From Candidatus Latescibacterota bacterium (lineage in GTDB: Bacteria > Krumholzibacteriota > Krumholzibacteriia > G020349025), in NCBI GenBank assembly GCA_020349025.1, contig CP070763.1, forward strand, positions 3,248,225 to 3,312,224: a DNA stretch of 64,000 nucleotides, written 5' to 3'. This document shows positions 1 through 64,000 of this stretch, one piece after another. The position numbers and the translations under genes are program-made. Numbering within the stretch: position 1 is the stretch's first letter; every line of letters begins with the position of its first letter. Below the pieces are notes generated by a model. It was not told where the DNA came from and searched no databases. It saw only the letters and a list, made by a program, of their open reading frames with translations.

Positions 1-985
1 CGCACCGACGTCGCGGCAGTGGCTTGTCATTCCACCCAAGCACGAGCGGATGAGCGTGCGTTTCGAGGATGGACGCACGTTCACCACACGCCGCGTCGGC
101 AGAGGAAGCGTTGCGCGGGTCACCTTCAACGGCGAGCCGCTCGAGCGCAGCTTCCTTTGGCACGACGAGGTGATCGGCGGCGGCGAGCTCGTGTTCGAGC
201 TCGGCGAGGCAAGCGACTGGGGCGCGGCACCGAGCGCGCGCCCGGGGACGGCGAGCACGATAGAGGCGATCCTCCCCGCCCCGTGGACCGAGGCCGAGAG
301 CGATCGCTTTCGCGGCCACCTCGATGTGCGTCTCGTGAGCGGCGTTCCCGGCGTCACGATCCGCTGGACCGATCGGCCGGACCGCGACCCCCGAGCGGGA
401 GCGATCTACGACGGCCCGCTGCGTCTCGACTCGACCACGACGCTGCGCTTCGTCGCCATCGACGAGGCACGCACGAGCCCGGTGGTGAACGCCCGCTTCG
501 ACGCCATCGAACACGACTGGCGTGTCGACGTCAGCTCGGTGCCGAACGCGCAATACACGGCGGGCGGCCCCGACGCGCTCATCGATGGGCGTCGCGGCCC
601 GGAGGACTGGCGCACCGGGGCGTGGCAGGGGTACCAGGCTCAGGATTTCGTCGCTGCGCTCGACTTGGGCAAGCCGACTGCGGTCGCGCGCGCCGGTGCG
701 AGCTTTCTCCAGGACATGCGTTCGTGGATCTGGATGCCCACCGAGCTCGTCGTCGAGGTTTCCGAGGATGGTCGGAGCTTCATCGAGGCGGGTCGTGTCG
801 CGCACGACGTGCCAGACGACGAGGAAGGTGTTTTCCTGCGCGACTTCACGATCGCACTCGATGGCCGCCCCATCCGCGCCGTGCGTTTTCGTGCAGTCAA
901 CTACGGCACGATCCCAGCGTGGCATCCCGGCGCGGGCGGCGAGGCGTTCATCTTCGTCGACGAGCTGATCGTGGAGCAACGGTAA
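1..985 (+). CDS. GH92-like alpha-mannosidase, C-terminal part (5' end cut by window edge)
   Basis: The reading frame is open from base 2 with no start codon needed, so this is the 3' part of a longer gene; the ATG at 50 is internal. Residues around 'NGEPLERSFLWHDEVIGGG' followed by 'LVFELG' resemble the closing segment of family GH92 calcium-dependent alpha-mannosidases. About 100 residues later comes a chitobiase/FN3-like segment. The last 140 residues look like an F5/8-type-C (discoidin) sugar-binding domain, with 'ALIDGRRGPEDW' and 'LGKPTAVARAG' typical of appended beta-sandwiches. Family knowledge: GH92 enzymes trim alpha-mannosides, usually in the periplasm or outside the cell. The catalytic domain lies outside the window, so the assignment rests on the tail only. 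A GH20-type hexosaminidase tail is the main alternative. Confidence 0.6.
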   Translation, partial: APTSRQWLVIPPKHERMSVRFEDGRTFTTRRVGRGSVARVTFNGEPLERSFLWHDEVIGGGELVFELGEASDWGAAPSARPGTASTIEAILPAPWTEAESDRFRGHLDVRLVSGVPGVTIRWTDRPDRDPRAGAIYDGPLRLDSTTTLRFVAIDEARTSPVVNARFDAIEHDWRVDVSSVPNAQYTAGGPDALIDGRRGPEDWRTGAWQGYQAQDFVAALDLGKPTAVARAGASFLQDMRSWIWMPTELVVEVSEDGRSFIEAGRVAHDVPDDEEGVFLRDFTIALDGRPIRAVRFRAVNYGTIPAWHPGAGGEAFIFVDELIVEQR

Positions 986-1147
986 GCCGGCCGAGACGCG
1001 AGACGGATACGATCGCGCTCCGGTGACATTGTGCAGAATACAAGTTGGGCGTGCCCCACCGCGCCTGCACGACCACAGCCTCGGACCGTCTTGGGGGAGT
1101 GTGGAGTCTCATTGCAGGCAGGCCGAGGGATCCCGAAAAAAGGTGTT

Positions 1148-1546
1148 GTGGAGCGCACCGAGCATCGATTTGGGTTTCGCGATCTCGCCGAGATCTTCGT
1201 AGGCGCAACCGTTCTCGGTTTTCCGATTGCGGTCACGGAGGAGGTCTGGATCATCAGCGAGGAACTGACACCGGGCCGCCAGATCTTCGTTGTGCTGCTT
1301 TCGATCCTCGTTCTTGCGTGGTTCGGCTACATGACGTTCTACAAGAACAGACTGAAACGGCACTGGCGTGAGTTTGTGCTTAGAATCGTCACCGTCTACG
1401 GCATCACGCTGTTCGATATCGGGCTGATCCTCGCGGCCGTCGACCGACTCGGTCTCGCGGCGGACCCGGTCGTCGCTCTGAAGCGAGTCATCCTCGTCGC
1501 CTTTCCCGCGAGCTTCAGCGCCACCGTCGTCGACAGCCTTCGCTAG
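1148..1546 (+). CDS. DUF2391/TIGR02587-like integral membrane protein
   Basis: A protein of 132 aa with four predicted membrane segments, near residues 10-32, 45-67, 78-102 and 108-130. The N-terminal 'FRDLAEIFVGATVLGFPIAV' with an acidic 'TEEVW' after it, and the C-terminal 'VAFPASFSATVVDSL', resemble the DUF2391/TIGR02587 putative membrane protein family of unknown function. I chose GTG 1148 because a purine-rich A6GG stretch lies just upstream and the protein then starts directly before the first helix. An ATG at 1031 would add 39 low-quality residues. It is shorter than the roughly 270 aa usual for TIGR02587, so it may be a half-length relative. No function is claimed. Confidence 0.65.
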   Translation: MERTEHRFGFRDLAEIFVGATVLGFPIAVTEEVWIISEELTPGRQIFVVLLSILVLAWFGYMTFYKNRLKRHWREFVLRIVTVYGITLFDIGLILAAVDRLGLAADPVVALKRVILVAFPASFSATVVDSLR

Positions 1547-1750
1547 GTCGCGCTCCATCCTCAAACCGTCGTCCGCTCAGGCCGGCCCGCTTCGACCTGG
1601 CGCGGGCTGCCTCCACCTGCCCCGGCGCGGACTGCCTCCGCCTGGCACCCCGGCTGCCCATCGCTTTGGCGTGGCGCCGGCCCATGTCGTCGATGCGAAC
1701 CGCACCGCAGCCAGCTTTGGGGCTGCGCTTGAAAAAAGTTGAAAAATAAC

Positions 1751-1779
1751 TTGACAAATGTACAGGTAGTCCTTAGTTT
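1751..1779 (+). promoter_or_regulatory. Candidate sigma-70-type promoter for the HNH gene
   Basis: A perfect TTGACA (1751-1756) is followed after 17 bp by TAGTTT (1774-1779, 3 of 6 matches). The local AT content is clearly above the surroundings. It sits 45 nt upstream of the GTG at 1825, which has its own GGAGG at about 1815-1819. The -10 is weak, so this is moderate evidence only. Confidence 0.4.
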
Positions 1780-1824
1780 AGTGATCGGCACCCCGCAACT
1801 CCCGACTGACCGGCGGAGGTCCTT

Positions 1825-4149
1825 GTGGATCAAAGGACTACGGCGGCGATCATCCCGCATGACGCCCTTCAGACCGATCGCATTCTCGGGCGGCTCGCCC
1901 GCCTTCGCCACCAGATCACCCTCCCGCTCGCGTGCGCGGCGTCGGGCCTGGTGCGCCGACGCGGCTGGATCGAGTTCGGATATCGCAACGACCACGACTT
2001 TGCCCGCGAAGTTCTGGGCTGGTCGGCCCGAACGTTGCGCAACCTGGCAGCGCTGGACAAACCGCTGAGGGAGTTCCCCGAGCTCGTCCGCGCCGTCACA
2101 GGGGTCGACGGAAAGCCGCCGCTCGGGCGCTCCGCAGTGCTTCTGATCGCGCCTGTCGCGACGCGCCAGGACATCGAGATGTGGATCGAGCGCGCGCGCA
2201 CGTGCACGGTCCGACAACTCGGCGAGTTCGTCCACGCGACACGGCGAACAGGTGATGCCGACCAGGACTCGCCCTGCGATGCCGCGAGTGCCGCATCCGG
2301 CTCCGACGACGCGGGCCCTGCCGACGTAACACCTGCCCCTGACGTTGCAGCCTCTCCCGCCGAGATGCCCGCTCGCCAGCTCGGCGAGTGCACGCCCGGA
2401 TCGGACGACGAGCCGGTCATCTTCCGCATCGCGATGCCTCCCGAGATGCACATGGCTCTCGACGAAATCGAGGAGTTGCACCATGCAGCAGCCGGCTACG
2501 ATGCACCGATCGTCGGTTTTCTCGAGGACATGCTCGGCGAGGTCGTGGCGAGCGGCAGATGGGCGCCTGATCCAGCTCAGACGGCACCGGGGCGATTCAA
2601 GCCCGCACGCCGCAGTGCTGGCGGGAGCAGGCCGAAGGCGTGCACGAGACAGCTTCCGCGGACACCCCAACACGCATCGACGCAGAGTCTGTCATCCGGC
2701 ACGACCGAGGGGAAGCTGGCACTCCGCCTTCTCAGAGAATGCTCCTACGATCTGCGAGATCTGGCGCGCGTCACGCGTCAGCTGCGGGCAATCGACGAAG
2801 GCAACATGCGTGGGGAGGATGGAGGAGACGCGGGCGCAAATGATCCACACCGCGGCGCGCGCGATGCCCTCCTTGGCCCGAATCCAGGTCCCACGGTGCA
2901 CGGCAGGATCTGGCAGCTGCGCGAGATCGTGCGCATCTTGAGCAACCTCGTCCGCTACGAGAATCAGATCGAGATTCGCATGGCCGCGCTCCTGCTCGAG
3001 CAACACGAGCGCCGAGTCTGGCGCGAGCTCGGATACCGCGGCCTTGAGGATTACGCCGAGGAGCGCTTGGCGTGGAGGAGCTCCGTGGCGCGACGTCGAG
3101 TCGACGTGGCGCGCAGCCTTCGACGATTGCCGATCGTGCGCCGGGCCTTCGAGTCGGGCCGTATCGGGCTCGAACGCACGCACTGGATCGTGCAGCAATC
3201 ACGCAACGTGCAGCTGACACCGCAGAAGCAGCAGGAGTGGATCGGGCACGTTGCTCCGACCACCGTCAAGCGTCTGCGCGACGAGCAGCGGATTCTGAAG
3301 CGACAACGCCTCGAGCACCATGCGGCCGTGGCACGGGTGGTGACGCTGCGCCATGGAACGCACAGAAAGCCCGCTCCTGACGCGTTGGCCACCAGAGTCG
3401 CTGCGGCCGAGGTGACCGCCAGCCGTTTTCCTGCGCTCCCGGACGACGCAGCCTGGATGCAGTCGCTCGAGCGCGTTCCCGGGCGCACGCGAGAGCGCAT
3501 TCTCGAGCTCGAAGGCAGCCTGCTCGAGCGCACTCTCGCTCGGGGTGCCATGCTCGAGACCCCCCGCGTCCTCATCGTGCCGCGCTGGCTCGCGCGCGAT
3601 CTGCTCGATTGTGTTTCGACGCTGCGCGAGGGCGTGTGCAAGGAGGCGGTGACTCCTCACGCGATTGCCGACGAGGTGCGGACGTTGCTTTCGGTGCGAA
3701 TTGCGGCGGCATGTTTGGAGCAGAACGAGCAGTCAAGGACATGCGTGAGGAACTCCGTCCCGCTGTGGCTGGGGCTTCTGGCCGCGCTCGAGCTGTGTGT
3801 GATGGAGTGGGACGATCCGTCCAGGAAGACCGCGAGTCGGAGGCTGCAGGCGAAGGTCACCGAGCGCGATGGCTGCCGCTGCACGCTCCCGGGTTGTACG
3901 AGCCGTCGTCATCTGGAGGTGAATCACGTGCGCGAGCTCGGCCGAGGCGGCAGCAATGCGGAGCACAACCTCCACGCCGTCTGCGCCCCGCACCACAGGC
4001 TGTGCATCCATGGAGGGCGGGCCCGCGTCCGCGGCCGAGCTCCGCTTGAGATCGTCTGGCGCATCGGGCGAGCCGAACTGGCTCAGTGGTTCCGAAACGA
4101 GAGGAGGGTTCCCGCTGACAGCGTGCACGGCTCGGCATCACTGGGGTGA
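1825..4149 (+). CDS. Large HNH endonuclease-domain protein with internally duplicated helical region
   Basis: A protein of 774 aa starting at GTG 1825 behind GGAGG. The C-terminus has a classic HNH fold signature at about residues 685-735: CRCTLPGCTSRRHLEVNH, then GGSNAEHNLHAVCAPHH. The paired Cys residues suggest a zinc-supported beta-beta-alpha-metal nuclease. The upstream region carries two related helical units. One at about residues 15-135 contains 'DHDFAREVLGWSARTLRNLA' and one at about 385-490 contains 'LEDYAEERLAWRSSVARRRV'. Each continues with a 'LREFPEL/LRRLPIV' segment, suggesting internal duplication. Such proteins resemble HNH proteins common in Myxococcota and other soil bacteria (DUF222/13E12-like organisation). 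The nuclease target is unknown. It could be a homing-type or defence nuclease, but no partner gene is adjacent. Confidence 0.75.
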   Translation: MDQRTTAAIIPHDALQTDRILGRLARLRHQITLPLACAASGLVRRRGWIEFGYRNDHDFAREVLGWSARTLRNLAALDKPLREFPELVRAVTGVDGKPPLGRSAVLLIAPVATRQDIEMWIERARTCTVRQLGEFVHATRRTGDADQDSPCDAASAASGSDDAGPADVTPAPDVAASPAEMPARQLGECTPGSDDEPVIFRIAMPPEMHMALDEIEELHHAAAGYDAPIVGFLEDMLGEVVASGRWAPDPAQTAPGRFKPARRSAGGSRPKACTRQLPRTPQHASTQSLSSGTTEGKLALRLLRECSYDLRDLARVTRQLRAIDEGNMRGEDGGDAGANDPHRGARDALLGPNPGPTVHGRIWQLREIVRILSNLVRYENQIEIRMAALLLEQHERRVWRELGYRGLEDYAEERLAWRSSVARRRVDVARSLRRLPIVRRAFESGRIGLERTHWIVQQSRNVQLTPQKQQEWIGHVAPTTVKRLRDEQRILKRQRLEHHAAVARVVTLRHGTHRKPAPDALATRVAAAEVTASRFPALPDDAAWMQSLERVPGRTRERILELEGSLLERTLARGAMLETPRVLIVPRWLARDLLDCVSTLREGVCKEAVTPHAIADEVRTLLSVRIAAACLEQNEQSRTCVRNSVPLWLGLLAALELCVMEWDDPSRKTASRRLQAKVTERDGCRCTLPGCTSRRHLEVNHVRELGRGGSNAEHNLHAVCAPHHRLCIHGGRARVRGRAPLEIVWRIGRAELAQWFRNERRVPADSVHGSASLG

Positions 4150-4427
4150 CGTCCGTCGCACGACCTCCGCCAGTTTGCAGGCATGCTTGGTTTTGCGTGC
4201 AATAAGCACCCCTCCAAGAGCCTCAAACGCGTCCTCCTCGGTCGCCGGAAACGCCGAGTTTCTGGACGACACGTCAAGGCCGCACCGACGGCGGGGGACC
4301 GACTCTCCATCCGGAGGAATCGCGGGGAATGGCGGCGAAGTGGGGCTCTAGTCGCGTGGCATGTCCATTGCTCGATCCAATCGAATTACGCCGAGCATTT
4401 CCGCTGACTGAACGCTGGAGGCCTCTT

Positions 4428-4829
4428 ATGAGTAGAGGTTCTACCACGAGGAAGTTTTCAGGGACCGCGACAGGGAACGACCTGGCCTTCCTGGCTCGAC
4501 ACGAGTGCGCAATCGTTCTCCTGACCGAGCCGGCTGCAGGTTCGGAGTACGCGCTGCACGCGGGTCGCACGATCTTGGGTCGCGGTCCTGACGCCGACCT
4601 CGTTTTCGAAGACGATCACCTGTCGAGACAGCACGCAGCATTCGAGCTGACGAGCGAGGGCTTTCAGGTGCTCGACCTGGGAAGTACGAATGGCATCCTG
4701 GTGAACGACCAGCCGGTCGACGCCGTTCTCTTGCAGCACGGCGACCGGATTGTACTTGGGCAGCTGACCTTCCAGTACGTGGTGCAGGAACGACCTGATC
4801 AAAACGAGTTTGATCTTTCGGACAGCTGA
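4428..4829 (+). CDS. FHA-domain protein
   Basis: A protein of 133 aa. ATG 4428 is preceded by GGAGG at 4417-4421. The sequence is nearly all one forkhead-associated domain. Visible hallmarks are GR (51-52), SRxH (66-69) and LGSTNG (84-89), the conserved phosphothreonine-peptide-binding residues. A short N-terminal extension of about 25 residues and an acidic tail flank it. The Ser/Thr kinase gene starts 26 nt downstream on the same strand, so the pair is probably co-transcribed, with the FHA protein reading phosphothreonine marks made by the kinase. The partner relation is inferred from adjacency. Confidence 0.88.
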   Translation: MSRGSTTRKFSGTATGNDLAFLARHECAIVLLTEPAAGSEYALHAGRTILGRGPDADLVFEDDHLSRQHAAFELTSEGFQVLDLGSTNGILVNDQPVDAVLLQHGDRIVLGQLTFQYVVQERPDQNEFDLSDS

Positions 4830-4855
4830 CAGACTGCGTCGATGGAGCGATACGC

Positions 4856-6142
4856 ATGCAGTCGAGCAACACCAGGACACTCGGGAGTTTCGTCGTCGGG
4901 GAGTCTCTCGGTAGCGGCGGAATGGGCGAGCTGTTCCTAGGACATCAGCCGGCTCTCGATCGCCTCGTCGTGCTCAAAACGCTGCGCCGTGATTTCGCCT
5001 CGAACGAGGAGCTGGTCGAGCGCTTCCAGCGTGAGGCGTGTCTGGCGGCCTCGGTGCACCACCAGAACGTCGTCGCGGTCTACGACTGCTTCTCCCATCG
5101 CGGCAAGCAGTACATCGCGCTGGAGTGCGTCGATGGGCTCGACCTGCGATCGATCCTGCAGCGTGCTGGGCGACTCCCAGCGCGGGTTTCCGCCTTGATC
5201 GCACTCGAGTGCGCGCGCGGAATCGAAGCCATTCACGCCAGAGGCATGGTGCATCGGGACATCAAGCCCGCGAACATCCTCATCGGGCGGCAAGGCGAAA
5301 CGAAGATTGCGGACTTCGGGATCGCTCTCGATCCGTCTGCATCGCCTCTCACGCAGACCGGCGTCGCGCTCGGCTCGCCCCCTTACATGTCACCCGAGCA
5401 GCTCCAGGGGGCGCGTGTCGATGCTCGAAGCGATGTCTTTGCTATGGGTGCGGTGCTGTACGAGCTGCTGACGGGACGCCCACCGTACAACCTGAGCGGC
5501 GATCCGGATCAAGAGACGCTGCTCGCGAGGATGAAGCGTGAGAGCTACGCCCCGCTGCGCAGGGCAACCCCAGAATCGCCGCGTTACCTGCGTGGGCTGG
5601 TGCGATCGTGTCTGCGCACGAACCCGAAGCGGCGGCTCGGCTCCGCCACCGAGCTGCGCGTCCGGCTCGAGCGCCGGCTCGGTCGCCCCACGACGACGGA
5701 TGCTCGCGAGGAAATCGCGGCGTGTCTCTGGGATCTCGGTCTGTTCCAGATTCGCGACGGGGAGACCGTCATCTCGCGCGTGTCGCGACGTCGGTCCGGC
5801 TCAAGCTCGGCCAGGATCCGCTGGATCGGCGTGGGCTTCGTCGTGGCGGCGGTGCTCGCAGTCCTGGGCACGGTGGTGGTGCAGCAACGCGCCATCCTGC
5901 GAGAGCTGGCAGCGACATTCCCGCAGGAGCTGCCCGCACCTGCTGACGTCCTCGAAGCGATCGGAAGCGCAAGCGCGCAGCTCCGGAGCACGGGCGAGAA
6001 CGGGGGCGAGGTCGGCGAAACGAGCGAGGACACGGCTCCTCGCGAAGAGAGCCCCGAGGCCCCGGCGGCTGCCGACAGCAGTCTTGGCTCAGCAAAGAGC
6101 CCGCCCGAGTCGGCTGCGTACCCCGATCCGGAAACATCATGA
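4856..6142 (+). CDS. Membrane-anchored eukaryotic-type Ser/Thr protein kinase
   Basis: A protein of 428 aa. The kinase domain spans about residues 12-275 with all catalytic elements visible: glycine loop GSGGMG (19-24), ATP-anchoring Lys41, catalytic HRD (133-135) in HRDIKPAN, and DFG (153-155). A segment of about 50 residues follows, then a single transmembrane helix at about 322-342. After it comes a Pro/Glu/Ala/Ser-rich extracytoplasmic tail of about 85 residues with no recognisable sensor domain. This is the PknB-like layout without PASTA repeats. The FHA gene lies 26 nt upstream and is the likely substrate or partner. The following gene starts 154 nt later. Confidence 0.92.
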   Translation: MQSSNTRTLGSFVVGESLGSGGMGELFLGHQPALDRLVVLKTLRRDFASNEELVERFQREACLAASVHHQNVVAVYDCFSHRGKQYIALECVDGLDLRSILQRAGRLPARVSALIALECARGIEAIHARGMVHRDIKPANILIGRQGETKIADFGIALDPSASPLTQTGVALGSPPYMSPEQLQGARVDARSDVFAMGAVLYELLTGRPPYNLSGDPDQETLLARMKRESYAPLRRATPESPRYLRGLVRSCLRTNPKRRLGSATELRVRLERRLGRPTTTDAREEIAACLWDLGLFQIRDGETVISRVSRRRSGSSSARIRWIGVGFVVAAVLAVLGTVVVQQRAILRELAATFPQELPAPADVLEAIGSASAQLRSTGENGGEVGETSEDTAPREESPEAPAAADSSLGSAKSPPESAAYPDPETS

Positions 6143-6296
6143 GCGCAGGCGAATGGCCCGCTCGAGAGCGCGGCATCCACGCGCCCATCCTTGACGTCGC
6201 CTGAACCCGCTGTCAGAGTCCTTCTCCAGGTTCTCACATCGTTCTTGCAGGCAACGGCGGCGCGGCCGCCTTGCCCGACGCGAGGAGAATGCAGGA

Positions 6297-8063
6297 ATGA
6301 GCAGTGATCGCAAGGACTTGATCGCCCAGTGGGTTTACGACGCGCGTGCTGTCCTGGGGCGTTTCCACGTCTGGCTCGAAGATGTCGAGGAAACGTGGCC
6401 ACGGGGCGAACCGGAGGTCACGCTGCCGTTCGTCGGCGCGTCACTCGAAAGATCTCTCATGGTTGCGACCGCAATCACCGCTTTGGGCACGCGCCTCTTT
6501 GGGCGTTTCGGCGAGGGTCGCGGCGCAGAAAAGGCCGAGGTGAACCGGGTCAAGAAGGAGGCGGACGCGATCTCCGCTTACGCCATGAGCGAGGCGCTCT
6601 GGTATCTCAGCCGCGGTCTGCCAGAGAACCACGCCATCATGGTGAGTCTCGGCGAAGGCCTGATGCCGAAGGCGGGGGAGACACCCGAGATGGGCTCGAA
6701 TCCGCTCCTCGGCTTCGGTCGCGTCTACGCGCGCGCCGAGGTGGCGAAGTTCGTCGGCAGCCGCGTGCGGCGCCTGATCAACGTCGAGTCGTACAAGTGG
6801 GAGCAGTTCTGGGACGAGGTGAACCGAGCCGGCATCACGATCTGGGGCGCGGCAGTCGACACTCTCGAGAACACGTCGCGCTTCGCCAAGGGCGCCCAAA
6901 CGGGACCGATGTGCGTTCTGCATCTGTTCGATCAGCCTCTGAACGTCGCGCTCCCGTACGAGGGATACATGGGCAGCCTTTGTCTACCGACGAGCGTGAT
7001 CGAGGCAGCCGGCCGTCGATCGGTCCTCGCGAACTATCTCACGCCGCGTGCCAAGATCGTGGAGGCGATCCGGGATGCGTATCCGGACATCGAGGTCGAG
7101 AACATCCACGTGTGGACACTCGGTGGCGCCTCCCGCACCAAGCGCCTACATCGCCTCTGGGAGGAGTGGCGCAGCCTGGGCGTTCACGTGGTCGAAGACG
7201 GCTGGACGCTCCCGAACGGGCTCAAGTCGTTCACCGAGTCGGGGACCTACGCGCCCACGTACCTCGTGGGTGTCTCGCACGATTCCGACGGGCAGTCGCA
7301 CCTCTTCCTCTGCGACGGATACGCGGCGTCGGCCGAGGCCATCCAGGCTGCCAGCCTCGACCCGATCCTCGACCAGCAGACTTCCATGTGTGTCTTCTCC
7401 TCGAACTTCGAGATCTCACACGAGCGTGAGCAGACGCTCATGCAACTCGACCCGGATGCGGAGGACTTCGCCGACGATCTGCGCAAAGTGCTCGAAAGGG
7501 AGCCCAGTGATGCCGACGTCACGGCGTATCGGCTAATCATCCAGCATGCCGCTGCCGCCGGCATGCCGCTCGACAAGCCCGCTTTCACCGTGGACGACCT
7601 CTTCCCCGAGAAGAAGTGGCGCGGGCTGGCACTGAGCGCCACGATGTCACTCGATCCCTACTCCGGCATGCCGGGCGTCGAGGATCTCGGATCGAACATC
7701 TACCGGGTTACGGTGCGCGCGGCCACGCGCACCCACATCCGAGAGGCGCGCCTCTCTTTCCGTCTGATGGAAACCCTGGAGGAGTCTCGTCGCGTCTTCT
7801 CGCCGCTCCTGGATCGCTTCTATGCCGGCGAATCGTATCGCGATCGCCCCGTGAAGATCTCCGACTCGGGCCGCATCCGCAACGAGCTGCAGACGTGGTG
7901 CTCCGAGGCGCTCGAGCACTTCGCGGAGGACGGCATGCGTGTACGGCTGGACGACGTCGAGGATGCCGTCCTCTCAGCCGAGAAGAAGAAGCTCGTGCGC
8001 GACGTCTGCAGCTGGTACAAGCAGAACCATCCGACCTGGTTCCGCTGGCTCGAGATCGTGTAG
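6297..8063 (+). CDS. Conserved-looking protein of unknown function, 588 aa
   Basis: I do not recognise a named family with certainty. The protein is 588 aa, soluble, without signal peptide, membrane helix or low-complexity region. Composition is that of a well-folded enzyme, with many Trp and Gly in turns. Striking blocks are 'LPFVGASLERSLMVATAI' (about residue 42), 'KAGETPEMGSNPLLGFGR' (123-140), 'LHLFDQPLNVALPYEGYMG' (about 204-222), 'FLCDGYAASAEAIQAAS' (about 337-353) and 'ISDSGRIRNELQTWCSEALE' (520-539). The 'LCDGYAASAE' block could be an active-site loop, but no reaction can be assigned. It is flanked by the kinase operon (154 nt upstream) and a convergent sulfatase-fold gene (25 nt downstream) and appears monocistronic. 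The start ATG has a weak GAGGAG-like purine run about 12 nt upstream. Confidence 0.8.
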   Translation: MSSDRKDLIAQWVYDARAVLGRFHVWLEDVEETWPRGEPEVTLPFVGASLERSLMVATAITALGTRLFGRFGEGRGAEKAEVNRVKKEADAISAYAMSEALWYLSRGLPENHAIMVSLGEGLMPKAGETPEMGSNPLLGFGRVYARAEVAKFVGSRVRRLINVESYKWEQFWDEVNRAGITIWGAAVDTLENTSRFAKGAQTGPMCVLHLFDQPLNVALPYEGYMGSLCLPTSVIEAAGRRSVLANYLTPRAKIVEAIRDAYPDIEVENIHVWTLGGASRTKRLHRLWEEWRSLGVHVVEDGWTLPNGLKSFTESGTYAPTYLVGVSHDSDGQSHLFLCDGYAASAEAIQAASLDPILDQQTSMCVFSSNFEISHEREQTLMQLDPDAEDFADDLRKVLEREPSDADVTAYRLIIQHAAAAGMPLDKPAFTVDDLFPEKKWRGLALSATMSLDPYSGMPGVEDLGSNIYRVTVRAATRTHIREARLSFRLMETLEESRRVFSPLLDRFYAGESYRDRPVKISDSGRIRNELQTWCSEALEHFAEDGMRVRLDDVEDAVLSAEKKKLVRDVCSWYKQNHPTWFRWLEIV

Positions 8064-8088
8064 CTCGGACTGCGTCGAATCGGGCCGT

Positions 8089-10056
8089 TCACCGAGATTG
8101 CCCTACGGCCCCCGCGGGTGCGAGCGCGACCGATTCCGGGATGCCGGATACGTCGTAGCCACGATCGGCCAGATGTTGCCGAATGGCTGCCTGCGCTTCT
8201 GCGGCGGATGGTAGCTCCGCGGGCTCGCACGGAGCGGTGTGACCCGCAACCTCTTCCACCTCCAACTGCATCGCAACGACGTCCAACGTGTAGGAGCGAT
8301 TGCAGACGATCATGGTGACGCGCCCGATCGAGTAGAAGGGTGGCGTCATGGCCGGCTCGGCCACGCGAGCCCGGCCGGGGTCGCGGTGGATCTCCCCCGT
8401 CTTGCATTTCGTGCTGAAGACCGGCCGCAGACGTTCGCGTGCGGCGATCTCGAGAAGCGAGCGGCCCGACATCCAAGCGGGAGCGGGAACACCGAGGTAA
8501 TCGAGAATCGTCGGGGCGACGTCGAGATTCTGCGCGTTCGAGCGCACCCGGCCCGCGTGCGCACCATGCGGGAAGCGAAACAGGAGCGGCGTGCGTTCGC
8601 GATGCTCGAAGGCCATGCCGTGATCCGAGGACACGACCACGATCGTCTGCTCCAGTTTGCCCGACTCGCCAAGATGACGAATCACCTTCGCCAACAGCTG
8701 ATCGAACTGGACGATGGCATCGTCGTAGAAGTCGAGCCCCCACTCCTGCGTCTGCACCTTTCCGCGCGAGAACCTCTGCACCTCGGGATCGAAGCGTGCG
8801 CCGTGCGTTCCCATCAGGTGGACCTGCGCAAAGAACGGCCCCTCCGACGCGTCGATGAATTGCAGCAAGCTCCGGATGCGAATCTCATCCGGGTAGTGCC
8901 GGCGCAAAGACGGGTCCCCACCCCGGTTTCGCCCCCTGCGCAGGTCGCTCGGGGCGCCCTGTACCTCAACGAAAGCGGCGGGCATCGGTGTCGAGGCGAA
9001 CACGTGCAGGACCCGATCGCGCACGCGGGCCGTTACCTGCTCGACGAAGAAGTTCGTGGCGTCGCCGAGGATCGCGGCAAGCCAGGGCGACGCCTGCGCC
9101 TCGTCGCGGTTCTGGAAGGTCGACCGGTCGAAGGCATCGCGCATGTTGAGATCGAACGGATCGGCGTAGTGGCGAACGCTGATCGACACGGTCCGATACC
9201 CGAGGCGCTTCATCAGGCCGGGCAGGTGTCGGTACGAATCCTCACCCGTGAGGATGTCGGGCGGGTAGGTGACACGCGTCTCGGTGGGCAGCCGACCGGT
9301 GAGCATGGAGGTGAGCGAGCCGCATGTGTGCGCGCAGTTGGCGTAGGCGTTCTCGCACAGCAGGCTCTTCTCCGCGAGCGTCTGCATGAAGGGGGATGTC
9401 GCACGCGCGTAACCGTACGCCGAGAGATGGCGTGCGTTGATGCCGTCGCCGGAGATCAGGAGAACGTTGGGTTGCTCGCGGGGCGGCACGACGGCGGGGA
9501 AGCGTCCCTGCAATTGCTTCGACGCGCTTGACTGCGTGACCACCGCGCTCGTGCCCAGGAGCAGCAGCGACACCGCGGGCAGAAGCAGCGCGACGCGCCG
9601 CAACATGGTTCCGCGCTCCTCGGCCAGAAACCGAATCGCGCGCCAGGCGATCGAGTAGCCGACGACGAGTGCCAGGAGGAAGACACCGGCGTACACCCAG
9701 CGCAGCACGCCTTCTGTCTTGTGGATCCCAAAGCCGAGGATGGTGTTGGTGAAGTTGTCGAGCATCAAAACGAGCAGTGCCGCGAGCAGTGTGGCCGGAG
9801 CCAGTGCGGCCACGCGCAGACAGGCGCGCCAGTAGCGCGGATCCCTCCCGCTCACCGCGAACAACCCCACGATCGCCACGAATCCCAACGCGAGCCCCGC
9901 GAATGGCAGCGGCGCGAGCCATGGGATTGCGAGCTTCACGGGGAGCGTGAGGGGCGACATGAACGACGGCTTGGTCACGAAGAAGAGCCACTCGAGCGCA
10001 GCGAAGGCGTAGGAAAACAGCAGCACAGCGGGGATCAAGGCCTTCCAGAATCGCAA
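8089..10056 (-). CDS. Membrane-bound sulfatase/phosphoglycerol-transferase-fold enzyme
   Basis: A protein of 655 aa. The N-terminal ~190 residues hold about five hydrophobic segments. An alkaline-phosphatase-superfamily (sulfatase-like) domain starts at 'PNVLLISGDGINARHLSAYG' (about 195) and includes 'VVVSSDHGMAFEHRERTPL' and 'MSGRSLL' further on. At the position of the formylglycine motif (C-x-P-x-R) of true sulfatases it reads T-C-G-S-L-T-S (about residue 245), so the recognition Pro and Arg are missing. This fits a transferase or phosphodiesterase of the LtaS/EptA/OpgB type better than an arylsulfatase; the substrate is unknown. Five membrane helices plus an extracytoplasmic catalytic domain is the LtaS-like topology. 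It converges with the 588-aa gene. Confidence 0.8.
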   Translation of the reverse strand: MRFWKALIPAVLLFSYAFAALEWLFFVTKPSFMSPLTLPVKLAIPWLAPLPFAGLALGFVAIVGLFAVSGRDPRYWRACLRVAALAPATLLAALLVLMLDNFTNTILGFGIHKTEGVLRWVYAGVFLLALVVGYSIAWRAIRFLAEERGTMLRRVALLLPAVSLLLLGTSAVVTQSSASKQLQGRFPAVVPPREQPNVLLISGDGINARHLSAYGYARATSPFMQTLAEKSLLCENAYANCAHTCGSLTSMLTGRLPTETRVTYPPDILTGEDSYRHLPGLMKRLGYRTVSISVRHYADPFDLNMRDAFDRSTFQNRDEAQASPWLAAILGDATNFFVEQVTARVRDRVLHVFASTPMPAAFVEVQGAPSDLRRGRNRGGDPSLRRHYPDEIRIRSLLQFIDASEGPFFAQVHLMGTHGARFDPEVQRFSRGKVQTQEWGLDFYDDAIVQFDQLLAKVIRHLGESGKLEQTIVVVSSDHGMAFEHRERTPLLFRFPHGAHAGRVRSNAQNLDVAPTILDYLGVPAPAWMSGRSLLEIAARERLRPVFSTKCKTGEIHRDPGRARVAEPAMTPPFYSIGRVTMIVCNRSYTLDVVAMQLEVEEVAGHTAPCEPAELPSAAEAQAAIRQHLADRGYDVSGIPESVALAPAGAVGQSR

Positions 10057-10213
10057 GATGAGCCTTCCAGACCAGCGCGGCGACGCGACGATTCGCGACC
10101 GGTCGAAACGGGACGGCCGCCGGTGGCTTCATCGAGGGCGTTGAATGTAGCACATCCAGACGCGGCCCCCAGCGGGCGGCGGGGGGCGCGGCCCAGGCGA
10201 TTCTCTCGAGCGC

Positions 10214-10243
10214 TTGACACGTCTGGGCGAGCCGTCGCATACT
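10214..10243 (+). promoter_or_regulatory. Promoter of the plus-strand glucan operon
   Basis: TTGACA (10214-10219), 18 bp spacer, CATACT (10238-10243, 4 of 6 matches). The operator-like site at 10245 begins one base after the -10, so a bound repressor would cover the transcription start. The first gene begins 101 nt downstream. Confidence 0.6.
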
Positions 10244-10244
10244 T

Positions 10245-10267
10245 TGATCGCGGATCGAACAAAGTCC
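10245..10267 (+). promoter_or_regulatory. Operator-like site, copy 1
   Basis: A 23-bp site matching 19 of 23 bases of the site at 23975-23997 (minus strand). The shared 12-mer is CGAACAAAGTCC. The left part is TGATCGC-GGA-TCGAACA, a degenerate inverted repeat (5 of 7 arm positions). It sits immediately downstream of the -10 element. The likely regulator is the ROK protein encoded at 11758, but this is inferred only from co-location. Confidence 0.65.
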
Positions 10268-10344
10268 TCTCGTCCGACGCGCACCTTATATTCTTATGGT
10301 TGGGCGGCCCGCCTGCCCCCGCAATCATCGCCCGGAGGCGCGCA

Positions 10345-11718
10345 ATGACCCGGACTCAGACCATTCAAACTGGGGCCGTTGTGACCCTGGCGTTCAGTGT
10401 CGTGGTCGGCTGCGAGAGGGACACGACCGGTCTAGAGCCGGCGCCCGGCAACACGGATCCGATCGTCTTCACGGACGACTTCGGGGATGCGGTGGACTAC
10501 CAGGCCTTCCTGGGCTCGAACCTGGAGGCCGTGTCCGTCGATCCAACCAGAAAGTACCAGGGCTTCGCCTCGCTGAAGATCAGTGTGCCCGACCCGGGCG
10601 ATCCCGAGGGTGGCTGGGCCGGCGGCGCCTTCACCACACGCTTTGCGCGCGAGCTGTCCGGCTACAACGCTCTGACCTTCTGGGCGCGATCGAGCATCGC
10701 CTCGACGCTCGACATCGCGGGGTTCGGGAACGACAACACCGGTTTCTCCAAGTACGAGGCGAGCTGGAGCAACATCCCGCTCACCGATGAGGAGTGGACG
10801 AAGTACGTCATTCCCATTCCCCTCCCGGAAAAGCTGGCCGCCGAGCGCGGTCTCTTCTTCCTCGCCGAGGGACCGGAAGGGAGCACGGGGCACGACGTCT
10901 GGTTCGACGACGTCATGTTCGAGACCGTCGCGACGATCTCAGACCCGCGTCCCGCCATGGCCTCGAAGACCATCAACACGTTCGCGGGCGCGACGATCGA
11001 GATCGAGGGCACCCAGGTCGTCTTCAACGTGGATGGCACCGACCAGGTCATCCAACACCTCCCCGGATACTTCGACTTCGAGTCCTCGAACGAGTCGGTC
11101 GCCACGGTCGTGGATGGGAAGATCCGGGTGCTTGATGCTGGCGTCGCAACCATCAAAGCCAAGCTCGATACACTGGACGCTCTGGGCGGTGTGACCGTGT
11201 TTGCCGTCGCTCCCCCACCGACCGCCCCCACGCCACCGACGCTTCCCGCTGCCGACGTGATCTCTCTCTTCAGCAACGCCTACCGCAACGTCACGGTCGA
11301 CACCTGGTCCGCCGACTGGGACGTCGCCGACGTCACCGACTTTCAGATCGCGGGCGACGACGTGAAGGCGTACTCCAACTTCCAGTTCGCAGGCATCGAG
11401 TTCGCGTCGCAAACGATCGACGCCACGGAGATGACTCACTTCCACATCGATGTGTGGGTGCCGGACGACGGCACGGTCTTCCGAGTCAAGCTCGTCGACT
11501 TCGGCGCCAACGGTGTCTTCGGCGGGGGCGACGATAGCGAGCACGAGATTGCGTTCACAGCGAGTTCGACGCCGCCGCTCGCCAACGAGACCTGGATTGC
11601 GCTCGACATTCCGCTCGCCGACTTCACGAGGCTCATGAGCCGCGAACACCTCGCCCAGCTCATTCTCTCCGGCAACCCGAGCAAGGTGTACGTGGACAAC
11701 ATCTACTTCCACAAGTGA
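10345..11718 (+). CDS. Glycan-binding surface lipoprotein
   Basis: A protein of 457 aa. ATG 10345 has GGAGG 6 nt upstream. A lipoprotein signal peptide ends at 'VVVGC', with Cys at residue 23. Three modules follow. Residues ~35-200 form a beta-sandwich like carbohydrate-binding modules ('GYNALTFWARSS', 'WFDDVMFE'). Residues ~205-290 are a bacterial Ig-like (Big_2) unit ending 'VATIKAKLD'. Residues ~300-457 are a module common in marine glycoside hydrolases, starting 'AADVISLFSNAY' and ending 'SKVYVDNIYFHK', with 'GGGDDSEHEI' inside. It contains no catalytic domain. First gene of the glucan operon, so its probable role is capturing beta-glucan at the cell surface, comparable in job but not in sequence to SusE/SusF. 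Confidence 0.8.
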   Translation: MTRTQTIQTGAVVTLAFSVVVGCERDTTGLEPAPGNTDPIVFTDDFGDAVDYQAFLGSNLEAVSVDPTRKYQGFASLKISVPDPGDPEGGWAGGAFTTRFARELSGYNALTFWARSSIASTLDIAGFGNDNTGFSKYEASWSNIPLTDEEWTKYVIPIPLPEKLAAERGLFFLAEGPEGSTGHDVWFDDVMFETVATISDPRPAMASKTINTFAGATIEIEGTQVVFNVDGTDQVIQHLPGYFDFESSNESVATVVDGKIRVLDAGVATIKAKLDTLDALGGVTVFAVAPPPTAPTPPTLPAADVISLFSNAYRNVTVDTWSADWDVADVTDFQIAGDDVKAYSNFQFAGIEFASQTIDATEMTHFHIDVWVPDDGTVFRVKLVDFGANGVFGGGDDSEHEIAFTASSTPPLANETWIALDIPLADFTRLMSREHLAQLILSGNPSKVYVDNIYFHK

Positions 11719-11757
11719 CGCTTCGCGTGGAGCGGCAGGGTGGCGGGAGTCCCCGAG

Positions 11758-13011
11758 ATGACGAACGAGACCTTTGCGAACATTGACAGCGGGCGTGGCG
11801 ACGGTGCGCGCCCTCGCCCTCTCGCCGAAACCGTGCTCCGGCTGATCTGGCGCGAGAGCGAAATCTCGCGCGCCGAGATCGCCCGAAGCCATGGGATCGC
11901 GCGCTCCACGGTTTCCGAGATCGTCGGGACGCTCCTGCCGACGGGACTCGTTGCCGAGGTGGGCGTCGGGCCTTCGGGCGGTGGACGGCGTCCCATCGTC
12001 CTGCAGTTCCAGGATCACGCGTGCGTCATTCTCGGAGTGGAGATCGGTGCAACGCACCTGGCGGTTGCGCTCACCGATCTGCGCGGTCGCGTGCTCGCCT
12101 GGGAGCATCGCAACCACGCCGTGCGCTCCGACCCGGACGGAACGCGCGCGCTCCTCGTCGAGCTTTGCGACGCGTGCCTGGCGACCCGGCCTCACGGGGC
12201 GCAGCCGTTGATCGGAATCGGCGTCGCGTTCCCGAGCCCCGTCGACCCACACCACCCCGACCAGGTCTCCGACCTCGTTCTGCCGGCGTGGCAGGGTCGA
12301 ACCGGGCTCGAGATCTTGCGCCAGCGGTACGGCGCTCCGCTCATGCTGGACAACGATGCCAACCTCGGTGCGCTCGCGGAGGGATGGTGGGGCGCCGGTC
12401 GCGGCGTCGACGACTTCGCCTACGTCAAGGTTGCAACGGGTGTCGGCTCGGGCCACGTCATCGGAGGCAAGATCTACCGCGGCGCAACCGGCGTTGCAGG
12501 CGAGATCGGACATCTCGCCATCGACCCGCACGGCGGCCCCTGTGTGTGTGGCCTGCGCGGATGCCTCGCGACGCTGGTCGGCGCGCCCGCGCTCGTGGCG
12601 CGCGCCCTCGCGCTGCGCTCCGAGTATCCGCAGAGCGTCCTGGCGCGGGCTGAGCCGAGTATCGAATCGATCGAGGATGCGGCGCTCGCGGGCGACGCGC
12701 TCGCTTTGCAGATCGCGCGCGAGGCAGCAGAGAACCTGGGGATCGCCGTCGCCGGCATGCTCAACTTGATGAATCCCGCCCTGGTGATTCTGGGTGGAGG
12801 CCTTGCGCGCCTCGGGGATGTGCTCCTGGAGCCGCTGCGCGAGACCGTGCGCCGACGCACACTGGTCAGCTCCGTCGCCGTCTCCGAGATCAGGACGAGC
12901 GAGCTCGGCCCGCAGTCGATCGCCGTGGGTGCCGCGACTCTGATCCTCCAGGCCGCCCTCGCCGACTCCAGCCTGTTCCATTCGGCACTCTCCAGCGTGG
13001 AGGCCCCATGA
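11758..13011 (+). CDS. ROK-family transcriptional regulator
   Basis: A protein of 417 aa. An N-terminal winged helix (about residues 25-85, 'SRAEIARSHGIARSTVSEIV') is followed by a ROK sugar-kinase-fold domain. That domain has 'LGVEIGATHLAVAL', an 'LDNDANLGALAE' segment, and the zinc cluster C-x-C-G-x2-G-C in 'CVCGLRGC'. This is the NagC/XylR-type repressor layout, where a sugar ligand releases DNA. ATG 11758 is preferred because GGGAG lies 8 nt upstream; GTG 11740 is an in-frame alternative. It is the second gene of the glucan operon and its stop overlaps the GH16 start (ATGA). It probably binds the two 23-bp sites at 10245 and 23975, giving autoregulation. Ligand unknown, presumably a beta-glucan breakdown product. 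Confidence 0.9.
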   Translation: MTNETFANIDSGRGDGARPRPLAETVLRLIWRESEISRAEIARSHGIARSTVSEIVGTLLPTGLVAEVGVGPSGGGRRPIVLQFQDHACVILGVEIGATHLAVALTDLRGRVLAWEHRNHAVRSDPDGTRALLVELCDACLATRPHGAQPLIGIGVAFPSPVDPHHPDQVSDLVLPAWQGRTGLEILRQRYGAPLMLDNDANLGALAEGWWGAGRGVDDFAYVKVATGVGSGHVIGGKIYRGATGVAGEIGHLAIDPHGGPCVCGLRGCLATLVGAPALVARALALRSEYPQSVLARAEPSIESIEDAALAGDALALQIAREAAENLGIAVAGMLNLMNPALVILGGGLARLGDVLLEPLRETVRRRTLVSSVAVSEIRTSELGPQSIAVGAATLILQAALADSSLFHSALSSVEAP

Positions 13012-13829
13012 CTGCATCGCTGCCCATGCGCCGCCTCGTCCTCACGCTCGTCACGATCGTCGCCGCCAGCTGTCGAGACACATCGGGCCAGGAGCGGCTG
13101 GAGTGGAAGCTCGTCTGGCAGGACGAGTTCGAGGGACCCGCCGGTCAGTCGCCCGATTCGAACCGCTGGCGCTTCGACATCGGCGAGGACTGGGGCAACG
13201 CCCAGCTCGAGTACGACACCAACCACACCGAGAACGTATCGCTCGACGGCGACGGTCACCTTGCGATCACGGCGCGCCGCGAATCGTACCGCGGGCGCGA
13301 CTACACCTCGGGCCGGATCAACACGCGCGGCTTCTTCGAACAGGCTCGCGGCCGTTTCGAAGCGCGAATCCGTCTGCCCGTGGGACAGGGAATCTGGCCA
13401 GCGTTCTGGCTTCTCGGAGGCAACTTCGGCGAGGTTGGATGGCCTGCATGCGGCGAGATCGACATCATGGAGTACCGCGGCCAGGAGCCGAGCATCGTCC
13501 ATGGTAGCCTCCACGGTCCCGGCTACTTCGGTGGCAGCGCCGTGACGGGCCGCTTCGCTCTCCCCGACGAGGGTTTCAACGAGGACTTCCACATCTTCGG
13601 CGTCGAGTGGGACGCCGATCGCATCACCTGGACGATCGATGAAGTGCCGTACCAGTTCATCGCCCCCCGCGACCTCCCCAGAGGCGGGCGCTGGGTGTTC
13701 GACCACCCCTTCTTCATCATTCTGAACGTCGCGGTGGGCGGGCACTTCGTGGGACCGCCCGACGCGAGCACCTCGTTCCCGCAGACCATGCTCGTCGACT
13801 GGGTCCGCGTGTATCGAGGCGAACCATGA
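13008..13829 (+). CDS. GH16 beta-glucanase (laminarinase-type)
   Basis: A protein of 273 aa. A short signal peptide ends near 'IVAASC' (Cys22), possibly a lipobox although the -3 residue is Ala. The rest is a single GH16 domain. The catalytic ExDxxE motif is GEIDIMEY (Glu150 nucleophile, Asp152, Glu155 acid/base), preceded by 'GIWPAFWLLG' and followed by 'FHIFGVEWDADRITW' and 'VDWVRVY' at the end. The methionine between Asp and Glu is typical of the laminarinase (beta-1,3-glucanase) branch rather than lichenases. The start overlaps the ROK stop and the end overlaps the solute-binding-protein start (ATGA), so it is translationally coupled on both sides. Cleaves beta-1,3-glucan outside the cytoplasm. 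Confidence 0.93.
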   Translation: MTASLPMRRLVLTLVTIVAASCRDTSGQERLEWKLVWQDEFEGPAGQSPDSNRWRFDIGEDWGNAQLEYDTNHTENVSLDGDGHLAITARRESYRGRDYTSGRINTRGFFEQARGRFEARIRLPVGQGIWPAFWLLGGNFGEVGWPACGEIDIMEYRGQEPSIVHGSLHGPGYFGGSAVTGRFALPDEGFNEDFHIFGVEWDADRITWTIDEVPYQFIAPRDLPRGGRWVFDHPFFIILNVAVGGHFVGPPDASTSFPQTMLVDWVRVYRGEP

Positions 13830-15496
13830 GCGCTCGCGCCAGCCCCCGGTTTGCCGCTCTGCTTGCCGTGCCGCTGTTGGCGCTCTCCATCTCGGCGTGC
13901 GTTCGCGAGCGCCCGCGCGCCCCCCACGGGGTCCTGGTGGTGTCGCAAGAGCAGCAGGCCGCGTGGGTCCGCAACTTCAACCCGCTCAACGTCGCTGCCG
14001 ATCCTCGCTGGCCCACGCTCGCCGGCGTGTACGAGCCTCTGTTCGTCTTCAACAGCATCCAAGCCGAGTACGTCCCCTGGCTGGGCCTCGAGCACGAATG
14101 GCGTGAAGAGAATCTCCTGCTCCGGGTGACGACGCGCAACGGCGTGCGCTGGTCGGACGGCCAGCCTTTCAGCGCCCGCGACGTGGCCTTCACCTTCCAG
14201 CTTCTGCGACGTCATCGGGCTCTCGACCGCCGCGGCGTCTGGGGTTTCCTCGCCGACGTCGATGCCGTCGACGATCGCACCGTCGACTTCCGCTTCCAGC
14301 GCGTCTTCATCCCCGGCTTCGACGAGGTGGCGGCACAACAGATCGTTCCCGAGCACGTGTGGAGCAAGCTGGCCGATCCGGTCGCGTTTGCCAACGAGAA
14401 CCCGGTCGCCACCGGCCCCTTCACCGAAGTGCGCGTGTTCCGCAATCAGGTGTACGAGCTAGGCCGCAACCCCCACTACTGGCAGGAGGGCCTGCCACGC
14501 GTGGAGGCACTGCGTTTCCCCGCGATTCCGTCGAACGATCGCGCCAACCTGGCGCTGGTGTTCGACGAGGTCGATTGGGCCGGGAACTTCATTCCCGCGG
14601 TCGACCGCGTCTTCGTCGAGCGCGAGCCCCAGCATCATGGCTATTGGTTCCCGCTCACCGGCAGCAGCATCTTCCTCTACGCCAATACCGCCCGCGCCCC
14701 CTTCGGCGATGCTCGGGTTCGCAAGGCGCTCAGCATGGCGATCGATCGGGAGCTCGTGGTCGACGTGGCGTTGTATCGATACTCCCGTCCCGCGGATGCG
14801 ACGGGGCTCAGTGACGCCTATGGCGCCTGGCACAATGCCCAGATCGGTGCGAGCGACTGGGTGCAGCACGACCTCGAGCGCGCCAACGCGCTCCTCGACG
14901 AGGCGGGGCATGCGCGCGGCGAAGATGGCGTGCGCCGCCTGCCGGATGGCACACGCTGGCGCTACGACATTCTCACCGTCTCGGGCTGGTCGGACTGGGT
15001 GCGGGCGTCGCAGGTGATCGCACGAGGGTTCCGCGCGCTCGGCATCGAGGCCTCGGTCCGGACCTTCGATTTCAGCGCCTGGTTCCAGCGCGTGCAGGAG
15101 GGAGCCTTCGACTTGAGCCTCGGCTGGTCGTTCGAAGGGCCGACGCCGTACCTGTTCTACCGTTGGCTCATGTCTTCGGCGACGGTCAAGCCGATCGGGG
15201 AAGCGTCGACCGGGAACTGGCACCGCTACGGCAGCGCCGCGGCCGATTCCGCCCTGGTCGCATTCGAGCGCGAGGCGGATCCGGAGGCACAGCGGGCACT
15301 GAGCGACGCGCTGCAGCGTCTCTTCGCGCAGGAGGCCCCCGCGATCCCGCTCTATCCGAACCCGTCCTGGGCGGAGTACAACACGAGCCGCTTCGAAGGT
15401 TTCCCCTCGGCAACGCATCCGTACGCCGATCCTTCGCCCAACAAGTTCGATCGAGGCGAGACGCTCCTGGTTCTCACGAGGCTCAAACCGCGATAG
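13826..15496 (+). CDS. ABC transporter solute-binding lipoprotein, oligosaccharide/peptide (SBP family 5)
   Basis: A protein of 556 aa with a lipoprotein signal peptide ('LLALSISAC', Cys about 25). It belongs to the large DppA/OppA-type family 5 binding proteins. Hallmarks are 'NPLNVAADPRWPTLAGVYEP' near the N-terminus, 'RNGVRWSDGQPFSARDVAFT' (about residues 103-122) and 'VRKALSMAIDRELVVDV'. Members of this family transport peptides but also cello- and laminari-oligosaccharides. The glucan gene context points to beta-gluco-oligosaccharides. It overlaps the GH16 gene by 4 nt and is followed 9 nt later by the first permease. Confidence 0.92.
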   Translation: MSARASPRFAALLAVPLLALSISACVRERPRAPHGVLVVSQEQQAAWVRNFNPLNVAADPRWPTLAGVYEPLFVFNSIQAEYVPWLGLEHEWREENLLLRVTTRNGVRWSDGQPFSARDVAFTFQLLRRHRALDRRGVWGFLADVDAVDDRTVDFRFQRVFIPGFDEVAAQQIVPEHVWSKLADPVAFANENPVATGPFTEVRVFRNQVYELGRNPHYWQEGLPRVEALRFPAIPSNDRANLALVFDEVDWAGNFIPAVDRVFVEREPQHHGYWFPLTGSSIFLYANTARAPFGDARVRKALSMAIDRELVVDVALYRYSRPADATGLSDAYGAWHNAQIGASDWVQHDLERANALLDEAGHARGEDGVRRLPDGTRWRYDILTVSGWSDWVRASQVIARGFRALGIEASVRTFDFSAWFQRVQEGAFDLSLGWSFEGPTPYLFYRWLMSSATVKPIGEASTGNWHRYGSAAADSALVAFEREADPEAQRALSDALQRLFAQEAPAIPLYPNPSWAEYNTSRFEGFPSATHPYADPSPNKFDRGETLLVLTRLKPR

Positions 15497-15505
15497 GAGG
15501 CCAGG

Positions 15506-16486
15506 TTGCGCTTCGTTCTGCGTCGACTCGGTTTCTATCTCGTCGCGGCGTGGGCAGCGCTGACGCTGAACTTCTTTCTGCCGCGACTCATGCCGGGGGA
15601 TCCCGCCTCGGCCTTGTTCGCGCGCTTCGCAGGCCGGGTGAGTCCGGAGGCGCTGCAAGCGCTGCGTGAGACCTTCGGACTCACCGATGCATCGATCTTC
15701 AGCCAGTACGTCACCTACCTGCGTCACGTTCTCACCGGCGAGTTCGGCATCTCGGTGGCGTACTTTCCGACTCCGGTCTCGACCGTGATCGGCACCGGTC
15801 TGTTCTGGACCATCTTCCTGGCGGGGAGCGCGGTGCTGGTGAGCTTCACGCTGGGCACGCTCCTGGGCATCCTTGCAGCGTGGCGGCGCCGTGGCTGGGT
15901 GGACACGTGGCTGCCTTCGACCTTCGTGTTCCTGGGGGCCTTCCCCTACTTCTGGCTCGCCATGGTGGCGCTCTACGTCTTCGGCTTCCTGCTGGGTTGG
16001 TTTCCACTCGGGCACGCCTACGGGGACGACCTTGCGCCCGGATTCAACCTCACCTTCCTGACCGACGTCGCCCGCCATGCGGCGTTGCCGATCGCGACGG
16101 TGGTGATCGCGACGCTCGGCGGGTGGCTGCTCACGATGCGCAACACGATGATCGGCGTGCTCGGTTCCGACTACGTCAACCTGGCGCGCGCCAAGGGGCT
16201 CACGCCCTCGCGCGTCGTGCTGCGCTACGCCGCGCGCAATGCCTTGCTTCCGAGCGTCACCGGCTTCGGCATGGCGCTCGGCTACGTTCTCGGCGGCTCG
16301 CTCCTGACCGAGATCGTCTTCTCCTATCCCGGCCAGGGGTACCTGCTCGTGCAGGCGGTTCGCAATCAGGACTATCCGCTCATGCAGGGGATCTTTCTCG
16401 TCATCACGTTGGCGGTCCTCGGCGCCAACTGGCTCGTGGATCTCGTCTACGTGTGGCTCGATCCGCGCACCCGGGAGGCGTCGTGA
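15506..16486 (+). CDS. ABC transporter permease, Dpp/Opp type, first subunit
   Basis: A protein of 326 aa starting at TTG 15506 with a perfect AGGAGG at 15495-15500. Six membrane helices; the N-terminal 'LRRLGFYLVAAWAALTLNFF' leads into 'LMPGDPASALF', the DppB signature. The cytoplasmic EAA loop is visible as 'YVNLARAKGLTPSRVVLRYA'. It pairs with the next gene, whose GTG overlaps this stop codon (GTGA). Forms the inner-membrane channel with the second permease and the two ATPases at 17417 and 23952. Confidence 0.94.
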   Translation: MRFVLRRLGFYLVAAWAALTLNFFLPRLMPGDPASALFARFAGRVSPEALQALRETFGLTDASIFSQYVTYLRHVLTGEFGISVAYFPTPVSTVIGTGLFWTIFLAGSAVLVSFTLGTLLGILAAWRRRGWVDTWLPSTFVFLGAFPYFWLAMVALYVFGFLLGWFPLGHAYGDDLAPGFNLTFLTDVARHAALPIATVVIATLGGWLLTMRNTMIGVLGSDYVNLARAKGLTPSRVVLRYAARNALLPSVTGFGMALGYVLGGSLLTEIVFSYPGQGYLLVQAVRNQDYPLMQGIFLVITLAVLGANWLVDLVYVWLDPRTREAS

Positions 16487-17424
16487 GCTCCACCCCGAGC
16501 ACGGCAGTCACCGGTTTCGCCGCCTGGTGGCAGGCCATTCGTCGTGACCGCAAGGCCACGATCGGTGCCATCATTCTCGCTGTCTTCCTTCTCGTCGCTG
16601 GCGTCGGACCGTGGCTCGTCGGCGACCCGGACGCGCTCGTGGGGATTCCGCTGCAACCGCCGTCGACGTCGCACTGGCTCGGCACGACCGGCCAGGGGCA
16701 GGACGTCCTGGCGCAGCTCGTGGCGGGAACGCGCGTGTCGCTCGCGATCGGCTTCGGCGTGGGGCTGACGGTCGTGCTGGTCGGAGCTCTCGTCGGCGTC
16801 ACCGCCGGTTACCTGGGCGGCCGCGTCGATGCGCTGCTGTCGCTGCTCTTCAACGTCTTCCTGGTCATTCCGGGGCTGCCGCTCGCCATCGTCATCGCCG
16901 CCTACCTTCCCTCCGGACCGCTGACCTTGGGCTTCGTGCTGGTGGTGACCGGTTGGGCCTGGAATGCGCGTGTCGTGCGCGCACAGACGTTGGCGCAACG
17001 CAAACGCGACTTCGTGGCGGCAGCGGTCGTCGCCGGCGAGTCGAGCTTCCGTATCGTGACGCGCGAGATCCTCCCGACGATGACCTCGCTCCTCCTGGCG
17101 CAGGTCATCGGCAGCACGGTCTACGCCATCGGCGCGCAGGTGGGGCTCGAGTTCCTGGGCCTGGGCGACGTGTCGACCATCACCTGGGGGACCAACCTCT
17201 ACTGGGCGCAGAACGACTCGGCGCTTCTCACCGGAGCCTGGTGGACCTTCGCACCCACAGGGTTGTGCGTGGCACTGGTGGGATTCGGCCTCACCATGTT
17301 GAACTCCGGCTTCGACGAGATCACCAATCCGCGGCTCCAGCTGGAGCGCGCCTGGCGCGCGCACCTGCGGCTGCGAGGAGAGGAGCCGACGCGCTCGACC
17401 CCGGTGGTGATGGACGTTGGATGA
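16483..17424 (+). CDS. ABC transporter permease, Dpp/Opp type, second subunit
   Basis: A protein of 313 aa. GTG 16483 overlaps the upstream stop. DppC-like: N-terminal helix 'KATIGAIILAVFLLVAGVG', then the conserved 'HWLGTTGQGQDVLAQLVAGT' segment seen in oligopeptide permease C subunits ('H.lGTD..GrDvlsrl.yG'). The EAA loop is 'DFVAAAVVAGESSFRIVTRE' followed by 'ILPTM'. It closes with a long cytoplasmic tail. The next ATPase gene begins 8 nt before the stop. Confidence 0.94.
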   Translation: MSSTPSTAVTGFAAWWQAIRRDRKATIGAIILAVFLLVAGVGPWLVGDPDALVGIPLQPPSTSHWLGTTGQGQDVLAQLVAGTRVSLAIGFGVGLTVVLVGALVGVTAGYLGGRVDALLSLLFNVFLVIPGLPLAIVIAAYLPSGPLTLGFVLVVTGWAWNARVVRAQTLAQRKRDFVAAAVVAGESSFRIVTREILPTMTSLLLAQVIGSTVYAIGAQVGLEFLGLGDVSTITWGTNLYWAQNDSALLTGAWWTFAPTGLCVALVGFGLTMLNSGFDEITNPRLQLERAWRAHLRLRGEEPTRSTPVVMDVG

Positions 17425-18376
17425 GCCGCTGCTCTCGATTCGCGACCTCTGTGTCGACTACGTCTCCGAAGCGGGGTGCGTGCGCGCCGTCGACCATGTG
17501 ACGCTCGATGTGAGCCGCGCTGAGATCGTCGGGGTTGCTGGCGAGTCGGGGAGCGGCAAGAGCACGCTGGCACAGGCGCTCCTGCGCATCCTGCCGCCGC
17601 CAGCAATCATTTCAGGAGGCGAGGCGCGCTTCGAGGGACGGGACATTCTCACGCTTTCGGAGACGGAGCTGCGCGAGCTGCGTTGGCGGCGCATCTCCAT
17701 GGTGTTCCAGAGCGCCATGGACTCGCTCAACCCGGTGATCAGCATTGGCGAGCAGATCGTCGACACGCTTGTCGCCCATGGCGCCGCAACGCGCCAGGAA
17801 GCGCGATCGCGCGCCGCCGAGCTTCTCGAAATGGTCGGCATTCCGGCGCCGCGCGTGGACGCCTACGCGCACCAGCTTTCGGGCGGCATGCGCCAGCGCG
17901 TGGGCATTGCGCTGGCGTTGGCGTTGGAGCCCGCACTCGTGATTCTCGATGAGCCGACCACAGCGCTCGACGTCATCGTCGAGCGCGAGATCCTGCAGCA
18001 GATCCGGGGGTTGCAGGAGAAGCTCGGCTTTGCCGTTTTGTTCATCACGCACGACCTCGCACGCATGCTGCAGTTCTCCGATCGCGTCGCCGTCTTCTAC
18101 GCCGCCCAGCTCGTCGAGCTGGCACCGGCGGCGGAGCTGAGACGCGCTCCGCGGCATCCGTACACCGAGGGGCTGTTGCGCGCCTTCCCATCGGTGCAGA
18201 GCGACGCCGATGAGCCCGAGAGCATCCCGGGCGCGCCCCCCAGTCTCCTCAGCCCGCCTGCCGCGTGCCGCTTCCACCCGCGCTGCGATCGCGTCCAGGC
18301 GATCTGCCGCGAGCGCCAACCGGACCTGATCCAGCTCGGCCCACGCCGCGCTGCCGCCTGCCACCTGGCAGAGTAG
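17417..18376 (+). CDS. ABC transporter ATP-binding protein, DppD type
   Basis: A protein of 319 aa. The start is TTG 17417, which overlaps the permease; no ATG or GTG in this frame fits better. Walker A GESGSGKS (about 38-45), signature LSGGMRQRVGIA (about 150-161), Walker B LVILDEPTTALDV (about 169-181). The C-terminal oligopeptide-transporter extension carries the typical Cys-rich stretch 'CRFHPRCDRVQAIC'. Last gene of the plus-strand operon. Its partner ATPase is encoded at the head of the convergent minus-strand operon (23952). Only 7 nt separate this stop from the stop of the gene on the other strand. Confidence 0.93.
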   Translation: MDEPLLSIRDLCVDYVSEAGCVRAVDHVTLDVSRAEIVGVAGESGSGKSTLAQALLRILPPPAIISGGEARFEGRDILTLSETELRELRWRRISMVFQSAMDSLNPVISIGEQIVDTLVAHGAATRQEARSRAAELLEMVGIPAPRVDAYAHQLSGGMRQRVGIALALALEPALVILDEPTTALDVIVEREILQQIRGLQEKLGFAVLFITHDLARMLQFSDRVAVFYAAQLVELAPAAELRRAPRHPYTEGLLRAFPSVQSDADEPESIPGAPPSLLSPPAACRFHPRCDRVQAICRERQPDLIQLGPRRAAACHLAE

Positions 18377-18383
18377 GCATGAC

Positions 18384-21300
18384 CTACAAGGAAATGTGCA
18401 GGTAGGTGCGAAACTCCCATTCGCTCCCGTTCGGCCCCGGGACGCTCGGATCACACAGCAACGTGGTCGGGTCGGGTTCCCCGGCCGGACAGTAGCGGGG
18501 CGAGAAGCGATCGAGCGAGCGCCAGGTCCCGCGCACTCCGATGCGCGTCTGCGGGAAGCCGAACCAGCGCGGCCTGCCGAGCGTGTACGACAGGTCTCCC
18601 ATGAGCTGGACCGGAAACGTCAGGTTGAAGTCGCGATGGTAGTCGTACGGTCCCCAGTCGTTGAACTTGGCGTGGGCGGCGAAGGCCACCGAGCTCCAGG
18701 CGAGCCGGGCATCGCCACCGAAGCGGTTGATGCGTCGCGGGTCCTCGCCGTTCGGCTCACCCGTGCCGGTGTAGAAGTGTCCGATCAGACGGCGACCGTT
18801 GCGCAGTGAGGAGACCACGCGCACGCGCGCTTCCCACAGGTCGCGTGGCGGAGGCGCGCCCGGGAACGGGAAGGCGGTACCGTCGGCGAGGAATCCGATG
18901 GCGGCGTCTTGGGTCGTTGGAAAGTGGCGGAAGGTGAAACCGATGCTTGCCGCGACCGGCGCGTCCTCGCGCGTATCGTTGTCCCAGGCCCACATCCACG
19001 TCGCGGGCGTGGGATCGTAGTTCAGGAGAATCTCCGCACCCATCATCTCGCGGTTGGCGCGCACAGCGAAGGGATCGTCGATCACGTTGCGCGGCCGCCC
19101 CGGTGGTGGAACGTCGCCGGGAATCGGCCCCACGAGCGGCTTCTGCCACAGGACGTTGGGCGCGAATTGGAACTTGCCCTGGTTGAGAGCCAGACCGGAC
19201 ATCAGATTGACACCGTTGCCGAGACCCGTGTCCTTGAGGGTCCAGCCGGTGAAGGTGATCGTCGACGTAGGACCACCATCCGCAACGATCCCGGCATAGG
19301 CTCCCTGCGCGTACCAGTGGAAGCGACCGCGCTCGAGCGTCAGCTTCGCCTTGGCGCCGAACGTATCGGTGTCGCGCACGCGGTCGAGAAGGATGTCGTA
19401 GCCATCTTCCGTCTCCTCGGTGATCTGGAACGTCTGCCCGATCTTGCTCTCACCGGCCCAGATGCCGCCCACCTCGAGACGAGCCCCACCCTGGCCGAGG
19501 CCCACATGGAGCGTCGCCCTCTTGGTGCGGGGGACCGGGATCACGGACGAGGTCGCCGCCGTCGTCCTCTGCGCGAACTCATCCTGGTAGATGCCTGTGG
19601 CATCGAAGGGGCCGAAGCGACGCCGATACTTCACGATGTACTGCGGGTTGGCTCCCCAGTACAGCTCCGGGCCAAAGGCGAGCTTCAATCCGTCGAGCCA
19701 CTTCTTGCCACTCAGCTCCACGCCCAGCGACCCGTCGGCGTTGTAGATGTCGATGTTCTCGCCGTAGTAGGCGTCGCGATACAGGCCGAAGAAATCCCCT
19801 TCGTAGCCCCAGTGCGTGTGGCCTTCACGGTAGAAACCGTCCAGCCGGAACCAGCGATCGTCCCACGAAACGGTGGAGCGGTACACCTTCACTCGTTCGA
19901 GCCCCTGGAGTTGAAGTGGGCGGTCGCCATCCACCACGATCGTCTCTACGATGCCGCGGTTCTCGTAGAAGATCTCGTCGATCGGGTTGAGCGGCACATG
20001 GCCGAGAATGTTGAGCGACAGCGTGCCGGTCACGTTGTCGCTGGGCTTCACCTCGAAGTCGGCGAAGAAGGACTGCAGATGGTCGAAGCCCAGGAATGAC
20101 GGAAGCACCGTGCGTGGCGCTTCTGCAGGGGGCGTGCTGATGCGCGTGCCGCCGGTGTAGAAGGTCTCGAACTCGAGCCGCAGACCCGACACGCGCACGC
20201 GCGCCAGGGCGCCGGCGACGTCGGAGGCGCGATCGGCCCGCGCTTCGAGCGCCGCGAGCGCCGGCTCGATCGCTGCAAAGTGAGCCTGAATCGCGGCGAC
20301 GTCCGTGCCGGGAGCGTACGGGGCCAGCTTCCACGCCTGCCGCAACGCGTAGTACGCTGCTCGCGGATAGAGCTCGTAGAAGCCGTAGTGGTCGGGGCGG
20401 CCTTTGGCGCAGATCCCCCACCACTCCTCGTTCATGTTGTTGTCGCCCTCGACGTAGTCTTCCGGATAGGCGGCGTTGGGCCACGAAGCGTTGGTATCGT
20501 GAATGTCGAGCCGACTCTCCTGGCCGAACTTCCACCAGCCGTCGACCCACTGGAAGACGAAGCCGCCGATGGCGTTGCCCACGCGACCCTTGCCGCTCGA
20601 TTGCTCGTAGATTTCCCGCCATTGACCAATCAGGTAGCGCGCCTGCGTCGTCTGGTCCTCGCGCATCTCCTTGGCGTTGAAGGCATCCGCTCCGAACTCC
20701 GTGTACATGACGGGGACGCCGAGCGTGTCGCGCACCCGCTGGTAGAGATCGCGCGCCGAAATGCCCCGATACACGTTCGTTCCGAGCACGTCGAGCGAGC
20801 GGCACTCCTGCGCAATGATCTCGAGGTACTGCAGATCGCCGTTGGCGATCGCCACGGGGCGGCCGCGATCGCGTGTCTTGATCGCGGCCGTGACCTCTTC
20901 GAAGAGGCTGTAGAGGTGACGCGCACGCGCTGCGTCGCGCTCACCCTCCGGAAGCGCCTCGATCTCGAAGGAGCTCCACGTGAGCCCGTAGTTGTTCTCG
21001 TTGCCGAGGAGCCACATCAGAACACCGGGCGTGCCACGGAATTGGTCCACGACCCCGACGATTTCCGCCTTGACCGCTTCACGCAGGCGGGGGTTTGAGT
21101 AGTCGACCGACGGGATCCACACTCCATCGAGCGTGTAGCCGTAACGCGCCATGGGATGATTGACGACCGTGTAGATGCCGTAGCGCTCGTAGATGTGCTG
21201 GACCCAGCGCGGAGTGATGCCGACGTAGACGCGGATGGCGTTGACCCCCATGCCCTTGAGAAGCGGCATCTCGCGCGCGAGCACGGCTTCGATGAAGTCG

Positions 21301-21554
21301 TCCGGCTGCTTCCACAGATCGTAGAGATAGTTCTCTCCGATCGGGAAGTAGTCCCAGTTCATGCCGAAGACCATGAAGTCCTCTCCATCCACCTGCAGCC
21401 TCGAGCCCAACGCGTCTGACACGACGCGGACGCTGGGCGGAGCTGCTGCGTCGACCTGCGCCGAGGCGGCCGATCCGCACGTCCACACGGCGGTCGCAGC
21501 GCAGGCAGCCCACAAACCGCGACGGGAGCGGCTTCCTGTTCGGATCCAGCTCAA
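18384..21554 (-). CDS. Clan GH-A glycoside hydrolase fused to an outer-membrane beta-barrel-like domain
   Basis: A protein of 1056 aa. I start it at TTG 21554: AAGGAGG lies 5 nt upstream, and a Sec signal peptide with cleavage near 'GSAASAQ' (29-33) follows. The reading frame stays open upstream but overlaps the GH1 gene. Residues ~40-410 form a TIM barrel like GH2 catalytic or GH5/GH72-type domains. 'NAIRVYVG' lies at beta-3, N185-E186 (GNEN) at the acid/base position and E286 (YTEFG) at the nucleophile position. Residues ~420-500 are helical linker. From about 510 to the end the sequence is rich in alternating aromatic/polar strands with Gly/Asp turns, e.g. 'GAKAKLTLERGRFHWYAQGA', ending 'TYLHISL', as in porin-like outer-membrane barrels. 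The start overlaps the GH1 stop (TTGA). Probable role: cleaving glucan at the outer membrane and admitting products. Confidence 0.78.
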   Translation of the reverse strand: MSWIRTGSRSRRGLWAACAATAVWTCGSAASAQVDAAAPPSVRVVSDALGSRLQVDGEDFMVFGMNWDYFPIGENYLYDLWKQPDDFIEAVLAREMPLLKGMGVNAIRVYVGITPRWVQHIYERYGIYTVVNHPMARYGYTLDGVWIPSVDYSNPRLREAVKAEIVGVVDQFRGTPGVLMWLLGNENNYGLTWSSFEIEALPEGERDAARARHLYSLFEEVTAAIKTRDRGRPVAIANGDLQYLEIIAQECRSLDVLGTNVYRGISARDLYQRVRDTLGVPVMYTEFGADAFNAKEMREDQTTQARYLIGQWREIYEQSSGKGRVGNAIGGFVFQWVDGWWKFGQESRLDIHDTNASWPNAAYPEDYVEGDNNMNEEWWGICAKGRPDHYGFYELYPRAAYYALRQAWKLAPYAPGTDVAAIQAHFAAIEPALAALEARADRASDVAGALARVRVSGLRLEFETFYTGGTRISTPPAEAPRTVLPSFLGFDHLQSFFADFEVKPSDNVTGTLSLNILGHVPLNPIDEIFYENRGIVETIVVDGDRPLQLQGLERVKVYRSTVSWDDRWFRLDGFYREGHTHWGYEGDFFGLYRDAYYGENIDIYNADGSLGVELSGKKWLDGLKLAFGPELYWGANPQYIVKYRRRFGPFDATGIYQDEFAQRTTAATSSVIPVPRTKRATLHVGLGQGGARLEVGGIWAGESKIGQTFQITEETEDGYDILLDRVRDTDTFGAKAKLTLERGRFHWYAQGAYAGIVADGGPTSTITFTGWTLKDTGLGNGVNLMSGLALNQGKFQFAPNVLWQKPLVGPIPGDVPPPGRPRNVIDDPFAVRANREMMGAEILLNYDPTPATWMWAWDNDTREDAPVAASIGFTFRHFPTTQDAAIGFLADGTAFPFPGAPPPRDLWEARVRVVSSLRNGRRLIGHFYTGTGEPNGEDPRRINRFGGDARLAWSSVAFAAHAKFNDWGPYDYHRDFNLTFPVQLMGDLSYTLGRPRWFGFPQTRIGVRGTWRSLDRFSPRYCPAGEPDPTTLLCDPSVPGPNGSEWEFRTYLHISL

Positions 21555-22948
21555 CGGAGCCTCCTTACGGTGGTGCTGCGCGCGTCGCCGTCCATCCCGC
21601 TCGCAGCGACGACGTCGCGGTACCAGAATGCACTCTGCTTGGCGATCCGCCGTTGCGTGGCGAAGTCGACCCAGTAGAGGCCAAAGCGTTTGGTGTAGCC
21701 ATGCGCCCATTCGAAGTTGTCGAGGAGCGACCAGACGAAGTAGCCCTGAAGCGGCACGCCCGCGCTGATGGCTCGGTGCGCCGCTGCGAGGTGAGCGTGC
21801 AGGTAATCGATGCGACGCACGTCGCTGATCTCTCCGGAGGTGTCGATTTCGTCGCGGAAGGCGGCGCCGTTCTCGGTGATGTAGATCTTGGCGGGCCGGT
21901 ACTCGCGCTCGAGGCGCACGAGAAGTTCGTAGAGCCCCTGCGGGAAGACCTCCCAACCCATTTCGGTGAGCTCCTCTTGCGGAACGACGCGCTCGACCAC
22001 AGGCTCGCCATCCGCGCCGGCACGCACGACGACGCGGCTGTAGTAATTGACGCCGAGGAAATCGAGTGGTGTCGCGATGGCCTGCAGATCGCCGGCGCGC
22101 ACGAACGGCAGATCGTGCCCTTCGAGATCGCCGCGTCGGACGCGATCGGCGACCGCATCCTCCGGATAGGAGCCGCGGAAGAGAGGATCGAGGTACCAGC
22201 GATTGAAGGAGCCGTCGAAGTGCCGCGCCGCATCGCGGTCCGCCTCGCGTGGCGAAGCGGGCCAGGCGGGCGCCAGGTTGAGTGTGATGCCGACCTCGGC
22301 GTCGGTAGCGGTGGCGTCGGCGCGCAGCGCCTCGACAGCCCACGCGTGTGACAAGAGAAGATGGTGCGCGGCACGCAACGCCTCACCGGCGTCACGGTGC
22401 CCGGGCGCGTGCTCCCCCATCTCGTGCCCGAGGCTGGCGGCACACCACGGCTCGTTGTGCGTGATCCAATGGCCGACGCGATCACCCAGCCGCCGGGCGA
22501 CCGCAGTCGCATAGTCGGCAAAGGCGGTCGCCGTGTCGCGCGTGCTCCACCCGCCTCGGTCCTGGAGCGGCTGCGGCAGGTCCCAGTGATAGAGCGTCAC
22601 GAACGGGCGGATGCCGTTGTCGAGGAGCGCGTCGACGAGCGCATCGTAGAAGTCGAGTCCGGTGTCGCTCACGCGACCGCGCCCCGCCGGCATGATGCGG
22701 GGCCAGGCAACCGAGAAACGATAGGCGCCGACACCGAGCCACTGCAGCAGGTCGACGTCCTCGCGCCAGCGGTGGTAGTGGTCACACGCGACGCTTGCGT
22801 CGGAGCCATCGGAGATGCGTCCGGGTGTCGCGGCGAAGCGATCCCAGATCGATTCGCCACGCCCGTTTTCTGCGAAGCCTCCCTCGATCTGGTGCGCCGA
22901 GGTCGCGGTGCCCCAGAGAAACCCACGCGGGAAGGTGTGTCTCGACAT
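21551..22948 (-). CDS. GH1 beta-glucosidase
   Basis: A protein of 465 aa, the usual length for bacterial GH1. It starts 'FPRGFLWGTATSAHQIEG', the family N-terminal signature. The acid/base Glu166 lies in THNEPW and the nucleophile Glu359 in YITENG; aglycone and glycone residues 'HWDLP' and 'WSLLDNFEWAHGY' are present. No signal peptide, so cytoplasmic: it would hydrolyse imported beta-gluco-oligosaccharides to glucose. It begins 2 nt after the stop of the ATPase gene, and its TGA overlaps the TTG start of the barrel-fusion gene, so the three minus-strand genes form a tight operon. Confidence 0.96.
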   Translation of the reverse strand: MSRHTFPRGFLWGTATSAHQIEGGFAENGRGESIWDRFAATPGRISDGSDASVACDHYHRWREDVDLLQWLGVGAYRFSVAWPRIMPAGRGRVSDTGLDFYDALVDALLDNGIRPFVTLYHWDLPQPLQDRGGWSTRDTATAFADYATAVARRLGDRVGHWITHNEPWCAASLGHEMGEHAPGHRDAGEALRAAHHLLLSHAWAVEALRADATATDAEVGITLNLAPAWPASPREADRDAARHFDGSFNRWYLDPLFRGSYPEDAVADRVRRGDLEGHDLPFVRAGDLQAIATPLDFLGVNYYSRVVVRAGADGEPVVERVVPQEELTEMGWEVFPQGLYELLVRLEREYRPAKIYITENGAAFRDEIDTSGEISDVRRIDYLHAHLAAAHRAISAGVPLQGYFVWSLLDNFEWAHGYTKRFGLYWVDFATQRRIAKQSAFWYRDVVAASGMDGDARSTTVRRLR

Positions 22949-22950
22949 GC

Positions 22951-23952
22951 TCAGCTCCCGAGCTCTCCAGGGCCCTGCGGGTAGAGGTGGCAGCGGACGC
23001 GGCGACCGTCGACGAGACGCGGCGCCGGATCGGTCGTGGCGCATGCGTCGAGAACATCGGGGCAGCGAGCGGCAAACGGACAACCTTGAGTCGCTTCGCC
23101 GCCGGCGGGGGCGGGCCGGGTCTCGCTTGGCTGCACCTCTCGCGCGTCGGCGATGGCTGCCACGAGAGCGCGTGTGTACGGGTGCGCCGGAGCGCCGACC
23201 ACCGCAGCGCTCCTGCCCTCCTCGACGATGCGTCCGCGAAAAAGGACCAGAATCCGCTCGGCCAGATAACGCGCCGACGCGAGGTCGTGCGTGATGAGGA
23301 GAATCGCGAGCTTGCGCTCGCGTTTCAGTTGCACGAGGAGCTTCAAGATTCCCATGCGAATCGAGACGTCGAGCATCGAGGTCGGCTCGTCGGCCACGAG
23401 CACATCCGGATCGACAGCGAGTGCCCGAGCGATCGCCACGCGTTGCCGTTGCCCGCCCGAAAGCTCGTAGGGACGCCGGTCCACGAACTCCGCGGCCGGC
23501 TCGAGACCGACCGTCTGCAAAAGCGCCAGCGCCCGGCGTCTGACCTCGGCGGAGTCGGCCCGACCGTGGCGCAGGAGCGGCCGGATCAAGTGGTAGCCGA
23601 CAGTGTGGGCCGGATTGAGAGAACCGAACGGGTCCTGGAACACCATCTGGACGCGCCTGCGGTAGCCGAGCGACGCGCGACGTGGCTCGCGCGCCAGGAC
23701 ATCCTCGCCGTCCAGACGGATCGCGCCCGAATCGGGGGCCTCGAGCCGCAACAGAAGCCTGGCCACGGTGCTCTTGCCGCTCCCCGATTCCCCCACGAGG
23801 GCGACCGCCTCCCCCCGATCGATCTGGAACGACACGTCCCGGGCCGCCACGACGCTTCCCGCCTTGGCGAGTAAGCCGCTGGAGGAAAAAGACTTGTGGA
23901 TCCCAGAGAGCTCGAGAAGAGAAACGCGCGAGGATTTGACGTCGGCCTGCAC
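22951..23952 (-). CDS. ABC transporter ATP-binding protein, DppF type
   Basis: A protein of 333 aa starting at GTG 23952 with GGCGGAG about 6 nt upstream. Walker A GESGSGKST (about 54-62), signature LSGGQRQRVAIA, Walker B VLVADEPTSMLDV, and the Cys-containing oligopeptide C-terminal extension 'GCPFAARCPDVLDAC'. Together with the DppD-type ATPase at 17417 it would make the heterodimeric motor of the transporter at 13826-17424. First gene of the minus-strand operon; its promoter and operator lie just upstream (23975-24025). Confidence 0.93.
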   Translation of the reverse strand: MQADVKSSRVSLLELSGIHKSFSSSGLLAKAGSVVAARDVSFQIDRGEAVALVGESGSGKSTVARLLLRLEAPDSGAIRLDGEDVLAREPRRASLGYRRRVQMVFQDPFGSLNPAHTVGYHLIRPLLRHGRADSAEVRRRALALLQTVGLEPAAEFVDRRPYELSGGQRQRVAIARALAVDPDVLVADEPTSMLDVSIRMGILKLLVQLKRERKLAILLITHDLASARYLAERILVLFRGRIVEEGRSAAVVGAPAHPYTRALVAAIADAREVQPSETRPAPAGGEATQGCPFAARCPDVLDACATTDPAPRLVDGRRVRCHLYPQGPGELGS

Positions 23953-23974
23953 GAAGGACTCCGCCGTGTGGAAA

Positions 23975-23997
23975 GGACTTTGTTCGCCCAGCGAACA
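23975..23997 (-). promoter_or_regulatory. Operator-like site, copy 2, with perfect palindrome
   Basis: Contains a perfect 7-bp inverted repeat with 3-nt spacer, TGTTCGC-CCA-GCGAACA (23981-23997), plus a conserved flank so that the full 23 bp match copy 1 at 10245 in 19 positions. Located directly downstream of the minus-strand -10 element, the usual place for a repressor site. The preserved palindrome makes this the stronger copy. Confidence 0.7.
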
Positions 23998-23998
23998 T

Positions 23999-24025
23999 AG
24001 TGTATGATACGGGCAGGCCTGTCAA
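23999..24025 (-). promoter_or_regulatory. Promoter of the minus-strand glucan operon
   Basis: On the minus strand TTGACA (24025-24020) is followed after 15 bp by TACACT (24004-23999, 4 of 6). The spacer is short, so the exact -10 is uncertain. The operator-like palindrome begins 1-2 bases downstream. Confidence 0.5.
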
Positions 24026-24205
24026 GGCGCTGCCGGCGCCGCAAAGCGTCGGCAGCCCCAGAGCAAACATCCGATCTGCCCGGCGGCTGCGCAAGGGGCG
24101 CGACGCAGGGCGAGCCTTGCTACCCGGTTCCAACAAACCACATGGCGTCGACGTTGCGAGAGACCCCTCATGCTTGAAGAGGTAGTTCGCCGCGCGAGGA
24201 GGGTC

Positions 24206-25621
24206 ATGATGAAGCGCCTTCTCTCTGGTATCTCTCTCGGACTGGTGTTGGTCGCCGCTTCGGCCATCGGCTTCCAGTCGTTTGCTGCAACAAACTTGCT
24301 GACGAACCCCGGCTTCGAGGATGGAGGCGGCTCCTACAACGGTTGGACCACATTCGGAAGCGGTCCACAGATCTCCGATGCCAGCACGGACAACATCTTT
24401 CGCTCGGGGGCGGCTGCCGCGAAGATCTTCGGCGAGTTCACGGACTGTCCGGACAACCCGCAGTTCGACGACGGCGGTTTCCTGCAGAGTTTCACGCCGA
24501 CGCCAGGAATGATCTACGAGCTGAGCGGTTACGCCTACGTGTCGAGCGCGGATCCGATTCCCGGCACCGACGCGTGCGCGGGCAATCGTCTGATTGCGAA
24601 GATCGCGTTCTTCAACGCCGGCGGCTTCGAGGTTGCCGTCAACGAGGTCGTCATCGGCGATTGGAGCACTCCGCTCGACGAGTGGAACGCGTTCAGCGTG
24701 TCGCTCCCAGCCCCGGCAAACGCCCAGAGCGTCGAGGCGCTCTTCCTCTTCCTGCAGCCGGGCTGCGACACGGGTGCCGTGTTCGTGGACGACACCTTCT
24801 TCTGCGAGCTGACTCCGACATCGGAGCCGAATCTCCTGGCCAACCCGAGCTTCGATTCGGGCCTGAGCGGCTGGACCACCTTCGGCAACGTGTTGTCCGA
24901 CACCCGGACTTTCGCCTATCGCACGCCGCCGGGCGGCGCCAAGCTGTTCGGCCCCTTCGCGAACCCGGGCGATGCCTCCGGGATGTTCCAATCCTTCACG
25001 GCCGCGCCGGGGTCGGTTTGGCGACTCGACGTGTTCGCGATGCACACGTGCCTCGGGAACCCGCCCGACCGCACGCAGGGTGACAACTTCGCCCTCGCCC
25101 GCATCGTCTTCCGTGACGCGACAAACGCCGAGATCCCCGGTGACGACGTGTTGATCGTGGACGACAGGGCACCTTTGGGTCGCTGGACCGAGTACGGCGT
25201 CATCGCTACCGCTCCGACCGGCACGGTCGTCGCCGAGGCGTTCATTCTCTACATTCAGCCTGATTCGACCGAGGGCGGGGCGGTGCTCATCGACGACGTC
25301 GGCTTCCGGCAGCTGGACGCGACGGACGTCGCGCTCGCGCCTGCCGCACTCGACCTGCGACAGAACGTGCCGAACCCCTTCAACCCGGCGACTCGAATCG
25401 ACTTCGTGCTGGCGCAGCGCGAGGCCGTGGACATCAGCGTGTACGACGTCGCGGGTCGACGCATCGCGACGCTCTTGCAGGCGGAGCTCGATCCCGGGCC
25501 GCATCACGTGATCTGGAACGGCAGGATGGCGAACGGAATGGCGGCGGCGGCCGGCACCTATCGCTACGTCTTGAGAACATCGACGGCTCGGTTGTCGAGA
25601 AGCATGGTCCTGCTCAAATGA
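24206..25621 (+). CDS. Secreted protein with two glycan-binding-like modules and FlgD-like C-terminal domain
   Basis: A protein of 471 aa. ATG 24206 (followed by a second ATG) has GAGGAGGG just upstream; a Sec signal peptide ends near 'SFAATN'. Two homologous beta-sandwich modules follow. The first (about 30-205) begins 'NLLTNPGFEDGG' and the second (about 212-385) 'NLLANPSFDSG'; both share 'GWTTFG'. They are like CBM4/CBM6-type modules. Residues ~390-471 form the FlgD-like sorting module that begins 'LRQNVPNPFNPATRIDF' and contains 'YDVAGRR', ending in 'SMVLLK'. There is no catalytic domain. The TGA overlaps the ATG of the GH17 gene, so it is probably co-expressed with it and serves in binding extracellular glucan. 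Confidence 0.82.
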   Translation: MMKRLLSGISLGLVLVAASAIGFQSFAATNLLTNPGFEDGGGSYNGWTTFGSGPQISDASTDNIFRSGAAAAKIFGEFTDCPDNPQFDDGGFLQSFTPTPGMIYELSGYAYVSSADPIPGTDACAGNRLIAKIAFFNAGGFEVAVNEVVIGDWSTPLDEWNAFSVSLPAPANAQSVEALFLFLQPGCDTGAVFVDDTFFCELTPTSEPNLLANPSFDSGLSGWTTFGNVLSDTRTFAYRTPPGGAKLFGPFANPGDASGMFQSFTAAPGSVWRLDVFAMHTCLGNPPDRTQGDNFALARIVFRDATNAEIPGDDVLIVDDRAPLGRWTEYGVIATAPTGTVVAEAFILYIQPDSTEGGAVLIDDVGFRQLDATDVALAPAALDLRQNVPNPFNPATRIDFVLAQREAVDISVYDVAGRRIATLLQAELDPGPHHVIWNGRMANGMAAAAGTYRYVLRTSTARLSRSMVLLK

Positions 25622-26676
25622 AGGTGGACCGGCGCGTGTGGCTCCGCTCCTTCCGCATGGCCTGCGCCCTTCTGCTCGCTGGCTCGACAGTCGTCGGCTG
25701 CGGCGGTGGGGCGCGCGTCTTTCCGCGCCAGGACCCGCTTGTGAAGCGGGCGTTCCACCCCTTCGACGGCGAGCGCTGGATCGGCAACGGTGTCGCGTAC
25801 GGACCGCACCGGGACGGCCAGTTCCCGGGCGGACCCGAGCCGAGCAAAGCGGAGGTGCGGCAGGACCTCGAGCTGATCGCGGGGCACTGGAGCCTGCTTC
25901 GACTCTACGGTGCCGTGGGGCCGACCGAGACGATCCTCGAAGTCATTCGCGAAGATCAGCTCGACCTGAAGGTGATGCTCGGCATCTGGATCGACGTCGA
26001 GGAGCGCCGCAGCGAAACGGGAGAGCTCCTCGAGTCGTTTCCGGAGGCGCAAGCAGCCAATCGACGCGAGATCGAGGCGGCGGCTCGCCTCGCAGCCACC
26101 TATCCGGACATCGTTCTCTGGGTGAGCGTGGGGAACGAGACCCAGGTCTTCTGGTCGGCCCACCGGATTCCCCCCGACCTCCTGATCCGTTGCGTGCGCG
26201 AGGTGCGCGCACGAACCGTGGTGCCGGTCACCGTCGCCGACGACTTCAACTTCTGGAACAAGCCCGACAGCCGTGCCGTCGCGCGCGAGATCGATTTCAT
26301 CGTCACGCACATGCACCCGTTGTGGAACGGTGTCCTGCTCGACGATGCCGTCGACTGGACGCGCCGCGTGCTTGCGGACGTGCAGGCCGTGCACCCGGAG
26401 CACACGATCGTCCTCGGCGAGACAGGGTGGGCAACGCAAAAGCACGACGTGGGAGAGCAGGCGACGTTGATGCGCGGCCAGCCGGGCGAGGAGGAGCAGA
26501 AGATCTACTACGACGCGATCAGCGCCTGGATCGAACGCGAGCGCATCGTCTCTTTCTTCTTCGAAGCCTTCGACGAGAACTGGAAGGGTGGAGAGCATCC
26601 GAACGAGGTGGAGAAGCACTGGGGTCTGTTTCGGGCTGACCGCACACCAAAGAAGGCGATGAGCGATGGCACGTGA
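25618..26676 (+). CDS. GH17-like beta-1,3-glucanase/glucanosyltransferase lipoprotein
   Basis: A protein of 352 aa. A signal peptide with lipobox 'TVVGC' (Cys28) is followed by one TIM-barrel domain. GH17 features are 'WSLLRLYGAV', the acid/base Glu174 in VSVGNET, and the nucleophile Glu268 in VLGETGWA. Family knowledge: GH17 enzymes act on beta-1,3-glucan as endo-glucanases or transferases. It overlaps the upstream binding protein by 4 nt (ATGA) and the downstream phosphorylase-like gene by 11 nt. It likely acts on the periplasmic or outer face, complementing the two GH16 enzymes. Confidence 0.85.
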   Translation: MKVDRRVWLRSFRMACALLLAGSTVVGCGGGARVFPRQDPLVKRAFHPFDGERWIGNGVAYGPHRDGQFPGGPEPSKAEVRQDLELIAGHWSLLRLYGAVGPTETILEVIREDQLDLKVMLGIWIDVEERRSETGELLESFPEAQAANRREIEAAARLAATYPDIVLWVSVGNETQVFWSAHRIPPDLLIRCVREVRARTVVPVTVADDFNFWNKPDSRAVAREIDFIVTHMHPLWNGVLLDDAVDWTRRVLADVQAVHPEHTIVLGETGWATQKHDVGEQATLMRGQPGEEEQKIYYDAISAWIERERIVSFFFEAFDENWKGGEHPNEVEKHWGLFRADRTPKKAMSDGT

Positions 26677-29600
26677 TCGACTCCCCATGGCGTCCGACGT
26701 GCCGGCAAAGCGGCACAGCGCGTCCCACGCCGCGGTAGCCACCGGCGCCTTCACGTCGCTCGACGGCGAGGAGTACTACCGCATCTCCGATTACGACCGC
26801 ATGCCCGCCTTCTTGATGAGCCTGGCCAGCGACACCGATCTGTGGATGTTCATCACTTCCGGAGGCGGGCTGACGGCCGGCAGAGTGGACGCGGAAGGCA
26901 GCCTGTTCGCGTACGAGACGGTCGACAAGCTGCATGACGCCCACCATCACACCGGACCGCTCACGTTGTTCCGGGTGCGGCGCGACCGCGGCTCCAAGAT
27001 CGTCTGGCAACCCTTCGCGCCACGATCGGCAGAGGCGGCACGTCTCGCGCGCAACCTGTACAAGAACAGAATCGGGAACCGTATCGTGTTCGAGGAGGTT
27101 CACCACGATCTAGAGCTCGCGTTCCGCTGCCGCTGGTCGGCGAGCGACGAATTCGGTTTCGTGCGCACCGCAACGCTCGTGAACCATGGAGCCGAAGCGG
27201 TCTCGGTGTCGATGCTCGATGGCCTGCGCAACGTCCTGCCGTACGGCGCGCCTCTCGCGCTCTACCAGCACGCGAGCAACCTGGTCGACGCCTACAAACA
27301 GAGCGAGTGCGATCCGGAAACAGGACTGGGGATCTTCGCCCTGAGCGCGAGGATCGTCGACCGAGCGGAGGCTGCGGAGGAGTTGCGCGCAAACATCGTC
27401 TGGTGTCACGGTCTCCCTCGCTGCGACGTCACCCTCTCCAGCGACGCGCTCGAGGCCTTTCGTCGCAACGAGCCGTTCGCGCCCGCAACCCTCCTGACCG
27501 GGCGCCGCGGCAGCTACCTCGTCACCTCCTCCTTCGAGCTCGAGCCTCGAGGACAGGCGAAATGGCATCTCCTCGCCGATGTCGGCCGCAGCCACGTCCA
27601 GGTCGCAGCACTGCGCGCTCGTCTTGGCAGCCAGAGCGATCTCGACACGGAAATCGAGACCAGCCTCGCAGAGGCCAGCGAGAATCTGACGCGCAACGTG
27701 GCGAGCGCCGACGGTCTGCAGCTCACCGCACGTCCCGAGGAAGATGCACATCACTTCACGAACGTTCTCTTCAACAACATGCGCGGGGGCGTCTTCGCCA
27801 AGGGCTACGCGTTCCCGACTGCGGATTTTGTGGATTTCCTGCGCAGGCGTCAACGGCAGGTGGCGAAGCGGCACGCTTCGTGGCTTGCGACCCTGCCCAG
27901 CGAGATCTCGCGCTCCGACTTGCAGACGACCGCTGCGAGCACGGGCGACACCGACCTGGAGCGCCTCGCCTACGAGTACCTGCCGCTCTACTTCGGACGT
28001 CGCCACGGCGATCCGAGTCGCCCGTGGAACCGCTTCTCCATTCGGGTCACCAACCCGGATGGCAGTCGGGCTCTACGATACGAGGGCAACTGGCGTGACA
28101 TCTTCCAGAATTGGGAAGCCTTGAGCTTGAGCTTCCCCGACTTTCTTCCGAGCATCATCGCCAAGTTCGTCAACGCCTCGACCGTCGATGGCTTCAACCC
28201 GTATCGCATCACGCGCGATGGCTTCGACTGGGAGGTGTTCGATCCGAAGGCGCCCTGGAGCTACATCGGCTACTGGGGTGACCATCAGATCATCTACCTT
28301 CTGAAGTTCCTCGAGGCGCTGCCGCGTTTCGCCCCCGGTGCGCTCGAGCAGCTGCTGGTGCGCGAGATCTTCTCCTACGCCGACGTGCCGTACCGTCTGA
28401 AGCCGTACGGCGAGATCCTCGAGGACTCGCGTTCGACCATCGTCTACGACACCGACCTTGCCGAGCGCATCGAGGCTCGAGTCCGGGCCATCGGGACGGA
28501 CGGCAAGCTCGTTCCAGATCGAGATGGATCGGTGTATCACGTCACCTTGCTCGAGAAGATGCTGGTGTCCGCCCTCTGCAAGCTCTCGAACCTCGTCCCC
28601 GACGCCGGGATCTGGATGAACACGCAACGGCCGGAGTGGAACGATGCCAACAACGCGCTCGTCGGCAACGGCATCTCCGTCGTCACCCTGTGCTCCCTGC
28701 GCCGCTACCTGCTGTTCCTGAAGCAGCAAGTGGACGCGCTCGGCGAGGCAACGACCTCGGTCTCGACCGAGGTCGTCGAGTGGATGAGACGGCTGAGCTC
28801 GATTCTGGGCGAGCAGCGTTCGCGCCACGCGCGGCAAGCGGTGTGCGAGCGGGAGCGCAAGCAGCTGCTCGACGCCTTGGGGCATGCGTTTTCCGAGTAT
28901 CGCACGCAGGTGTACGCGCGAGGATTCTCCGGAAAGCAGGAGCTTGCCATGCCGGAAGTGGCGGCGCTCTGCCGTGTGGCGCTGGAGCACCTCGACGACG
29001 CGATCCGTGCCAACCGTCGGCGCGACAAGCTCTACCACTCCTACAACCTCCTCGAGGTCTCGTCGGACCGGAGAAGCCTCGCCGTCGGCCGACTGCGCGA
29101 GATGCTCGAGGGTCAGGTGGCCGCTTTGAGCTCCGGGCTGGTCGAGCCGGCGCAGGCAGTCGAGCTCCTCGAAAGCCTCTTCGAAAGCAGGTTGTACCGG
29201 CGGGATCAACGCAGCTTCCTGCTCTATCCAGAGAGAAGACTGCTCGGCTTCCTGGAGAGGAACGTCATTCCGCAACAGCGGGTCGCTGAGGTGCAGCTGG
29301 TGCAGGAGCTGCTCGACTCACGCGAGGTTTCGCTTCTGGCGCGGGACGCCTTCGGTGTGTGCCGCTTCCACGGCGACTTCAGCAACGCGCGCGACGTGGC
29401 CGCAGCCCTGGACCGCCTGGCGGCGAACCAGCGCTGGACGCAGTCGGTGGCCCGGGATCGGCAGGCGATCCTCGAGCTCTTCGAGGAGGTCTTCGACCAC
29501 GCGTCCTACACCGGCCGCTCGGGCAGCATGTACGCGTTCGAGGGGCTGGGCTGCATCTACTGGCACATGGTGTCGAAGCTCCTCGTCGCAGTGCAGGAGA

Positions 29601-30160
29601 TCACTCTCCGGGCGGCCGGCACAGGAGAACCGGAGCCTGTCGTCAGGGACTTGATGGCGCTCTACTACCGCATCCGCGCCGGGCTCGGCTCCGCGAAGAC
29701 GGCCGCCGAGTACGGCGCCTTCCCCACGGACCCGTACTCGCACACTCCGGCTCACGCGGGTGCGCAGCAGCCCGGCATGACGGGACAAGTCAAGGAGGAG
29801 ATCCTGACGCGATTCGGCGAGCTGGGGATCCAGGTGCAGGATGGGCGCGTACGCTTCCGCCCCGTTCTCCTGCGGCGGAGCGAGTTCCGTCGTCAAGCGG
29901 GCACGTATCGCTTCTACGACCTCACGGGCCGCGCCCGCTCGATCGACGTCCCGGAGCAGGGGCTGGCGTTCAGCTTCTGCCAGGTGCCGGTTCTGTACCA
30001 GCTGAGTCGTGACGCATCGGTTCGCGTCAGCCGCAGCGATGGCACCGCGTTCGTTCGCCGTGGCGACGAGCTGGACGCGGCGCACAGTCGCGCGCTGTTC
30101 CGACGAGACGGCCGCATCGAACGCATCGAAGTCGCAGTGCCCGAAGGCTCGCTCATTTGA
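26666..30160 (+). CDS. Putative beta-1,3-glucan phosphorylase (GH94/GH149/GH161-like)
   Basis: A protein of 1164 aa without a signal peptide. N-terminal beta-sandwich segments ('DTDLWMFITSGGGLTAGRV' at about residue 52) precede a long helical domain. In it 'GYWGDHQIIYLLKFLEALP' (about 533-551) and RPEWNDANN (Asp660) resemble the (alpha/alpha)6 barrel of inverting phosphorylases. Asp in W-N-D is the general acid of GH94 cellobiose phosphorylase. Length and architecture fit the GH149/GH161 beta-1,3-oligoglucan phosphorylases, and the GH16/GH17/GH1 neighbourhood agrees. It would split imported laminari-oligosaccharides with phosphate to glucose-1-phosphate. The exact family is inferred, not proven. 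The 3' end overlaps the convergent GH16 gene by 8 nt. Confidence 0.65.
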   Translation: MARDRLPMASDVPAKRHSASHAAVATGAFTSLDGEEYYRISDYDRMPAFLMSLASDTDLWMFITSGGGLTAGRVDAEGSLFAYETVDKLHDAHHHTGPLTLFRVRRDRGSKIVWQPFAPRSAEAARLARNLYKNRIGNRIVFEEVHHDLELAFRCRWSASDEFGFVRTATLVNHGAEAVSVSMLDGLRNVLPYGAPLALYQHASNLVDAYKQSECDPETGLGIFALSARIVDRAEAAEELRANIVWCHGLPRCDVTLSSDALEAFRRNEPFAPATLLTGRRGSYLVTSSFELEPRGQAKWHLLADVGRSHVQVAALRARLGSQSDLDTEIETSLAEASENLTRNVASADGLQLTARPEEDAHHFTNVLFNNMRGGVFAKGYAFPTADFVDFLRRRQRQVAKRHASWLATLPSEISRSDLQTTAASTGDTDLERLAYEYLPLYFGRRHGDPSRPWNRFSIRVTNPDGSRALRYEGNWRDIFQNWEALSLSFPDFLPSIIAKFVNASTVDGFNPYRITRDGFDWEVFDPKAPWSYIGYWGDHQIIYLLKFLEALPRFAPGALEQLLVREIFSYADVPYRLKPYGEILEDSRSTIVYDTDLAERIEARVRAIGTDGKLVPDRDGSVYHVTLLEKMLVSALCKLSNLVPDAGIWMNTQRPEWNDANNALVGNGISVVTLCSLRRYLLFLKQQVDALGEATTSVSTEVVEWMRRLSSILGEQRSRHARQAVCERERKQLLDALGHAFSEYRTQVYARGFSGKQELAMPEVAALCRVALEHLDDAIRANRRRDKLYHSYNLLEVSSDRRSLAVGRLREMLEGQVAALSSGLVEPAQAVELLESLFESRLYRRDQRSFLLYPERRLLGFLERNVIPQQRVAEVQLVQELLDSREVSLLARDAFGVCRFHGDFSNARDVAAALDRLAANQRWTQSVARDRQAILELFEEVFDHASYTGRSGSMYAFEGLGCIYWHMVSKLLVAVQEITLRAAGTGEPEPVVRDLMALYYRIRAGLGSAKTAAEYGAFPTDPYSHTPAHAGAQQPGMTGQVKEEILTRFGELGIQVQDGRVRFRPVLLRRSEFRRQAGTYRFYDLTGRARSIDVPEQGLAFSFCQVPVLYQLSRDASVRVSRSDGTAFVRRGDELDAAHSRALFRRDGRIERIEVAVPEGSLI

Positions 30161-32255
30161 CCAGGACCATGCGCCTCCACAAGCGCTCCTGGGCGATGCG
30201 CAGCGTGTAGTAGTAGACGCCGCCCGCAACCGGGTCTCCGCGCTCGTCCACTCCATTCCACTCGACACGCTGCGGTCCGGCCGACAGCCACTCCCGGAGC
30301 AGCGTCTTGACCCGCCGGCCCGCCACGTCGTGCACGACGAGTTCGGCAAACCCCTCCTCGGGCAGCTCGAACTCGATCACGGTGCGTGGATTGAACGGGT
30401 TGGGGAAGTTCTGGCGCAGGACGGCGGCACGATCGGGCCACCGCGGCACGTCGGTCGGCGTGGCCGCGTAGCCGAAACTCTGGTCGCTGGCGTTCTCGTC
30501 ACACGCAAGCGTCAGAGCGAACTGGCCGGCGCTCGCGATTCCATCCGGATCGAAGGTCGGCACGATCCCCTCGGGCAACGTGGCTGCGTCGACTCTCACC
30601 TCGTAGAGAGCTCCGAGCAGCTCCGCAACGCTGTACTCCCCGTTGCCGGCGGTCGACGCGCTCGCCACGACCGAACCGAGGGCCACGTCGTAGAGCTCGA
30701 GCGTGACGCCGTTGATGCCGGGTTCCGCAGCATCTTGTACGCCGTCCCCGTCGACGTCGTCCCAGACCCGCCCCGCGACCGAGCTCGTCTGACGCGTGAA
30801 GGCCCAGCGGTCGGTGCGGAACGTCACGTCGGAACCGCTCGTGCTGATGACCGCGATGACGACGTTGATCAGCTCTCCATTGCCACCCGCAGCCACCGGA
30901 AACGGATCGAGGATCCCGTTGCCACCGAAATGGAACGAGTTGTCATCGACGAAGCTCGCCAGCGGAATGGAGAGACGTTGCCAGCCGCCACCGCTGATGG
31001 CATGCGGTCCCGCGGCGCTCACGAGGCAGTCGAACTGGAACTCGTCGTCCGCCCCGTCGGGAGTGCCGGGGATCGTGCCGTCGCCGTCGTCGTCCTCCTG
31101 CAGGTTGATCTCCAGCGTGTACTCCTGGCCCGGGTCGGGATGGATCCAGAGCGTGAAGTGCGTCAGGTCGGTCAGGTCGAGCGGACGCGTGCGACCAAAG
31201 CCACCAAAGAAGCCGGGCCTCCCGCCCGAGCCCCAGCCGCTCTGAAGCGAGGCGCGGCATCCATCGATGGGGGGCAGATCGACCTCGTTGGCGCCGATGC
31301 CTCCGCCCCCGACACTGCCGCTGAACTCGAACCAGCCGTTGCCAAACGGGTTGGCGTGATCCATGCCGTCGAACTCCACGATGCAGGCACTGAAGTCCTC
31401 CTGCTGGTAGACGCGCACGTAGTCGACCACCATCTGCTGCGGAAACTGTGTGGACGCATCGGGCGGTCCGGGGAGATTGCCGCCCACGGCGACGTTCAAC
31501 AGCAGGTGGAAACGCTGGTCGAACGGAGCCGGGTACGGCCCGCCGTCGCTGAACCAATCCGTCTGCGTGGCGTAGAGGTTGCCATCCACGTACCAGCGCA
31601 TCTCGCACGGATCCCACTCGAGGGCGAACTCGTGGAAGTCGTCGTTGAAGGTACCTGCGCCGAGCGTGAAGCTGTTGGACGAAGATTGATTCGCCGGAAA
31701 CGTGCCACCAAAGTGGATGGTCCCGAAGACCCGGTCGGGTTGCTGACCGAGACACTCCATGATGTCGATTTCGCCGCTGGCAGCCCAGGTGCCGTAGACC
31801 TCATCGGTGGGCAACATCCAGAACGCCGGCCAGAGCCCGCGGCCGATCGGCATCTTGGCTCGCATCTCGAATCGCCCGTAGGTCCAATCCCCCAGGGTCT
31901 TGGTGCGAATCCGGGCCGACGTGTAGTCGTAGCCGCCAAACGTCTCCTCGAGCGCAGTGATCGTGAGAAACCCATCCGCAACCGTGGCATTCTCGGCGCG
32001 GTAGTACTGCAGCTCGTTGTTGCCCCAACCGCAGAGCTGCGGACAGCCGTCCCCCACCTGCGCGTCCCACTTGGCGGGATCGAGCTGCGTGCCTTCGAAC
32101 TCCTCTTCCCACACCAGCTGATACGACTGTCCCCAGACTGGACATGCGAAGAGAAGCGCCAGGAGCGTCCCCAACCATAGACGCGGACGCAGGAATACGC
32201 CCGACGCCGCAACCCGGTGCGCGTCACCGAGGGCGTGAGAAGATCGCGACAACAC
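30153..32255 (-). CDS. Multidomain secreted GH16 laminarinase with SdrD-B-like and FlgD-like modules
   Basis: A protein of 700 aa. GTG 32255 lies one base after the Dps stop with GGAGGAG (end of dps) upstream. The signal peptide hydrophobic core is at about 27-40 with cleavage near 'VWGQ'. The GH16 domain (about 45-275) has GEIDIMEC with Glu162, Asp164 and Glu167. A glycan-binding-like beta-sandwich (about 280-490) follows. An SdrD-B/CnaB-like Ig module (about 495-600, 'VAGRVWDDVDGDGVQDAAEPG') comes next, then a FlgD-like C-terminal sorting module ('LRQNFPNPFNPRTVIEF', 'VAGRRVKTLL', ending 'RRMVLVK'). Predicted to be exported and surface-attached or released. Second laminarinase of the locus; the two GH16 genes are clearly different in architecture. 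Confidence 0.92.
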   Translation of the reverse strand: MLSRSSHALGDAHRVAASGVFLRPRLWLGTLLALLFACPVWGQSYQLVWEEEFEGTQLDPAKWDAQVGDGCPQLCGWGNNELQYYRAENATVADGFLTITALEETFGGYDYTSARIRTKTLGDWTYGRFEMRAKMPIGRGLWPAFWMLPTDEVYGTWAASGEIDIMECLGQQPDRVFGTIHFGGTFPANQSSSNSFTLGAGTFNDDFHEFALEWDPCEMRWYVDGNLYATQTDWFSDGGPYPAPFDQRFHLLLNVAVGGNLPGPPDASTQFPQQMVVDYVRVYQQEDFSACIVEFDGMDHANPFGNGWFEFSGSVGGGGIGANEVDLPPIDGCRASLQSGWGSGGRPGFFGGFGRTRPLDLTDLTHFTLWIHPDPGQEYTLEINLQEDDDGDGTIPGTPDGADDEFQFDCLVSAAGPHAISGGGWQRLSIPLASFVDDNSFHFGGNGILDPFPVAAGGNGELINVVIAVISTSGSDVTFRTDRWAFTRQTSSVAGRVWDDVDGDGVQDAAEPGINGVTLELYDVALGSVVASASTAGNGEYSVAELLGALYEVRVDAATLPEGIVPTFDPDGIASAGQFALTLACDENASDQSFGYAATPTDVPRWPDRAAVLRQNFPNPFNPRTVIEFELPEEGFAELVVHDVAGRRVKTLLREWLSAGPQRVEWNGVDERGDPVAGGVYYYTLRIAQERLWRRMVLVK

Positions 32256-32708
32256 TCACTCCTCCAGGTGGCTTCGGAGCATCCAGGCGGTTTTCTCGTG
32301 CACTTGCATGCGGCGCACGCCCAGATCCACCGAGACGTCGTCCCCGTTCTTCTCGGCGACTGCGATGAGCTCCTTGGCCGACGCGGCGACCTTGAGCTGG
32401 TCGTCGACGAGCTCGCGAACCATGTCCAGGGCTTTCGTGCCGGGTTTGCCATCCCGCACCGAGGTGATCTCACCGAACTCGGCGTAGGAACCGGGCGCGT
32501 GCTGCCCGATGGCGCGAATGCGCTCGGCGATCTCGTCGACCGCCAACGCCAGCTCGGTGTACTGGGTCTCGAACATCGTGTGGAGCGTGTTGAACATCGG
32601 ACCCGTGACGTTCCAGTGGAAATTGTGCGTCTTGAGATAGAGGGTGTAGCTGTCCGCCAACAGCTTGGCTGCCGCCACCGCGACTTCCCGGCTCCGCGCG
32701 TTGCTCAT
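32256..32708 (-). CDS. dps: Dps-family ferritin-like DNA-protection protein
   Basis: A protein of 150 aa, the normal Dps length. The ferroxidase-site signature is clear: 'LKTHNFHWNVTGPMF' (about 25-39) followed by 'FETQYTELALAVDEIAERIR' (about 46-65). Dps dodecamers oxidise and store iron and protect DNA under oxidative stress. The gene ends one base before the GTG of the secreted GH16 on the same strand, an unexpected pairing that may give read-through transcription. Confidence 0.95.
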   Translation of the reverse strand: MSNARSREVAVAAAKLLADSYTLYLKTHNFHWNVTGPMFNTLHTMFETQYTELALAVDEIAERIRAIGQHAPGSYAEFGEITSVRDGKPGTKALDMVRELVDDQLKVAASAKELIAVAEKNGDDVSVDLGVRRMQVHEKTAWMLRSHLEE

Positions 32709-32822
32709 GTCGTTCTGCCCTTCCGATTCGAAAGTTGGATCTCGTCTCCTCCTACTCGATGATAGGCGGCCGCGGAGGCGGGGTCACCCCCTCGAGCGAC
32801 CCTCGAGGCGTGGTGCGCTGAG

Positions 32823-35800
32823 CTACGGTGCTTGCTGGAGCGCGATCAGGCGGGCGCGCGCCTCGGCGACGATCGGCAAGGGCAGATCGGCTTGACCCCA
32901 GTGCAGGAGGAACTTCTCGTAGTTGCCGCGGGCCGCCTCGACATCGCCGACCTGATCCTCGAGCCGCGCGAGCTGGTAGCGAATCCGGATGGTCGTCGCC
33001 GGCCGCACGAAAACCCGGCGACGCGCGCGCTCGAGAATGTTGCGGTAGGCGGCAATCGCATCCAGCGTCTCGCCCGCCGCCTCTTCGACGCGGGCCTGCA
33101 GCTCGGGTCGGGCGTCGAAGGGCAGGTACTCGGGTGGCAGCTCGGCGACCTGGAGCAGCTTCTGCCGCGCCGGCTCGATTCGACCCGCAGCCAGATCCAG
33201 CTCGGCACGCACCAGATCGACCCACCCTGAGGCGGCCGGGTTGCGCACCTGGTTGGCCGCTTGCACCAGATCGTTCAGCGCGTCCTTCGCCTCCGCGTCA
33301 CGTCCCGCCTCACACAGGATGCGCGCGCGCCAGAGGTAGAGACGGAAGAAGAGCGGGTCGGCAGCGGCCGCATCGCGCAGCGCTTCCAGCGCCGCGTCGG
33401 TTTCTCCAGCCAGCCAGCGGATTTCGGCGCGGTTGACGTGCGCGCCAGCGGCGAGCGCCTCCAGGCGGCCCGTCGCCATGTGTGCCGCACCGAGGCGCAA
33501 GTCCTCGAGTCCCTTGCGGATCTGGCCGCGGGCGATCTGCATGCCGCCGCGCGTCGCCCGCCGCAACCCCTGCTCGCCGCCTCCCTCCACGTTCATTGCC
33601 AGATGCCGTTGCAGATCGGCGTTGGCGCTCTCGTAGGCGCGTTCGAGCTGCCCGTCGAGCAGATACATGTAGTTGAGACGCAGGGCGATGTGATCGCGCC
33701 CGCGGAGCAGCTCGTCCTCGCCGATCGCGATGGCCTCCTTCAGACGCCCCTCGGCGACCAGGAGCGTGGCCTGCGTTTCGCGCACGGCCGAATCGGCTGG
33801 GTTCTCCTCCTTGTAGCGTGCCAGCAAGCGCTGCGCGCTGTCGAGATCGTCCGCCACCAGGTAGGCGTCGAAGAGATGGAAGAACACGACCTTGAACGTC
33901 GGGTCGAGCTCGAGCGCCCTCTCGAAGAGCGCGCGCGAACGTCGAATGTCGCGATAGCGACTCTCGTGCGTCAGGATCTCGCCCAGCGTGTAGTAGGGAT
34001 CGGGCATGTCGGGCGACTCGTCGAGGAAGGCGACGAGCTTGTCGTGCGCCGCGTCGATCTCCCCTTCGGAGTACAAAAGATAGGTCTCGAACACCGTCTT
34101 CCAGCGCGGCGCCAGGCGATCGATATGTGCGAGGCCGCGCCGCAACCCCGTGGCCGCATCCTCCTCACGCCCCGCCCAGTTTTCGGCGATGGCGCGCTTG
34201 TAATATGCCATCGCGAACGTCGAATCCTCGCGAATCGCCTGACCGAACTGCTGGATGGCATCGACGAACTGCATCTGATGCAGCGCAATCTCTCCCGCCG
34301 CAAACTTGCGATACGCTGCCGGTGACGCGGTGAGCGCATCGGCCAGGTCGAACGCCTGCTCCGGTCTGGGAGCCTCCTTGCCGAGGAGCTGCCGCACATC
34401 GTCGGCGATGGCGCCCGCCACCATGAAGAGGTCGTCGATCGAAGTCGCCGTTTGCTGATGCGATCCCAGCGTCTGACCGCTCTGCACGTCGACGAGCTCG
34501 GTGGTCATGAGCATGCGCTCCCCCACCTGGCCCACCTGGCCAACCAGCATGAGCGTTGCACCCGCCTGCTGCGCCGTTTCGGCCGCGGTCGCGGCGTCGA
34601 ACGCGGCGGCGGCGCTGCCCGCCACCTGACGCCGCGCCGACAGCACCTTCGGCATCGACACCACGGAGAGGCCGCCGCTTTCGGCGAGGTCGGTCGTGAT
34701 CAGCCCCATCAACATGCGCCCCAGGTGATCGGAGTCTTTGGGATCGTTCAGGTTCTCGAAGCCGACGACGGCGATGGAGGCTTCCTGTGCGACCGGCGTC
34801 GTTGCCACGGTGCCCGTCGCATCGTCGCGTCGCAACCACCATGCCCCGACCGCGATGAGCGCCGCGAGCACGACGAGTGGCCCGACGATCCGGGCCCGCG
34901 ACCGTTGGCGTGGCACGGCCCCGGACACCACGGTCGTGGGTGCGGTCGCCTGGCCGCTGTCGAGATCGCGTTGCAGGTTGCGCAGATCGATGGCCAGCTC
35001 GTCCGCCCTCTGGTAGCGGCGCTCCGGGTCCTTCTCGAGCGTCTTGCGCACGACGCGCTCGGCATCGGCGGGGATGTCCAGGTTCAATGCCGACAGCGCC
35101 GGCGGATCCTGGTGAATGATGCCGTGCAGCGTCTCGACGCGGCTGTCGCCGCGGAAGGGACGTTTGCCGCTCGCACATTCGTAGAGCATCACGCCCAGGG
35201 AGAAGATGTCGCTGCGGTGGTCGACGGAATCACCGCGTGCCTGCTCGGGCGACATGTACGCTGCGGTGCCGAACACCTGGCCGGCGCGCGTCAGCTCGCC
35301 GCTGACGGTGTTCATGCGGGTGTGCACGCCGCGATCGGACTCCTCGGGCAGAGCCTCCAGATCGAGGAGCTTCGCCAGGCCGAAGTCGAGAATCTTCACC
35401 TGACGATCGGACGTGAGCAGGACGTTGTCCGGCTTGAGGTCGCGGTGCACGACGCCCCCAGCATGCGCGCGGGCCACGCCCTCGGCGATGGCGATCGCGA
35501 CGCGCAACCAGTCGCGCATGGGAAACGAGCCCTGCTCGAGGCGCTCGCGCAGCGTCTGCCCCTCGACGTACTCCATGGCGAGGAAGGGGGTCCCCTCGTG
35601 CTCTCCCACCTCGAAGATGACGGCGATGTTGGGATGCTGGAGGGCGGCTGTGGCCTGCGCCTCACGCTGGAAGCGCAGCCGTCGCTCCGGGTCCGCGGTC
35701 AAGTGTGCGGGCAGCACCTTGAGCGCGACGTAGCGGTTGAGCTTGGTGTCGAGCGCCTTGTAGACGATCCCCATTCCACCTTCGCCGAGCTTGTCGACGA

Positions 35801-35840
35801 TACGGTAGTGCGCGATCGTCTGGGCCGGATCGGGGCTCAG
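32823..35840 (-). CDS. Ser/Thr protein kinase with TolB-like and TPR domains
   Basis: About 1005 aa. Kinase domain residues ~12-275: GEGGMG (19-24), Lys41, HRD (132-134), DFG (152-154). One transmembrane helix at about 318-336 ('VGPLVVLAALIAVGAWWL'). Next comes a TolB/FlgO-like domain ('SIAVVGFENLNDP'), then roughly 600 residues of TPR-type helical repeats. This is the kinase-TolB-TPR layout frequent in Acidobacteriota and related phyla. The start is problematic. No ATG, GTG or TTG occurs in frame between the ACR3 stop (35947) and the kinase domain. CTG 35840 sits about 7 nt after GGAGG and is my choice. GTG 35978 or ATG 36008 would overlap ACR3 and add arginine-rich residues. Confidence 0.85.
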   Translation of the reverse strand: MSPDPAQTIAHYRIVDKLGEGGMGIVYKALDTKLNRYVALKVLPAHLTADPERRLRFQREAQATAALQHPNIAVIFEVGEHEGTPFLAMEYVEGQTLRERLEQGSFPMRDWLRVAIAIAEGVARAHAGGVVHRDLKPDNVLLTSDRQVKILDFGLAKLLDLEALPEESDRGVHTRMNTVSGELTRAGQVFGTAAYMSPEQARGDSVDHRSDIFSLGVMLYECASGKRPFRGDSRVETLHGIIHQDPPALSALNLDIPADAERVVRKTLEKDPERRYQRADELAIDLRNLQRDLDSGQATAPTTVVSGAVPRQRSRARIVGPLVVLAALIAVGAWWLRRDDATGTVATTPVAQEASIAVVGFENLNDPKDSDHLGRMLMGLITTDLAESGGLSVVSMPKVLSARRQVAGSAAAAFDAATAAETAQQAGATLMLVGQVGQVGERMLMTTELVDVQSGQTLGSHQQTATSIDDLFMVAGAIADDVRQLLGKEAPRPEQAFDLADALTASPAAYRKFAAGEIALHQMQFVDAIQQFGQAIREDSTFAMAYYKRAIAENWAGREEDAATGLRRGLAHIDRLAPRWKTVFETYLLYSEGEIDAAHDKLVAFLDESPDMPDPYYTLGEILTHESRYRDIRRSRALFERALELDPTFKVVFFHLFDAYLVADDLDSAQRLLARYKEENPADSAVRETQATLLVAEGRLKEAIAIGEDELLRGRDHIALRLNYMYLLDGQLERAYESANADLQRHLAMNVEGGGEQGLRRATRGGMQIARGQIRKGLEDLRLGAAHMATGRLEALAAGAHVNRAEIRWLAGETDAALEALRDAAAADPLFFRLYLWRARILCEAGRDAEAKDALNDLVQAANQVRNPAASGWVDLVRAELDLAAGRIEPARQKLLQVAELPPEYLPFDARPELQARVEEAAGETLDAIAAYRNILERARRRVFVRPATTIRIRYQLARLEDQVGDVEAARGNYEKFLLHWGQADLPLPIVAEARARLIALQQAP

Positions 35841-35946
35841 TGCAGACCTCCAGAACGAAGCATGTCCAACGGGAACGTGGCGTCCTGGCGGAATCGTACG
35901 CTGCCGGGCGGACGCGGCGCAACGGATCCGGTGGGGGCGCGACGGC

Positions 35947-37188
35947 TCAGGCCAGGCGCGTGCCCTCGACCGACGCACGCCGGGTCGGTGCTCGCTGCGC
36001 CTCGGCATCGTGGAACCAGGTCGCCGTACGCAGGCAGATCCTCACGAGCAGCAGCATCAAGGGGACCTCGATCAGAACGCCCACGACGGTCGCGAGCGAC
36101 GCACCCGAGGAGAGCCCGAAGAGCATGACCGACGTCGCGATCGCCACCTCGAAGTGGTTGGACGCCCCGATGAGGGCGGAGGGTGCGGCATCACGGTAGG
36201 AGAGCTTCAGGAGACGCGCCAGCCCATAGGTCAGGGCGAAAATGAGGAGCGTCTGCACAGTCAGCGGGATTGCGATCCACAAGATCGTCAACGGATTCGA
36301 GAGGATGACCTCCCCCTTGAAGGAGAAAAGGAGCACGAGCGTGACGAGAAGCGCGCTGATCGTGACGGGCGTCAGGAGGTGGAGGAACCTGTCGTTGAAC
36401 CACGCTTCACCCTTTGCGGCGATCACCCATCGACGTGAGACGTAGCCGGCCACGAGCGGGAGTGCGACGTAGACGGCGATCGAGAGCAGGAGCGCCTGCC
36501 ATGGCACCGGGAGCCGCCCCACGCCGAGCAGGAAGCCTCCGAGCGGTCCGTAAAGTGCCAGCATGGTGAGCGAGTTGATCGCCACCATGACGAGCGTGTG
36601 GCCATCGTTGCCGCGCGCGAGGAAACCCCAAACCAGAACCATCGCGGTGCATGGTGCAATCCCGAGCAGGATGCAGCCGGCCAGATAGCTGCGCCACAAC
36701 GGCACCTCGAGCATCTTGGTGCCGTCCACCAGGACCACGGTGCCCTCACCATGGGTGGCGCCGACGTCCAGGTCGAGCCCGAGCGGCAGCTTGACGAAGT
36801 CGACCGCATCCGGGCCGATGAGCGTGTGGAACAGCGTACCGAGAAAGAAGAGACAGATCGCGTACATCGTGAAAGGCTTGATCAACCAGTTGACGCAAAG
36901 CGTGAGCAGAACGGGCTTGACGTTGGTGCTCGCCTTCACGACCTCGGCGAAGTCGATCTTCACCATGATCGGGTACATCATGAAGAAGAGGCACACCGCG
37001 ATCGGGATGGAAACGATCGGTGCCCCTCCGACCTTGAGGACGAGGCCGTCCAGCAGGTGCGCCACGCCTGGAGCCAGCTTCCCGAGCGCGATCCCGGCGC
37101 CGATACACGCGAGCACCCAAACGGAGAGGTACTTCTCGAAGAAGCCCAGGCCTTGCGGCTGTTTCGTGATGCAAGCCTCGGCTGGCAC
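35947..37188 (-). CDS. acr3: ACR3-family arsenite efflux transporter
   Basis: A protein of 413 aa from GTG 37188, with GGAGGG 8 nt upstream; longer starts add only hydrophilic residues. About ten membrane helices. ACR3 hallmarks are the conserved Cys in '[12 protein letters not shown]' and the conserved Glu in '[14 protein letters not shown]', both needed for As(OH)3 transport in characterised members. '[18 protein letters not shown]' is the family N-terminus. No arsR or arsC lies next to it, so it stands alone. A perfect tandem CCGGACAA repeat lies 24 nt upstream of the start and could be its operator. Confidence 0.96.
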
Positions 37189-37211
37189 GTCGCATTCCCT
37201 CCGTCGGGCAT

Positions 37212-37227
37212 CCGGACAACCGGACAA
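37212..37227. repeat. Perfect 8-bp tandem repeat upstream of acr3
   Basis: CCGGACAA occurs twice without a gap, between the putative -35 (TTGACC, minus strand 37253-37248) and the ribosome-binding site of acr3. Its position makes it a candidate regulator-binding site. It does not resemble the usual ArsR operator. Confidence 0.4.
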
Positions 37228-37307
37228 TGGTGCAACTCCGGGGCCCGGGTCAACGGCGGCTCCAGGTGCGGTTCATAGCCAGCACTGCGTCGCGCCCGCC
37301 CACCCGT

Positions 37308-37337
37308 TTGACGCCTCGGCGCCGGACGCCCTACACT
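37308..37337 (+). promoter_or_regulatory. Promoter of the lipoprotein gene at 37367
   Basis: TTGACG (37308-37313), 18 bp spacer, TACACT (37332-37337, 4 of 6). It is 29 nt from the GTG start, leaving a short leader with GGAG at about 37354. The -10 is the same hexamer as in the minus-strand glucan promoter. Confidence 0.5.
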
Positions 37338-37366
37338 TTGAGTGCCCTCGATTGGAGCCCGACTGC

Positions 37367-38065
37367 GTGTCCTTTCCCAAGCGAATCATCCTCTCCGTTG
37401 TCATCGCTCTTCTGCTCCTCGGTTGCGGCGACGATCCGGTGGAGCCGCCGAACGACCCGGATACGATCGAGAGCGAAGCGCAACTGATCGAGGCGCTGGC
37501 AAGCGCGTATCGGTCACAGGATCTCCCGCTTTTCGAGTCCTTGTTCGCCAACGATGTCGGCGCCGTGTACTCCTTCACGCGCGTGCAGGGTGACTCGGTG
37601 GAGGTTCTATGGGACTCCGACGAGGAAACGAGAATCCACGCCAGGATGTTCGAGCCGCAGGGCATCGCTCCCCCGGAACCACCTCTTGCCGACGCGTTGT
37701 GGATCGAGGCGGTCCAGATCACGCTGACGCGGCTCGAGGATTTCTCGGAACGGCAGGACCTCTATCGAAGTGACAGCAATCCAGAGGGGCTCGATCCGGA
37801 GCGCTGGAGAGCCTCGGAGGCACGCTACACCACAGACGTCGCAATCGCCGCTCGCCGCACCCAATTCAGAGTCGAAGGCGAGTCGGCTCGCTTCCTCGTC
37901 ATCCGGGACCTGGCGAAAAACGCCGGCGAGACGCAGCGATTTCTCATCCTCGGCTGGGAAGAGGAGTGCAGCTCCTTGGGCGGGAACGAGTGCTGGAGCG
38001 AGGTCAAGAGACTTTACCGGTCGACGGAATCGGGACACGACGCCGCACCCGCATCCCCCAGGTGA
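37367..38065 (+). CDS. Hypothetical lipoprotein
   Basis: A protein of 232 aa from GTG 37367 (GGAG 9 nt upstream). The lipobox 'LLLLGC' puts the lipid-modified Cys at about residue 20, followed by an acidic linker. The body (about 35-215) has an alpha+beta pattern starting 'LIEALASAYRSQDLPLFESL'. This is reminiscent of SnoaL/NTF2-like small cone-shaped domains, with 'FSERQDLYRSDSNPEGLD' and 'LGGNECWSEVKRLYR' near the end. No function can be assigned; a promoter is visible directly upstream. Confidence 0.75.
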   Translation: MSFPKRIILSVVIALLLLGCGDDPVEPPNDPDTIESEAQLIEALASAYRSQDLPLFESLFANDVGAVYSFTRVQGDSVEVLWDSDEETRIHARMFEPQGIAPPEPPLADALWIEAVQITLTRLEDFSERQDLYRSDSNPEGLDPERWRASEARYTTDVAIAARRTQFRVEGESARFLVIRDLAKNAGETQRFLILGWEEECSSLGGNECWSEVKRLYRSTESGHDAAPASPR

Positions 38066-38413
38066 TTCGCACCTCGTCACCGCTCCTCCCAACCGAGTTC
38101 TCACTGCACGCATGACGGGTGTCGGAATCCGTTCCATCCAGTTTCGATCGTCGCGCTCCTTTGTTGTCACGCACCTCGTGCTTCGCAATTACGATGCGTG
38201 TGCGGCGGAGTCTGCGCCCAAGTCGTGAAGCAAGGACATTCCTTGTCGTCGGCGTCGACTGGCTGTAGTCTCTAGTAGATTCTTCAACATTTCGTGTCGA
38301 GACGACGGGGCAGAGTCGCATCCATCCGACCCGAGGCCAGATCGGAAGTCGATCTCGGAAACGATCGGAACCCGGATTCCCGGAGCGTCGTCTCAGTCGA
38401 GGGGGAATACTTC
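38066..38413. other. Intergenic region upstream of the secreted protein gene
   Basis: 348 nt without a convincing gene. The only structure I see is the inverted repeat at 38231-38245. An open frame runs upstream from 38294, but its first 40 residues are basic and lack coding character, so I treat them as leader. Confidence 0.5.
38231..38245. repeat. Perfect inverted repeat, candidate operator
   Basis: CAAGGA-CAT-TCCTTG: two perfect 6-bp arms with a 3-nt spacer, 169 nt before the ATG at 38414. No T-tract follows, so a protein-binding site is more likely than a terminator. The preceding gene ends 166 nt upstream. Confidence 0.4.
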
Positions 38414-40324
38414 ATGAGGGCAATCTTCAAGCTTTGCGTCGTGATGCTGCTCGTGACACCGATCGCGGTTTTCGCGCAGTCCGATCCCACGAACTTCCCG
38501 CTCACACCGATCTGTGACGTGAAGGTGGACGAGGATGGTGACTGCATCACGGATGCGATTGACGACACCGTATGCGTTCGCGGCCTCGTTCTGGCCTGGA
38601 AGCAGTTCGGCACCCGCGGTCCCGGCGCGATCTACGACCCCGAGAGCGGATGCTGCCTCAGCATCTTCGACATCACCAGCGCTCCGGATCTGCAGACTGG
38701 CCAGTTTGTCGAAGTCTGCGGTTGGGTGGGGAACTTCGCCGGCCTCGCAGAGATCACCGACAAACGGGGCAGCGGTGATGAGGACCCGGTCGTGACGGTC
38801 CTGGACTCGGTCCCGGCTCCGGTTCCCTGCACGCCGGTCAACGGTGAGGATCTGCAAGACTTCAATCCTCTGGCCGAGGAACTGGAAAGCCACCTGGTGG
38901 AAGTGTGCGGCCAGTTCGTCGACAGTGGCATCTTCGATATCACCGGCTCGGGAAACAACTACGACTTCGTTGCCGCCGATGGCAACACGATCGAGATCCG
39001 AGTCGACCGAGATACGGACATCGACGGCTCGCCGATTCCCGTCGGCAACGTCACCGTGAAAGGCGTCTTGGGCCAGTTCAACGGCTTCTCGGACGAGTGC
39101 GTCGGCTATCAGGTTCTGCCGCGCTCGTTCGACGACTTCCTGCCGCCGACGTGCGAGGTAGAGCTCGACCTGAAGCCGACGTCGTGCCCGAACCCGCTCA
39201 ACCCGCGTTCGAACGGGGTGTACCCGGCCGCCATCCTCGGCTCGGAACTGCTGGACGTCACAACGATCGACGTCTCGACTCTCGAGCTCGCCGGTGTAGC
39301 GCCGATCCGCACCCACGTCCATGACGCGAGCGGTCCGTGGATGCCTCCCAACCTGCTGATGAATGCAGGCTTCGAGTCTCCCGACGCCTCGGGGGGCGAC
39401 GTGTACGGCACGGCCGACTGGTTCGGCTTCAACGACCACTTCACGACGGCTGTGGTGTCGCGCTCCGGAAGCCAGGCTCTGAAGATCTTTGGACCGTTCT
39501 TCCCCGGCGGCGGTGCCGGCGCGGGCCAGAACGTGGGCGCTGCCAGTGAGGGTGACGTGTTCAGGGCCAGTGCCTGGGCTCTGAACTGGAGCGGCGATCC
39601 GATCGATCCCAGCAACTTTGCGGTCGTGAAGATCGAGTTCCTCGACGCGGGCAACGCCGTCATCGGCTTCGCCGAGAGCCCGCAGATCACGTCCGCCTTG
39701 CCGCTCGATACCTGGACGGAATTCAGCGTCGAGGCCACAGCACCGATGGGCACGGCGTCCGTGCAGCTCATTCTGGTCCACGTACAGCTGGAACCGATCA
39801 CCGGCGGCTCCGTGTTCTTCGATGATGCCTACATGGCGCTGATGATGGACAAGCCGGAGTGTGCGTGCATCGAGGCGGGCCCGGATGGCTTCGACGACCT
39901 GACGTTGAAGTTCCGGAACCAGGATCTGGTTGCAGCACTCGGCCCCCTTTCGGGCGGCGACGAGATCCCGCTGACGATCACCGGCAGGTACCTGGATGGA
40001 ACGGCCTTCTCCGGTACCGACTGCGTCATCGTACGCTACAACGGCGGGGTTCCGGGAGATCGAGGAGATTTCAGCTTCGCGATCTCGCGTGATGGCTTGC
40101 AGAAGACCGCACAGATCGCGTACACGCTGCCGCAGGACACACACGTCACGCTCGGCGTGTACAACGTGGCCGGCCGGCTCGTCGATCGTATCGTCAGCGG
40201 TCCGCAAAGCGCGGGGAGCTACGATCTGGTCTGGAGCACGACCGGGCATGCGAGTGGCTTGTATCTCTTCAAGCTGGAGACGCGTGACTTCGTCGAGACA
40301 CGCAAGGTTATGCTTCTGAACTAG
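38414..40324 (+). CDS. Secreted protein with nested glycan-binding-like domain and FlgD-like C-terminus
   Basis: A protein of 636 aa. ATG 38414 follows a GAGGGGG run; the signal peptide ends near 'AVFAQ'. The N-terminal part (about 25-250) contains repeated OB-like strands ('FVEVCGWVGNFAGLAEIT'). A module recurrent in FCB and Planctomycetes secreted proteins ('LKPTSCPNPLNPRSNG' to 'GPDGFDDLTLKFRNQDLVAAL') spans about 255-545. It is interrupted at residues ~311-480 by a beta-sandwich module that begins 'PNLLMNAGFESPDASGG' and is homologous to the repeats of the protein at 24206. The last ~80 residues are a FlgD-like module ('YNVAGRLVDRIVSG') ending 'RKVMLLN'. Predicted to be secreted; function unknown, perhaps glycan adhesion. 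Confidence 0.8.
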   Translation: MRAIFKLCVVMLLVTPIAVFAQSDPTNFPLTPICDVKVDEDGDCITDAIDDTVCVRGLVLAWKQFGTRGPGAIYDPESGCCLSIFDITSAPDLQTGQFVEVCGWVGNFAGLAEITDKRGSGDEDPVVTVLDSVPAPVPCTPVNGEDLQDFNPLAEELESHLVEVCGQFVDSGIFDITGSGNNYDFVAADGNTIEIRVDRDTDIDGSPIPVGNVTVKGVLGQFNGFSDECVGYQVLPRSFDDFLPPTCEVELDLKPTSCPNPLNPRSNGVYPAAILGSELLDVTTIDVSTLELAGVAPIRTHVHDASGPWMPPNLLMNAGFESPDASGGDVYGTADWFGFNDHFTTAVVSRSGSQALKIFGPFFPGGGAGAGQNVGAASEGDVFRASAWALNWSGDPIDPSNFAVVKIEFLDAGNAVIGFAESPQITSALPLDTWTEFSVEATAPMGTASVQLILVHVQLEPITGGSVFFDDAYMALMMDKPECACIEAGPDGFDDLTLKFRNQDLVAALGPLSGGDEIPLTITGRYLDGTAFSGTDCVIVRYNGGVPGDRGDFSFAISRDGLQKTAQIAYTLPQDTHVTLGVYNVAGRLVDRIVSGPQSAGSYDLVWSTTGHASGLYLFKLETRDFVETRKVMLLN

Positions 40325-40348
40325 ACCGCGCATCGGCGCGACGCTCGA

Positions 40349-40390
40349 GCCCGGCTGCCGGACCACCACAGGTCCGGCGCCGGGCTTCTT
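40349..40390 (+). terminator. Strong intrinsic terminator
   Basis: A hairpin of about 14 GC-rich pairs with one bulge (left arm 40349-40364, loop ACCACA, right arm 40371-40385) followed by TTCTT. It lies 25 nt after the stop of the secreted protein gene. Confidence 0.75.
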
Positions 40391-40454
40391 CGATCACAGC
40401 TGTTGATTCCGCGGCATGCGCTCGGGACAGCGGGCGCTCGCACGCCCGTGAGGG

Positions 40455-40799
40455 TCAGAGCTCCTGGAGACGCTTCAGCGCCTCTTCCTGGCTGTCGTAC
40501 ATCTGAATCACAGAGCCGAAGCAACGCGAGATGACCAGCTTGAGACGGGGGCGGGGAGCACAGAGGATGAAATGACCTTGGCGTTCGCGGACAGCCGTCT
40601 GCGTTTTCACCAGAACACCGAGCGCCATGCTGCTCATGATTCGTGCCTCGGCCAGGTTCAACAACGTCTTCCGCTGACCTTCCTGCACGATGAGCCTCGT
40701 CAGGGCGGAATCGAGCTCGTCGGTCTCACCGCCGCCAACGAATTGGCCGCCGGCGGTCACCACGGCCACATCCCCGACGTGCTCGATCTGGACGCCCAA
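40455..40799 (-). CDS. STAS-domain protein (anti-sigma-factor antagonist type)
   Basis: A protein of 114 aa, the size of a single STAS domain. I start it at TTG 40799, preceded by GGAGGAG; the frame stays open upstream but encodes only Arg-rich residues. The pattern is that of SpoIIAA: 'IEHVGDVAVVTAGGQFVGG', then the loop 'ARIMSSMALGVLVK', where the Ser in 'MSS' is the usual phosphorylation site, and a C-terminal helix. Such proteins bind and inhibit anti-sigma factors in partner-switching systems. No anti-sigma or phosphatase gene is adjacent, so the partner is unknown. Confidence 0.85.
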   Translation of the reverse strand: MGVQIEHVGDVAVVTAGGQFVGGGETDELDSALTRLIVQEGQRKTLLNLAEARIMSSMALGVLVKTQTAVRERQGHFILCAPRPRLKLVISRCFGSVIQMYDSQEEALKRLQEL

Positions 40800-40941
40800 G
40801 GCTCCTCCCGCGCCGCGGCGCTCGTCGCGGCTTCTCCAATGATCGTATACCGCACGCCTCGAAGGGAGTCCAGATCGACGTGGCGCGCACGGCCGTGGTC
40901 GCCAAAGCACAAACCGCCCAGAACGCCGCACAAAGAGAAAA

Positions 40942-40970
40942 GCCCGCTCACGAATGGGCGGGCCTTTTTC
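40942..40970 (-). terminator. Intrinsic terminator (works for the RRM gene; possibly bidirectional)
   Basis: Arms GCCCGC (40942-40947) and GCGGGC (40958-40963) flank a short loop. On the minus strand TTTTCTCTTTG follows the stem, and on the plus strand CTTTTTC. It is 25 nt beyond the RRM gene's stop. Confidence 0.7.
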
Positions 40971-40994
40971 TTCACTGGGATGACGGTCTCGAGC

Positions 40995-41276
40995 CTACCA
41001 ACGCTCCCTGCGGCCGCCGCCGCCACCACCACGCCGCCGATCCTGTGCTTCGTTGACGTTGAGTGGCCGTCCACCCATGTCCTGCCCATTCAGAGCTTCC
41101 ATCGCAGCTTGGGCCCCGGCGTCATCCATCTCGACGAATCCGAAACCCCGAGGACGTCCCGTCTCGCGATCGTTGATGAGTGCCACCGAGTGTACGGTTC
41201 CGTGCTTCTCGAACAACTCCGCCACCGAATCTTCTGTGGCGCTGAATGGCAGATTGCCAACGTACAGCTTCTTCAC
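40995..41276 (-). CDS. RRM-type RNA-binding protein with glycine/arginine-rich tail
   Basis: A protein of 93 aa from GTG 41276, preceded by AGGAGAG. One RNA-recognition motif: RNP2 'KLYVGNLPF' (residues 3-11) and RNP1 'RPRGFGFVEM' (about 41-50), then a tail 'RRRGGGGGGRRERW'. This is the small Rbp type known from cyanobacteria and many other phyla, often cold-induced and thought to act on mRNA structure. It has a long untranslated upstream stretch and its own terminator, consistent with a monocistronic, post-transcriptionally regulated gene. Confidence 0.93.
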   Translation of the reverse strand: MKKLYVGNLPFSATEDSVAELFEKHGTVHSVALINDRETGRPRGFGFVEMDDAGAQAAMEALNGQDMGGRPLNVNEAQDRRRGGGGGGRRERW

Positions 41277-41594
41277 TTTGACTTCTCTCCTGAAACCGGC
41301 CCGGCCGGTCGGTCGAAAGCGCTCACAAGCCGCCGGCCCGTCCGGGAAGGCTTCGACGCTTTGGTCACAATCCCCGCAGCAGTTGACACGCACACTCGAT
41401 CGACGTGGGATCTTCTTGTGGCCGCCACATGCGGGGCCACAGACTACCGCGTTTGGCGGCTCATTGTCAGCACTCAAATCTCGCCGCTCGTGGCGCCACC
41501 GACTTCGAGCGCTGTCTGGGCGGGACGGCGTAATCGATTGATATGATACCATTTCGATTCAGCGGGGACGTCGAATCGGTCTCAGGGGTTCTCA
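41277..41594. other. Divergent intergenic region (RRM leader and esterase promoter)
   Basis: 318 nt without a gene. On the minus strand CTGACA (41470-41465) and TAGTCT (41446-41441) with an 18-bp spacer could be the RRM promoter, giving a leader of about 160 nt like those of cold-shock genes. On the plus strand TATGAT (41542-41547) may be the -10 for the gene at 41595, but no -35 is visible. Confidence 0.4.
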
Positions 41595-42899
41595 ATGCTT
41601 CTCAGTGCATCCGCACCGCGTCTGCTCCTGGCGGCGGGACTCCTCGCCAGCGTCCCCCGAGAGGCGGCAACAGAGGCGTTGCCCACCGGACAATTCGTCG
41701 AAGGGATCACCTGCCGGAGCGACACGACCCAGACCTACACGCTCTATCTTCCCTCCAGCTACCAACCGGAACGCGAGTGGCCCGCGCTTCTCGTTTTCGA
41801 CCCACGGGGACGCTCACTCCGCGCCGCGACGCTCTTTCGTGACGCGGCGGAGAGCTACGGGTGGATCGTGGTGAGCTCGAACGACACGCGCAGCGATGGT
41901 CCCTGCGAGCCGAACGCACGGGCCCTGCGTGCATTGTGGCCCGAGGTGCACGAACGCTACGCGGTCGATGCCGAGCGCATCTACGCTGCCGGCTTCTCGG
42001 GCGGCGTGCTGGTCGCCTGGGACCTCGCCCAGTTCGCCAAGCCGCCGAGCCTGGCGGGGATCATCGGTGCTGGCGGACGTCCCGCGCCCGAGATCCCGGT
42101 CGAAACGATCGCGTTCGCCCATTTCGGAACGGCGGGACATCTCGACTTCAACGACGCGGCCATGAAGGAGCTCGACGCGATCGTGGAGAAACGCGCGGCG
42201 CCGCGAGCCCGACGCGAAGCTCCTCGAGGCGTTCTTCCGCAGCAGCCTCAAGCGGACCGTTGCCCTGGAGGCGGCGGGAGAGAAGCTCGATGCGCTGCGC
42301 TGCTACGAGACGATCGAGCAGGCCTGGGGCGGCCTCATGGAGATCGCTCCCGTGCCGGAGAGACTCTCCGCGCTGCGTGACGACGCAAGCGTGCGCAGGC
42401 AGCGACAAGAGGAGCGCCGGGCGGAACGCTTCGAGACCGAGACGATGGAGCAGCTTCTGCAGCCGCTGCGCGAGCTCGAGGAGGGACGACCTGCAGGCTC
42501 GTGGCAGCAGTATGTCGAGGAGTTGGGGATTCCTGACCTGCAGAAGCGCAGCGCTGCAGGCGGTGACGCCGGTCACGCGGCGCAGCGTGTCCTCGAGTGG
42601 ATCTTCGCTCGCACGTCGTTCTACATGATGCGGCAACACTTCGCGCTCGAGCGCTTCGCCGCGGCCGCAACCGTCTTGAGGATCGCCGCCGAGATCCGTC
42701 CCGAGGCAGCGCGCGTCTGGTACGACCTGGCGTGTGCGCGTGCCAGAAGCGGAGAGGAGCGGGCGCCGTCGAGGCGCTCGTTCGCGCCATCGACAGCGGC
42801 TTCGACGATCTCGCCGGCCTCGAGGACGATCCCGACCTCGACGCAATTCGCTCGGCACCTGGCTACGAGAAGGCGCTGGCGCGCCTGCGCTCGCCCTGA
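41595..42899 (+). pseudogene. Alpha/beta-hydrolase (esterase-like) gene with two frameshifts
   Basis: The first frame (41595 to about 42195) encodes a signal peptide, then an alpha/beta-hydrolase: 'YTLYLPSSYQPEREWPALLV', oxyanion-type 'FDPRG', and the nucleophile elbow variant 'AAGFSGG' (about residue 137). Around 42192-42210 the coding sense moves to the +1 frame, reading DAKLLEAFFRSSLKR onwards, which continues to about 42760. Then it returns to the original frame and reads 'VEALVRAIDSGFDDLAGLED', stopping at 42899. The second half is helical, TPR-like. Net effect of the two shifts is zero, which suggests either two indel errors in the assembly or a genuinely decayed gene. The intact product would be about 434 aa. 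SD AGGGG precedes ATG 41595. Confidence 0.7.
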
Positions 42900-43053
42900 G
42901 ACTTCCCACCATCAAGAAGCCGCGGATCGATCAACCCCTTCGGTCCTCTGAAGGCCATGCGTTTCGGTTGACCCATGCTCGCCGTCAATTGAGAATCGGA
43001 CCGGGCGCATTTCCGATGCGTGTGCTCTGAATGCACCCAGGCTGGAGGAAACC

Positions 43054-43884
43054 ATGCAGGAGGAGCCCGCGAGCGCGGCGTCCCGGTCGGCCGCGCTTCG
43101 CCGCCTGGCGCTGCTCTCGTTGGCGTTGGGCGCGTTCGGGTGTGGCCCCTCGGTCAAGGGCCTGCGCCACGACCCGAGCTTCGACTACGCAAGCATGAGC
43201 GCCGACCAGATCGGTGTGGGCGGCGTCACGTCGCTCGTGCATGAAACGGACGACGTGGATGCCCTGCGCAGTCAACTTGCGAGCATGCTGCGGTTGCAGA
43301 TGCTCGATGCGCAGGGTGCGGTCGAAGTGACCCCGACCGGCGTCTTCCGCAGCACTCTCGGGGGTGACGCGTACGGCGCACTCCTGGACGAGTACCGCCT
43401 CAACGGACAGATCGACCGAGCGACGCTCGCAGTCTGGGACTCCAGCTTCGGCGGCGCCTGCCGATACGTCGTCTTCGCGCGCATCGAAGACGACATCGTC
43501 AAGGAGAGCAGCAGTAGCGGTGAAGAGCACGACGCGGGAGTCCAGTACGCCGTCACCAAGCTCAGCACGACGCGCACGCTGACCGTCGCCTTCTCCATCT
43601 ACGACCTCCACATGACGAAGTCGGTGTGGAGCGCGCACCTCACCGACGGTCGCGCGAACACGAACAAGTATCGCGGCGCCCCGGTTCCGACCTCGAAAGA
43701 GGCGAGCGGCGACAAGAAGGAGAAGAAGGAGGAGAAGAGCACGGTCGAGGAGATCGTCGTGGCCGTCGTCGAGATGCTGACCGCAGAGGAGATGGTGTAT
43801 CCGGAACCACCGACGTTGACCGAGGTGGCGGAGCGCGTGTTCCGTGGATTCGCCAAGAACCTGCCCGAAGCGCCGAAGAAGTAG
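43054..43884 (+). CDS. Hypothetical lipoprotein
   Basis: A protein of 276 aa. ATG 43054 has GGAGG about 6 nt upstream. Signal peptide with lipobox 'LGAFGC' (Cys about 30). The mature part is an alpha/beta domain with 'VDALRSQLASMLRLQMLDAQ' followed by 'LAVWDSSFGGACRYVVFARI', similar in pattern to CsgG/TolB-type periplasmic domains that report activity of other systems. A Lys/Glu-rich low-complexity linker (about 214-225) follows, then a C-terminal helix. Function unknown. The next lipoprotein gene begins 54 nt downstream on the same strand. Confidence 0.75.
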   Translation: MQEEPASAASRSAALRRLALLSLALGAFGCGPSVKGLRHDPSFDYASMSADQIGVGGVTSLVHETDDVDALRSQLASMLRLQMLDAQGAVEVTPTGVFRSTLGGDAYGALLDEYRLNGQIDRATLAVWDSSFGGACRYVVFARIEDDIVKESSSSGEEHDAGVQYAVTKLSTTRTLTVAFSIYDLHMTKSVWSAHLTDGRANTNKYRGAPVPTSKEASGDKKEKKEEKSTVEEIVVAVVEMLTAEEMVYPEPPTLTEVAERVFRGFAKNLPEAPKK

Positions 43885-43938
43885 CTGCGACGCCACGATC
43901 CAGGAGCATCCTGCGGGACCCCCGGGGGGGGTGAATCG

Positions 43939-44520
43939 ATGCAATTGGAAACGGGTCGGCTGCGGCTTGTAGTGGTCGCGGCCCTGGTTGCCCTCCCCAC
44001 CTGCTCGGGCGAGGAAGAAGAGCCCGCGCCGGAGGTTCTTCTCGCGCCCGGCATCGCGCTGCAGTGTCCCGCAGGTTGGAGCCTGCATGCTGCCGAGGCG
44101 GGTGGCTACGAGGTGGAGCGGCCCGCCCCTCATCGCATCGAGAAGATCAATGCGATGCTGCTGCCAGGCACGGAGCTCGTCGCGCAAGCCGGTGCGCCCG
44201 TGCGGCAGGAAACCGGGAAGATGGTGGCCACGCGCTACCGCGAGTCGGTGCTTGCGAACAGCAAGCTGCCCGCTCTCTACAAGTCGTTCTTCGAAGGCTA
44301 CGAGTTCTACGATTTCAAGATTCTGACTCACGCTTCGAAGACGTGGGGCGTGTACACACAGAGGCGAATTGGCCGGAAGACGCAGTTCTGGACCAACCTG
44401 TTCACCTGGCACGGGGAGAACTTGATCGTGGTGGCGGCGCAGTACGACGGCAACGACGTCGGGCAGGGCGTCGGCCCCGAGGCGTGGCCCGAGTACCTGT
44501 CGCTCTTCGTGTGGCGGTAG
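43939..44520 (+). CDS. Hypothetical lipoprotein
   Basis: A protein of 193 aa from ATG 43939, with a G-rich stretch (GGGGGGG) just upstream serving as a possible ribosome-binding site. Signal peptide ends at 'LPTC' (Cys22). The mature part reads like a PsbP/DcrB-style single domain for membrane-stress lipoproteins: 'LQCPAGWSLHAAEAGGYEVE' and 'YESFF'-like 'LYKSFFEGYEFYDFKILTHA', with a terminal 'YLSLFVWR'. No catalytic motif. Paired with the preceding lipoprotein gene; joint role unknown. Confidence 0.75.
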   Translation: MQLETGRLRLVVVAALVALPTCSGEEEEPAPEVLLAPGIALQCPAGWSLHAAEAGGYEVERPAPHRIEKINAMLLPGTELVAQAGAPVRQETGKMVATRYRESVLANSKLPALYKSFFEGYEFYDFKILTHASKTWGVYTQRRIGRKTQFWTNLFTWHGENLIVVAAQYDGNDVGQGVGPEAWPEYLSLFVWR

Positions 44521-44554
44521 CCGCGCCGCTCGAAGAGGCGATCCTGCTGCCGAT

Positions 44555-44647
44555 TCAGGAGCCGCGGATGTCGAGAATCAGGAGCAGCAGGATGATTGCG
44601 ATGAGTCCCAGCACGATGAGCAGCTCGACCATGCCAAGCCCCCACAT
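44555..44647 (-). CDS. Possible 30-aa single-helix membrane miniprotein (TatA-like N-terminus)
   Basis: Minus-strand frame starting at ATG 44647 and ending with TGA at 44555. The peptide begins MWGLGMVELLIVL and consists of one hydrophobic helix, then DIRGS. The first 13 residues look like the membrane anchor of TatA/TatE, but the amphipathic helix that normally follows is absent. No strong ribosome-binding site is visible. It lies 161 nt beyond dnaE2 on the same strand. A real small protein or a TatA remnant are both possible. Confidence 0.35.
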   Translation of the reverse strand: MWGLGMVELLIVLGLIAIILLLLILDIRGS

Positions 44648-44808
44648 GCTCAGGGCCCGCCGGCGCCTCGAGGCAACGGCAGATCGCCCCGGCTAGAAAG
44701 AACTCTGCACCCCAACATCGGCAGGAGCGCGACGACGCCTCCGCGCGCCCGCCCGCCCCTGGCCCCAAGAAGCTAGGTGCGCGGGCGTGCGCTCGTCAAG
44801 CGATCGCA

Positions 44809-47901
<3,093 letters not shown>

Positions 47902-47917
47902 GATCTGCGTCTCGTGA

Positions 47918-49399
47918 TCACTCCACTTCGCCGTGCAGGAACCAGCGGCGGCGGCGGCGGTCGTCGTAGATCCAGAGGAGCCGACCGCTGCGCGTGCGCA
48001 CGAAGTAGTAGGCGCGCTCCAGCGCGCGCATCCACCAACCGCCCGCGACAACGTGCGGCCCCGTGATCTCATCGACCGGGCCTTCCCGCGGCCCCATGAC
48101 GAGCCAGCCATCCGGCTCGTGTCGTGGCCGCGCCGGCAGCTCGAGCGGCTTCGGACGAATGCGTCGGACGAGAGGGGGCACGATGACGGCGCGTGGCCGT
48201 GCGGCCTCGAGCTTCGGGAGCGGCTCCCAGCTGAAGCGCGCCTCGGGGAGATGCCCCTCGCGTCGCCTGGCGCGCATCACCGCAGCGTCGCCGAGCTCGG
48301 CACGCACACGCGCCAAGGCCCGGTTCGCGGCGCGCAGATCGCGACGCCGCTGCGCGAACAGCGTCAGCTGCTCATGCTTCGCTCGGGCCGGAGTGATCTC
48401 GACCTCGATTTCTTCCACGCCCGATTCGAGGCGTCGCGACTCGAGTCGGAGCCGCACGAGCCTGAGGATCTGCGCCAGGTCGCGCGTCCCATCCGCGGGC
48501 CGGAGTGCGTGCTCTGCGTGCGTCCGATCTTCGAAACGCAGTCGCAGCTGCAGCCCCGCCAAAACCGCGTCACCCTGTTGCAGCGTGTCGAGGAGAGGCC
48601 GCAGGAGCTGCTCGATCACGAGCAGGAGGCGCGGCACCTGCGCCTCCGGGTAGTCGAGCAGAAGAGAACTCCGCAGCGGCTCTTCGGGCGCTTCCCCTTG
48701 GACCGGAGACCAGAGATCTCCGCGGAGCTTGCGGTGCAGCGCGTGCGCCTCGGCTCCGAAGCGCTCCAGAACACCGTTCGCGGGCAGCTCGATGAAATCG
48801 CCGAGCGTGACGATCCCGAGCCGCGCTAGCGCATCGCGCAGGCTGGGATCGACACCCAACCTCTCGAGCGCGACCTCGCGGACGTGCTGCGTCTCCTCGG
48901 CAGCGTTGGTGAAGACGCGAATGCCGTTGCCGGAACGCGCCGCCGCGTAGGTCCCCCAACGTGAGAAGCCGACGACGACACGCGAAGCGAAGCCGTGCCG
49001 GTCGAGGAGCCAGGAGATTCGAGCAGCCCAGGCCTCGAAGGAGGGGAAGAGTCGCATGATCCCGCGCGCCTGCAACCAGAACACACCCGGCCTGTCACGC
49101 GAAGCCTCGACGTCGGGTGTGAAGGAGCCGAGGTGCTGCGCGATGGCATCGACCTCACGCTCGATTTCCCCCTCCGACACCACACCGGCACGCAAATCAC
49201 CCACGAGCGAGAGCGCCACGGCATAGCGCATTCCGGGCAGGACGCGTGAGCTGCGTGCGCGCTCGTTGACCCACAGGATCACGCCCTGCGGTTTGTCGCG
49301 ATCGACCACGGCGACCGGGAGCGGGCGCCATTCCTCGTGCCGGCGCAGCAGGAGCTGCAACGGCAGCTCCGGGAGATCAACACAAGCCGTCCGGCCCAT
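47918..49399 (-). CDS. imuB: ImuB, catalytically inactive Y-family polymerase-like mutasome protein
   Basis: A protein of 493 aa. ATG 49399 has GGAGG 6 nt upstream. The Y-family fold is recognisable ('[19 protein letters not shown]', '[19 protein letters not shown]', a thumb HhH '[19 protein letters not shown]'), but the second and third catalytic acidic residues of DinB are not in place, as in other ImuB proteins. Residues 344-348 QLTLF form a canonical beta-clamp-binding motif. Family knowledge: ImuB bridges the beta clamp and DnaE2. Overlaps imuA by 23 nt. Confidence 0.93.
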
Positions 49400-50030
49400 G
49401 ACAGACCTCCGCATAGCGCCAACCGGGACCGCGACACTTGTCCTTGAGAACGTGGAGCTCCCAGGCGAAACGGTTGAAGGAGCTGCGCCAGACGACGCCA
49501 TCGCAGCGCAGCGAGATCAGCGAGCCGAGCGAGCCTGCGTCACACGGCTTGCGCGTCAAGAAGAGGAGTGTGGCTTGATGCTTCTTCACCAGACCGGAGA
49601 AGCGCGCCTGCATCGGCATCGGGACGTTCGCCCGCGCTCCCAGGTCGAGAACGACGAGGCCAAAGGCACCGGAACGCAGAAGCTCGTCGGCTGCGCGAGC
49701 CCCAGCCTGGATTGCAGTAGCTCTGATGACCGGCAACGCCTCGAGATCGATGCCGCTGTCCGCCAGATCGGGTGGAAAGAAGGTCGCGTCCCAGGCCGTG
49801 ACCCACGCCGCGGGCTCGGCGCGTCGTTGCGCCTCGTAGAGGAGGGCTGCAGCTGCGGAGAGGCTGGGCGTGGTACCCGCGCTCGAGATCTCCACGAGAC
49901 GACCACGCAGTGTCTGCAGACACCACCCGCGCCCGGTGCTCGGCCCCGCGTCGCCGCGTTGAATGGAGCGATGTTGGTTCAGCAACGGCCGGATGTCGAG
50001 CGCGGCCGTGCCGAGCGAGAAGTCGTTCAT
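49377..50030 (-). CDS. imuA: ImuA-like RecA-fold SOS mutagenesis protein
   Basis: A protein of 217 aa. It has the compact RecA-like layout of ImuA/SulA-like proteins encoded before imuB: 'GRLVEISSAGTTPSLSAAAALL' (degenerate P-loop region, about 43-64) and 'AAWVTAWDATFFPPDLADSG'. 'FGLVVLDLGARANVPMPMQA' occupies the Walker-B position, followed by 'LSLISLRCDG'-type strands near the end. The Walker A lysine is missing, so ATP hydrolysis is unlikely. Middle gene between lexA (130 nt upstream) and imuB (23 nt overlap); expected to join the ImuB-DnaE2 mutasome. Confidence 0.85.
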   Translation of the reverse strand: MNDFSLGTAALDIRPLLNQHRSIQRGDAGPSTGRGWCLQTLRGRLVEISSAGTTPSLSAAAALLYEAQRRAEPAAWVTAWDATFFPPDLADSGIDLEALPVIRATAIQAGARAADELLRSGAFGLVVLDLGARANVPMPMQARFSGLVKKHQATLLFLTRKPCDAGSLGSLISLRCDGVVWRSSFNRFAWELHVLKDKCRGPGWRYAEVCHGPDGLC

Positions 50031-50160
50031 GGTGCATTCCGTTCAGATCACGACACCACTCACACCCCCTCCGGGGTTCCGCCCCGGTCCCTTCAGTGGC
50101 CGCCGCTCGAGTTCGAAGGTCTCCCGCTCCAACCCGACGAGCCCTCCCGCAGCCGAGTGC

Positions 50161-50766
50161 TCAATCCAGATGGCGCCGCACCTCGACGACCCTGCCGAGA
50201 ATGGTGCACTCCCCTCCAGGAACGATGCGCGCGAAGTCGGGGTTTTCCGGATGCAGCTCGACGCGTCCTTTGCGGATACGAAGTCGCTTCACCGTGGCTT
50301 CCTCCTCCACCAGGGCAACGACGATCTCTCCCGACTGCGCTGTCGGCTGCGAACGCACGATGACCAGATCTCCAGCCAAGATGCCGGCACCCGTCATGCT
50401 GTCCCCTCGAACTCGCAGCGCAAAGAGCTTGCCGACACGACGCGCCTCGACCGCAACGTAGCCCTGGGGGTCTTCGATCGCAGCCTGAAGACCACCCGCC
50501 TGCACCTGCCCCAGGACCGGAACCATCCGCGAGCGTGGTGCGCCGGCGCGTACCGGCAACCCATACCCGCGTGCTCTTCCCGGCGCATGCGTCAGGCGCC
50601 CATCTGCAACCAGACGCTCGAGGTGTTCTCGCGCCGTTTGCACGGCTCGAAACCCGAGAGCCCCCTGGACCTCTCGCACGGTCGGAGGGTTCCCGGCCAG
50701 AAGGCGCTTGGTGACGTAGCGCAGCACTCGTTCCCGGGTCCGCCCGGGTGGCGTCGCCGGCGACAT
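50161..50766 (-). CDS. lexA: LexA repressor, SOS regulator
   Basis: A protein of 201 aa, a normal LexA length. Winged-helix N-terminus with 'PTVREVQGALGFRAVQTARE' (28-47); cleavage site Ala90-Gly91 in VLGQVQAGG; catalytic Ser123 in RGDSM and Lys160 in EATVKRL, the peptidase S24 dyad. ATG 50766 is chosen. It lies 6-7 nt after the -10 element, so the transcript would be leaderless, and longer in-frame extensions run through the promoter. RecA-stimulated self-cleavage would release the imuA-imuB-dnaE2 genes behind it as well as lexA itself. Confidence 0.95.
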   Translation of the reverse strand: MSPATPPGRTRERVLRYVTKRLLAGNPPTVREVQGALGFRAVQTAREHLERLVADGRLTHAPGRARGYGLPVRAGAPRSRMVPVLGQVQAGGLQAAIEDPQGYVAVEARRVGKLFALRVRGDSMTGAGILAGDLVIVRSQPTAQSGEIVVALVEEEATVKRLRIRKGRVELHPENPDFARIVPGGECTILGRVVEVRRHLD

Positions 50767-50772
50767 GCGCGA

Positions 50773-50801
50773 ACCATACCAGACAAAAGTCTGGTTTGCA
50801 A
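50773..50801 (-). promoter_or_regulatory. lexA/mutasome promoter, probably leaderless
   Basis: Minus strand: TTGCAA (50801-50796), exactly 17 bp, TATGGT (50778-50773), then 6 nt to the lexA ATG. The start point expected 6-7 nt after the -10 coincides with the ATG, implying a leaderless mRNA. Confidence 0.65.
50778..50795. promoter_or_regulatory. LexA box candidate: perfect 18-bp palindrome
   Basis: ACCAGAC-AAAA-GTCTGGT, two perfect 7-bp arms around AAAA. It fills the promoter spacer between -35 and -10, so binding must block RNA polymerase. The sequence differs from the E. coli (CTGT-N8-ACAG), Gram-positive (CGAAC-N4-GTTCG) and alphaproteobacterial (GTTC-N7-GTTC) boxes. Confidence 0.75.
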
Positions 50802-50885
50802 GCAGAAAGAGACGACACCATGCAGTGGAAACCCGCTCCAGGCGCGGAAAATCGGCGGCCGCGCCGGATCCGCTTGCTGCGCGCC

Positions 50886-50934
50886 AAAAAAGAAACGACA
50901 CCGCGGCTGCGCTCTCGAGCGCGGCCCGGTGTCG
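50886..50934 (-). terminator. Intrinsic terminator of the small membrane-protein gene
   Basis: Minus strand: arms CGACACCG (50934-50927) and CGGTGTCG (50903-50896) with further inner GC pairing, followed by TTTCTTTTTT (50895-50886). Located 21 nt beyond the stop at 50955. Confidence 0.75.
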
Positions 50935-50954
50935 GAGGTGATCCGTGCAGCTCC

Positions 50955-51164
50955 CTAGCCACCAACCAGAGTCGTGATCGCGGGGTAGAGGACATACTTC
51001 ACGAACGCGGCGGCGAAGACGGCCGAGGTGACCACCAAGCCTACGAAGGTCCAATCCAGCGCCACACCTCGGCGCTGCGCCGCTCGAGCGGCCCCGCCAT
51101 CAAGAACTCGGAGGTGGTTTCGTGATGGTTCACTTGACGGTGAAGGCTTCCTCAGCGTGCTCAT
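50955..51164 (-). CDS. Small single-helix membrane protein
   Basis: A protein of 69 aa from ATG 51164, preceded by a strong GGGGGAG. About 37 polar residues ('LRKPSPSSEPSRNHLRVLDG') precede one transmembrane helix ('WTFVGLVVTSAVFAAAFVKY') and a short tail. No family recognised. It has its own terminator and sits between the lexA promoter and the VOC gene; a strong ribosome-binding site and terminator argue that it is real. Confidence 0.6.
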   Translation of the reverse strand: MSTLRKPSPSSEPSRNHLRVLDGGAARAAQRRGVALDWTFVGLVVTSAVFAAAFVKYVLYPAITTLVGG

Positions 51165-51559
51165 CTCACTCCCCCTGGCTGTGCCGCGTGGCACCACAAC
51201 GTGACCTCCCTGTCCGCTCTGCCTCGACGCAAGCGTCTCAGCGCTTCCATATAACAAAACCCGCGCCCGCACGAGAATGTTCCCGCAGGCGTAAGAGGCT
51301 TGCTGTCAAACACCAACGCATGGACTGCGGAGGCACAGAGGGGGAGTGACAAAAGAGGCGGGCTTCCCCTTGCGGTCACGGCTTGCAGTGTGCGAACGGC
51401 GGCTCACTTCGTGTCGTTCGACTGTGTGGCGGCGTCGACCGGACAGGACTGCCAGCTGACCAACACGATCGCGTACCGCGCGTGTCGTCGCATCATCGGT
51501 TCTTCTGGCGGAAGGAAGCGGGGGACGGTCGGCCATCCCCCGCCGATCTTTTCGCGGCG
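51165..51559. other. Intergenic region between VOC and small membrane-protein genes
   Basis: 395 nt; no convincing gene on either strand. It contains the hairpin at 51518-51543 and, near 51245-51256, an AT-rich patch with TTATAT on the minus strand that could belong to the promoter of the small gene. Confidence 0.5.
51518..51543 (-). terminator. Hairpin, possible terminator of the VOC gene
   Basis: Perfect 8-bp arms GCGGGGGA / TCCCCCGC with a 10-nt loop, 17 nt after the VOC stop. The downstream run on the minus strand (TTCCTTCC) is only moderately T-rich. Confidence 0.5.
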
Positions 51560-52345
51560 CTACGACTGCAGGGTGATCATCGCGAGATGTGCGCCCGTCG
51601 GATCCGTGATGATGGAGAAGCGCCCGACGTTCGGGACGTCCATGGGTGGGACGACGACCTGGCCACCGAGCTGCTTCACTTTCTCGGCGGCGGCGCTGCA
51701 ATCGTCGACCGCGACGTAGGGCATCCAGTGCGGGGGTGCGTCGCCGTGCTGCGGCCCCATCGCCATCATGCCGGCAACCGACGTGCCGCCCACCTGGAAC
51801 TCCGTGTAGGGCATCTGCGGGTCGTCGTCCACCTTCGCCCCCCAGTCGAAGAGGCTGGTGTAGAACGTCTGCGCCGCGGCCGTATCGCGCGTGGCCAGCT
51901 CGTTCCAGCAGAAGGCGCCGTGCGTCGTACCGAGCTGCGCCGAGCCGTGGTGCTCGGCCATCTTGAAGAGTGAGATCGTTGCACCGGCAGGATCCTGCAG
52001 CACCGCGAGACGCCCCACGCCCGGCACGTCCATTGGATCGGCCAGGATCGTGGCCCCGAGAGATTTGGCTCGCTCGACCGACTCGTCCACGTTCGCGGAG
52101 GTCACGTACGTCATCCAGTGTGGTGGCACGTTCTCGAACTGTGGGCCATGCATCTCGTAGAGCCCGGCAACGTCCTCGTCGCCGACCTTCAGCAGCGTGT
52201 AGTGCCCCCCCATTTCGCCTGGCATGGGGACGTCGACCGCGTTCCAACCAAAGGGCTCGGTGTAGAATCTCTTGGCGGCCGCCGCATCGCGCGTACCACA
52301 TTCGTACCAACAGAACGTTCCGGGCCGATGTTGGGGTGTGCCCAT
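51560..52345 (-). CDS. Tandem VOC/glyoxalase-fold protein
   Basis: A protein of 261 aa from ATG 52345 with GGAGG upstream. Two homologous VOC domains: residues ~5-127 ('GTFCWYECGTRDAAAAKRFY') and ~133-258 ('GAFCWNELATRDTAAAQTFY'). Both end with the 'DVPxVGRxxxxxDPxGA' strand. This is the CFP-32/YdfO-like two-domain glyoxalase-fold group often annotated as glyoxalase/bleomycin-resistance protein; the substrate cannot be told. Last gene of a minus-strand run, 152 nt after the M17 gene. Confidence 0.9.
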   Translation of the reverse strand: MGTPQHRPGTFCWYECGTRDAAAAKRFYTEPFGWNAVDVPMPGEMGGHYTLLKVGDEDVAGLYEMHGPQFENVPPHWMTYVTSANVDESVERAKSLGATILADPMDVPGVGRLAVLQDPAGATISLFKMAEHHGSAQLGTTHGAFCWNELATRDTAAAQTFYTSLFDWGAKVDDDPQMPYTEFQVGGTSVAGMMAMGPQHGDAPPHWMPYVAVDDCSAAAEKVKQLGGQVVVPPMDVPNVGRFSIITDPTGAHLAMITLQS

Positions 52346-52497
52346 GGGTTGCCTCCGGCTGCCGGCTTCCGTGGAAGCCATGGATGGTCGAAGCGTCAGC
52401 GGGCGGCGCGCATTTGCGCTCGCCAAACCGAGACGCCGGGATTCCTGGAGCGGCTCCCGAGTCTAGCAGCTTCGGAGTGGCAGCGTGGAGCGCCCTC

Positions 52498-54048
52498 TCA
52501 CGCCAGGAACGCCGCAGCCAACGCCACGATCGGAGCACCGGAGGGCTTGCCGTGCTGCCAGTCGGGGCCCTCGACGGCGCTGCCGGCAACGTCGAGGTGC
52601 GTGTAGGCGAGCGGCTTGTCGCCGTCCCGTCCATGCCGTTCCAGACCCGAGGCAATGCAGAGGAACGCCATCGGAAACTGGTGACCACGAGTGGTTTGCG
52701 AGCTCGGTGCATTGTTGCACGAGAGCACGTCGTCAGCGCGCGTGCGGGGCTTGACGAAATCCCAATCCTCGCGCCGCAGGTGCGAGATTTCGAATGGATC
52801 ACCCCAGATCTCACCGACGTCGAAGAGACGTGCGGCAACGCCCGCGTCGCGCGCCGGGCCGTTTTCGATGGCGATGGTGTAGGGCCCCGCGGCCAGGGCC
52901 GCGTGGCCCGTGAGCGTGGCCAGCGAGAACAGTGCGGGATTGATGGCGTCGACCGCCCTCTCACGCAAGTGCGACAGCAGGTCGGCGAGGACGAGACGCC
53001 CCTCGGCGTCGGTGTTGCCGATGCGCACGCGTGCGCCGGAGTGTGAGCGCAGGATCTCGTCGCTCACGAAGGAATCGGCGCCGATGCTGTTGCGCACGGC
53101 GCCGATCTCGGCAACCACGCGCACTCCCGTGGGAGCGAGCTCGGCGACCGTCTTGAGGAACCCGGCGACCGCGGCACCGCCTCCTTTGTCACGACTCATG
53201 CCCGCCATGTGACCGCCCACCTTGAGATCGGCGCCACCGGTGTCGTAGACAAGCCCCTTCCCCGCCAACAGCAAGGTGCGCTCGACGCGATCGCCTGCGT
53301 ACTCGAGTCGAATGACGCGCGGGTGATGCCGCTCCACCTGCATCGACGCGCGTCCCACCCCAGCAATGAGGGGGTAGCCCTGACGCAGCTTCTCCTGGTC
53401 GCTCACGATCTCGACGCCGACGTTGGTGCCTGCGAAAGCATCGCGGCAGTACTCCGCCATCCTCTGCGGCGCCATGCGCTCCGGCTCGGTGCCGCAGATG
53501 TCGCGCGCCACAGCCCGCCCGGCTTCGAGCGCACGCAGCCGCCTGGCGACATCGGCGACGTCGGGAACACCCTGGGCAACGAAACCGATGCGGGTGATCG
53601 GCTGCACCTCATCCGAGCCGAGCGCCTCACGTGCCTCGAGTGGCTGCCAAATCGCCGCGAGAGAGCCCAAGAGCGCGACCTCCAGGGCATGCTCGTAGGA
53701 CGGGTTCTGCGGGATTCCGGCAACGATCAGCAAGGGCTCACGTGCGCCCGCCGCGCGCGCGCGTTCGATCCCCTTCCTGCCGGCGTCGGCGAAACGACGC
53801 ACGTCGTCGTAGTCGCGCGCCAGCGGTCCCGTCGGCGCCACGATCAGCCGTCCACCGGCGAGAGCCGGTGCGGCGTGCAGCGTGACCTCTTCGTCCACAT
53901 GCGCATCGATGGCACGAGCCGTCTCGATCACCGCACTCACTTCCTGCACCCACTCGAAGGAGCGGGTGGGACCGATTGCGACGACGGCATCCCAACGCGA
54001 ACCAGTGCGAACTTCCTCCTGCCCTGCTGCCGAGACCAGAGCGCTCAT
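52498..54048 (-). CDS. M17-family leucyl aminopeptidase
   Basis: A protein of 516 aa from ATG 54048 (GGGAGA upstream). The C-terminal catalytic domain has the M17 metal and active-site motifs: 'GKGLVYDTGGADLK' (first metal Lys/Asp), 'MSRDKGGGAAVAGF' and the family signature NTDAEGRL. The catalytic Arg lies in this last motif. No signal peptide; a cytoplasmic hexameric di-zinc exopeptidase releasing N-terminal residues. It lies 100 nt after an M20 peptidase, extending an amino-acid/peptide catabolic gene group. Confidence 0.94.
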   Translation of the reverse strand: MSALVSAAGQEEVRTGSRWDAVVAIGPTRSFEWVQEVSAVIETARAIDAHVDEEVTLHAAPALAGGRLIVAPTGPLARDYDDVRRFADAGRKGIERARAAGAREPLLIVAGIPQNPSYEHALEVALLGSLAAIWQPLEAREALGSDEVQPITRIGFVAQGVPDVADVARRLRALEAGRAVARDICGTEPERMAPQRMAEYCRDAFAGTNVGVEIVSDQEKLRQGYPLIAGVGRASMQVERHHPRVIRLEYAGDRVERTLLLAGKGLVYDTGGADLKVGGHMAGMSRDKGGGAAVAGFLKTVAELAPTGVRVVAEIGAVRNSIGADSFVSDEILRSHSGARVRIGNTDAEGRLVLADLLSHLRERAVDAINPALFSLATLTGHAALAAGPYTIAIENGPARDAGVAARLFDVGEIWGDPFEISHLRREDWDFVKPRTRADDVLSCNNAPSSQTTRGHQFPMAFLCIASGLERHGRDGDKPLAYTHLDVAGSAVEGPDWQHGKPSGAPIVALAAAFLA

Positions 54049-54148
54049 TGTGGATCTCCCGTTCCCGAGTCGTGGGTCTGCACCCATGATGACCTGTCTT
54101 CGACGCCTGGAGAGTCCGCGACCGCTTCCGCCGCGTCAACCGCTCGGC

Positions 54149-55348
54149 TCACGGGTGCGCTTGCCCCAGAGCGTCGGAGGCGACACGCGCCGTCTCGGCG
54201 AGGATCGCGGCACCGACGAAGATGGCGGCGTCGGCGGCGTAGAAGCGTGAGGTGTGGGCTGGAGCGGCCTGCGTCGCGGGATCGCGTGCACCGACGCGTA
54301 GGAAGCCCCCCGGCATGCGCTCGAGGTAGAAGCCGAAGTCTTCGGCCGCCATGTTCGGTGCTGCGAGCGTGCGCAGAGCCTCGACGCCGAGCAACCTCTC
54401 CACCGCCGCACGGCACCAGCCGATCGGCTGCGGCTGATTGACGAGCGCGGGCGTGCCCGCTTCCACTTGGACGCGCGCTTCCAGTCCGTAGGCGGACGCC
54501 GTGTGCGCGGCGATGGCGCCGATCTGCTCCTGGATTCGCCGCCGCGTCTCGGCATCGGACGCGCGTAGAGTCCCGCTCAACGAGGCCTCATCCGGAATGA
54601 CGTTCGGCGCGCTGCCGGCACGCAGCCTTGCCACAGTGACCACCGCGGCCCGCCCCGGCTCGACGCGGCGCGACACGATCGACTGCAGCGAGGTGACCAG
54701 GGCCGCGAGACCGACGACAGGATCCGCAGCCTCGTGCGGACGCGCGGCGTGCGCGCCACGCCCGCGGAGCTCGATCGTGAACAGGTCGGCCGCCGCCGCG
54801 ATCGGACCCGTCTCGGCGATCACTTGCCCCACCGCGAGCGCGCCATCGACGTGCGCGCCGAAGATGGCGCGCGCGTCGTCGAGAGCCCCCGTCTCGAGGA
54901 CGGCGGGCGCTCCCCGGCCACTCTCTTCGGCGGGCTGAAGCAGCAGCAGCACGTCACCGCCCGCCGGGTCGTTGCGCAACAGATGTCCGGCGCCGACGAC
55001 CCAGGTCGCGTGCACGTCGTGGCCACACGCGTGCATCACACCCGGGTTCTGCGACGCGTGCTCCTTGCCGGTCTGCTCCGCAATGGGAAGGGCGTCGATG
55101 TCGCCACGAAGCGCGACCACGGGCGCACGCGGGTCGCGGCCGGCGATCCGAGCCACGACGCCAGTCCCGGCAACGCGTTCGAGCGCCAGTGGCGCGAGCT
55201 CCGCGAGCGCGCGCTCCAGGCGCACTGCGGTGCGCTCCTCGCGAAAGGAGAGCTCCGGATGCCGGTGCAGATCGTGTCGCAGCTCGAGCAGGGTGTCGCG
55301 CAACGCAGCGGGGAAGAGACCCTGGAGCTTCTCCGGCACTGTTTTCAA
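54149..55348 (-). CDS. M20-family amidohydrolase (N-acyl-L-amino acid hydrolase type)
   Basis: A protein of 399 aa. I start it at TTG 55348, which has GAGG at 9-12 nt and overlaps the stop of the upstream racemase gene (TTGA). M20D features: 'ELRHDLHRHPELSFREERTA' near the start, metal-binding HACGHDVH (about 102-109), catalytic-acid region 'PAEESGRGA', and 'HAARPHEAADPV' in the dimerisation domain. Members remove acyl groups from L-amino acids. Next to an NSAR-like racemase and a GNAT enzyme it is best explained as the stereospecific N-succinyl-L-amino acid desuccinylase. Confidence 0.9.
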   Translation of the reverse strand: MKTVPEKLQGLFPAALRDTLLELRHDLHRHPELSFREERTAVRLERALAELAPLALERVAGTGVVARIAGRDPRAPVVALRGDIDALPIAEQTGKEHASQNPGVMHACGHDVHATWVVGAGHLLRNDPAGGDVLLLLQPAEESGRGAPAVLETGALDDARAIFGAHVDGALAVGQVIAETGPIAAAADLFTIELRGRGAHAARPHEAADPVVGLAALVTSLQSIVSRRVEPGRAAVVTVARLRAGSAPNVIPDEASLSGTLRASDAETRRRIQEQIGAIAAHTASAYGLEARVQVEAGTPALVNQPQPIGWCRAAVERLLGVEALRTLAAPNMAAEDFGFYLERMPGGFLRVGARDPATQAAPAHTSRFYAADAAIFVGAAILAETARVASDALGQAHP

Positions 55349-56487
55349 CTCCGACTCCTCGGTGCGGTCGCGTCGAGCACCTGCTGTCGCACGCTGAGAT
55401 CGTCGACGCGATCCAGATCGACGCGCACGCCCATTCCTGGCTCGTGCACCGGGACGTCCACGACGCCATTCGCCATTGTCCACTCGGGGTTCACGATGTC
55501 GCGCTCCCAGTAGCGGCGACTCGGTGAGATGTCACCCGGGTGCACGAAGTTCGGCAGCGACGCCAGGGCGACGTTGTGGGCCCGACCGATTCCACTTTCG
55601 AGCATGCCACCGCACCAGACGGCCACGCCATGCCGCTGGCAGAGATCGTGAATGGCCTGGGCGGCGCCGAAGCCGCCGACACGGCCCGGCTTGATGTTCA
55701 CGATGCGTGCGCTCTGCAGCTCGATCGCCTCCTGCGCATGCTCCAGGCACCGGATCGACTCGTCGAGACAAATCGGAGTGCGCAGCTCTGCCTGCAGCGC
55801 CGCATGCTGCCGCCGATCGTCCCAGCCCAGCGGCTGCTCGAGCATCGCCAATCCGAATCGATCCAGGGCTCGCAGCGCCTCGACGTCGTTGCGCCTGTAG
55901 GAGGCGTTCGCATCGACGCTCAGCGGAGCCTCGTCACCCAGCGCCTCGCGTACCGCTGCGACGTAGCGGACGTCCGCACCCGGTTTGATCTTGAGCTTGA
56001 TTCTGCGGTAGCCCTCAGCGTGGTGCCGCTGCGCCTTGCGGGCCAGAGTCTCCGGGTCGGACTGGATCCCGATCGAGATGCCGGTCTCGACCTGCGCGCG
56101 CGTACCGCCGAGAAGGCGGGAAAGAGACACCCCCTGCTGGCGGGCCTCGAGCTCCCACAGGGCCATCTCCAGCGCCGCCTTCGCCATTCGGTGGCCGCGC
56201 ACAACCGAAGCGAGCAACCGCGACGCCGGCGCCGGCGCCGCCACGCCGCTGCTCAGGAGATGCGGCACCAACCACTCCTGGAGCGAGAGCCAGGCGATGT
56301 CGATCGTTTCGGGGAGGTAGTTGGGGTGCTCGGGCGCCACGCATTCCGCCCAACCGCTGGCGCCCTCGGCATCGGTGACCTCGACGAGCAGGATGCGCCG
56401 CGCTGCTTGCGTTCCGGTGGAGATGGCGAACGCTTCGACGAGCGGCAGTCGAAGCTCGCGCAGCGTCACCTTGCGAATCGGGAGCAT
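55345..56487 (-). CDS. N-succinylamino acid racemase / o-succinylbenzoate synthase (enolase superfamily)
   Basis: A protein of 380 aa. Muconate-lactonising subgroup of the enolase superfamily: K-x-K 164-166 in RIKLKIKPG, metal ligands Asp192 (SVDANASY), Glu217 (LEQPL) and Asp242 (CLDES), and base Lys266 (VNIKPGRVGG). The N-terminal capping domain starts 'VTLRELRLPLVEAFAISTGT'. Sequence type is the NSAR/OSBS group. No other menaquinone genes are nearby, while a GNAT gene (5 nt upstream) and an M20 gene (overlapping) are, pointing to racemase function. Confidence 0.92.
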   Translation of the reverse strand: MLPIRKVTLRELRLPLVEAFAISTGTQAARRILLVEVTDAEGASGWAECVAPEHPNYLPETIDIAWLSLQEWLVPHLLSSGVAAPAPASRLLASVVRGHRMAKAALEMALWELEARQQGVSLSRLLGGTRAQVETGISIGIQSDPETLARKAQRHHAEGYRRIKLKIKPGADVRYVAAVREALGDEAPLSVDANASYRRNDVEALRALDRFGLAMLEQPLGWDDRRQHAALQAELRTPICLDESIRCLEHAQEAIELQSARIVNIKPGRVGGFGAAQAIHDLCQRHGVAVWCGGMLESGIGRAHNVALASLPNFVHPGDISPSRRYWERDIVNPEWTMANGVVDVPVHEPGMGVRVDLDRVDDLSVRQQVLDATAPRSRS

Positions 56488-56491
56488 CGCT

Positions 56492-57322
56492 TCACCTCGA
56501 GGTGCGTTGACGCAGCAGATAGAAGCAGCGCTGCGTCGCGGCGTCGCGACGGAAGCGCTCCACGACGAATCCCCGCCCCAGGTAGTCGCGAAAGGCCGCG
56601 CGCGTCACCTGCCGCCAGCGCGCCGCGGCTGCGGGGAGGTGCCTCTTGAGATCCTGGATGTCGCGCGGGATCTCCACACGCACGAGGTGCGCCGGCGCGG
56701 CGTCGCAGCGCGTGGGAACGATGGCACCATCCGCCTCCACGGCGGCGTTGACGATGCTCGCGCTCTCGGCGTCGGGGCTCCACGCAGGAGCTTGCCCCGC
56801 GAGGGCCCGGCGAACACGCTCCGAATCGAGCTGCCACTGTACGACGAATCGGTCGGTGCCGATGCCTCGATGCAGGATGTTCGCGCCCCCGGCGCCGTAG
56901 AGATTGCACTCGTACGCATCCACCTGGGCGCCGAGTCGGTTGAGATTGAAGTGTGCGTTGCGCGCTTCGAGAGGATCGAACGTCCACGACGCGCGTCGCA
57001 CGCCCGTACGCAGGAGCGTCTGGCGTTGGAAAGCCTTCAGTCGCAGCCCGATCTTGCGATCGCGATGCGACTCCCTCACAGCGAGCATGTGGGACCAGTG
57101 GCCGATGCGTTGGTCGTGAACCGCGGGCAGGCCGAAGACGGCACCGACGAGAGCACCCGCGTCGAAGGCGCCCGCGAGCACCGCACCCGACTTCTGCGCC
57201 GCCAGGAGCATGCTGGCCGGCACGACGTCTCCCGCTCCCCACGTCTGCAGCTGCAGCTCCACGCATGCCTCCAGCTCCTCCCATCCCCGCAGCGAGCGAA
57301 TCTCCAGCTCTTCCTGCGACAT
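56492..57322 (-). CDS. GNAT-fold acyltransferase (putative N-succinyltransferase)
   Basis: A protein of 276 aa from ATG 57322, 16 nt after the preceding stop; an in-frame ATG at 57373 would overlap that gene by 35 nt. GNAT-like core: 'LVGAVFGLPAVHDQRIGHWS' (beta strands 2-4), 'HMLAVRESHRDRKIGLRLKA' (the acyl-CoA pyrophosphate loop, R-x-x-x-I-G-L) and 'TFDPLEARNAHFNLNRLGA'. This group occurs next to NSAR genes, where characterised relatives succinylate D-amino acids. The substrate here is inferred from context. Confidence 0.85.
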   Translation of the reverse strand: MSQEELEIRSLRGWEELEACVELQLQTWGAGDVVPASMLLAAQKSGAVLAGAFDAGALVGAVFGLPAVHDQRIGHWSHMLAVRESHRDRKIGLRLKAFQRQTLLRTGVRRASWTFDPLEARNAHFNLNRLGAQVDAYECNLYGAGGANILHRGIGTDRFVVQWQLDSERVRRALAGQAPAWSPDAESASIVNAAVEADGAIVPTRCDAAPAHLVRVEIPRDIQDLKRHLPAAAARWRQVTRAAFRDYLGRGFVVERFRRDAATQRCFYLLRQRTSR

Positions 57323-57338
57323 CGTGGCCACCCGCCAT

Positions 57339-58871
57339 TCAGCGTGGGTCGGTGGAATCGGTGACATCGACATACTGATAGGGGCGGCTCTGGAAGGTGT
57401 AGTAGCTACGATGCTCGAGCGGTCCGAGCTCGCTCCCGAAGTAGAGATCGAAGACCAGCCGGAACGTGTTCACCGGCGACATGTCGTGCGGCAGCGTGAT
57501 CGTCTCGAACCCGGGCAGGTAGACCGCAAAGAGGATGCCGAAGCGTTCGCGCAGATCGGAATCGGGAATGCTGCGCCAATCGAGGTGCGCGCCCGGGCCG
57601 TGGTCCGACTGCAGCAGAATGACGGGCGGGCGTCGACTCGATTCGAGAAGCTGGGTCAGCATCGTTTCGAGCCTGCGGGTGACGTAGCGCGCCTGCGCCG
57701 CGTAGGAGCGCACGTACTCCTCGCGGCTGCCGCCATGTTTGTAGAAATCGGAGCCGTCGTAGAACCCGAAAGGACGCTCGGGTGATACGGAGCGCCCCTC
57801 CTCGTCGAAAACGAAGGGTGGGTGTGGCGCCAGAAGATGTGCGAAGACGAAGCGGGGCCTCGACCCCTCCTCGACGCGTGGCAGCTTCTCCATGATGAAG
57901 TCGAGACGCTCGCGGTGCAGCGCGTACAGGTTGCTCTCCTCATCGACGAAAAGAGGGATCGGTGTGGTGGCCAGAAGCGCGCTCTGGAACTCCGTCAACG
58001 CGAACCCGGGTTGCAGGACGTGGTCGGGGCGAGGCAGCTCGACGACGCGGTAGCCGCTCGAGAACGTGACCACCGAGTAGCCGAGCTGCTCGAGGCTCTT
58101 CTGCACGCGGTTGTGGCGAATGAGCCGCAGGAAGGGACCACTTCGAAGGTAGAGCGGGTCGAGCGTGACGAGCTCCTGCAGGTAGTCCATGTTCAAGATC
58201 GAGGTGAAGCAGTGTAGCGTCTTGATGTAGTTGGAGCGACTCGCCTCCGCAACATGGAATCCCATCTGCCGCAGGCGCCGGAGAAACGGCTCGACGTCGA
58301 AGTCGTACAGCTCGCGCATGACGTCCGCCCGGGCGTAGCCATCGAGCACGATGAGGTAGATGTCGGGCAGCTCCTCTGTCGCCGCCGCGGCGGCAACCGC
58401 CGCCGCTTGCGGTGTTTCGATCGGCGCCCCGCGCTGCAGGAGCCCGGGCGCCGCCCGCATTCCCTGGATCGCCACCAGGATGAAGCCGACCACGGCGAGC
58501 CAGGAGGCGGCACGCTCGAGCTTCGTGCGCGTGCGCACGATCCACCATGCTGCCAGCGCGAGGAGCGCGAGTGAGACGATGACCACGGTGAGCTGCGGTG
58601 CGAGCGCAACGAGGGGAATCTTCTCGACCAGGGCCACCGCATGGCCGAACGAGAAGAAGAGCAGGAGCACGAGCGTCGTCAGCAGCGACGCACGCAGCGC
58701 GTCACGCAGGAGGATCGCGAGCAGGAGGAGCAACGCTGCCGCGAGCAGCGCGCACAGGAAGATCGGCAGGAGCATCTCGCCCGGCTGCACGTCTTCGACG
58801 TTCTGGGCGTACAGAAAGAGGATCGGATGGATCGCAAAGAGGAGGGGGGGCCAGAAACGTAGACGTCGCAT
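57339..58871 (-). CDS. Membrane sulfatase-like hydrolase/transferase
   Basis: A protein of 510 aa from ATG 58871 (GAGAGG upstream). N-terminal ~170 residues with about five hydrophobic helices, then an alkaline-phosphatase-superfamily domain. It starts 'PDIYLIVLDGYARADVMREL' and includes 'FAHLLAPHPPFVFDEEGR' and 'VILLQSDHGPGAHLD' (metal-site DHG). The nucleophile position reads 'IKTLHCFTSILNM', a Thr-type centre rather than formylglycine. It resembles membrane phosphatase/transferases found near cell-envelope genes. First gene of the minus-strand run that continues with GNAT-NSAR-M20; functional link unclear. Confidence 0.8.
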   Translation of the reverse strand: MRRLRFWPPLLFAIHPILFLYAQNVEDVQPGEMLLPIFLCALLAAALLLLLAILLRDALRASLLTTLVLLLFFSFGHAVALVEKIPLVALAPQLTVVIVSLALLALAAWWIVRTRTKLERAASWLAVVGFILVAIQGMRAAPGLLQRGAPIETPQAAAVAAAAATEELPDIYLIVLDGYARADVMRELYDFDVEPFLRRLRQMGFHVAEASRSNYIKTLHCFTSILNMDYLQELVTLDPLYLRSGPFLRLIRHNRVQKSLEQLGYSVVTFSSGYRVVELPRPDHVLQPGFALTEFQSALLATTPIPLFVDEESNLYALHRERLDFIMEKLPRVEEGSRPRFVFAHLLAPHPPFVFDEEGRSVSPERPFGFYDGSDFYKHGGSREEYVRSYAAQARYVTRRLETMLTQLLESSRRPPVILLQSDHGPGAHLDWRSIPDSDLRERFGILFAVYLPGFETITLPHDMSPVNTFRLVFDLYFGSELGPLEHRSYYTFQSRPYQYVDVTDSTDPR

Positions 58872-59029
58872 CGAGCCTCTCGAGTTCGATGCCGCAACGG
58901 CGTCGCGGCTGGGCGCACGGGCAACGGCGCGCGCGAGCGCTGGACTCTGGAAAGGTTGCGATTCGAAGCTACACGACGGCCTGGGCTGCGGCAAGCCGGG
59001 TCGAGCCGTCGGAGTGTGGATGCGGAGAC

Positions 59030-59416
59030 TCAGAGGCGGCGCAGCTCTTCGTCACATTCGAAGCTTGGGTTGGTCACGATCGACTCCAGCCGCTGCAAAC
59101 GCTTGTCCAGCCGACTGAAGGAGCGCTCCAGCTTCTCGACCGTCTCGGGACGCGAGGTGACGTACGAGTTGTACACCTCTTCCTCGTTGAAGTTGTGAAA
59201 CGGCTCGCGTGGTTCCGGCTTCATCCACAAAGCCAGCAAGAGGTAGAGCGCCACGGGGAACGCCAGTCCGCCCGTGGCCACGACGAAGAGAATGAACAAC
59301 GCGCGAATGCTCCAGGCAGGCAGATCGAAGTGATCGGCGAGCCCGCCGCACACACCGAAGATCACACTCCCGCGGCGCCGGCGGTAGGCGCGGAATTTGC
59401 GGCGATAGCAACTCAT
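59030..59416 (-). CDS. pspC: PspC-domain membrane protein
   Basis: A protein of 128 aa. ATG 59416 has GGGAGG upstream. PspC hallmark 'RGSVIFGVCGGLADHFDL' (about 15-32), followed by two hydrophobic segments, 'ALFILFVVATGGLAFPVALY' among them. The C-terminal third is a charged coiled coil ('LERSFSRLDKRLQRLESIV'). Inner-membrane sensor/anchor of the phage-shock system. Third gene after pspA and the PspB-like gene. Confidence 0.92.
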   Translation of the reverse strand: MSCYRRKFRAYRRRRGSVIFGVCGGLADHFDLPAWSIRALFILFVVATGGLAFPVALYLLLALWMKPEPREPFHNFNEEEVYNSYVTSRPETVEKLERSFSRLDKRLQRLESIVTNPSFECDEELRRL

Positions 59417-59468
59417 GCTCGTGCCTCCCTGATCTGACGTCACTCCGGGAACGCAACCCCCGAAGCCT

Positions 59469-59777
59469 TCAACGCGGGTTCTCTCCAGTGTCGGGTTCGA
59501 CGCGGCCGCTGCGCACGTCGGCGCCGCGCGCCGCGCGCTCCAGCTCATCCTTGCGCGGGCGCGCCGAGAGGATCGTTTCCAGATTGTCGATCCGCTCCTC
59601 CATCTTCTGGAGTCCGGCCCAGATGCGTCGGAGGCGTTCCTCTTCATTCGTTGACATTTGGCGATCCGATCGTTTGCGAGCCACGAGCCAGAAAACGAGA
59701 ATGATCGGCAGGCAGATGATCGTGGTCATCGCGATGATCCCGATGAGCGCGATGACGAATCCGTCGGACATGCACAT
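59469..59777 (-). CDS. PspB-like small membrane protein
   Basis: A protein of 102 aa from ATG 59777 (AGGAG about 8 nt upstream). One N-terminal helix ('FVIALIGIIAMTTIICLPII'), then 'ARKRSDRQ' and a coiled coil 'EERLRRIWAGLQKMEERIDN'. The layout equals PspB (short membrane anchor plus leucine-zipper-like coiled coil), although it is longer than E. coli PspB (74 aa). Located between pspA and pspC, which supports the role. Confidence 0.78.
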   Translation of the reverse strand: MCMSDGFVIALIGIIAMTTIICLPIILVFWLVARKRSDRQMSTNEEERLRRIWAGLQKMEERIDNLETILSARPRKDELERAARGADVRSGRVEPDTGENPR

Positions 59778-59798
59778 AGGTCAGCTCCTTCATCCCGA

Positions 59799-60476
59799 CT
59801 ACGAACCGGAGCCCGATCCGCCCACCTCTCGCTTCAAATTCTCCAGGTCCTGCTCGATCTCCTCGGCGTGTTCCAGATCGTGGAACTGGCTGCGCAGATC
59901 GTCCTTTGGCCGCAACCCATTGACGAGATCGCCCTCCGCCTCGAGCCGCTCGATGTTGTTCTCATACGCTTCGAACTTCGCGAACGCCTCGGTCGTGTCG
60001 ATGCGACGGATGCGCGTCTGCGCTTCCTTGCGGGCCACGGCGGCGGCACGACGCTGGATGATCGTGCGCTGCTTGGCGCGGGCGTCGGCGAGCTTCGCCT
60101 CCAACTCGGCGATGTCGCTCTGGAACTGCGTCACCAGACCTTTGCTGCGCTCCACCGCCTCGGCCAGAGCCGTGGCGCGCTCGCAGTAGCGGCGCTTCTC
60201 CGTCAGGGCGGCGCGAGCGAGGTCGTCGCGCCCCTTCCCCACGGCCAGCTTCGCTTTCTCCTCCCATTCTCGTTCGAACCCCTTCGCTTCCGCCAGGGCT
60301 CGTTCGAGCTTCTTCTGCTGCGCCATCTCGCCGGCGCAGCTGGACTTCACCTCGATGAGGGTGTCCTCCATCTCCTGGATCATGAGACGCACCATCTTCT
60401 CGGGATCCTCCGCTTTGTCGAGGATCGAGTTCAGGTTGGCGCTGACGATGTCCTTGAATCGACTGAAGATGCCCAT
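59799..60476 (-). CDS. pspA: Phage-shock protein A
   Basis: A protein of 225 aa, typical PspA/Vipp1 length. ATG 60476 with AGGTGGG upstream. N-terminal 'MGIFSRFKDIVSANLNSIL' amphipathic helix, then 'DPEKMVRLMIQEMEDTLIEV' and continuous coiled coil to about residue 215. Ends in a Gly/Ser tail; no Vipp1-type C-terminal extension. Works at the inner membrane to keep it sealed and, in classical systems, binds PspF. A sigma-54 promoter lies about 45 nt upstream. Confidence 0.95.
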   Translation of the reverse strand: MGIFSRFKDIVSANLNSILDKAEDPEKMVRLMIQEMEDTLIEVKSSCAGEMAQQKKLERALAEAKGFEREWEEKAKLAVGKGRDDLARAALTEKRRYCERATALAEAVERSKGLVTQFQSDIAELEAKLADARAKQRTIIQRRAAAVARKEAQTRIRRIDTTEAFAKFEAYENNIERLEAEGDLVNGLRPKDDLRSQFHDLEHAEEIEQDLENLKREVGGSGSGS

Positions 60477-60518
60477 TTCCCACCTCGATTTCTCAGAGCA
60501 TGTGGCAACGAGGGGGAC

Positions 60519-60534
60519 TGCAGACGGCGATCCA
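60519..60534 (-). promoter_or_regulatory. Sigma-54 promoter of pspA
   Basis: Minus strand TGGATCG-N4-CTGCA against the consensus TGGCACG-N4-TTGCA, with GG and GC 10 bp apart. About 30 nt of leader to the pspA ATG. PspF, encoded divergently, is the matching activator. Confidence 0.8.
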
Positions 60535-60628
60535 GGCCACCAAGACAAGATATCCCATTGCAGTAATGCGACTTAACCTCGAAAAGCTCGTCAAATCGCG
60601 CAGCCCTCTGTGGTGGAAAAAACCTATC

Positions 60629-60661
60629 TGGCGTGAATTAAGCCAATGCTTAGTGTAGAAT
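60629..60661 (+). promoter_or_regulatory. pspF promoter overlapping a palindromic candidate PspF enhancer
   Basis: Imperfect palindrome TGGC-N9-GCCA at 60629-60645, about 95-110 bp upstream of the pspA -24 element, the distance usual for enhancer sites. TAGAAT (60656-60661) is a good -10 for pspF, with a weak -35 inside the palindrome, so bound PspF would repress its own gene. Seven nt separate the -10 from the ATG, again leaderless. Confidence 0.55.
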
Positions 60662-60668
60662 ACCAGAT

Positions 60669-61733
60669 ATGGAGGCCCCGATCACGGCAGAACGGTATCA
60701 TGCGATCGGCGAGTCGGACGCGTTCCTCGCCCTCCAGGAGCGCATCAGCCAGGCTGCGGCGGTCGAGCGCTCGGTGATCCTCATGGGCGAGCGCGGGACC
60801 GGGAAGGAGCTTGCAGCAGCGCGCCTGCACCTGCTCTCACCGCGCTGGAACCGTCCCTATGTCACGCTCAACTGCTCCTCCCTCGCCCCCAGCCTGATCG
60901 AATCGGAGCTCTTCGGCCACGAGGCGGGCGCCTTCACCGGGGCGATGCGCCAGCGTCAAGGGCGCTTCGAGATCGCAGACGGTGGCTCCCTCTTTCTGGA
61001 TGAGGTCGCCGACATCCCGCGCCCGGCACAGGAGAAGATCCTGCGTGTCGTGGAGTATGGGCGCTTCGAGCGCGTCGGCGGCAGCCGCACCATCGACACG
61101 GACGTGCGCTTGATCGCGGCGACCAACAAGGATCTGCGTCAGCTTGCCCGCGAGGGTCGCTTCCGCAACGACCTCCTCGACCGGCTCTCCTTCGAGGTGA
61201 TCACGCTGCCCCCGCTGCGCGCGCGGCGCGACGACATCCTCCTCCTCGCCGGTCACTTCGCGCGCCGCATGGCGGCGGAGCTCGGCCTCCACGCGGCGCC
61301 GCACTTCTCTTCGCGGGCCGAGGCCACCCTTCTCGGTCACGATTGGCCCGGCAACGTCCGTGAGCTCAAGAACGTGACCGAACGCATGGTGTACCGCTGC
61401 GCCGGAGAGACGATCGACGAAGTGGTGCTCGATCCGTTCGAATCACCGCACCGACCGCGCCCCCTCCCCCAGACGCAAGCGAAGAGCGCGCACCCGGTGA
61501 AGTCGCCAGCCAAGCCCTCGGCGCCCTTCGACGACCTGGTTCATCTCCCACTCGAGCAAGCCGTGGTGGAGCTGCGAGTCCGACGCATGCGTCGCGCCCT
61601 CGAGCACACGCGCTTCAACCAGCGCGAGGCGGCACGCGTGCTCGGTCTCACCTACCACCAGTTTCGCGGCTACTATCGCAAGTACGAAAAGCGCCTTTCG
61701 GAGCGCGGCGAGCGCCGCAACACCCGCCCTTGA
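60669..61733 (+). CDS. pspF: Sigma-54 activator PspF-type
   Basis: A protein of 354 aa without N-terminal receiver domain, as in PspF. AAA+ domain: Walker A GERGTGKE (40-47), GAFTGA (87-92) for sigma-54 contact, Walker B 'GGSLFLDEVADI' (105-116), arginine-finger region 'EGRFRNDLLDRLSFEVI'. A C-terminal HTH of Fis type ('NQREAARVLGLTYHQFRGYY') follows a Pro-rich linker. Divergent to pspA-pspB-pspC. Confidence 0.95.
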   Translation: MEAPITAERYHAIGESDAFLALQERISQAAAVERSVILMGERGTGKELAAARLHLLSPRWNRPYVTLNCSSLAPSLIESELFGHEAGAFTGAMRQRQGRFEIADGGSLFLDEVADIPRPAQEKILRVVEYGRFERVGGSRTIDTDVRLIAATNKDLRQLAREGRFRNDLLDRLSFEVITLPPLRARRDDILLLAGHFARRMAAELGLHAAPHFSSRAEATLLGHDWPGNVRELKNVTERMVYRCAGETIDEVVLDPFESPHRPRPLPQTQAKSAHPVKSPAKPSAPFDDLVHLPLEQAVVELRVRRMRRALEHTRFNQREAARVLGLTYHQFRGYYRKYEKRLSERGERRNTRP

Positions 61734-61935
61734 AGGAACAAACGCGGCTGGCGTCGCACGATGCGAACCGTTGCGAGCTTGCGCTTTTCGCCCCCGCGAC
61801 GAGCCATTCCTCGTGGCCACCGATCGGATCTCGAGAAGGTCGTGCGTTTCGAGTCGTGGTGGTGCGCCACCTGGCGCAGAAGCTGCTCCAGCTCGGAATG
61901 CATCATCGGCGCGCTTGCGACCAGGGAGTCACGTC

Positions 61936-62592
61936 ATGCGGATGGAACTCATCGACCAGCCGCTCCTTACGCCTCGAGAACCGTCGGCCGCGCCGGCGCC
62001 GCGCCCCGCGCGGCTCAAGCAGGCGCTTTGGCGGCGTCGGTTCGGTGTGCACTGGCGCTCGCAGCTCCCGATTACGCTTCTCGTTGCGGGGGTGACGCTG
62101 TTCAGCCTCGTCATGCTCAATCTCGCCCTGTTCGACGTGACCGCGGCACGACGTGAGGCGATCCTCGAGCTCGCACCTGCGGCGGCCGAGCAGCTGCTGC
62201 GCGAGGATCAGCGCTTTCACCTGTTCGTGCACGGCGCCTCGGCACTCCTCCTCGTGGTGGTGACGACGACGACGCTGACCTTGACGAACCGTACGGTGGG
62301 GCCGATCTGGCGCGTCGAGTCTCACCTGGATCGGATCGCCCAGGGCGACCTCAACCACACGATCGAGATGCGCCGGCGCGACTACTTCCGCTCGCTCGCG
62401 GCGCGCTGCAACGAGCTGATCGGAGCCCTGCGCCACGATGCGGCAAGGGAGATCGAGATTCTCGAACGGGTGGCGGACCGTGTCGAACGACACGGACTCG
62501 ACGGGGAGCTGACCGTTGCTGTGACCGAACTGCGCGGGCTCGTCGCCGACAAACAGAACGCACTCGCGGGCGGGACGCCGCGGCGCGTCTAG
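61936..62592 (+). CDS. HAMP-domain membrane protein
   Basis: A protein of 218 aa. ATG 61936 has GGGAG about 7 nt upstream. Two transmembrane helices (about 47-67 and 101-121) bracket a short periplasmic loop. A HAMP-like linker follows ('RTVGPIWRVESHLDRIAQGD') and a cytoplasmic helix. No kinase, methyl-accepting or cyclase output domain, so a stand-alone HAMP protein. Its end overlaps the convergent DUF4136-like gene by 4 nt. Located 202 nt after pspF on the same strand; a link to envelope stress is possible but unproven. Confidence 0.75.
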   Translation: MRMELIDQPLLTPREPSAAPAPRPARLKQALWRRRFGVHWRSQLPITLLVAGVTLFSLVMLNLALFDVTAARREAILELAPAAAEQLLREDQRFHLFVHGASALLLVVVTTTTLTLTNRTVGPIWRVESHLDRIAQGDLNHTIEMRRRDYFRSLAARCNELIGALRHDAAREIEILERVADRVERHGLDGELTVAVTELRGLVADKQNALAGGTPRRV

Positions 62593-63098
62593 TTCTTCGG
62601 CGGAAAATCGGCGAGGAGCTTGTTGATGGCCGGCTCGAGCAGCTTCTTGCCCTCACCCGGGCGGAAATCGAGCAGCGCTGCGCCGCGCCACACGTGATCC
62701 TTCGTCTTCGCGTCGACCACGTCCAGAACGAGCCCGCCCTTTTTGTAGCGGTCGGAGTACCAGTCGCCGGTCCAGCCACTGATCTCCGTATCGTACGGCC
62801 CCTTGTCGACGCGATCCTGGATCTGGATCCAGTATCCGAGATGGAAATCGGGATTGTCCGCTTTGGTGAAACCGATGTCGTCGAGGTAGAGGTCGAAGAG
62901 CTCCCGGATGAGCCGATCCGATGCGGCCGCATCCGGCATGTTGCTGGGCAGGACGTCCTCGAGCTCCTTCTCGATCCACGCGTAGGTGCGCTTGCCCGAG
63001 AAATCGTACGACTCGTCGTAGTTCGACACCGTGTCGATCGTCGTGTTCGAACCACACCCGACGACGAGCAGCAGCCCCACCAAGATCGTTGCGCGCAT
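62589..63098 (-). CDS. DUF4136-like lipoprotein
   Basis: A protein of 169 aa from ATG 63098 behind GGAGGG. Lipobox 'LLLVVGC' (Cys15). DUF4136 features: 'YDESYDFSGKRTYAWIEKE' at the start of the mature part and 'KGGLVLDVVDAKTKDHVWRG' followed by a C-terminal helix 'LLEPAINKLLADFPPK'. These small outer-membrane or periplasmic lipoproteins have no known biochemical role. Confidence 0.88.
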   Translation of the reverse strand: MRATILVGLLLVVGCGSNTTIDTVSNYDESYDFSGKRTYAWIEKELEDVLPSNMPDAAASDRLIRELFDLYLDDIGFTKADNPDFHLGYWIQIQDRVDKGPYDTEISGWTGDWYSDRYKKGGLVLDVVDAKTKDHVWRGAALLDFRPGEGKKLLEPAINKLLADFPPKN

Positions 63099-63459
63099 AC
63101 CCTCCAACCTTCTCCGGCTCGTGCCCTTCCCATACCGTGCGTGCCCTGCACGGCTTCCAGCGGTGCCGGCATCGTAGCGCCTCGGCACGAGCTGCGCAAC
63201 GCACTCGAGTGCGACGTCGCAGCAGAATGGACGGCGCGGCGCACGGTCGAGAATGGCCTCGACGCTCTGCGACTGACGCTCGTGGGCCTGCACCGCCTCG
63301 GGGACAACCGGCGCAGCGTCGGCGTGGTCGAGATGGAGCCTCCCCCGGGGCTCGAGACGCCCGGCCCCGCCCGGGCCAGCAACCGACGGGCAATGGAGCA
63401 CTTCACGCGGCTCGGCGAATGCACTAAGTTCTCCCAAGGACCAGAACCGCGGGGTGGGA
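63099..63459. other. Intergenic region between divergent lipoprotein genes
   Basis: 361 nt. A plus-strand frame is open through it, but it has no start site with a ribosome-binding site and runs on into the antisense-like frame of the next gene. I see no RNA gene or repeat. Confidence 0.45.
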
Positions 63460-64000
63460 ATGCAGCGTTCGAGACAGCGAGTCGCGATCTGGATCAGCCT
63501 CTTCACGCTCCTCCTGGCGGGCTGCGGCCGCGACGAGGAGATCCGCGCCTACTCCGCCCCCAAAGCGGCGCGCCCCGTTCAGGAGCACGCGCCCGCGCCC
63601 GCTGCGGCGCGTGAAACCGTTCATTGGGAGCTTCCGGAAGGCTGGCGCCAGCTGCCGGGAGAGGGCATGCGTTTCGCGACGCTGATCCTGGAGGAAGGGT
63701 CGGAGCCTGGCGGCAAGCCGCTCGAGCTGCGCGTGACCCCCCTCGGCCTGTTCGCCGGCGACCCCCTGGCCAACGTCAACCGTTGGCGCGAGCAGATCGG
63801 CCTCGAGCACATCACCGCCGAGGCCCTCGACAGCGTGGCGCACGAGATCGAGGTCGACGGACGCCCAACGCACATTGTGAGCATGCGGGGGAGCGAGCGC
63901 GGGGATGAGCCGCCTCTCGGAATCCTGGCCGCCATTCTCCCTGGAGACCAATTCTCCTGGTTCTTCCTGGTTCTCGACAGCGCGGATCGGGTGGCCCCGT
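63460..64000 (+). CDS. Hypothetical lipoprotein, 3' end outside the window
   Basis: ATG 63460 (GGGGTGGGA upstream); the frame is open for 180 codons to the window edge. Signal peptide with lipobox 'LLLAGC' (Cys about 22), an Ala/Pro-rich linker, then a domain starting 'ETVHWELPEGWRQLPGEGMR' with 'VNRWREQIGLEHI'. The pattern recalls small lipoproteins found in Planctomycetes and Verrucomicrobia whose role is unknown. Partial. Confidence 0.75.
   Translation, partial: MQRSRQRVAIWISLFTLLLAGCGRDEEIRAYSAPKAARPVQEHAPAPAAARETVHWELPEGWRQLPGEGMRFATLILEEGSEPGGKPLELRVTPLGLFAGDPLANVNRWREQIGLEHITAEALDSVAHEIEVDGRPTHIVSMRGSERGDEPPLGILAAILPGDQFSWFFLVLDSADRVAP

Follow-up and report, generated by a model that had tools for sequence, protein, structure and literature searches.

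Two copies of a 25-bp dyad lie at the outer promoters of two convergent operons of predicted glucan-utilisation genes in the window (the whole 64,000-nucleotide stretch of DNA analysed), and they very probably serve as binding sites for the ROK-type, sugar-sensing repressor that the cluster itself encodes. From sequence and comparison, we consider it highly likely that this ROK protein is an autoregulated repressor, which would keep the two outer promoters blocked as long as no glucan-derived sugar frees it. For β-1,3-glucan use in an uncultivated lineage, the locus provides a specific, testable set of repressor, operator and regulon.

Gene content of the locus

The rightward operon, predicted to run cbmA-rok-gh16-sbp-permB-permC-oppD, opens with cbmA (our name; 10345–11718, +), an ORF conserved beside rok whose product has a lipoprotein-like N-terminus by eye and gave no family match in Pfam and NCBIfam scans. 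It is followed on the same strand by rok (11740–13011), a GH16 glycoside hydrolase gene that is laminarinase-type by inference (13008–13829; Pfam Glyco_hydro_16, 1.1e-21), genes for a family 5 ABC substrate-binding protein (13826–15496; Pfam SBP_bac_5) and two ABC permeases (15506–17424, comprising 15506–16486 and 16483–17424; the first matched by Pfam BPD_transp_1 and both matched in relatives), and a gene for an oppD-type ATPase (17417–18376; Pfam ABC_tran and oligo_HPY). The leftward operon, read as oppF-gh1-TIM-barrel GH on the minus strand, begins with an oppF-type ATPase gene (22951–23952; Pfam ABC_tran and oligo_HPY), continues with a GH1 β-glucosidase gene (21551–22948; TIGR03356 above cut-off) and ends with the gene for a 1055-aa protein carrying a GH2-type TIM-barrel domain (18384–21551; Pfam Glyco_hydro_2_C, 5e-7). 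A single Opp-type ABC transporter would appear to be divided between the two convergent operons.

Across a 217-bp intergenic region, which contains site B, lies a divergent operon (24170–30160, +) that encodes a CBM/FlgD-type protein (24170–25621; Pfam FlgD_ig), a GH17-like protein (our label; 25618–26676; no match in NCBIfam) and a GH149 β-1,3-glucan phosphorylase (26666–30160; NF058639, 1549.8 bits against a cut-off of 1150). The preliminary description had pictured a 13.7-kb catabolic island closed from both sides; predicted operators do lie at both sides, but the closure at 24.0 kb does not hold, as the GH149 operon runs on to 30160.

The 25-bp dyad and its rarity

Two 23-mers, at 10245–10267 (+) and 23975–23997 (−), had been reported to share 19 of 23 letters when read in matching orientation, the second with a perfect palindrome, TGTTCGC-CCA-GCGAACA; both observations are correct, the palindrome occupying 23981–23997. 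In 2000 mononucleotide shuffles of both upstream regions, the best 23-mer match was at least 19 in 3, so the chance of the 23-mer pair by itself is about 1 in 700. The conserved unit is a 25-bp dyad, ACTTTGTTCG-N5-CGAACAAAGT, with 20 fixed positions, from which each window copy departs by one mismatch. Predicted operator A, ACTTTGATCG-CGGAT-CGAACAAAGT, lies at 10241–10265 (+) and has its counterpart before cbmA in relatives, and predicted operator B, ACTATGTTCG-CTGGG-CGAACAAAGT, lies at 23977–24001 (−) and has its counterpart before gh1; pattern, matrix and profile searches all recovered them.

Many unrelated genomic copies had been named in advance as the finding that would count against a regulon. 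In the genome of 3,836,508 bases, the dyad pattern with up to 3 mismatches occurs twice, at the two window sites, and its backwards control not at all. A profile search of the same genome, in which 150 of 1201 first-look candidates were scored, returned the window's two sites alone up to E = 10, with site A at E 0.0107. Scored with a matrix made from 45 sites in other genomes, site B reaches 30.98 and 26.24 on the two strands and site A 25.95 and 25.79; the runner-up place anywhere in the 64-kb window reaches 3.50. With up to 2 mismatches allowed, the inner palindrome has a single place in the genome, its backwards control pattern also having one chance match. Comparative data make a chance origin of the site pair untenable, and chance likeness of the two 23-mers was rejected on the genome count, the other-genome matrix and the conservation of the sites.

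Promoters under the dyads

The left promoter, which serves cbmA-rok-gh16-ABC, consists of a −35 TTGACA (10214–10219, +), an 18-bp spacer and a −10 CATACT (10238–10243, +), the last three letters of which fall inside dyad A; in most relatives the cbmA site likewise has TTGACA and a similar −10 ahead of it (by eye). At the right operon, a −35 TTGACA (24020–24025, −) is followed after 17 bp by a −10 CACTAT (23997–24002, −), which agrees with TATAAT at 3/6 positions and of which all letters after the initial C (24002–23997 being read on the minus strand) lie within dyad B. The sites therefore do not start 1–2 bases after the −10, as the preliminary description had it; the dyad overlaps the −10 at both. 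An alternative −10 for site B, TACACT with a 15-bp spacer, was dropped, TTGACA-17-CACTAT being present in 20/24 gh1-type sites, that of the window included, versus 3/12 other sites. Facing the GH149 operon is a candidate divergent −10, TATGAT (24003–24008, +), and such a box with at most one mismatch to TATAAT occurs in 21/24 gh1-type versus 1/12 other sites in these hand-made lists. The 24 and 12 sites were picked by hand, the GATT-type sites and the L058 cbmA site being left out; two duplicates of the site in the window (L075 and L077) do not enter the counts.

The overlap with the −10 suggests how a bound ROK protein could exclude RNA polymerase. It is very improbable that ROK instead binds these sites as an activator or dual regulator: repression is not provable from position alone, but both window operators overlap a −10, and all 14 GATT-type sites in relatives place the dyad between −35 and −10, the classical position for a repressor. 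The ROK homologues Mlc and NagC act by repression. BglR of Thermotoga maritima is termed a repressor (PMC3750489). As the dyad sits on the core promoter and transcripts would start within or beside it, the repeat might also be read as a promoter or 5′-leader feature, for example an RNA hairpin, alike at the two places since both promoters are strong. We regard this as vanishingly improbable: three rok-less relatives have promoter-like TTGAC boxes without the dyad, and the offset of the dyad from −35 and −10 differs among site classes, as would suit a DNA site rather than a feature fixed in the transcript.

Conservation at the loci of relatives

Among class-mates, the dyad lies upstream of cbmA-rok-gh16 in 20/20 loci and upstream of the opposing gh1 operon in 16/16, one of them weak, where enough upstream DNA is available; these counts leave out the L022 cbmA row, as the contig ends within that gene, and any stretch that offers no usable 5′ gene end. 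The L053 gh1 site has 3 mismatches, L066 and L067 have only degenerate dyads before cbmA (matrix scores 14.4, 15.6 and 10.6), and no dyad was seen in the stretch of L065 examined. In L071, rok-gh16-ABC-gh1-GH form a single row with two dyads upstream. The locus L070, from another lineage, encodes a ROK protein that matches the window ROK at 60% beside a GH149 gene; its make-up is otherwise different, with neighbours that we read as genes for SusC, SusD and an MFS sugar transporter, and its three dyads, each with 20/20 fixed positions, stand upstream of the SusC operon, of rok and of the MFS gene, respectively. An inverted repeat at linked sugar-gene promoters that is conserved together with the regulator, as found here, is what a local ROK sugar regulon should display.

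Co-occurrence of dyad and rok

Across a search set of 98 genomes, our own included, the dyad was found in 28/28 genomes with a ROK orthologue versus 1/70 without one, although weak sites in the rok-less genomes could be missed by a search that used strict filters, scored at most 79 candidates per genome and stopped at E 0.01. (The window's own site A, at the E-value given above, itself misses that limit.) The association is strong (Fisher 1e-23, uncorrected for relatedness of the genomes, which, being related, do not supply independent events). Thirteen of the 28 rok genomes had supplied class-stretch sites to the motif model, and the other 15, ours among them, were all positive. All 27 genomes that combine rok, GH16 and GH149 have the dyad. 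Conversely, four genomes (G019, G028, G031 and G057) have kept GH16 and GH149, with cbmA and gh16 still adjacent in 3/4, and lack rok; no dyad was found in them by the profile search or, in their control stretches, by a direct matrix scan, which was applied to these four stretches and to G022 only. These four genomes rule out a dyad that simply accompanies glucan genes, and glucan-gene genomes without rok and without detectable dyads constitute a natural experiment linking regulator to operator.

The dyads might alternatively be operators of another, unlinked transcription factor, such as a global carbon regulator, with ROK a passenger that has a different target. Two observations would suit such a factor. 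Genome G060 has the dyad with no ROK orthologue detected; its contig (C27, 21628 bases), however, ends inside a TIM-barrel GH gene, the match to which reaches the end of the stretch, and a close GH16 was also not found, so that the rok half may simply be unassembled. In addition, of 20 stretches chosen by hand around further motif hits in relatives' genomes, five (L078, L085, L086, L090 and L093) contain no recognised glucan gene. Against it stand the presence of the dyad in every rok-bearing genome, its absence from loci that are otherwise kept but lack rok, and its position before rok in the differently composed L070 locus. The two sites of our own genome make no global regulon, and a global regulator was ruled out on that count. 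An unlinked factor is therefore very improbable. That one regulator serves both outer promoters, as first proposed, and that this regulator would be ROK is strongly supported by conservation, co-occurrence, joint absence in the four genomes and the L070 locus.

The ROK protein

A ROK-family regulator had been described within the locus, and the product of rok indeed matches Pfam ROK (PF00480, 5.9e-53) over residues 98–404. Upstream of this domain, PDB chains of Lmo0178 and Mlc align from residues 29–31 and extend into the C-terminal part, and glucokinase chains align from residue 97; the NCBIfam models for NagC and Mlc also align from residue 29–31. The Mlc part that aligns with the N-terminus is its helix-turn-helix. 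By these alignments to the HTH-bearing Mlc and Lmo0178, the window ROK is predicted to have the N-terminal winged helix-turn-helix that ROK kinases lack. No HTH model matched the window ROK in the Pfam scan. The zinc-type CxCGxxGC motif, which has a metal role, is present in the translation as GEIGHLAIDPHGGPCVCGLRGC and aligns with its counterparts in two PDB chains. Escherichia coli Mlc and NagC and Listeria Lmo0178 are thus alignable with the window protein, but its NCBIfam scores (NagC, 202.2 of 650 bits; Mlc, 171.9 of 530 bits) fall far short of the curated cut-offs. The NCBIfam model describes Mlc as a global regulator, in contrast to the local, two-site regulon predicted here.

Proposed switch and related systems

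We propose that ROK is a local, autoregulated repressor of a β-1,3-glucan (laminarin-type) utilisation locus, which would bind as a dimer to the 25-bp dyad at each of the two outer promoters and, when substrate is lacking, keep both convergent operons off. A glucan-derived sugar, glucose or a β-glucobiose, would be bound by the kinase-like ROK domain and release the protein from DNA, whereupon importer, GH16 and GH1, and ROK itself, would appear together.

A wider arrangement, to which we give an even chance, has a single repressor acting through two dyads on three operons, operator B being a bidirectional operator-promoter and the operator arms, in this lineage, doubling as core promoter parts: CACTAT would be the −10 in gh1-type sites, and TTGATT would form the −35 of a third class of sites, whose −10 follows 18 bp further along. 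Site B would then control the GH149 operon, the regulated block would extend to 30160, and hydrolysis and import would be coupled with GH149 phosphorolysis; the use of the arms as promoter parts would also explain why each site class has its own fixed departure from a perfect palindrome.

The closest known system appears to be BglR of T. maritima, and the proposed type of switch is an ordinary one. PMC3750489 describes BglR as a ROK-family protein of the operon bglREFGKL-TM0026-bglB-lamA, with a validated site and a response to cellobiose and glucose. Both systems join a ROK protein with an ABC importer (for β-glucosides in the case of BglR), a β-glucosidase and a laminarinase (the window GH16 by inference), whereas the BglR genes form one operon and those of the window two convergent operons with a neighbouring GH149 operon. 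The operator of the ROK protein XylR of Clostridium acetobutylicum is given in PMC2873477 as an EMSA-validated 25-bp inverted repeat, ACTTattAAAnnnnnTTTaaAAAgt. It resembles the window dyad in its length, 10-5-10 layout and ACTT...AAgt ends; XylR serves xylose genes and has the inner letters attAAA, in contrast to TGTTCG in the window dyad. A limited search of one open-licence library, in which Eisenbacteria was the one taxon name covered, listed no description of the present regulon and nothing on GH149 together with ROK. The operator letters provide a route to co-regulated glucan genes, including those for proteins of unknown family, across the genomes of this lineage.

Those letters vary in their inner part, which reads TTCGC...GCGAA in the window and TTCGG...CCGAA in most relatives. 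The recognition helix of ROK is IARSTVSEIV in the window and LSRSTVSEIV in most relatives. Locus L049 shares the helix letters of the window but not its operator letters, which argues against a link between the helix and the inner letters.

Operator dyad and promoter architecture

Sites A (10241–10265) and B (23977–24001, minus strand), which precede the left and right operons respectively, are a real, conserved operator pair. On comparative sequence grounds, the explanation that fits best is that they serve a local, autoregulated ROK repressor of a beta-1,3-glucan locus, which would act at both. This reading retains the substance of the ROK-operated site pair proposed in the preliminary description, and departs from it in site length, relation to the −10 element and extent of the island. 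Direct comparison bore out the two 23-mers proposed there, at 10245–10267 (+) and 23975–23997 (−), which are identical at 19 of 23 positions; of 2000 shuffles of the two upstream regions, 3 matched at 19/23 or better. TGTTCGC-CCA-GCGAACA, the inner palindrome, is indeed perfect, and is found at one place in the genome at ≤2 mismatches, as is its backwards control. The positions of the sites stood, but not their length of 23 bp, as comparison of relatives made clear that the conserved unit is a 25-bp dyad, ACTTTGTTCG-N5-CGAACAAAGT (34 sites from other genomes), from which sites A and B each differ by one mismatch. The scan for many genomic copies that had been suggested found just these two dyads at ≤3 mismatches in the 3,836,508 bases of the genome, and none when the pattern was read backwards at the same threshold. 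A profile of the 34 sites likewise returned only sites A and B up to E = 10 (150 of 1201 first-look candidates scored), and a weight matrix of 45 sites from other genomes ranked them as the top two places in the window (25.79 to 30.98), the next-best scoring 3.50.

The claim that the sites adjoin promoters at the outer operon ends held, but they do not start after the −10. At site A, TTGACA (10214–10219) is followed after 18 bp by CATACT (10238–10243), within which the dyad begins; at site B, TTGACA (24025–24020) is followed after 17 bp by CACTAT (24002–23997), and the dyad begins at the second base of that hexamer. Of the 24 gh1-type sites, the class that includes site B, 20 share this 17-bp layout. 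Because both dyads overlap the −10, near the expected start point, their position fits a repressor. A hexamer with ≤1 mismatch to TATAAT in the opposite direction occurs at 21/24 gh1-type sites (window included) vs 1/12 others, a count from hand-made lists that is weakened by the orthology of the gh1 sites. In the window this hexamer faces the GH149 operon, and we infer that site B could be a bidirectional operator.

A third class of dyad, seen in relatives, is marked by the left arm ACTTGATTCG (once ACTTGCTTCG), e.g. at 1168–1192 of fetched stretch L041, 1012–1036 of L043, 17105–17129 of L050 and 11 more places. All 14 show TTGATT (once TTGCTT), 18 bp and then a hexamer with ≤2 mismatches to TATAAT; this dyad thus sits between −35 and −10, its left arm doubling as the −35. 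In L081 and L091 such dyads precede a ~240-aa protein with, by eye, a signal-like N-terminus.

Association of the dyad with ROK

The dyad model (E ≤0.01) was positive in 29 of 98 genomes, including our own: in 28/28 with a ROK orthologue vs 1/70 without (G060), which supports the earlier pairing of the sites with the ROK repressor encoded inside the locus. These counts come from strict filters, by which weak sites can escape in any genome, and the Fisher values for the association are uncorrected for relatedness. Thirteen of the 28 ROK genomes contributed class-stretch sites to the model, and the other 15 also match. Some of the named loci that fed the model may share a species with one of the searched genomes. 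The G060 contig stops within the right-hand GH gene, so the assembly may lack the rok half.

Genomes that possess glucan genes without rok provide the best control. Of 31 genomes with both GH16 (E below 1e-90) and GH149, 27 carry rok and the dyad, and the other four (G019, G028, G031, G057) carry neither. In three of these four, cbmA and gh16 are adjacent with no rok between, the fetched G057 contig carrying gh16 and a GH gene only. No dyad was found in the four rok-less stretches (top weight-matrix score 1.6), and the promoter regions of the three cbmA-gh16 loci have TTGAC-type boxes. In stretches L098, L099 and L100, cbmA adjoins gh16 with neither rok nor a dyad. Conversely, a ROK orthologue (60%) in L070 (4626–11287) lies beside GH149 and genes assigned by eye to SusC, SusD and a sugar MFS transporter. 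Three dyads, perfect at 20/20 fixed positions, stand before the SusC operon, rok and the MFS gene; here the ROK/dyad switch is placed on a different uptake system. In L071 the genes form a single row with two dyads upstream. The factor common to these dyad-bearing loci is ROK.

Conservation in relatives

Twenty-seven genomes of the same class as the window genome carry ROK orthologues (55–70% identity). Among class loci with enough upstream DNA, the dyad precedes cbmA in 20/20 and gh1 in 16/16 (with 3 mismatches at the L053 gh1 site); L022, where cbmA runs off the contig, and other stretches missing the gene or its 5′ end were left out of these counts. Named genome records yielded another 14 loci; the record titles (Candidatus Eisenbacteria, Gemmatimonadetes, Bacteroidetes, Ignavibacteria, Myxococcales and others) are depositors' names for metagenome bins and are not taken here to assign a phylum. 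Nine of the 12 that bear cbmA have a clear dyad ≤250 bases upstream of it; in L068 and L069 the dyad is closer to a divergent GH gene than to cbmA, the dyads before cbmA in L066 and L067 are degenerate, and none was seen before cbmA in L065. All four of L066–L069 have a half-degenerate dyad, with left arm ACATTATTTTG or GCATTATTTTG, between a divergent TIM-barrel GH gene and cbmA; L068 and L069 also have a second, better dyad, and L066 one of similar score. Genome G078 (L057, L052) has two ROK orthologues (60% and 62%) with dyads near each.

Gene content and extent of the regulon

The left operon encodes CbmA (our name; 10345–11718, +), which has no match in Pfam or NCBIfam, the ROK regulator (11740–13011, +), GH16, a family-5 solute-binding protein, two permeases, the second identified solely via matches in relatives, and an OppD-type ATPase. 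On the opposite strand, the right operon encodes an OppF-type ATPase, a GH1 beta-glucosidase and a 1055-aa GH2-type TIM-barrel protein (18384–21551, −), which is conserved across the group and has its TIM-barrel match at residues 90–295 only. With the OppD-type ATPase in one operon and the OppF-type in the other, a single Opp-type importer seems to be divided between them and to need both promoters. Right of site B, in the opposite direction, lie genes for a CBM/FlgD-type protein, a protein that we label GH17-like and a GH149 1,3-beta-glucan phosphorylase (26666–30160, +; 1549.8 bits vs a curated cut-off of 1150). The phosphorylase indicates that the substrate is beta-1,3-glucan, and this divergent operon probably belongs to the glucan locus, which therefore continues past the 24.0 kb at which the island had been thought to end.

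A second protein with a GH16 part (700 aa; 30153–32255, −) has no dyad in the window genome, but copies in some relatives (L089, L094) do, so the regulon may have shrunk here. Twenty stretches around further dyad matches in relatives, chosen by hand from a longer set, included 15 with a match to a window glucan gene (GH1, GH16, GH17-like, GH149, TIM-barrel GH or cbmA) and five without (L078, L085, L086, L090, L093), whose dyads could be further regulon members or unrelated sites. Given these extra dyads near glucan and other genes, the regulon is wider in relatives than in the window genome, and is explained in part.

Relation to known ROK systems

Besides its ROK domain, the window regulator has an N-terminal region, lacking in glucokinases, that can be aligned to Lmo0178 and Mlc; by curated cut-offs it is neither Mlc nor NagC. 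In gene content, the nearest described system is that of BglR of Thermotoga maritima, a ROK protein associated with an ABC importer, beta-glucosidase and laminarinase, and responsive to cellobiose and glucose (PMC3750489). The ROK protein XylR of Clostridium acetobutylicum binds a 25-bp inverted repeat whose 10-5-10 layout matches that of the window dyad (PMC2873477). By analogy with known ROK systems such as BglR, the inducer of the window regulator is probably glucose or a beta-glucobiose.

Follow-up and report, generated by a model that had tools for sequence, protein, structure and literature searches.

A lexA gene whose promoter spacer is filled by a perfect palindrome raises two questions, namely, which protein reads the palindrome and how many genes it brings under control. 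Here, we analyzed the palindrome in a 64,000-nucleotide stretch of DNA (the window), in the genome to which the window belongs, and at orthologous loci elsewhere. The palindrome very likely serves as operator for the adjacent LexA-family repressor, which would control itself and imuA-imuB-dnaE2 and be dedicated to this cassette. The locus contains the following features.

50796 to 50801, minus strand: -35 element TTGCAA (4/6 consensus), from the sequence, directly 5' of the operator
50778 to 50795, minus strand: predicted LexA operator ACCAGACTTTTGTCTGGT, i.e., ACCAGAC-N4-GTCTGGT, a perfect 7+7 palindrome with a 4-nt center, from sequence, conservation and covariation
50773 to 50778, minus strand: -10 element TATGGT (4/6 consensus), from the sequence, its first base being the last of the operator
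50161 to 50766, minus strand: lexA, 201 aa (Peptidase_S24, LexA_DNA_bind, TIGR00498)
49377 to 50030, minus strand: imuA, 217 aa, RecA/SulA-like mutasome protein (weak NF033429 and RecA matches), 130 nt after lexA
47918 to 49399, minus strand: imuB, Y-family-like (Pfam IMS), overlapping the end of imuA by 23 nt, with the start at 49399 preferred
44809 to 47901, minus strand: dnaE2 (imuC), error-prone DNA polymerase (NF004225, 1327.7 bits), 16 nt after imuB

Read 5' to 3' on the minus strand, the promoter is TTGCAA-ACCAGACTTTTGTCTGG-TATGGT-TCGCGC-ATG, and the 18-bp palindrome spans all 17 spacer bases plus the first T of TATGGT, which is common to the palindrome and the -10 element. The lexA ATG (50766-50764) lies 6 nt 3' of the -10 element and 11 nt 3' of the operator, at the expected +1. 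A preliminary description of this DNA had given the same geometry, and its coordinates and spacing proved exact when read again. Both promoter hexamers are weak (4/6 and 4/6), and a consensus promoter scan does not call the site. The palindrome is not improbable by chance, since 64 kb should contain about 4 perfect 7+7 inverted repeats with a 4-nt gap (64000/4^7) and the box pattern, when up to 3 mismatches are allowed, is about as frequent in the 64-kb window as chance predicts (3 matches versus 2.6 expected); the evidence therefore lies in its promoter position and its conservation.

The lexA product has a PF01726 N-terminal winged helix-turn-helix and a PF00717 C-terminal S24 domain, both above the cut-offs, and reaches 139.3 bits against the LexA equivalog model TIGR00498 (cut-off of 110.95). 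Its cleavage site A90-G91 and residues Ser123 and Lys160 align with A84-G85, S119 and K156 of Escherichia coli LexA; A90, G91 and S123 are present in 100 of 100 orthologues and K160 in 99, with a gap in the remaining one. Downstream of the operator, imuA, imuB and dnaE2 are codirectional with lexA (gaps of 130, -23 and 16 nt). The 130-nt gap between lexA and imuA has room for a second promoter, but neither a second promoter nor a terminator-like site was found there. The order lexA-imuA-imuB-dnaE2 is the same in most orthologous loci, and imuA follows lexA in most. In two single-contig genomes (G014 and G022; L120 and L121), the lexA orthologue matches in two separate pieces only, which suggests a frame break or an insertion in these sequences.

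To follow the box beyond the window, we took 100 LexA orthologues of 48 to 66% identity from titled records and whole genomes. The record titles cover about ten phyla, including Verrucomicrobia, Nitrospirales, Myxococcota, Hydrogenedentota, Binatia, Gemmatimonadetes, Planctomycetota, Zixibacteria, Desulfobacterales and Acidobacteria, although these are mostly titles of metagenome-assembled genomes and not all of them are reliable, as two loci with identical upstream sequences (L064 and L067) carry different titles. Within 3 mismatches, the box was present in 39 of 46 upstream regions of a first set compared to 8 of 1,088 control windows, and the reversed pattern was present in none of the 46. 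A matrix built from 41 sites then recovered 43 of 54 held-out upstream regions versus 1 of 451 control windows (p ~1e-50), and several of the held-out misses resemble further variants (GGTATACATTTGTATACT and AACACTCATTTGAGTGTT). About 14 of the 100 orthologues, some with altered helices, had no box recognizable by this detection, which is biased toward the consensus. The main operator form in the clade has CAGAC or CATAC half-sites with conserved outer ACC and GGT over 18 bp. The promoter geometry is kept as well: a hexamer matching TTGACA at 4 or more of 6 positions abuts the box in 53 of 86 boxed promoters, at an offset of 0 or 1 in 51, and the bases just 3' of the box are A in 29 and T in 25 of 41 sites of the first set.

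The distance from the box to the start codon separates the promoters into two groups: 20 with no more than 16 nt (13 of them with exactly 11 nt) and 61 with more. A Shine-Dalgarno-like motif occurs in 1 of the 20 short-leader promoters compared to 54 of the 61 long-leader promoters (p = 8e-12), which supports leaderless transcripts in the short-leader group, to which the window promoter belongs with its 11 nt. The lexA mRNA had been proposed to start at the ATG itself, and the conserved 11-nt spacing and lack of a Shine-Dalgarno motif make this likely. The message would instead have a leader if transcription came from farther upstream or if lexA started at an upstream TTG. The reading frame is indeed open upstream to a TTG at 51054, and the weak hexamers count against a leaderless start, but the exact 11-nt distance in 13 promoters and the near absence of Shine-Dalgarno motifs speak against both versions. 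An upstream start would also place the operator inside the transcript, and the M-S-P protein start at the ATG is common to many LexA orthologues. We regard a message with a leader as unlikely.

If the LexA of the window were a general SOS regulator, its box would be expected in front of recA, uvrA and other SOS genes, as the preliminary description had anticipated. A genome scan did not bear this out. In the genome of the window (3.84 Mb in one contig, estimated to be 86.6% complete), pattern searches found the box once and no site with 1 mismatch. Seven sites have 2 mismatches, none of them at a repair-gene promoter; one of these, ACCAGAGCGATGTCGGGT (1393791), was considered as a recA operator and rejected because it lies 2.6 kb before recA, outside its promoter. 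The 3-mismatch matches listed reach 2.62 Mb, and the stricter core CAKAC-N4-GTMTG was therefore also searched, yielding only two other sites, both in coding sequence. Among the matches listed, none within 3 mismatches is located immediately upstream of recA. Since the genome is 86.6% complete, an extra site in the missing sequence is possible, but with one site only, we rejected a genome-wide SOS regulon for this organism, and the single box points to a dedicated mutagenesis repressor instead of a general SOS regulator.

Support for a general regulon comes from other genomes. Among 32 genomes scanned for extra sites, of which the best were read, a genome recorded as Myxococcota (G065) has the box 38 nt before cinA-thpR-recA (L155 and L184), and in three genomes, it stands at the start of DUF763 genes (L160, L162 and L166). 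The regulon can thus be larger in other genomes, and the boxes on DUF763 genes suggest a DNA damage role for this uncharacterized family. Against this, the own genome has its single site, with none just before recA, and carries a second LexA, and we consider it improbable that the box there belongs to a genome-wide SOS regulon under the window LexA. Single cases of the box before a mechanosensitive channel gene (L151) and a cytosine methylase gene (L158) are not claimed as targets.

Where imuA or dnaE2 stands apart from lexA, a box of its own is usual. Separate dnaE2 genes with the box at their start were found in six genomes (L156, L159, L164, L165, L170 and L171), and a separate imuA with its own box was found in one (L152). 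In five of the six, the box contains the start codon of dnaE2 (L191 to L195), so that the operator overlaps the first codons (M-Y-G, M-Y-C or M-S-G), and four of these five have a TATACC element 6 nt before the ATG. A clear dnaE2 was present in nine of the genomes searched; of these, G087 has it behind imuB, G072 has it without a box, and in G085, LexA is divergent and the box is missing.

The second lexA in the own genome (G000:C1:172899) encodes a product that is 36% identical to the window LexA, and the window-type box was looked for before this gene and is absent. The gene directly follows that of a third DnaE-type polymerase (G000:C1:172893-176651, L222), of 1,005 aa and 31% identical to the window DnaE2. 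In this class, a direct repeat, TTTCG-N6-TTTCG with a period of 11, often stands just before the -10 element of the second lexA (L105, L109 to L111, L113, L114 and L048; L291 and L293 to L305). The pattern TTTCG-N6-TTTCG-NNTANG has 16 matches in 58 genomes and none when reversed; most lie before lexA and three before a PHP/DnaE-like polymerase gene. The repeat is likely the operator of the second LexA, of a direct-repeat type.

Covariation is the nearest available substitute for a gel shift in linking the box to the window LexA. We computed mutual information with average-product correction for 68 residue columns and 7 half-site positions (476 pairs) in the 86 boxed orthologues, and the top two pairs were E47 with base 2 and A41 with base 5. 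At residue 47, E goes with C, Q with A and R with G at base 2, while at residue 41, A goes with G and S with T at base 5. These residues are the equivalents of E. coli LexA Glu45 and Ser39, which are among the five DNA-contacting residues of that protein (PMC3091678). In a likelihood ratio test of correlated evolution, on a single FastTree estimate from which the recognition-helix columns were left out, both pairs were significant (p = 4e-6 and 3e-3, respectively), and the crossed control pairs were not (p = 0.055 and 0.20).

Such covariation ties the box to the clade of the window LexA rather than to another protein. Since further lexA paralogues are frequent in genomes with this lexA, it could be argued that the palindrome is bound by the second LexA or by an unrelated repressor and that the proximity of lexA is incidental. 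However, the box tracks this LexA clade across phyla and changes with its own recognition helix, the second lexA of the own genome lacks the box, and second lexA genes in this class have a different, direct-repeat element, all of which leaves such a binder very improbable. A chance palindrome without function has a negligible probability, because the expected frequency of such repeats and the chance-level matches in the window, which would allow it, are outweighed by the conservation of the box at this promoter position in held-out regions, which refutes chance, short of a systematic error. The palindrome is thus best read as the operator of the adjacent LexA, as the preliminary description had proposed; held-out conservation, covariation at the contact residues and boxes before separate imuA and dnaE2 genes favor this assignment, and its proposal that the box controls lexA-imuA-imuB-dnaE2 is supported as well.

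A dedicated LexA of this kind has a counterpart in Pseudomonas putida, where LexA2 controls its own lexA2-imuA-imuB-dnaE2 operon (PMC5261740) through the box GTAC-N4-GTRC (PMC5544203), and the imuA-imuB-dnaE2 cassette is the sole LexA target in several organisms (PMC3323433). As in P. putida, a second lexA heads the operon here, although in our case this is predicted from sequence alone, and at this level, the genome holds two LexAs and one operator. The boxes share the AC-N4-GT core, and two orthologues have operators that are exactly GTAC-N4-GTAC (L080 and L246, CCGTACATTTGTACGG). In contrast, the window operator is CAGAC-N4-GTCTG with longer conserved arms, so that only the core matches, and the orthologues here are mostly from other phyla. 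Since the operator differs from GTAC-N4-GTRC, we regard the window LexA as a functional analogue of P. putida LexA2 and do not claim membership. P. putida LexA2 or close relatives were not found on plasmids, where the best LexA was <47% identical, and plasmid ImuB matches were alphaproteobacterial or from Streptomyces. To our knowledge, no leaderless promoter has been described for P. putida LexA2.

The Gram-positive box CGAAC-N4-GTTCG and the cyanobacterial box RGTACNNNDGTWCB (PMC3091678) have the same AC-N4-GT center and half-site spacing, but their half-sites (CGAAC and AGTAC) differ from ACCAGAC, and unlike the window box, they govern general SOS regulons that include recA. The window recognition helix, FRAVQTAREHL, is more like that of E. 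coli (FRSPNAAEEHL). E. coli LexA belongs to the same family and has the same cleavage and catalytic residues, and positions 39 and 45 appear to read the operator in both, but its box, CTGT-N8-ACAG, has a different half-site and spacing. The preliminary description had called the box different from known LexA motifs, but it is not entirely so, since its AC-N4-GT core also occurs in the P. putida LexA2, cyanobacterial and Gram-positive boxes. No report of ACCAGAC-N4-GTCTGGT was found in the open-access literature, and an earlier description is possible in subscription papers, which were outside this scope.

We infer the following course of regulation. A LexA dimer bound in the spacer between the -35 and -10 elements would block RNA polymerase, so that lexA and the imuA-imuB-dnaE2 mutasome are shut off by their own repressor. 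Upon DNA damage, RecA filaments would trigger self-cleavage of LexA at Ala90-Gly91 through Ser123 and Lys160, LexA would be released from the operator, and the operon would be expressed, probably as an mRNA starting at the lexA ATG. Specificity would come from the recognition helix, with residue 47 reading base 2 and residue 41 reading base 5 of the half-site A-C-C-A-G-A-C, in a cell that also has a second LexA with a presumably different operator.

The literature counts at least 17 LexA motifs (PMC8565304). We lean toward the view that ACCAKAC-N4-GTMTGGT represents an undescribed operator class, spread over about ten phyla with its promoter geometry kept, that serves a dedicated mutasome repressor, in which a two-residue code (39 and 45 in E. 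coli numbering) has changed with the operator several times and a subset of the self-repressed transcripts is leaderless. Because the clade offers many operator variants, with the helix altered correspondingly at two contact positions, LexA operator change becomes testable residue by residue in gel shift experiments. For the organism, the mutagenesis operon would stand outside the general SOS regulon, and its message may be leaderless. For the family, our findings suggest that in little-studied phyla, the repressor and promoter geometry stay with a damage-inducible mutagenesis operon as it travels or persists.
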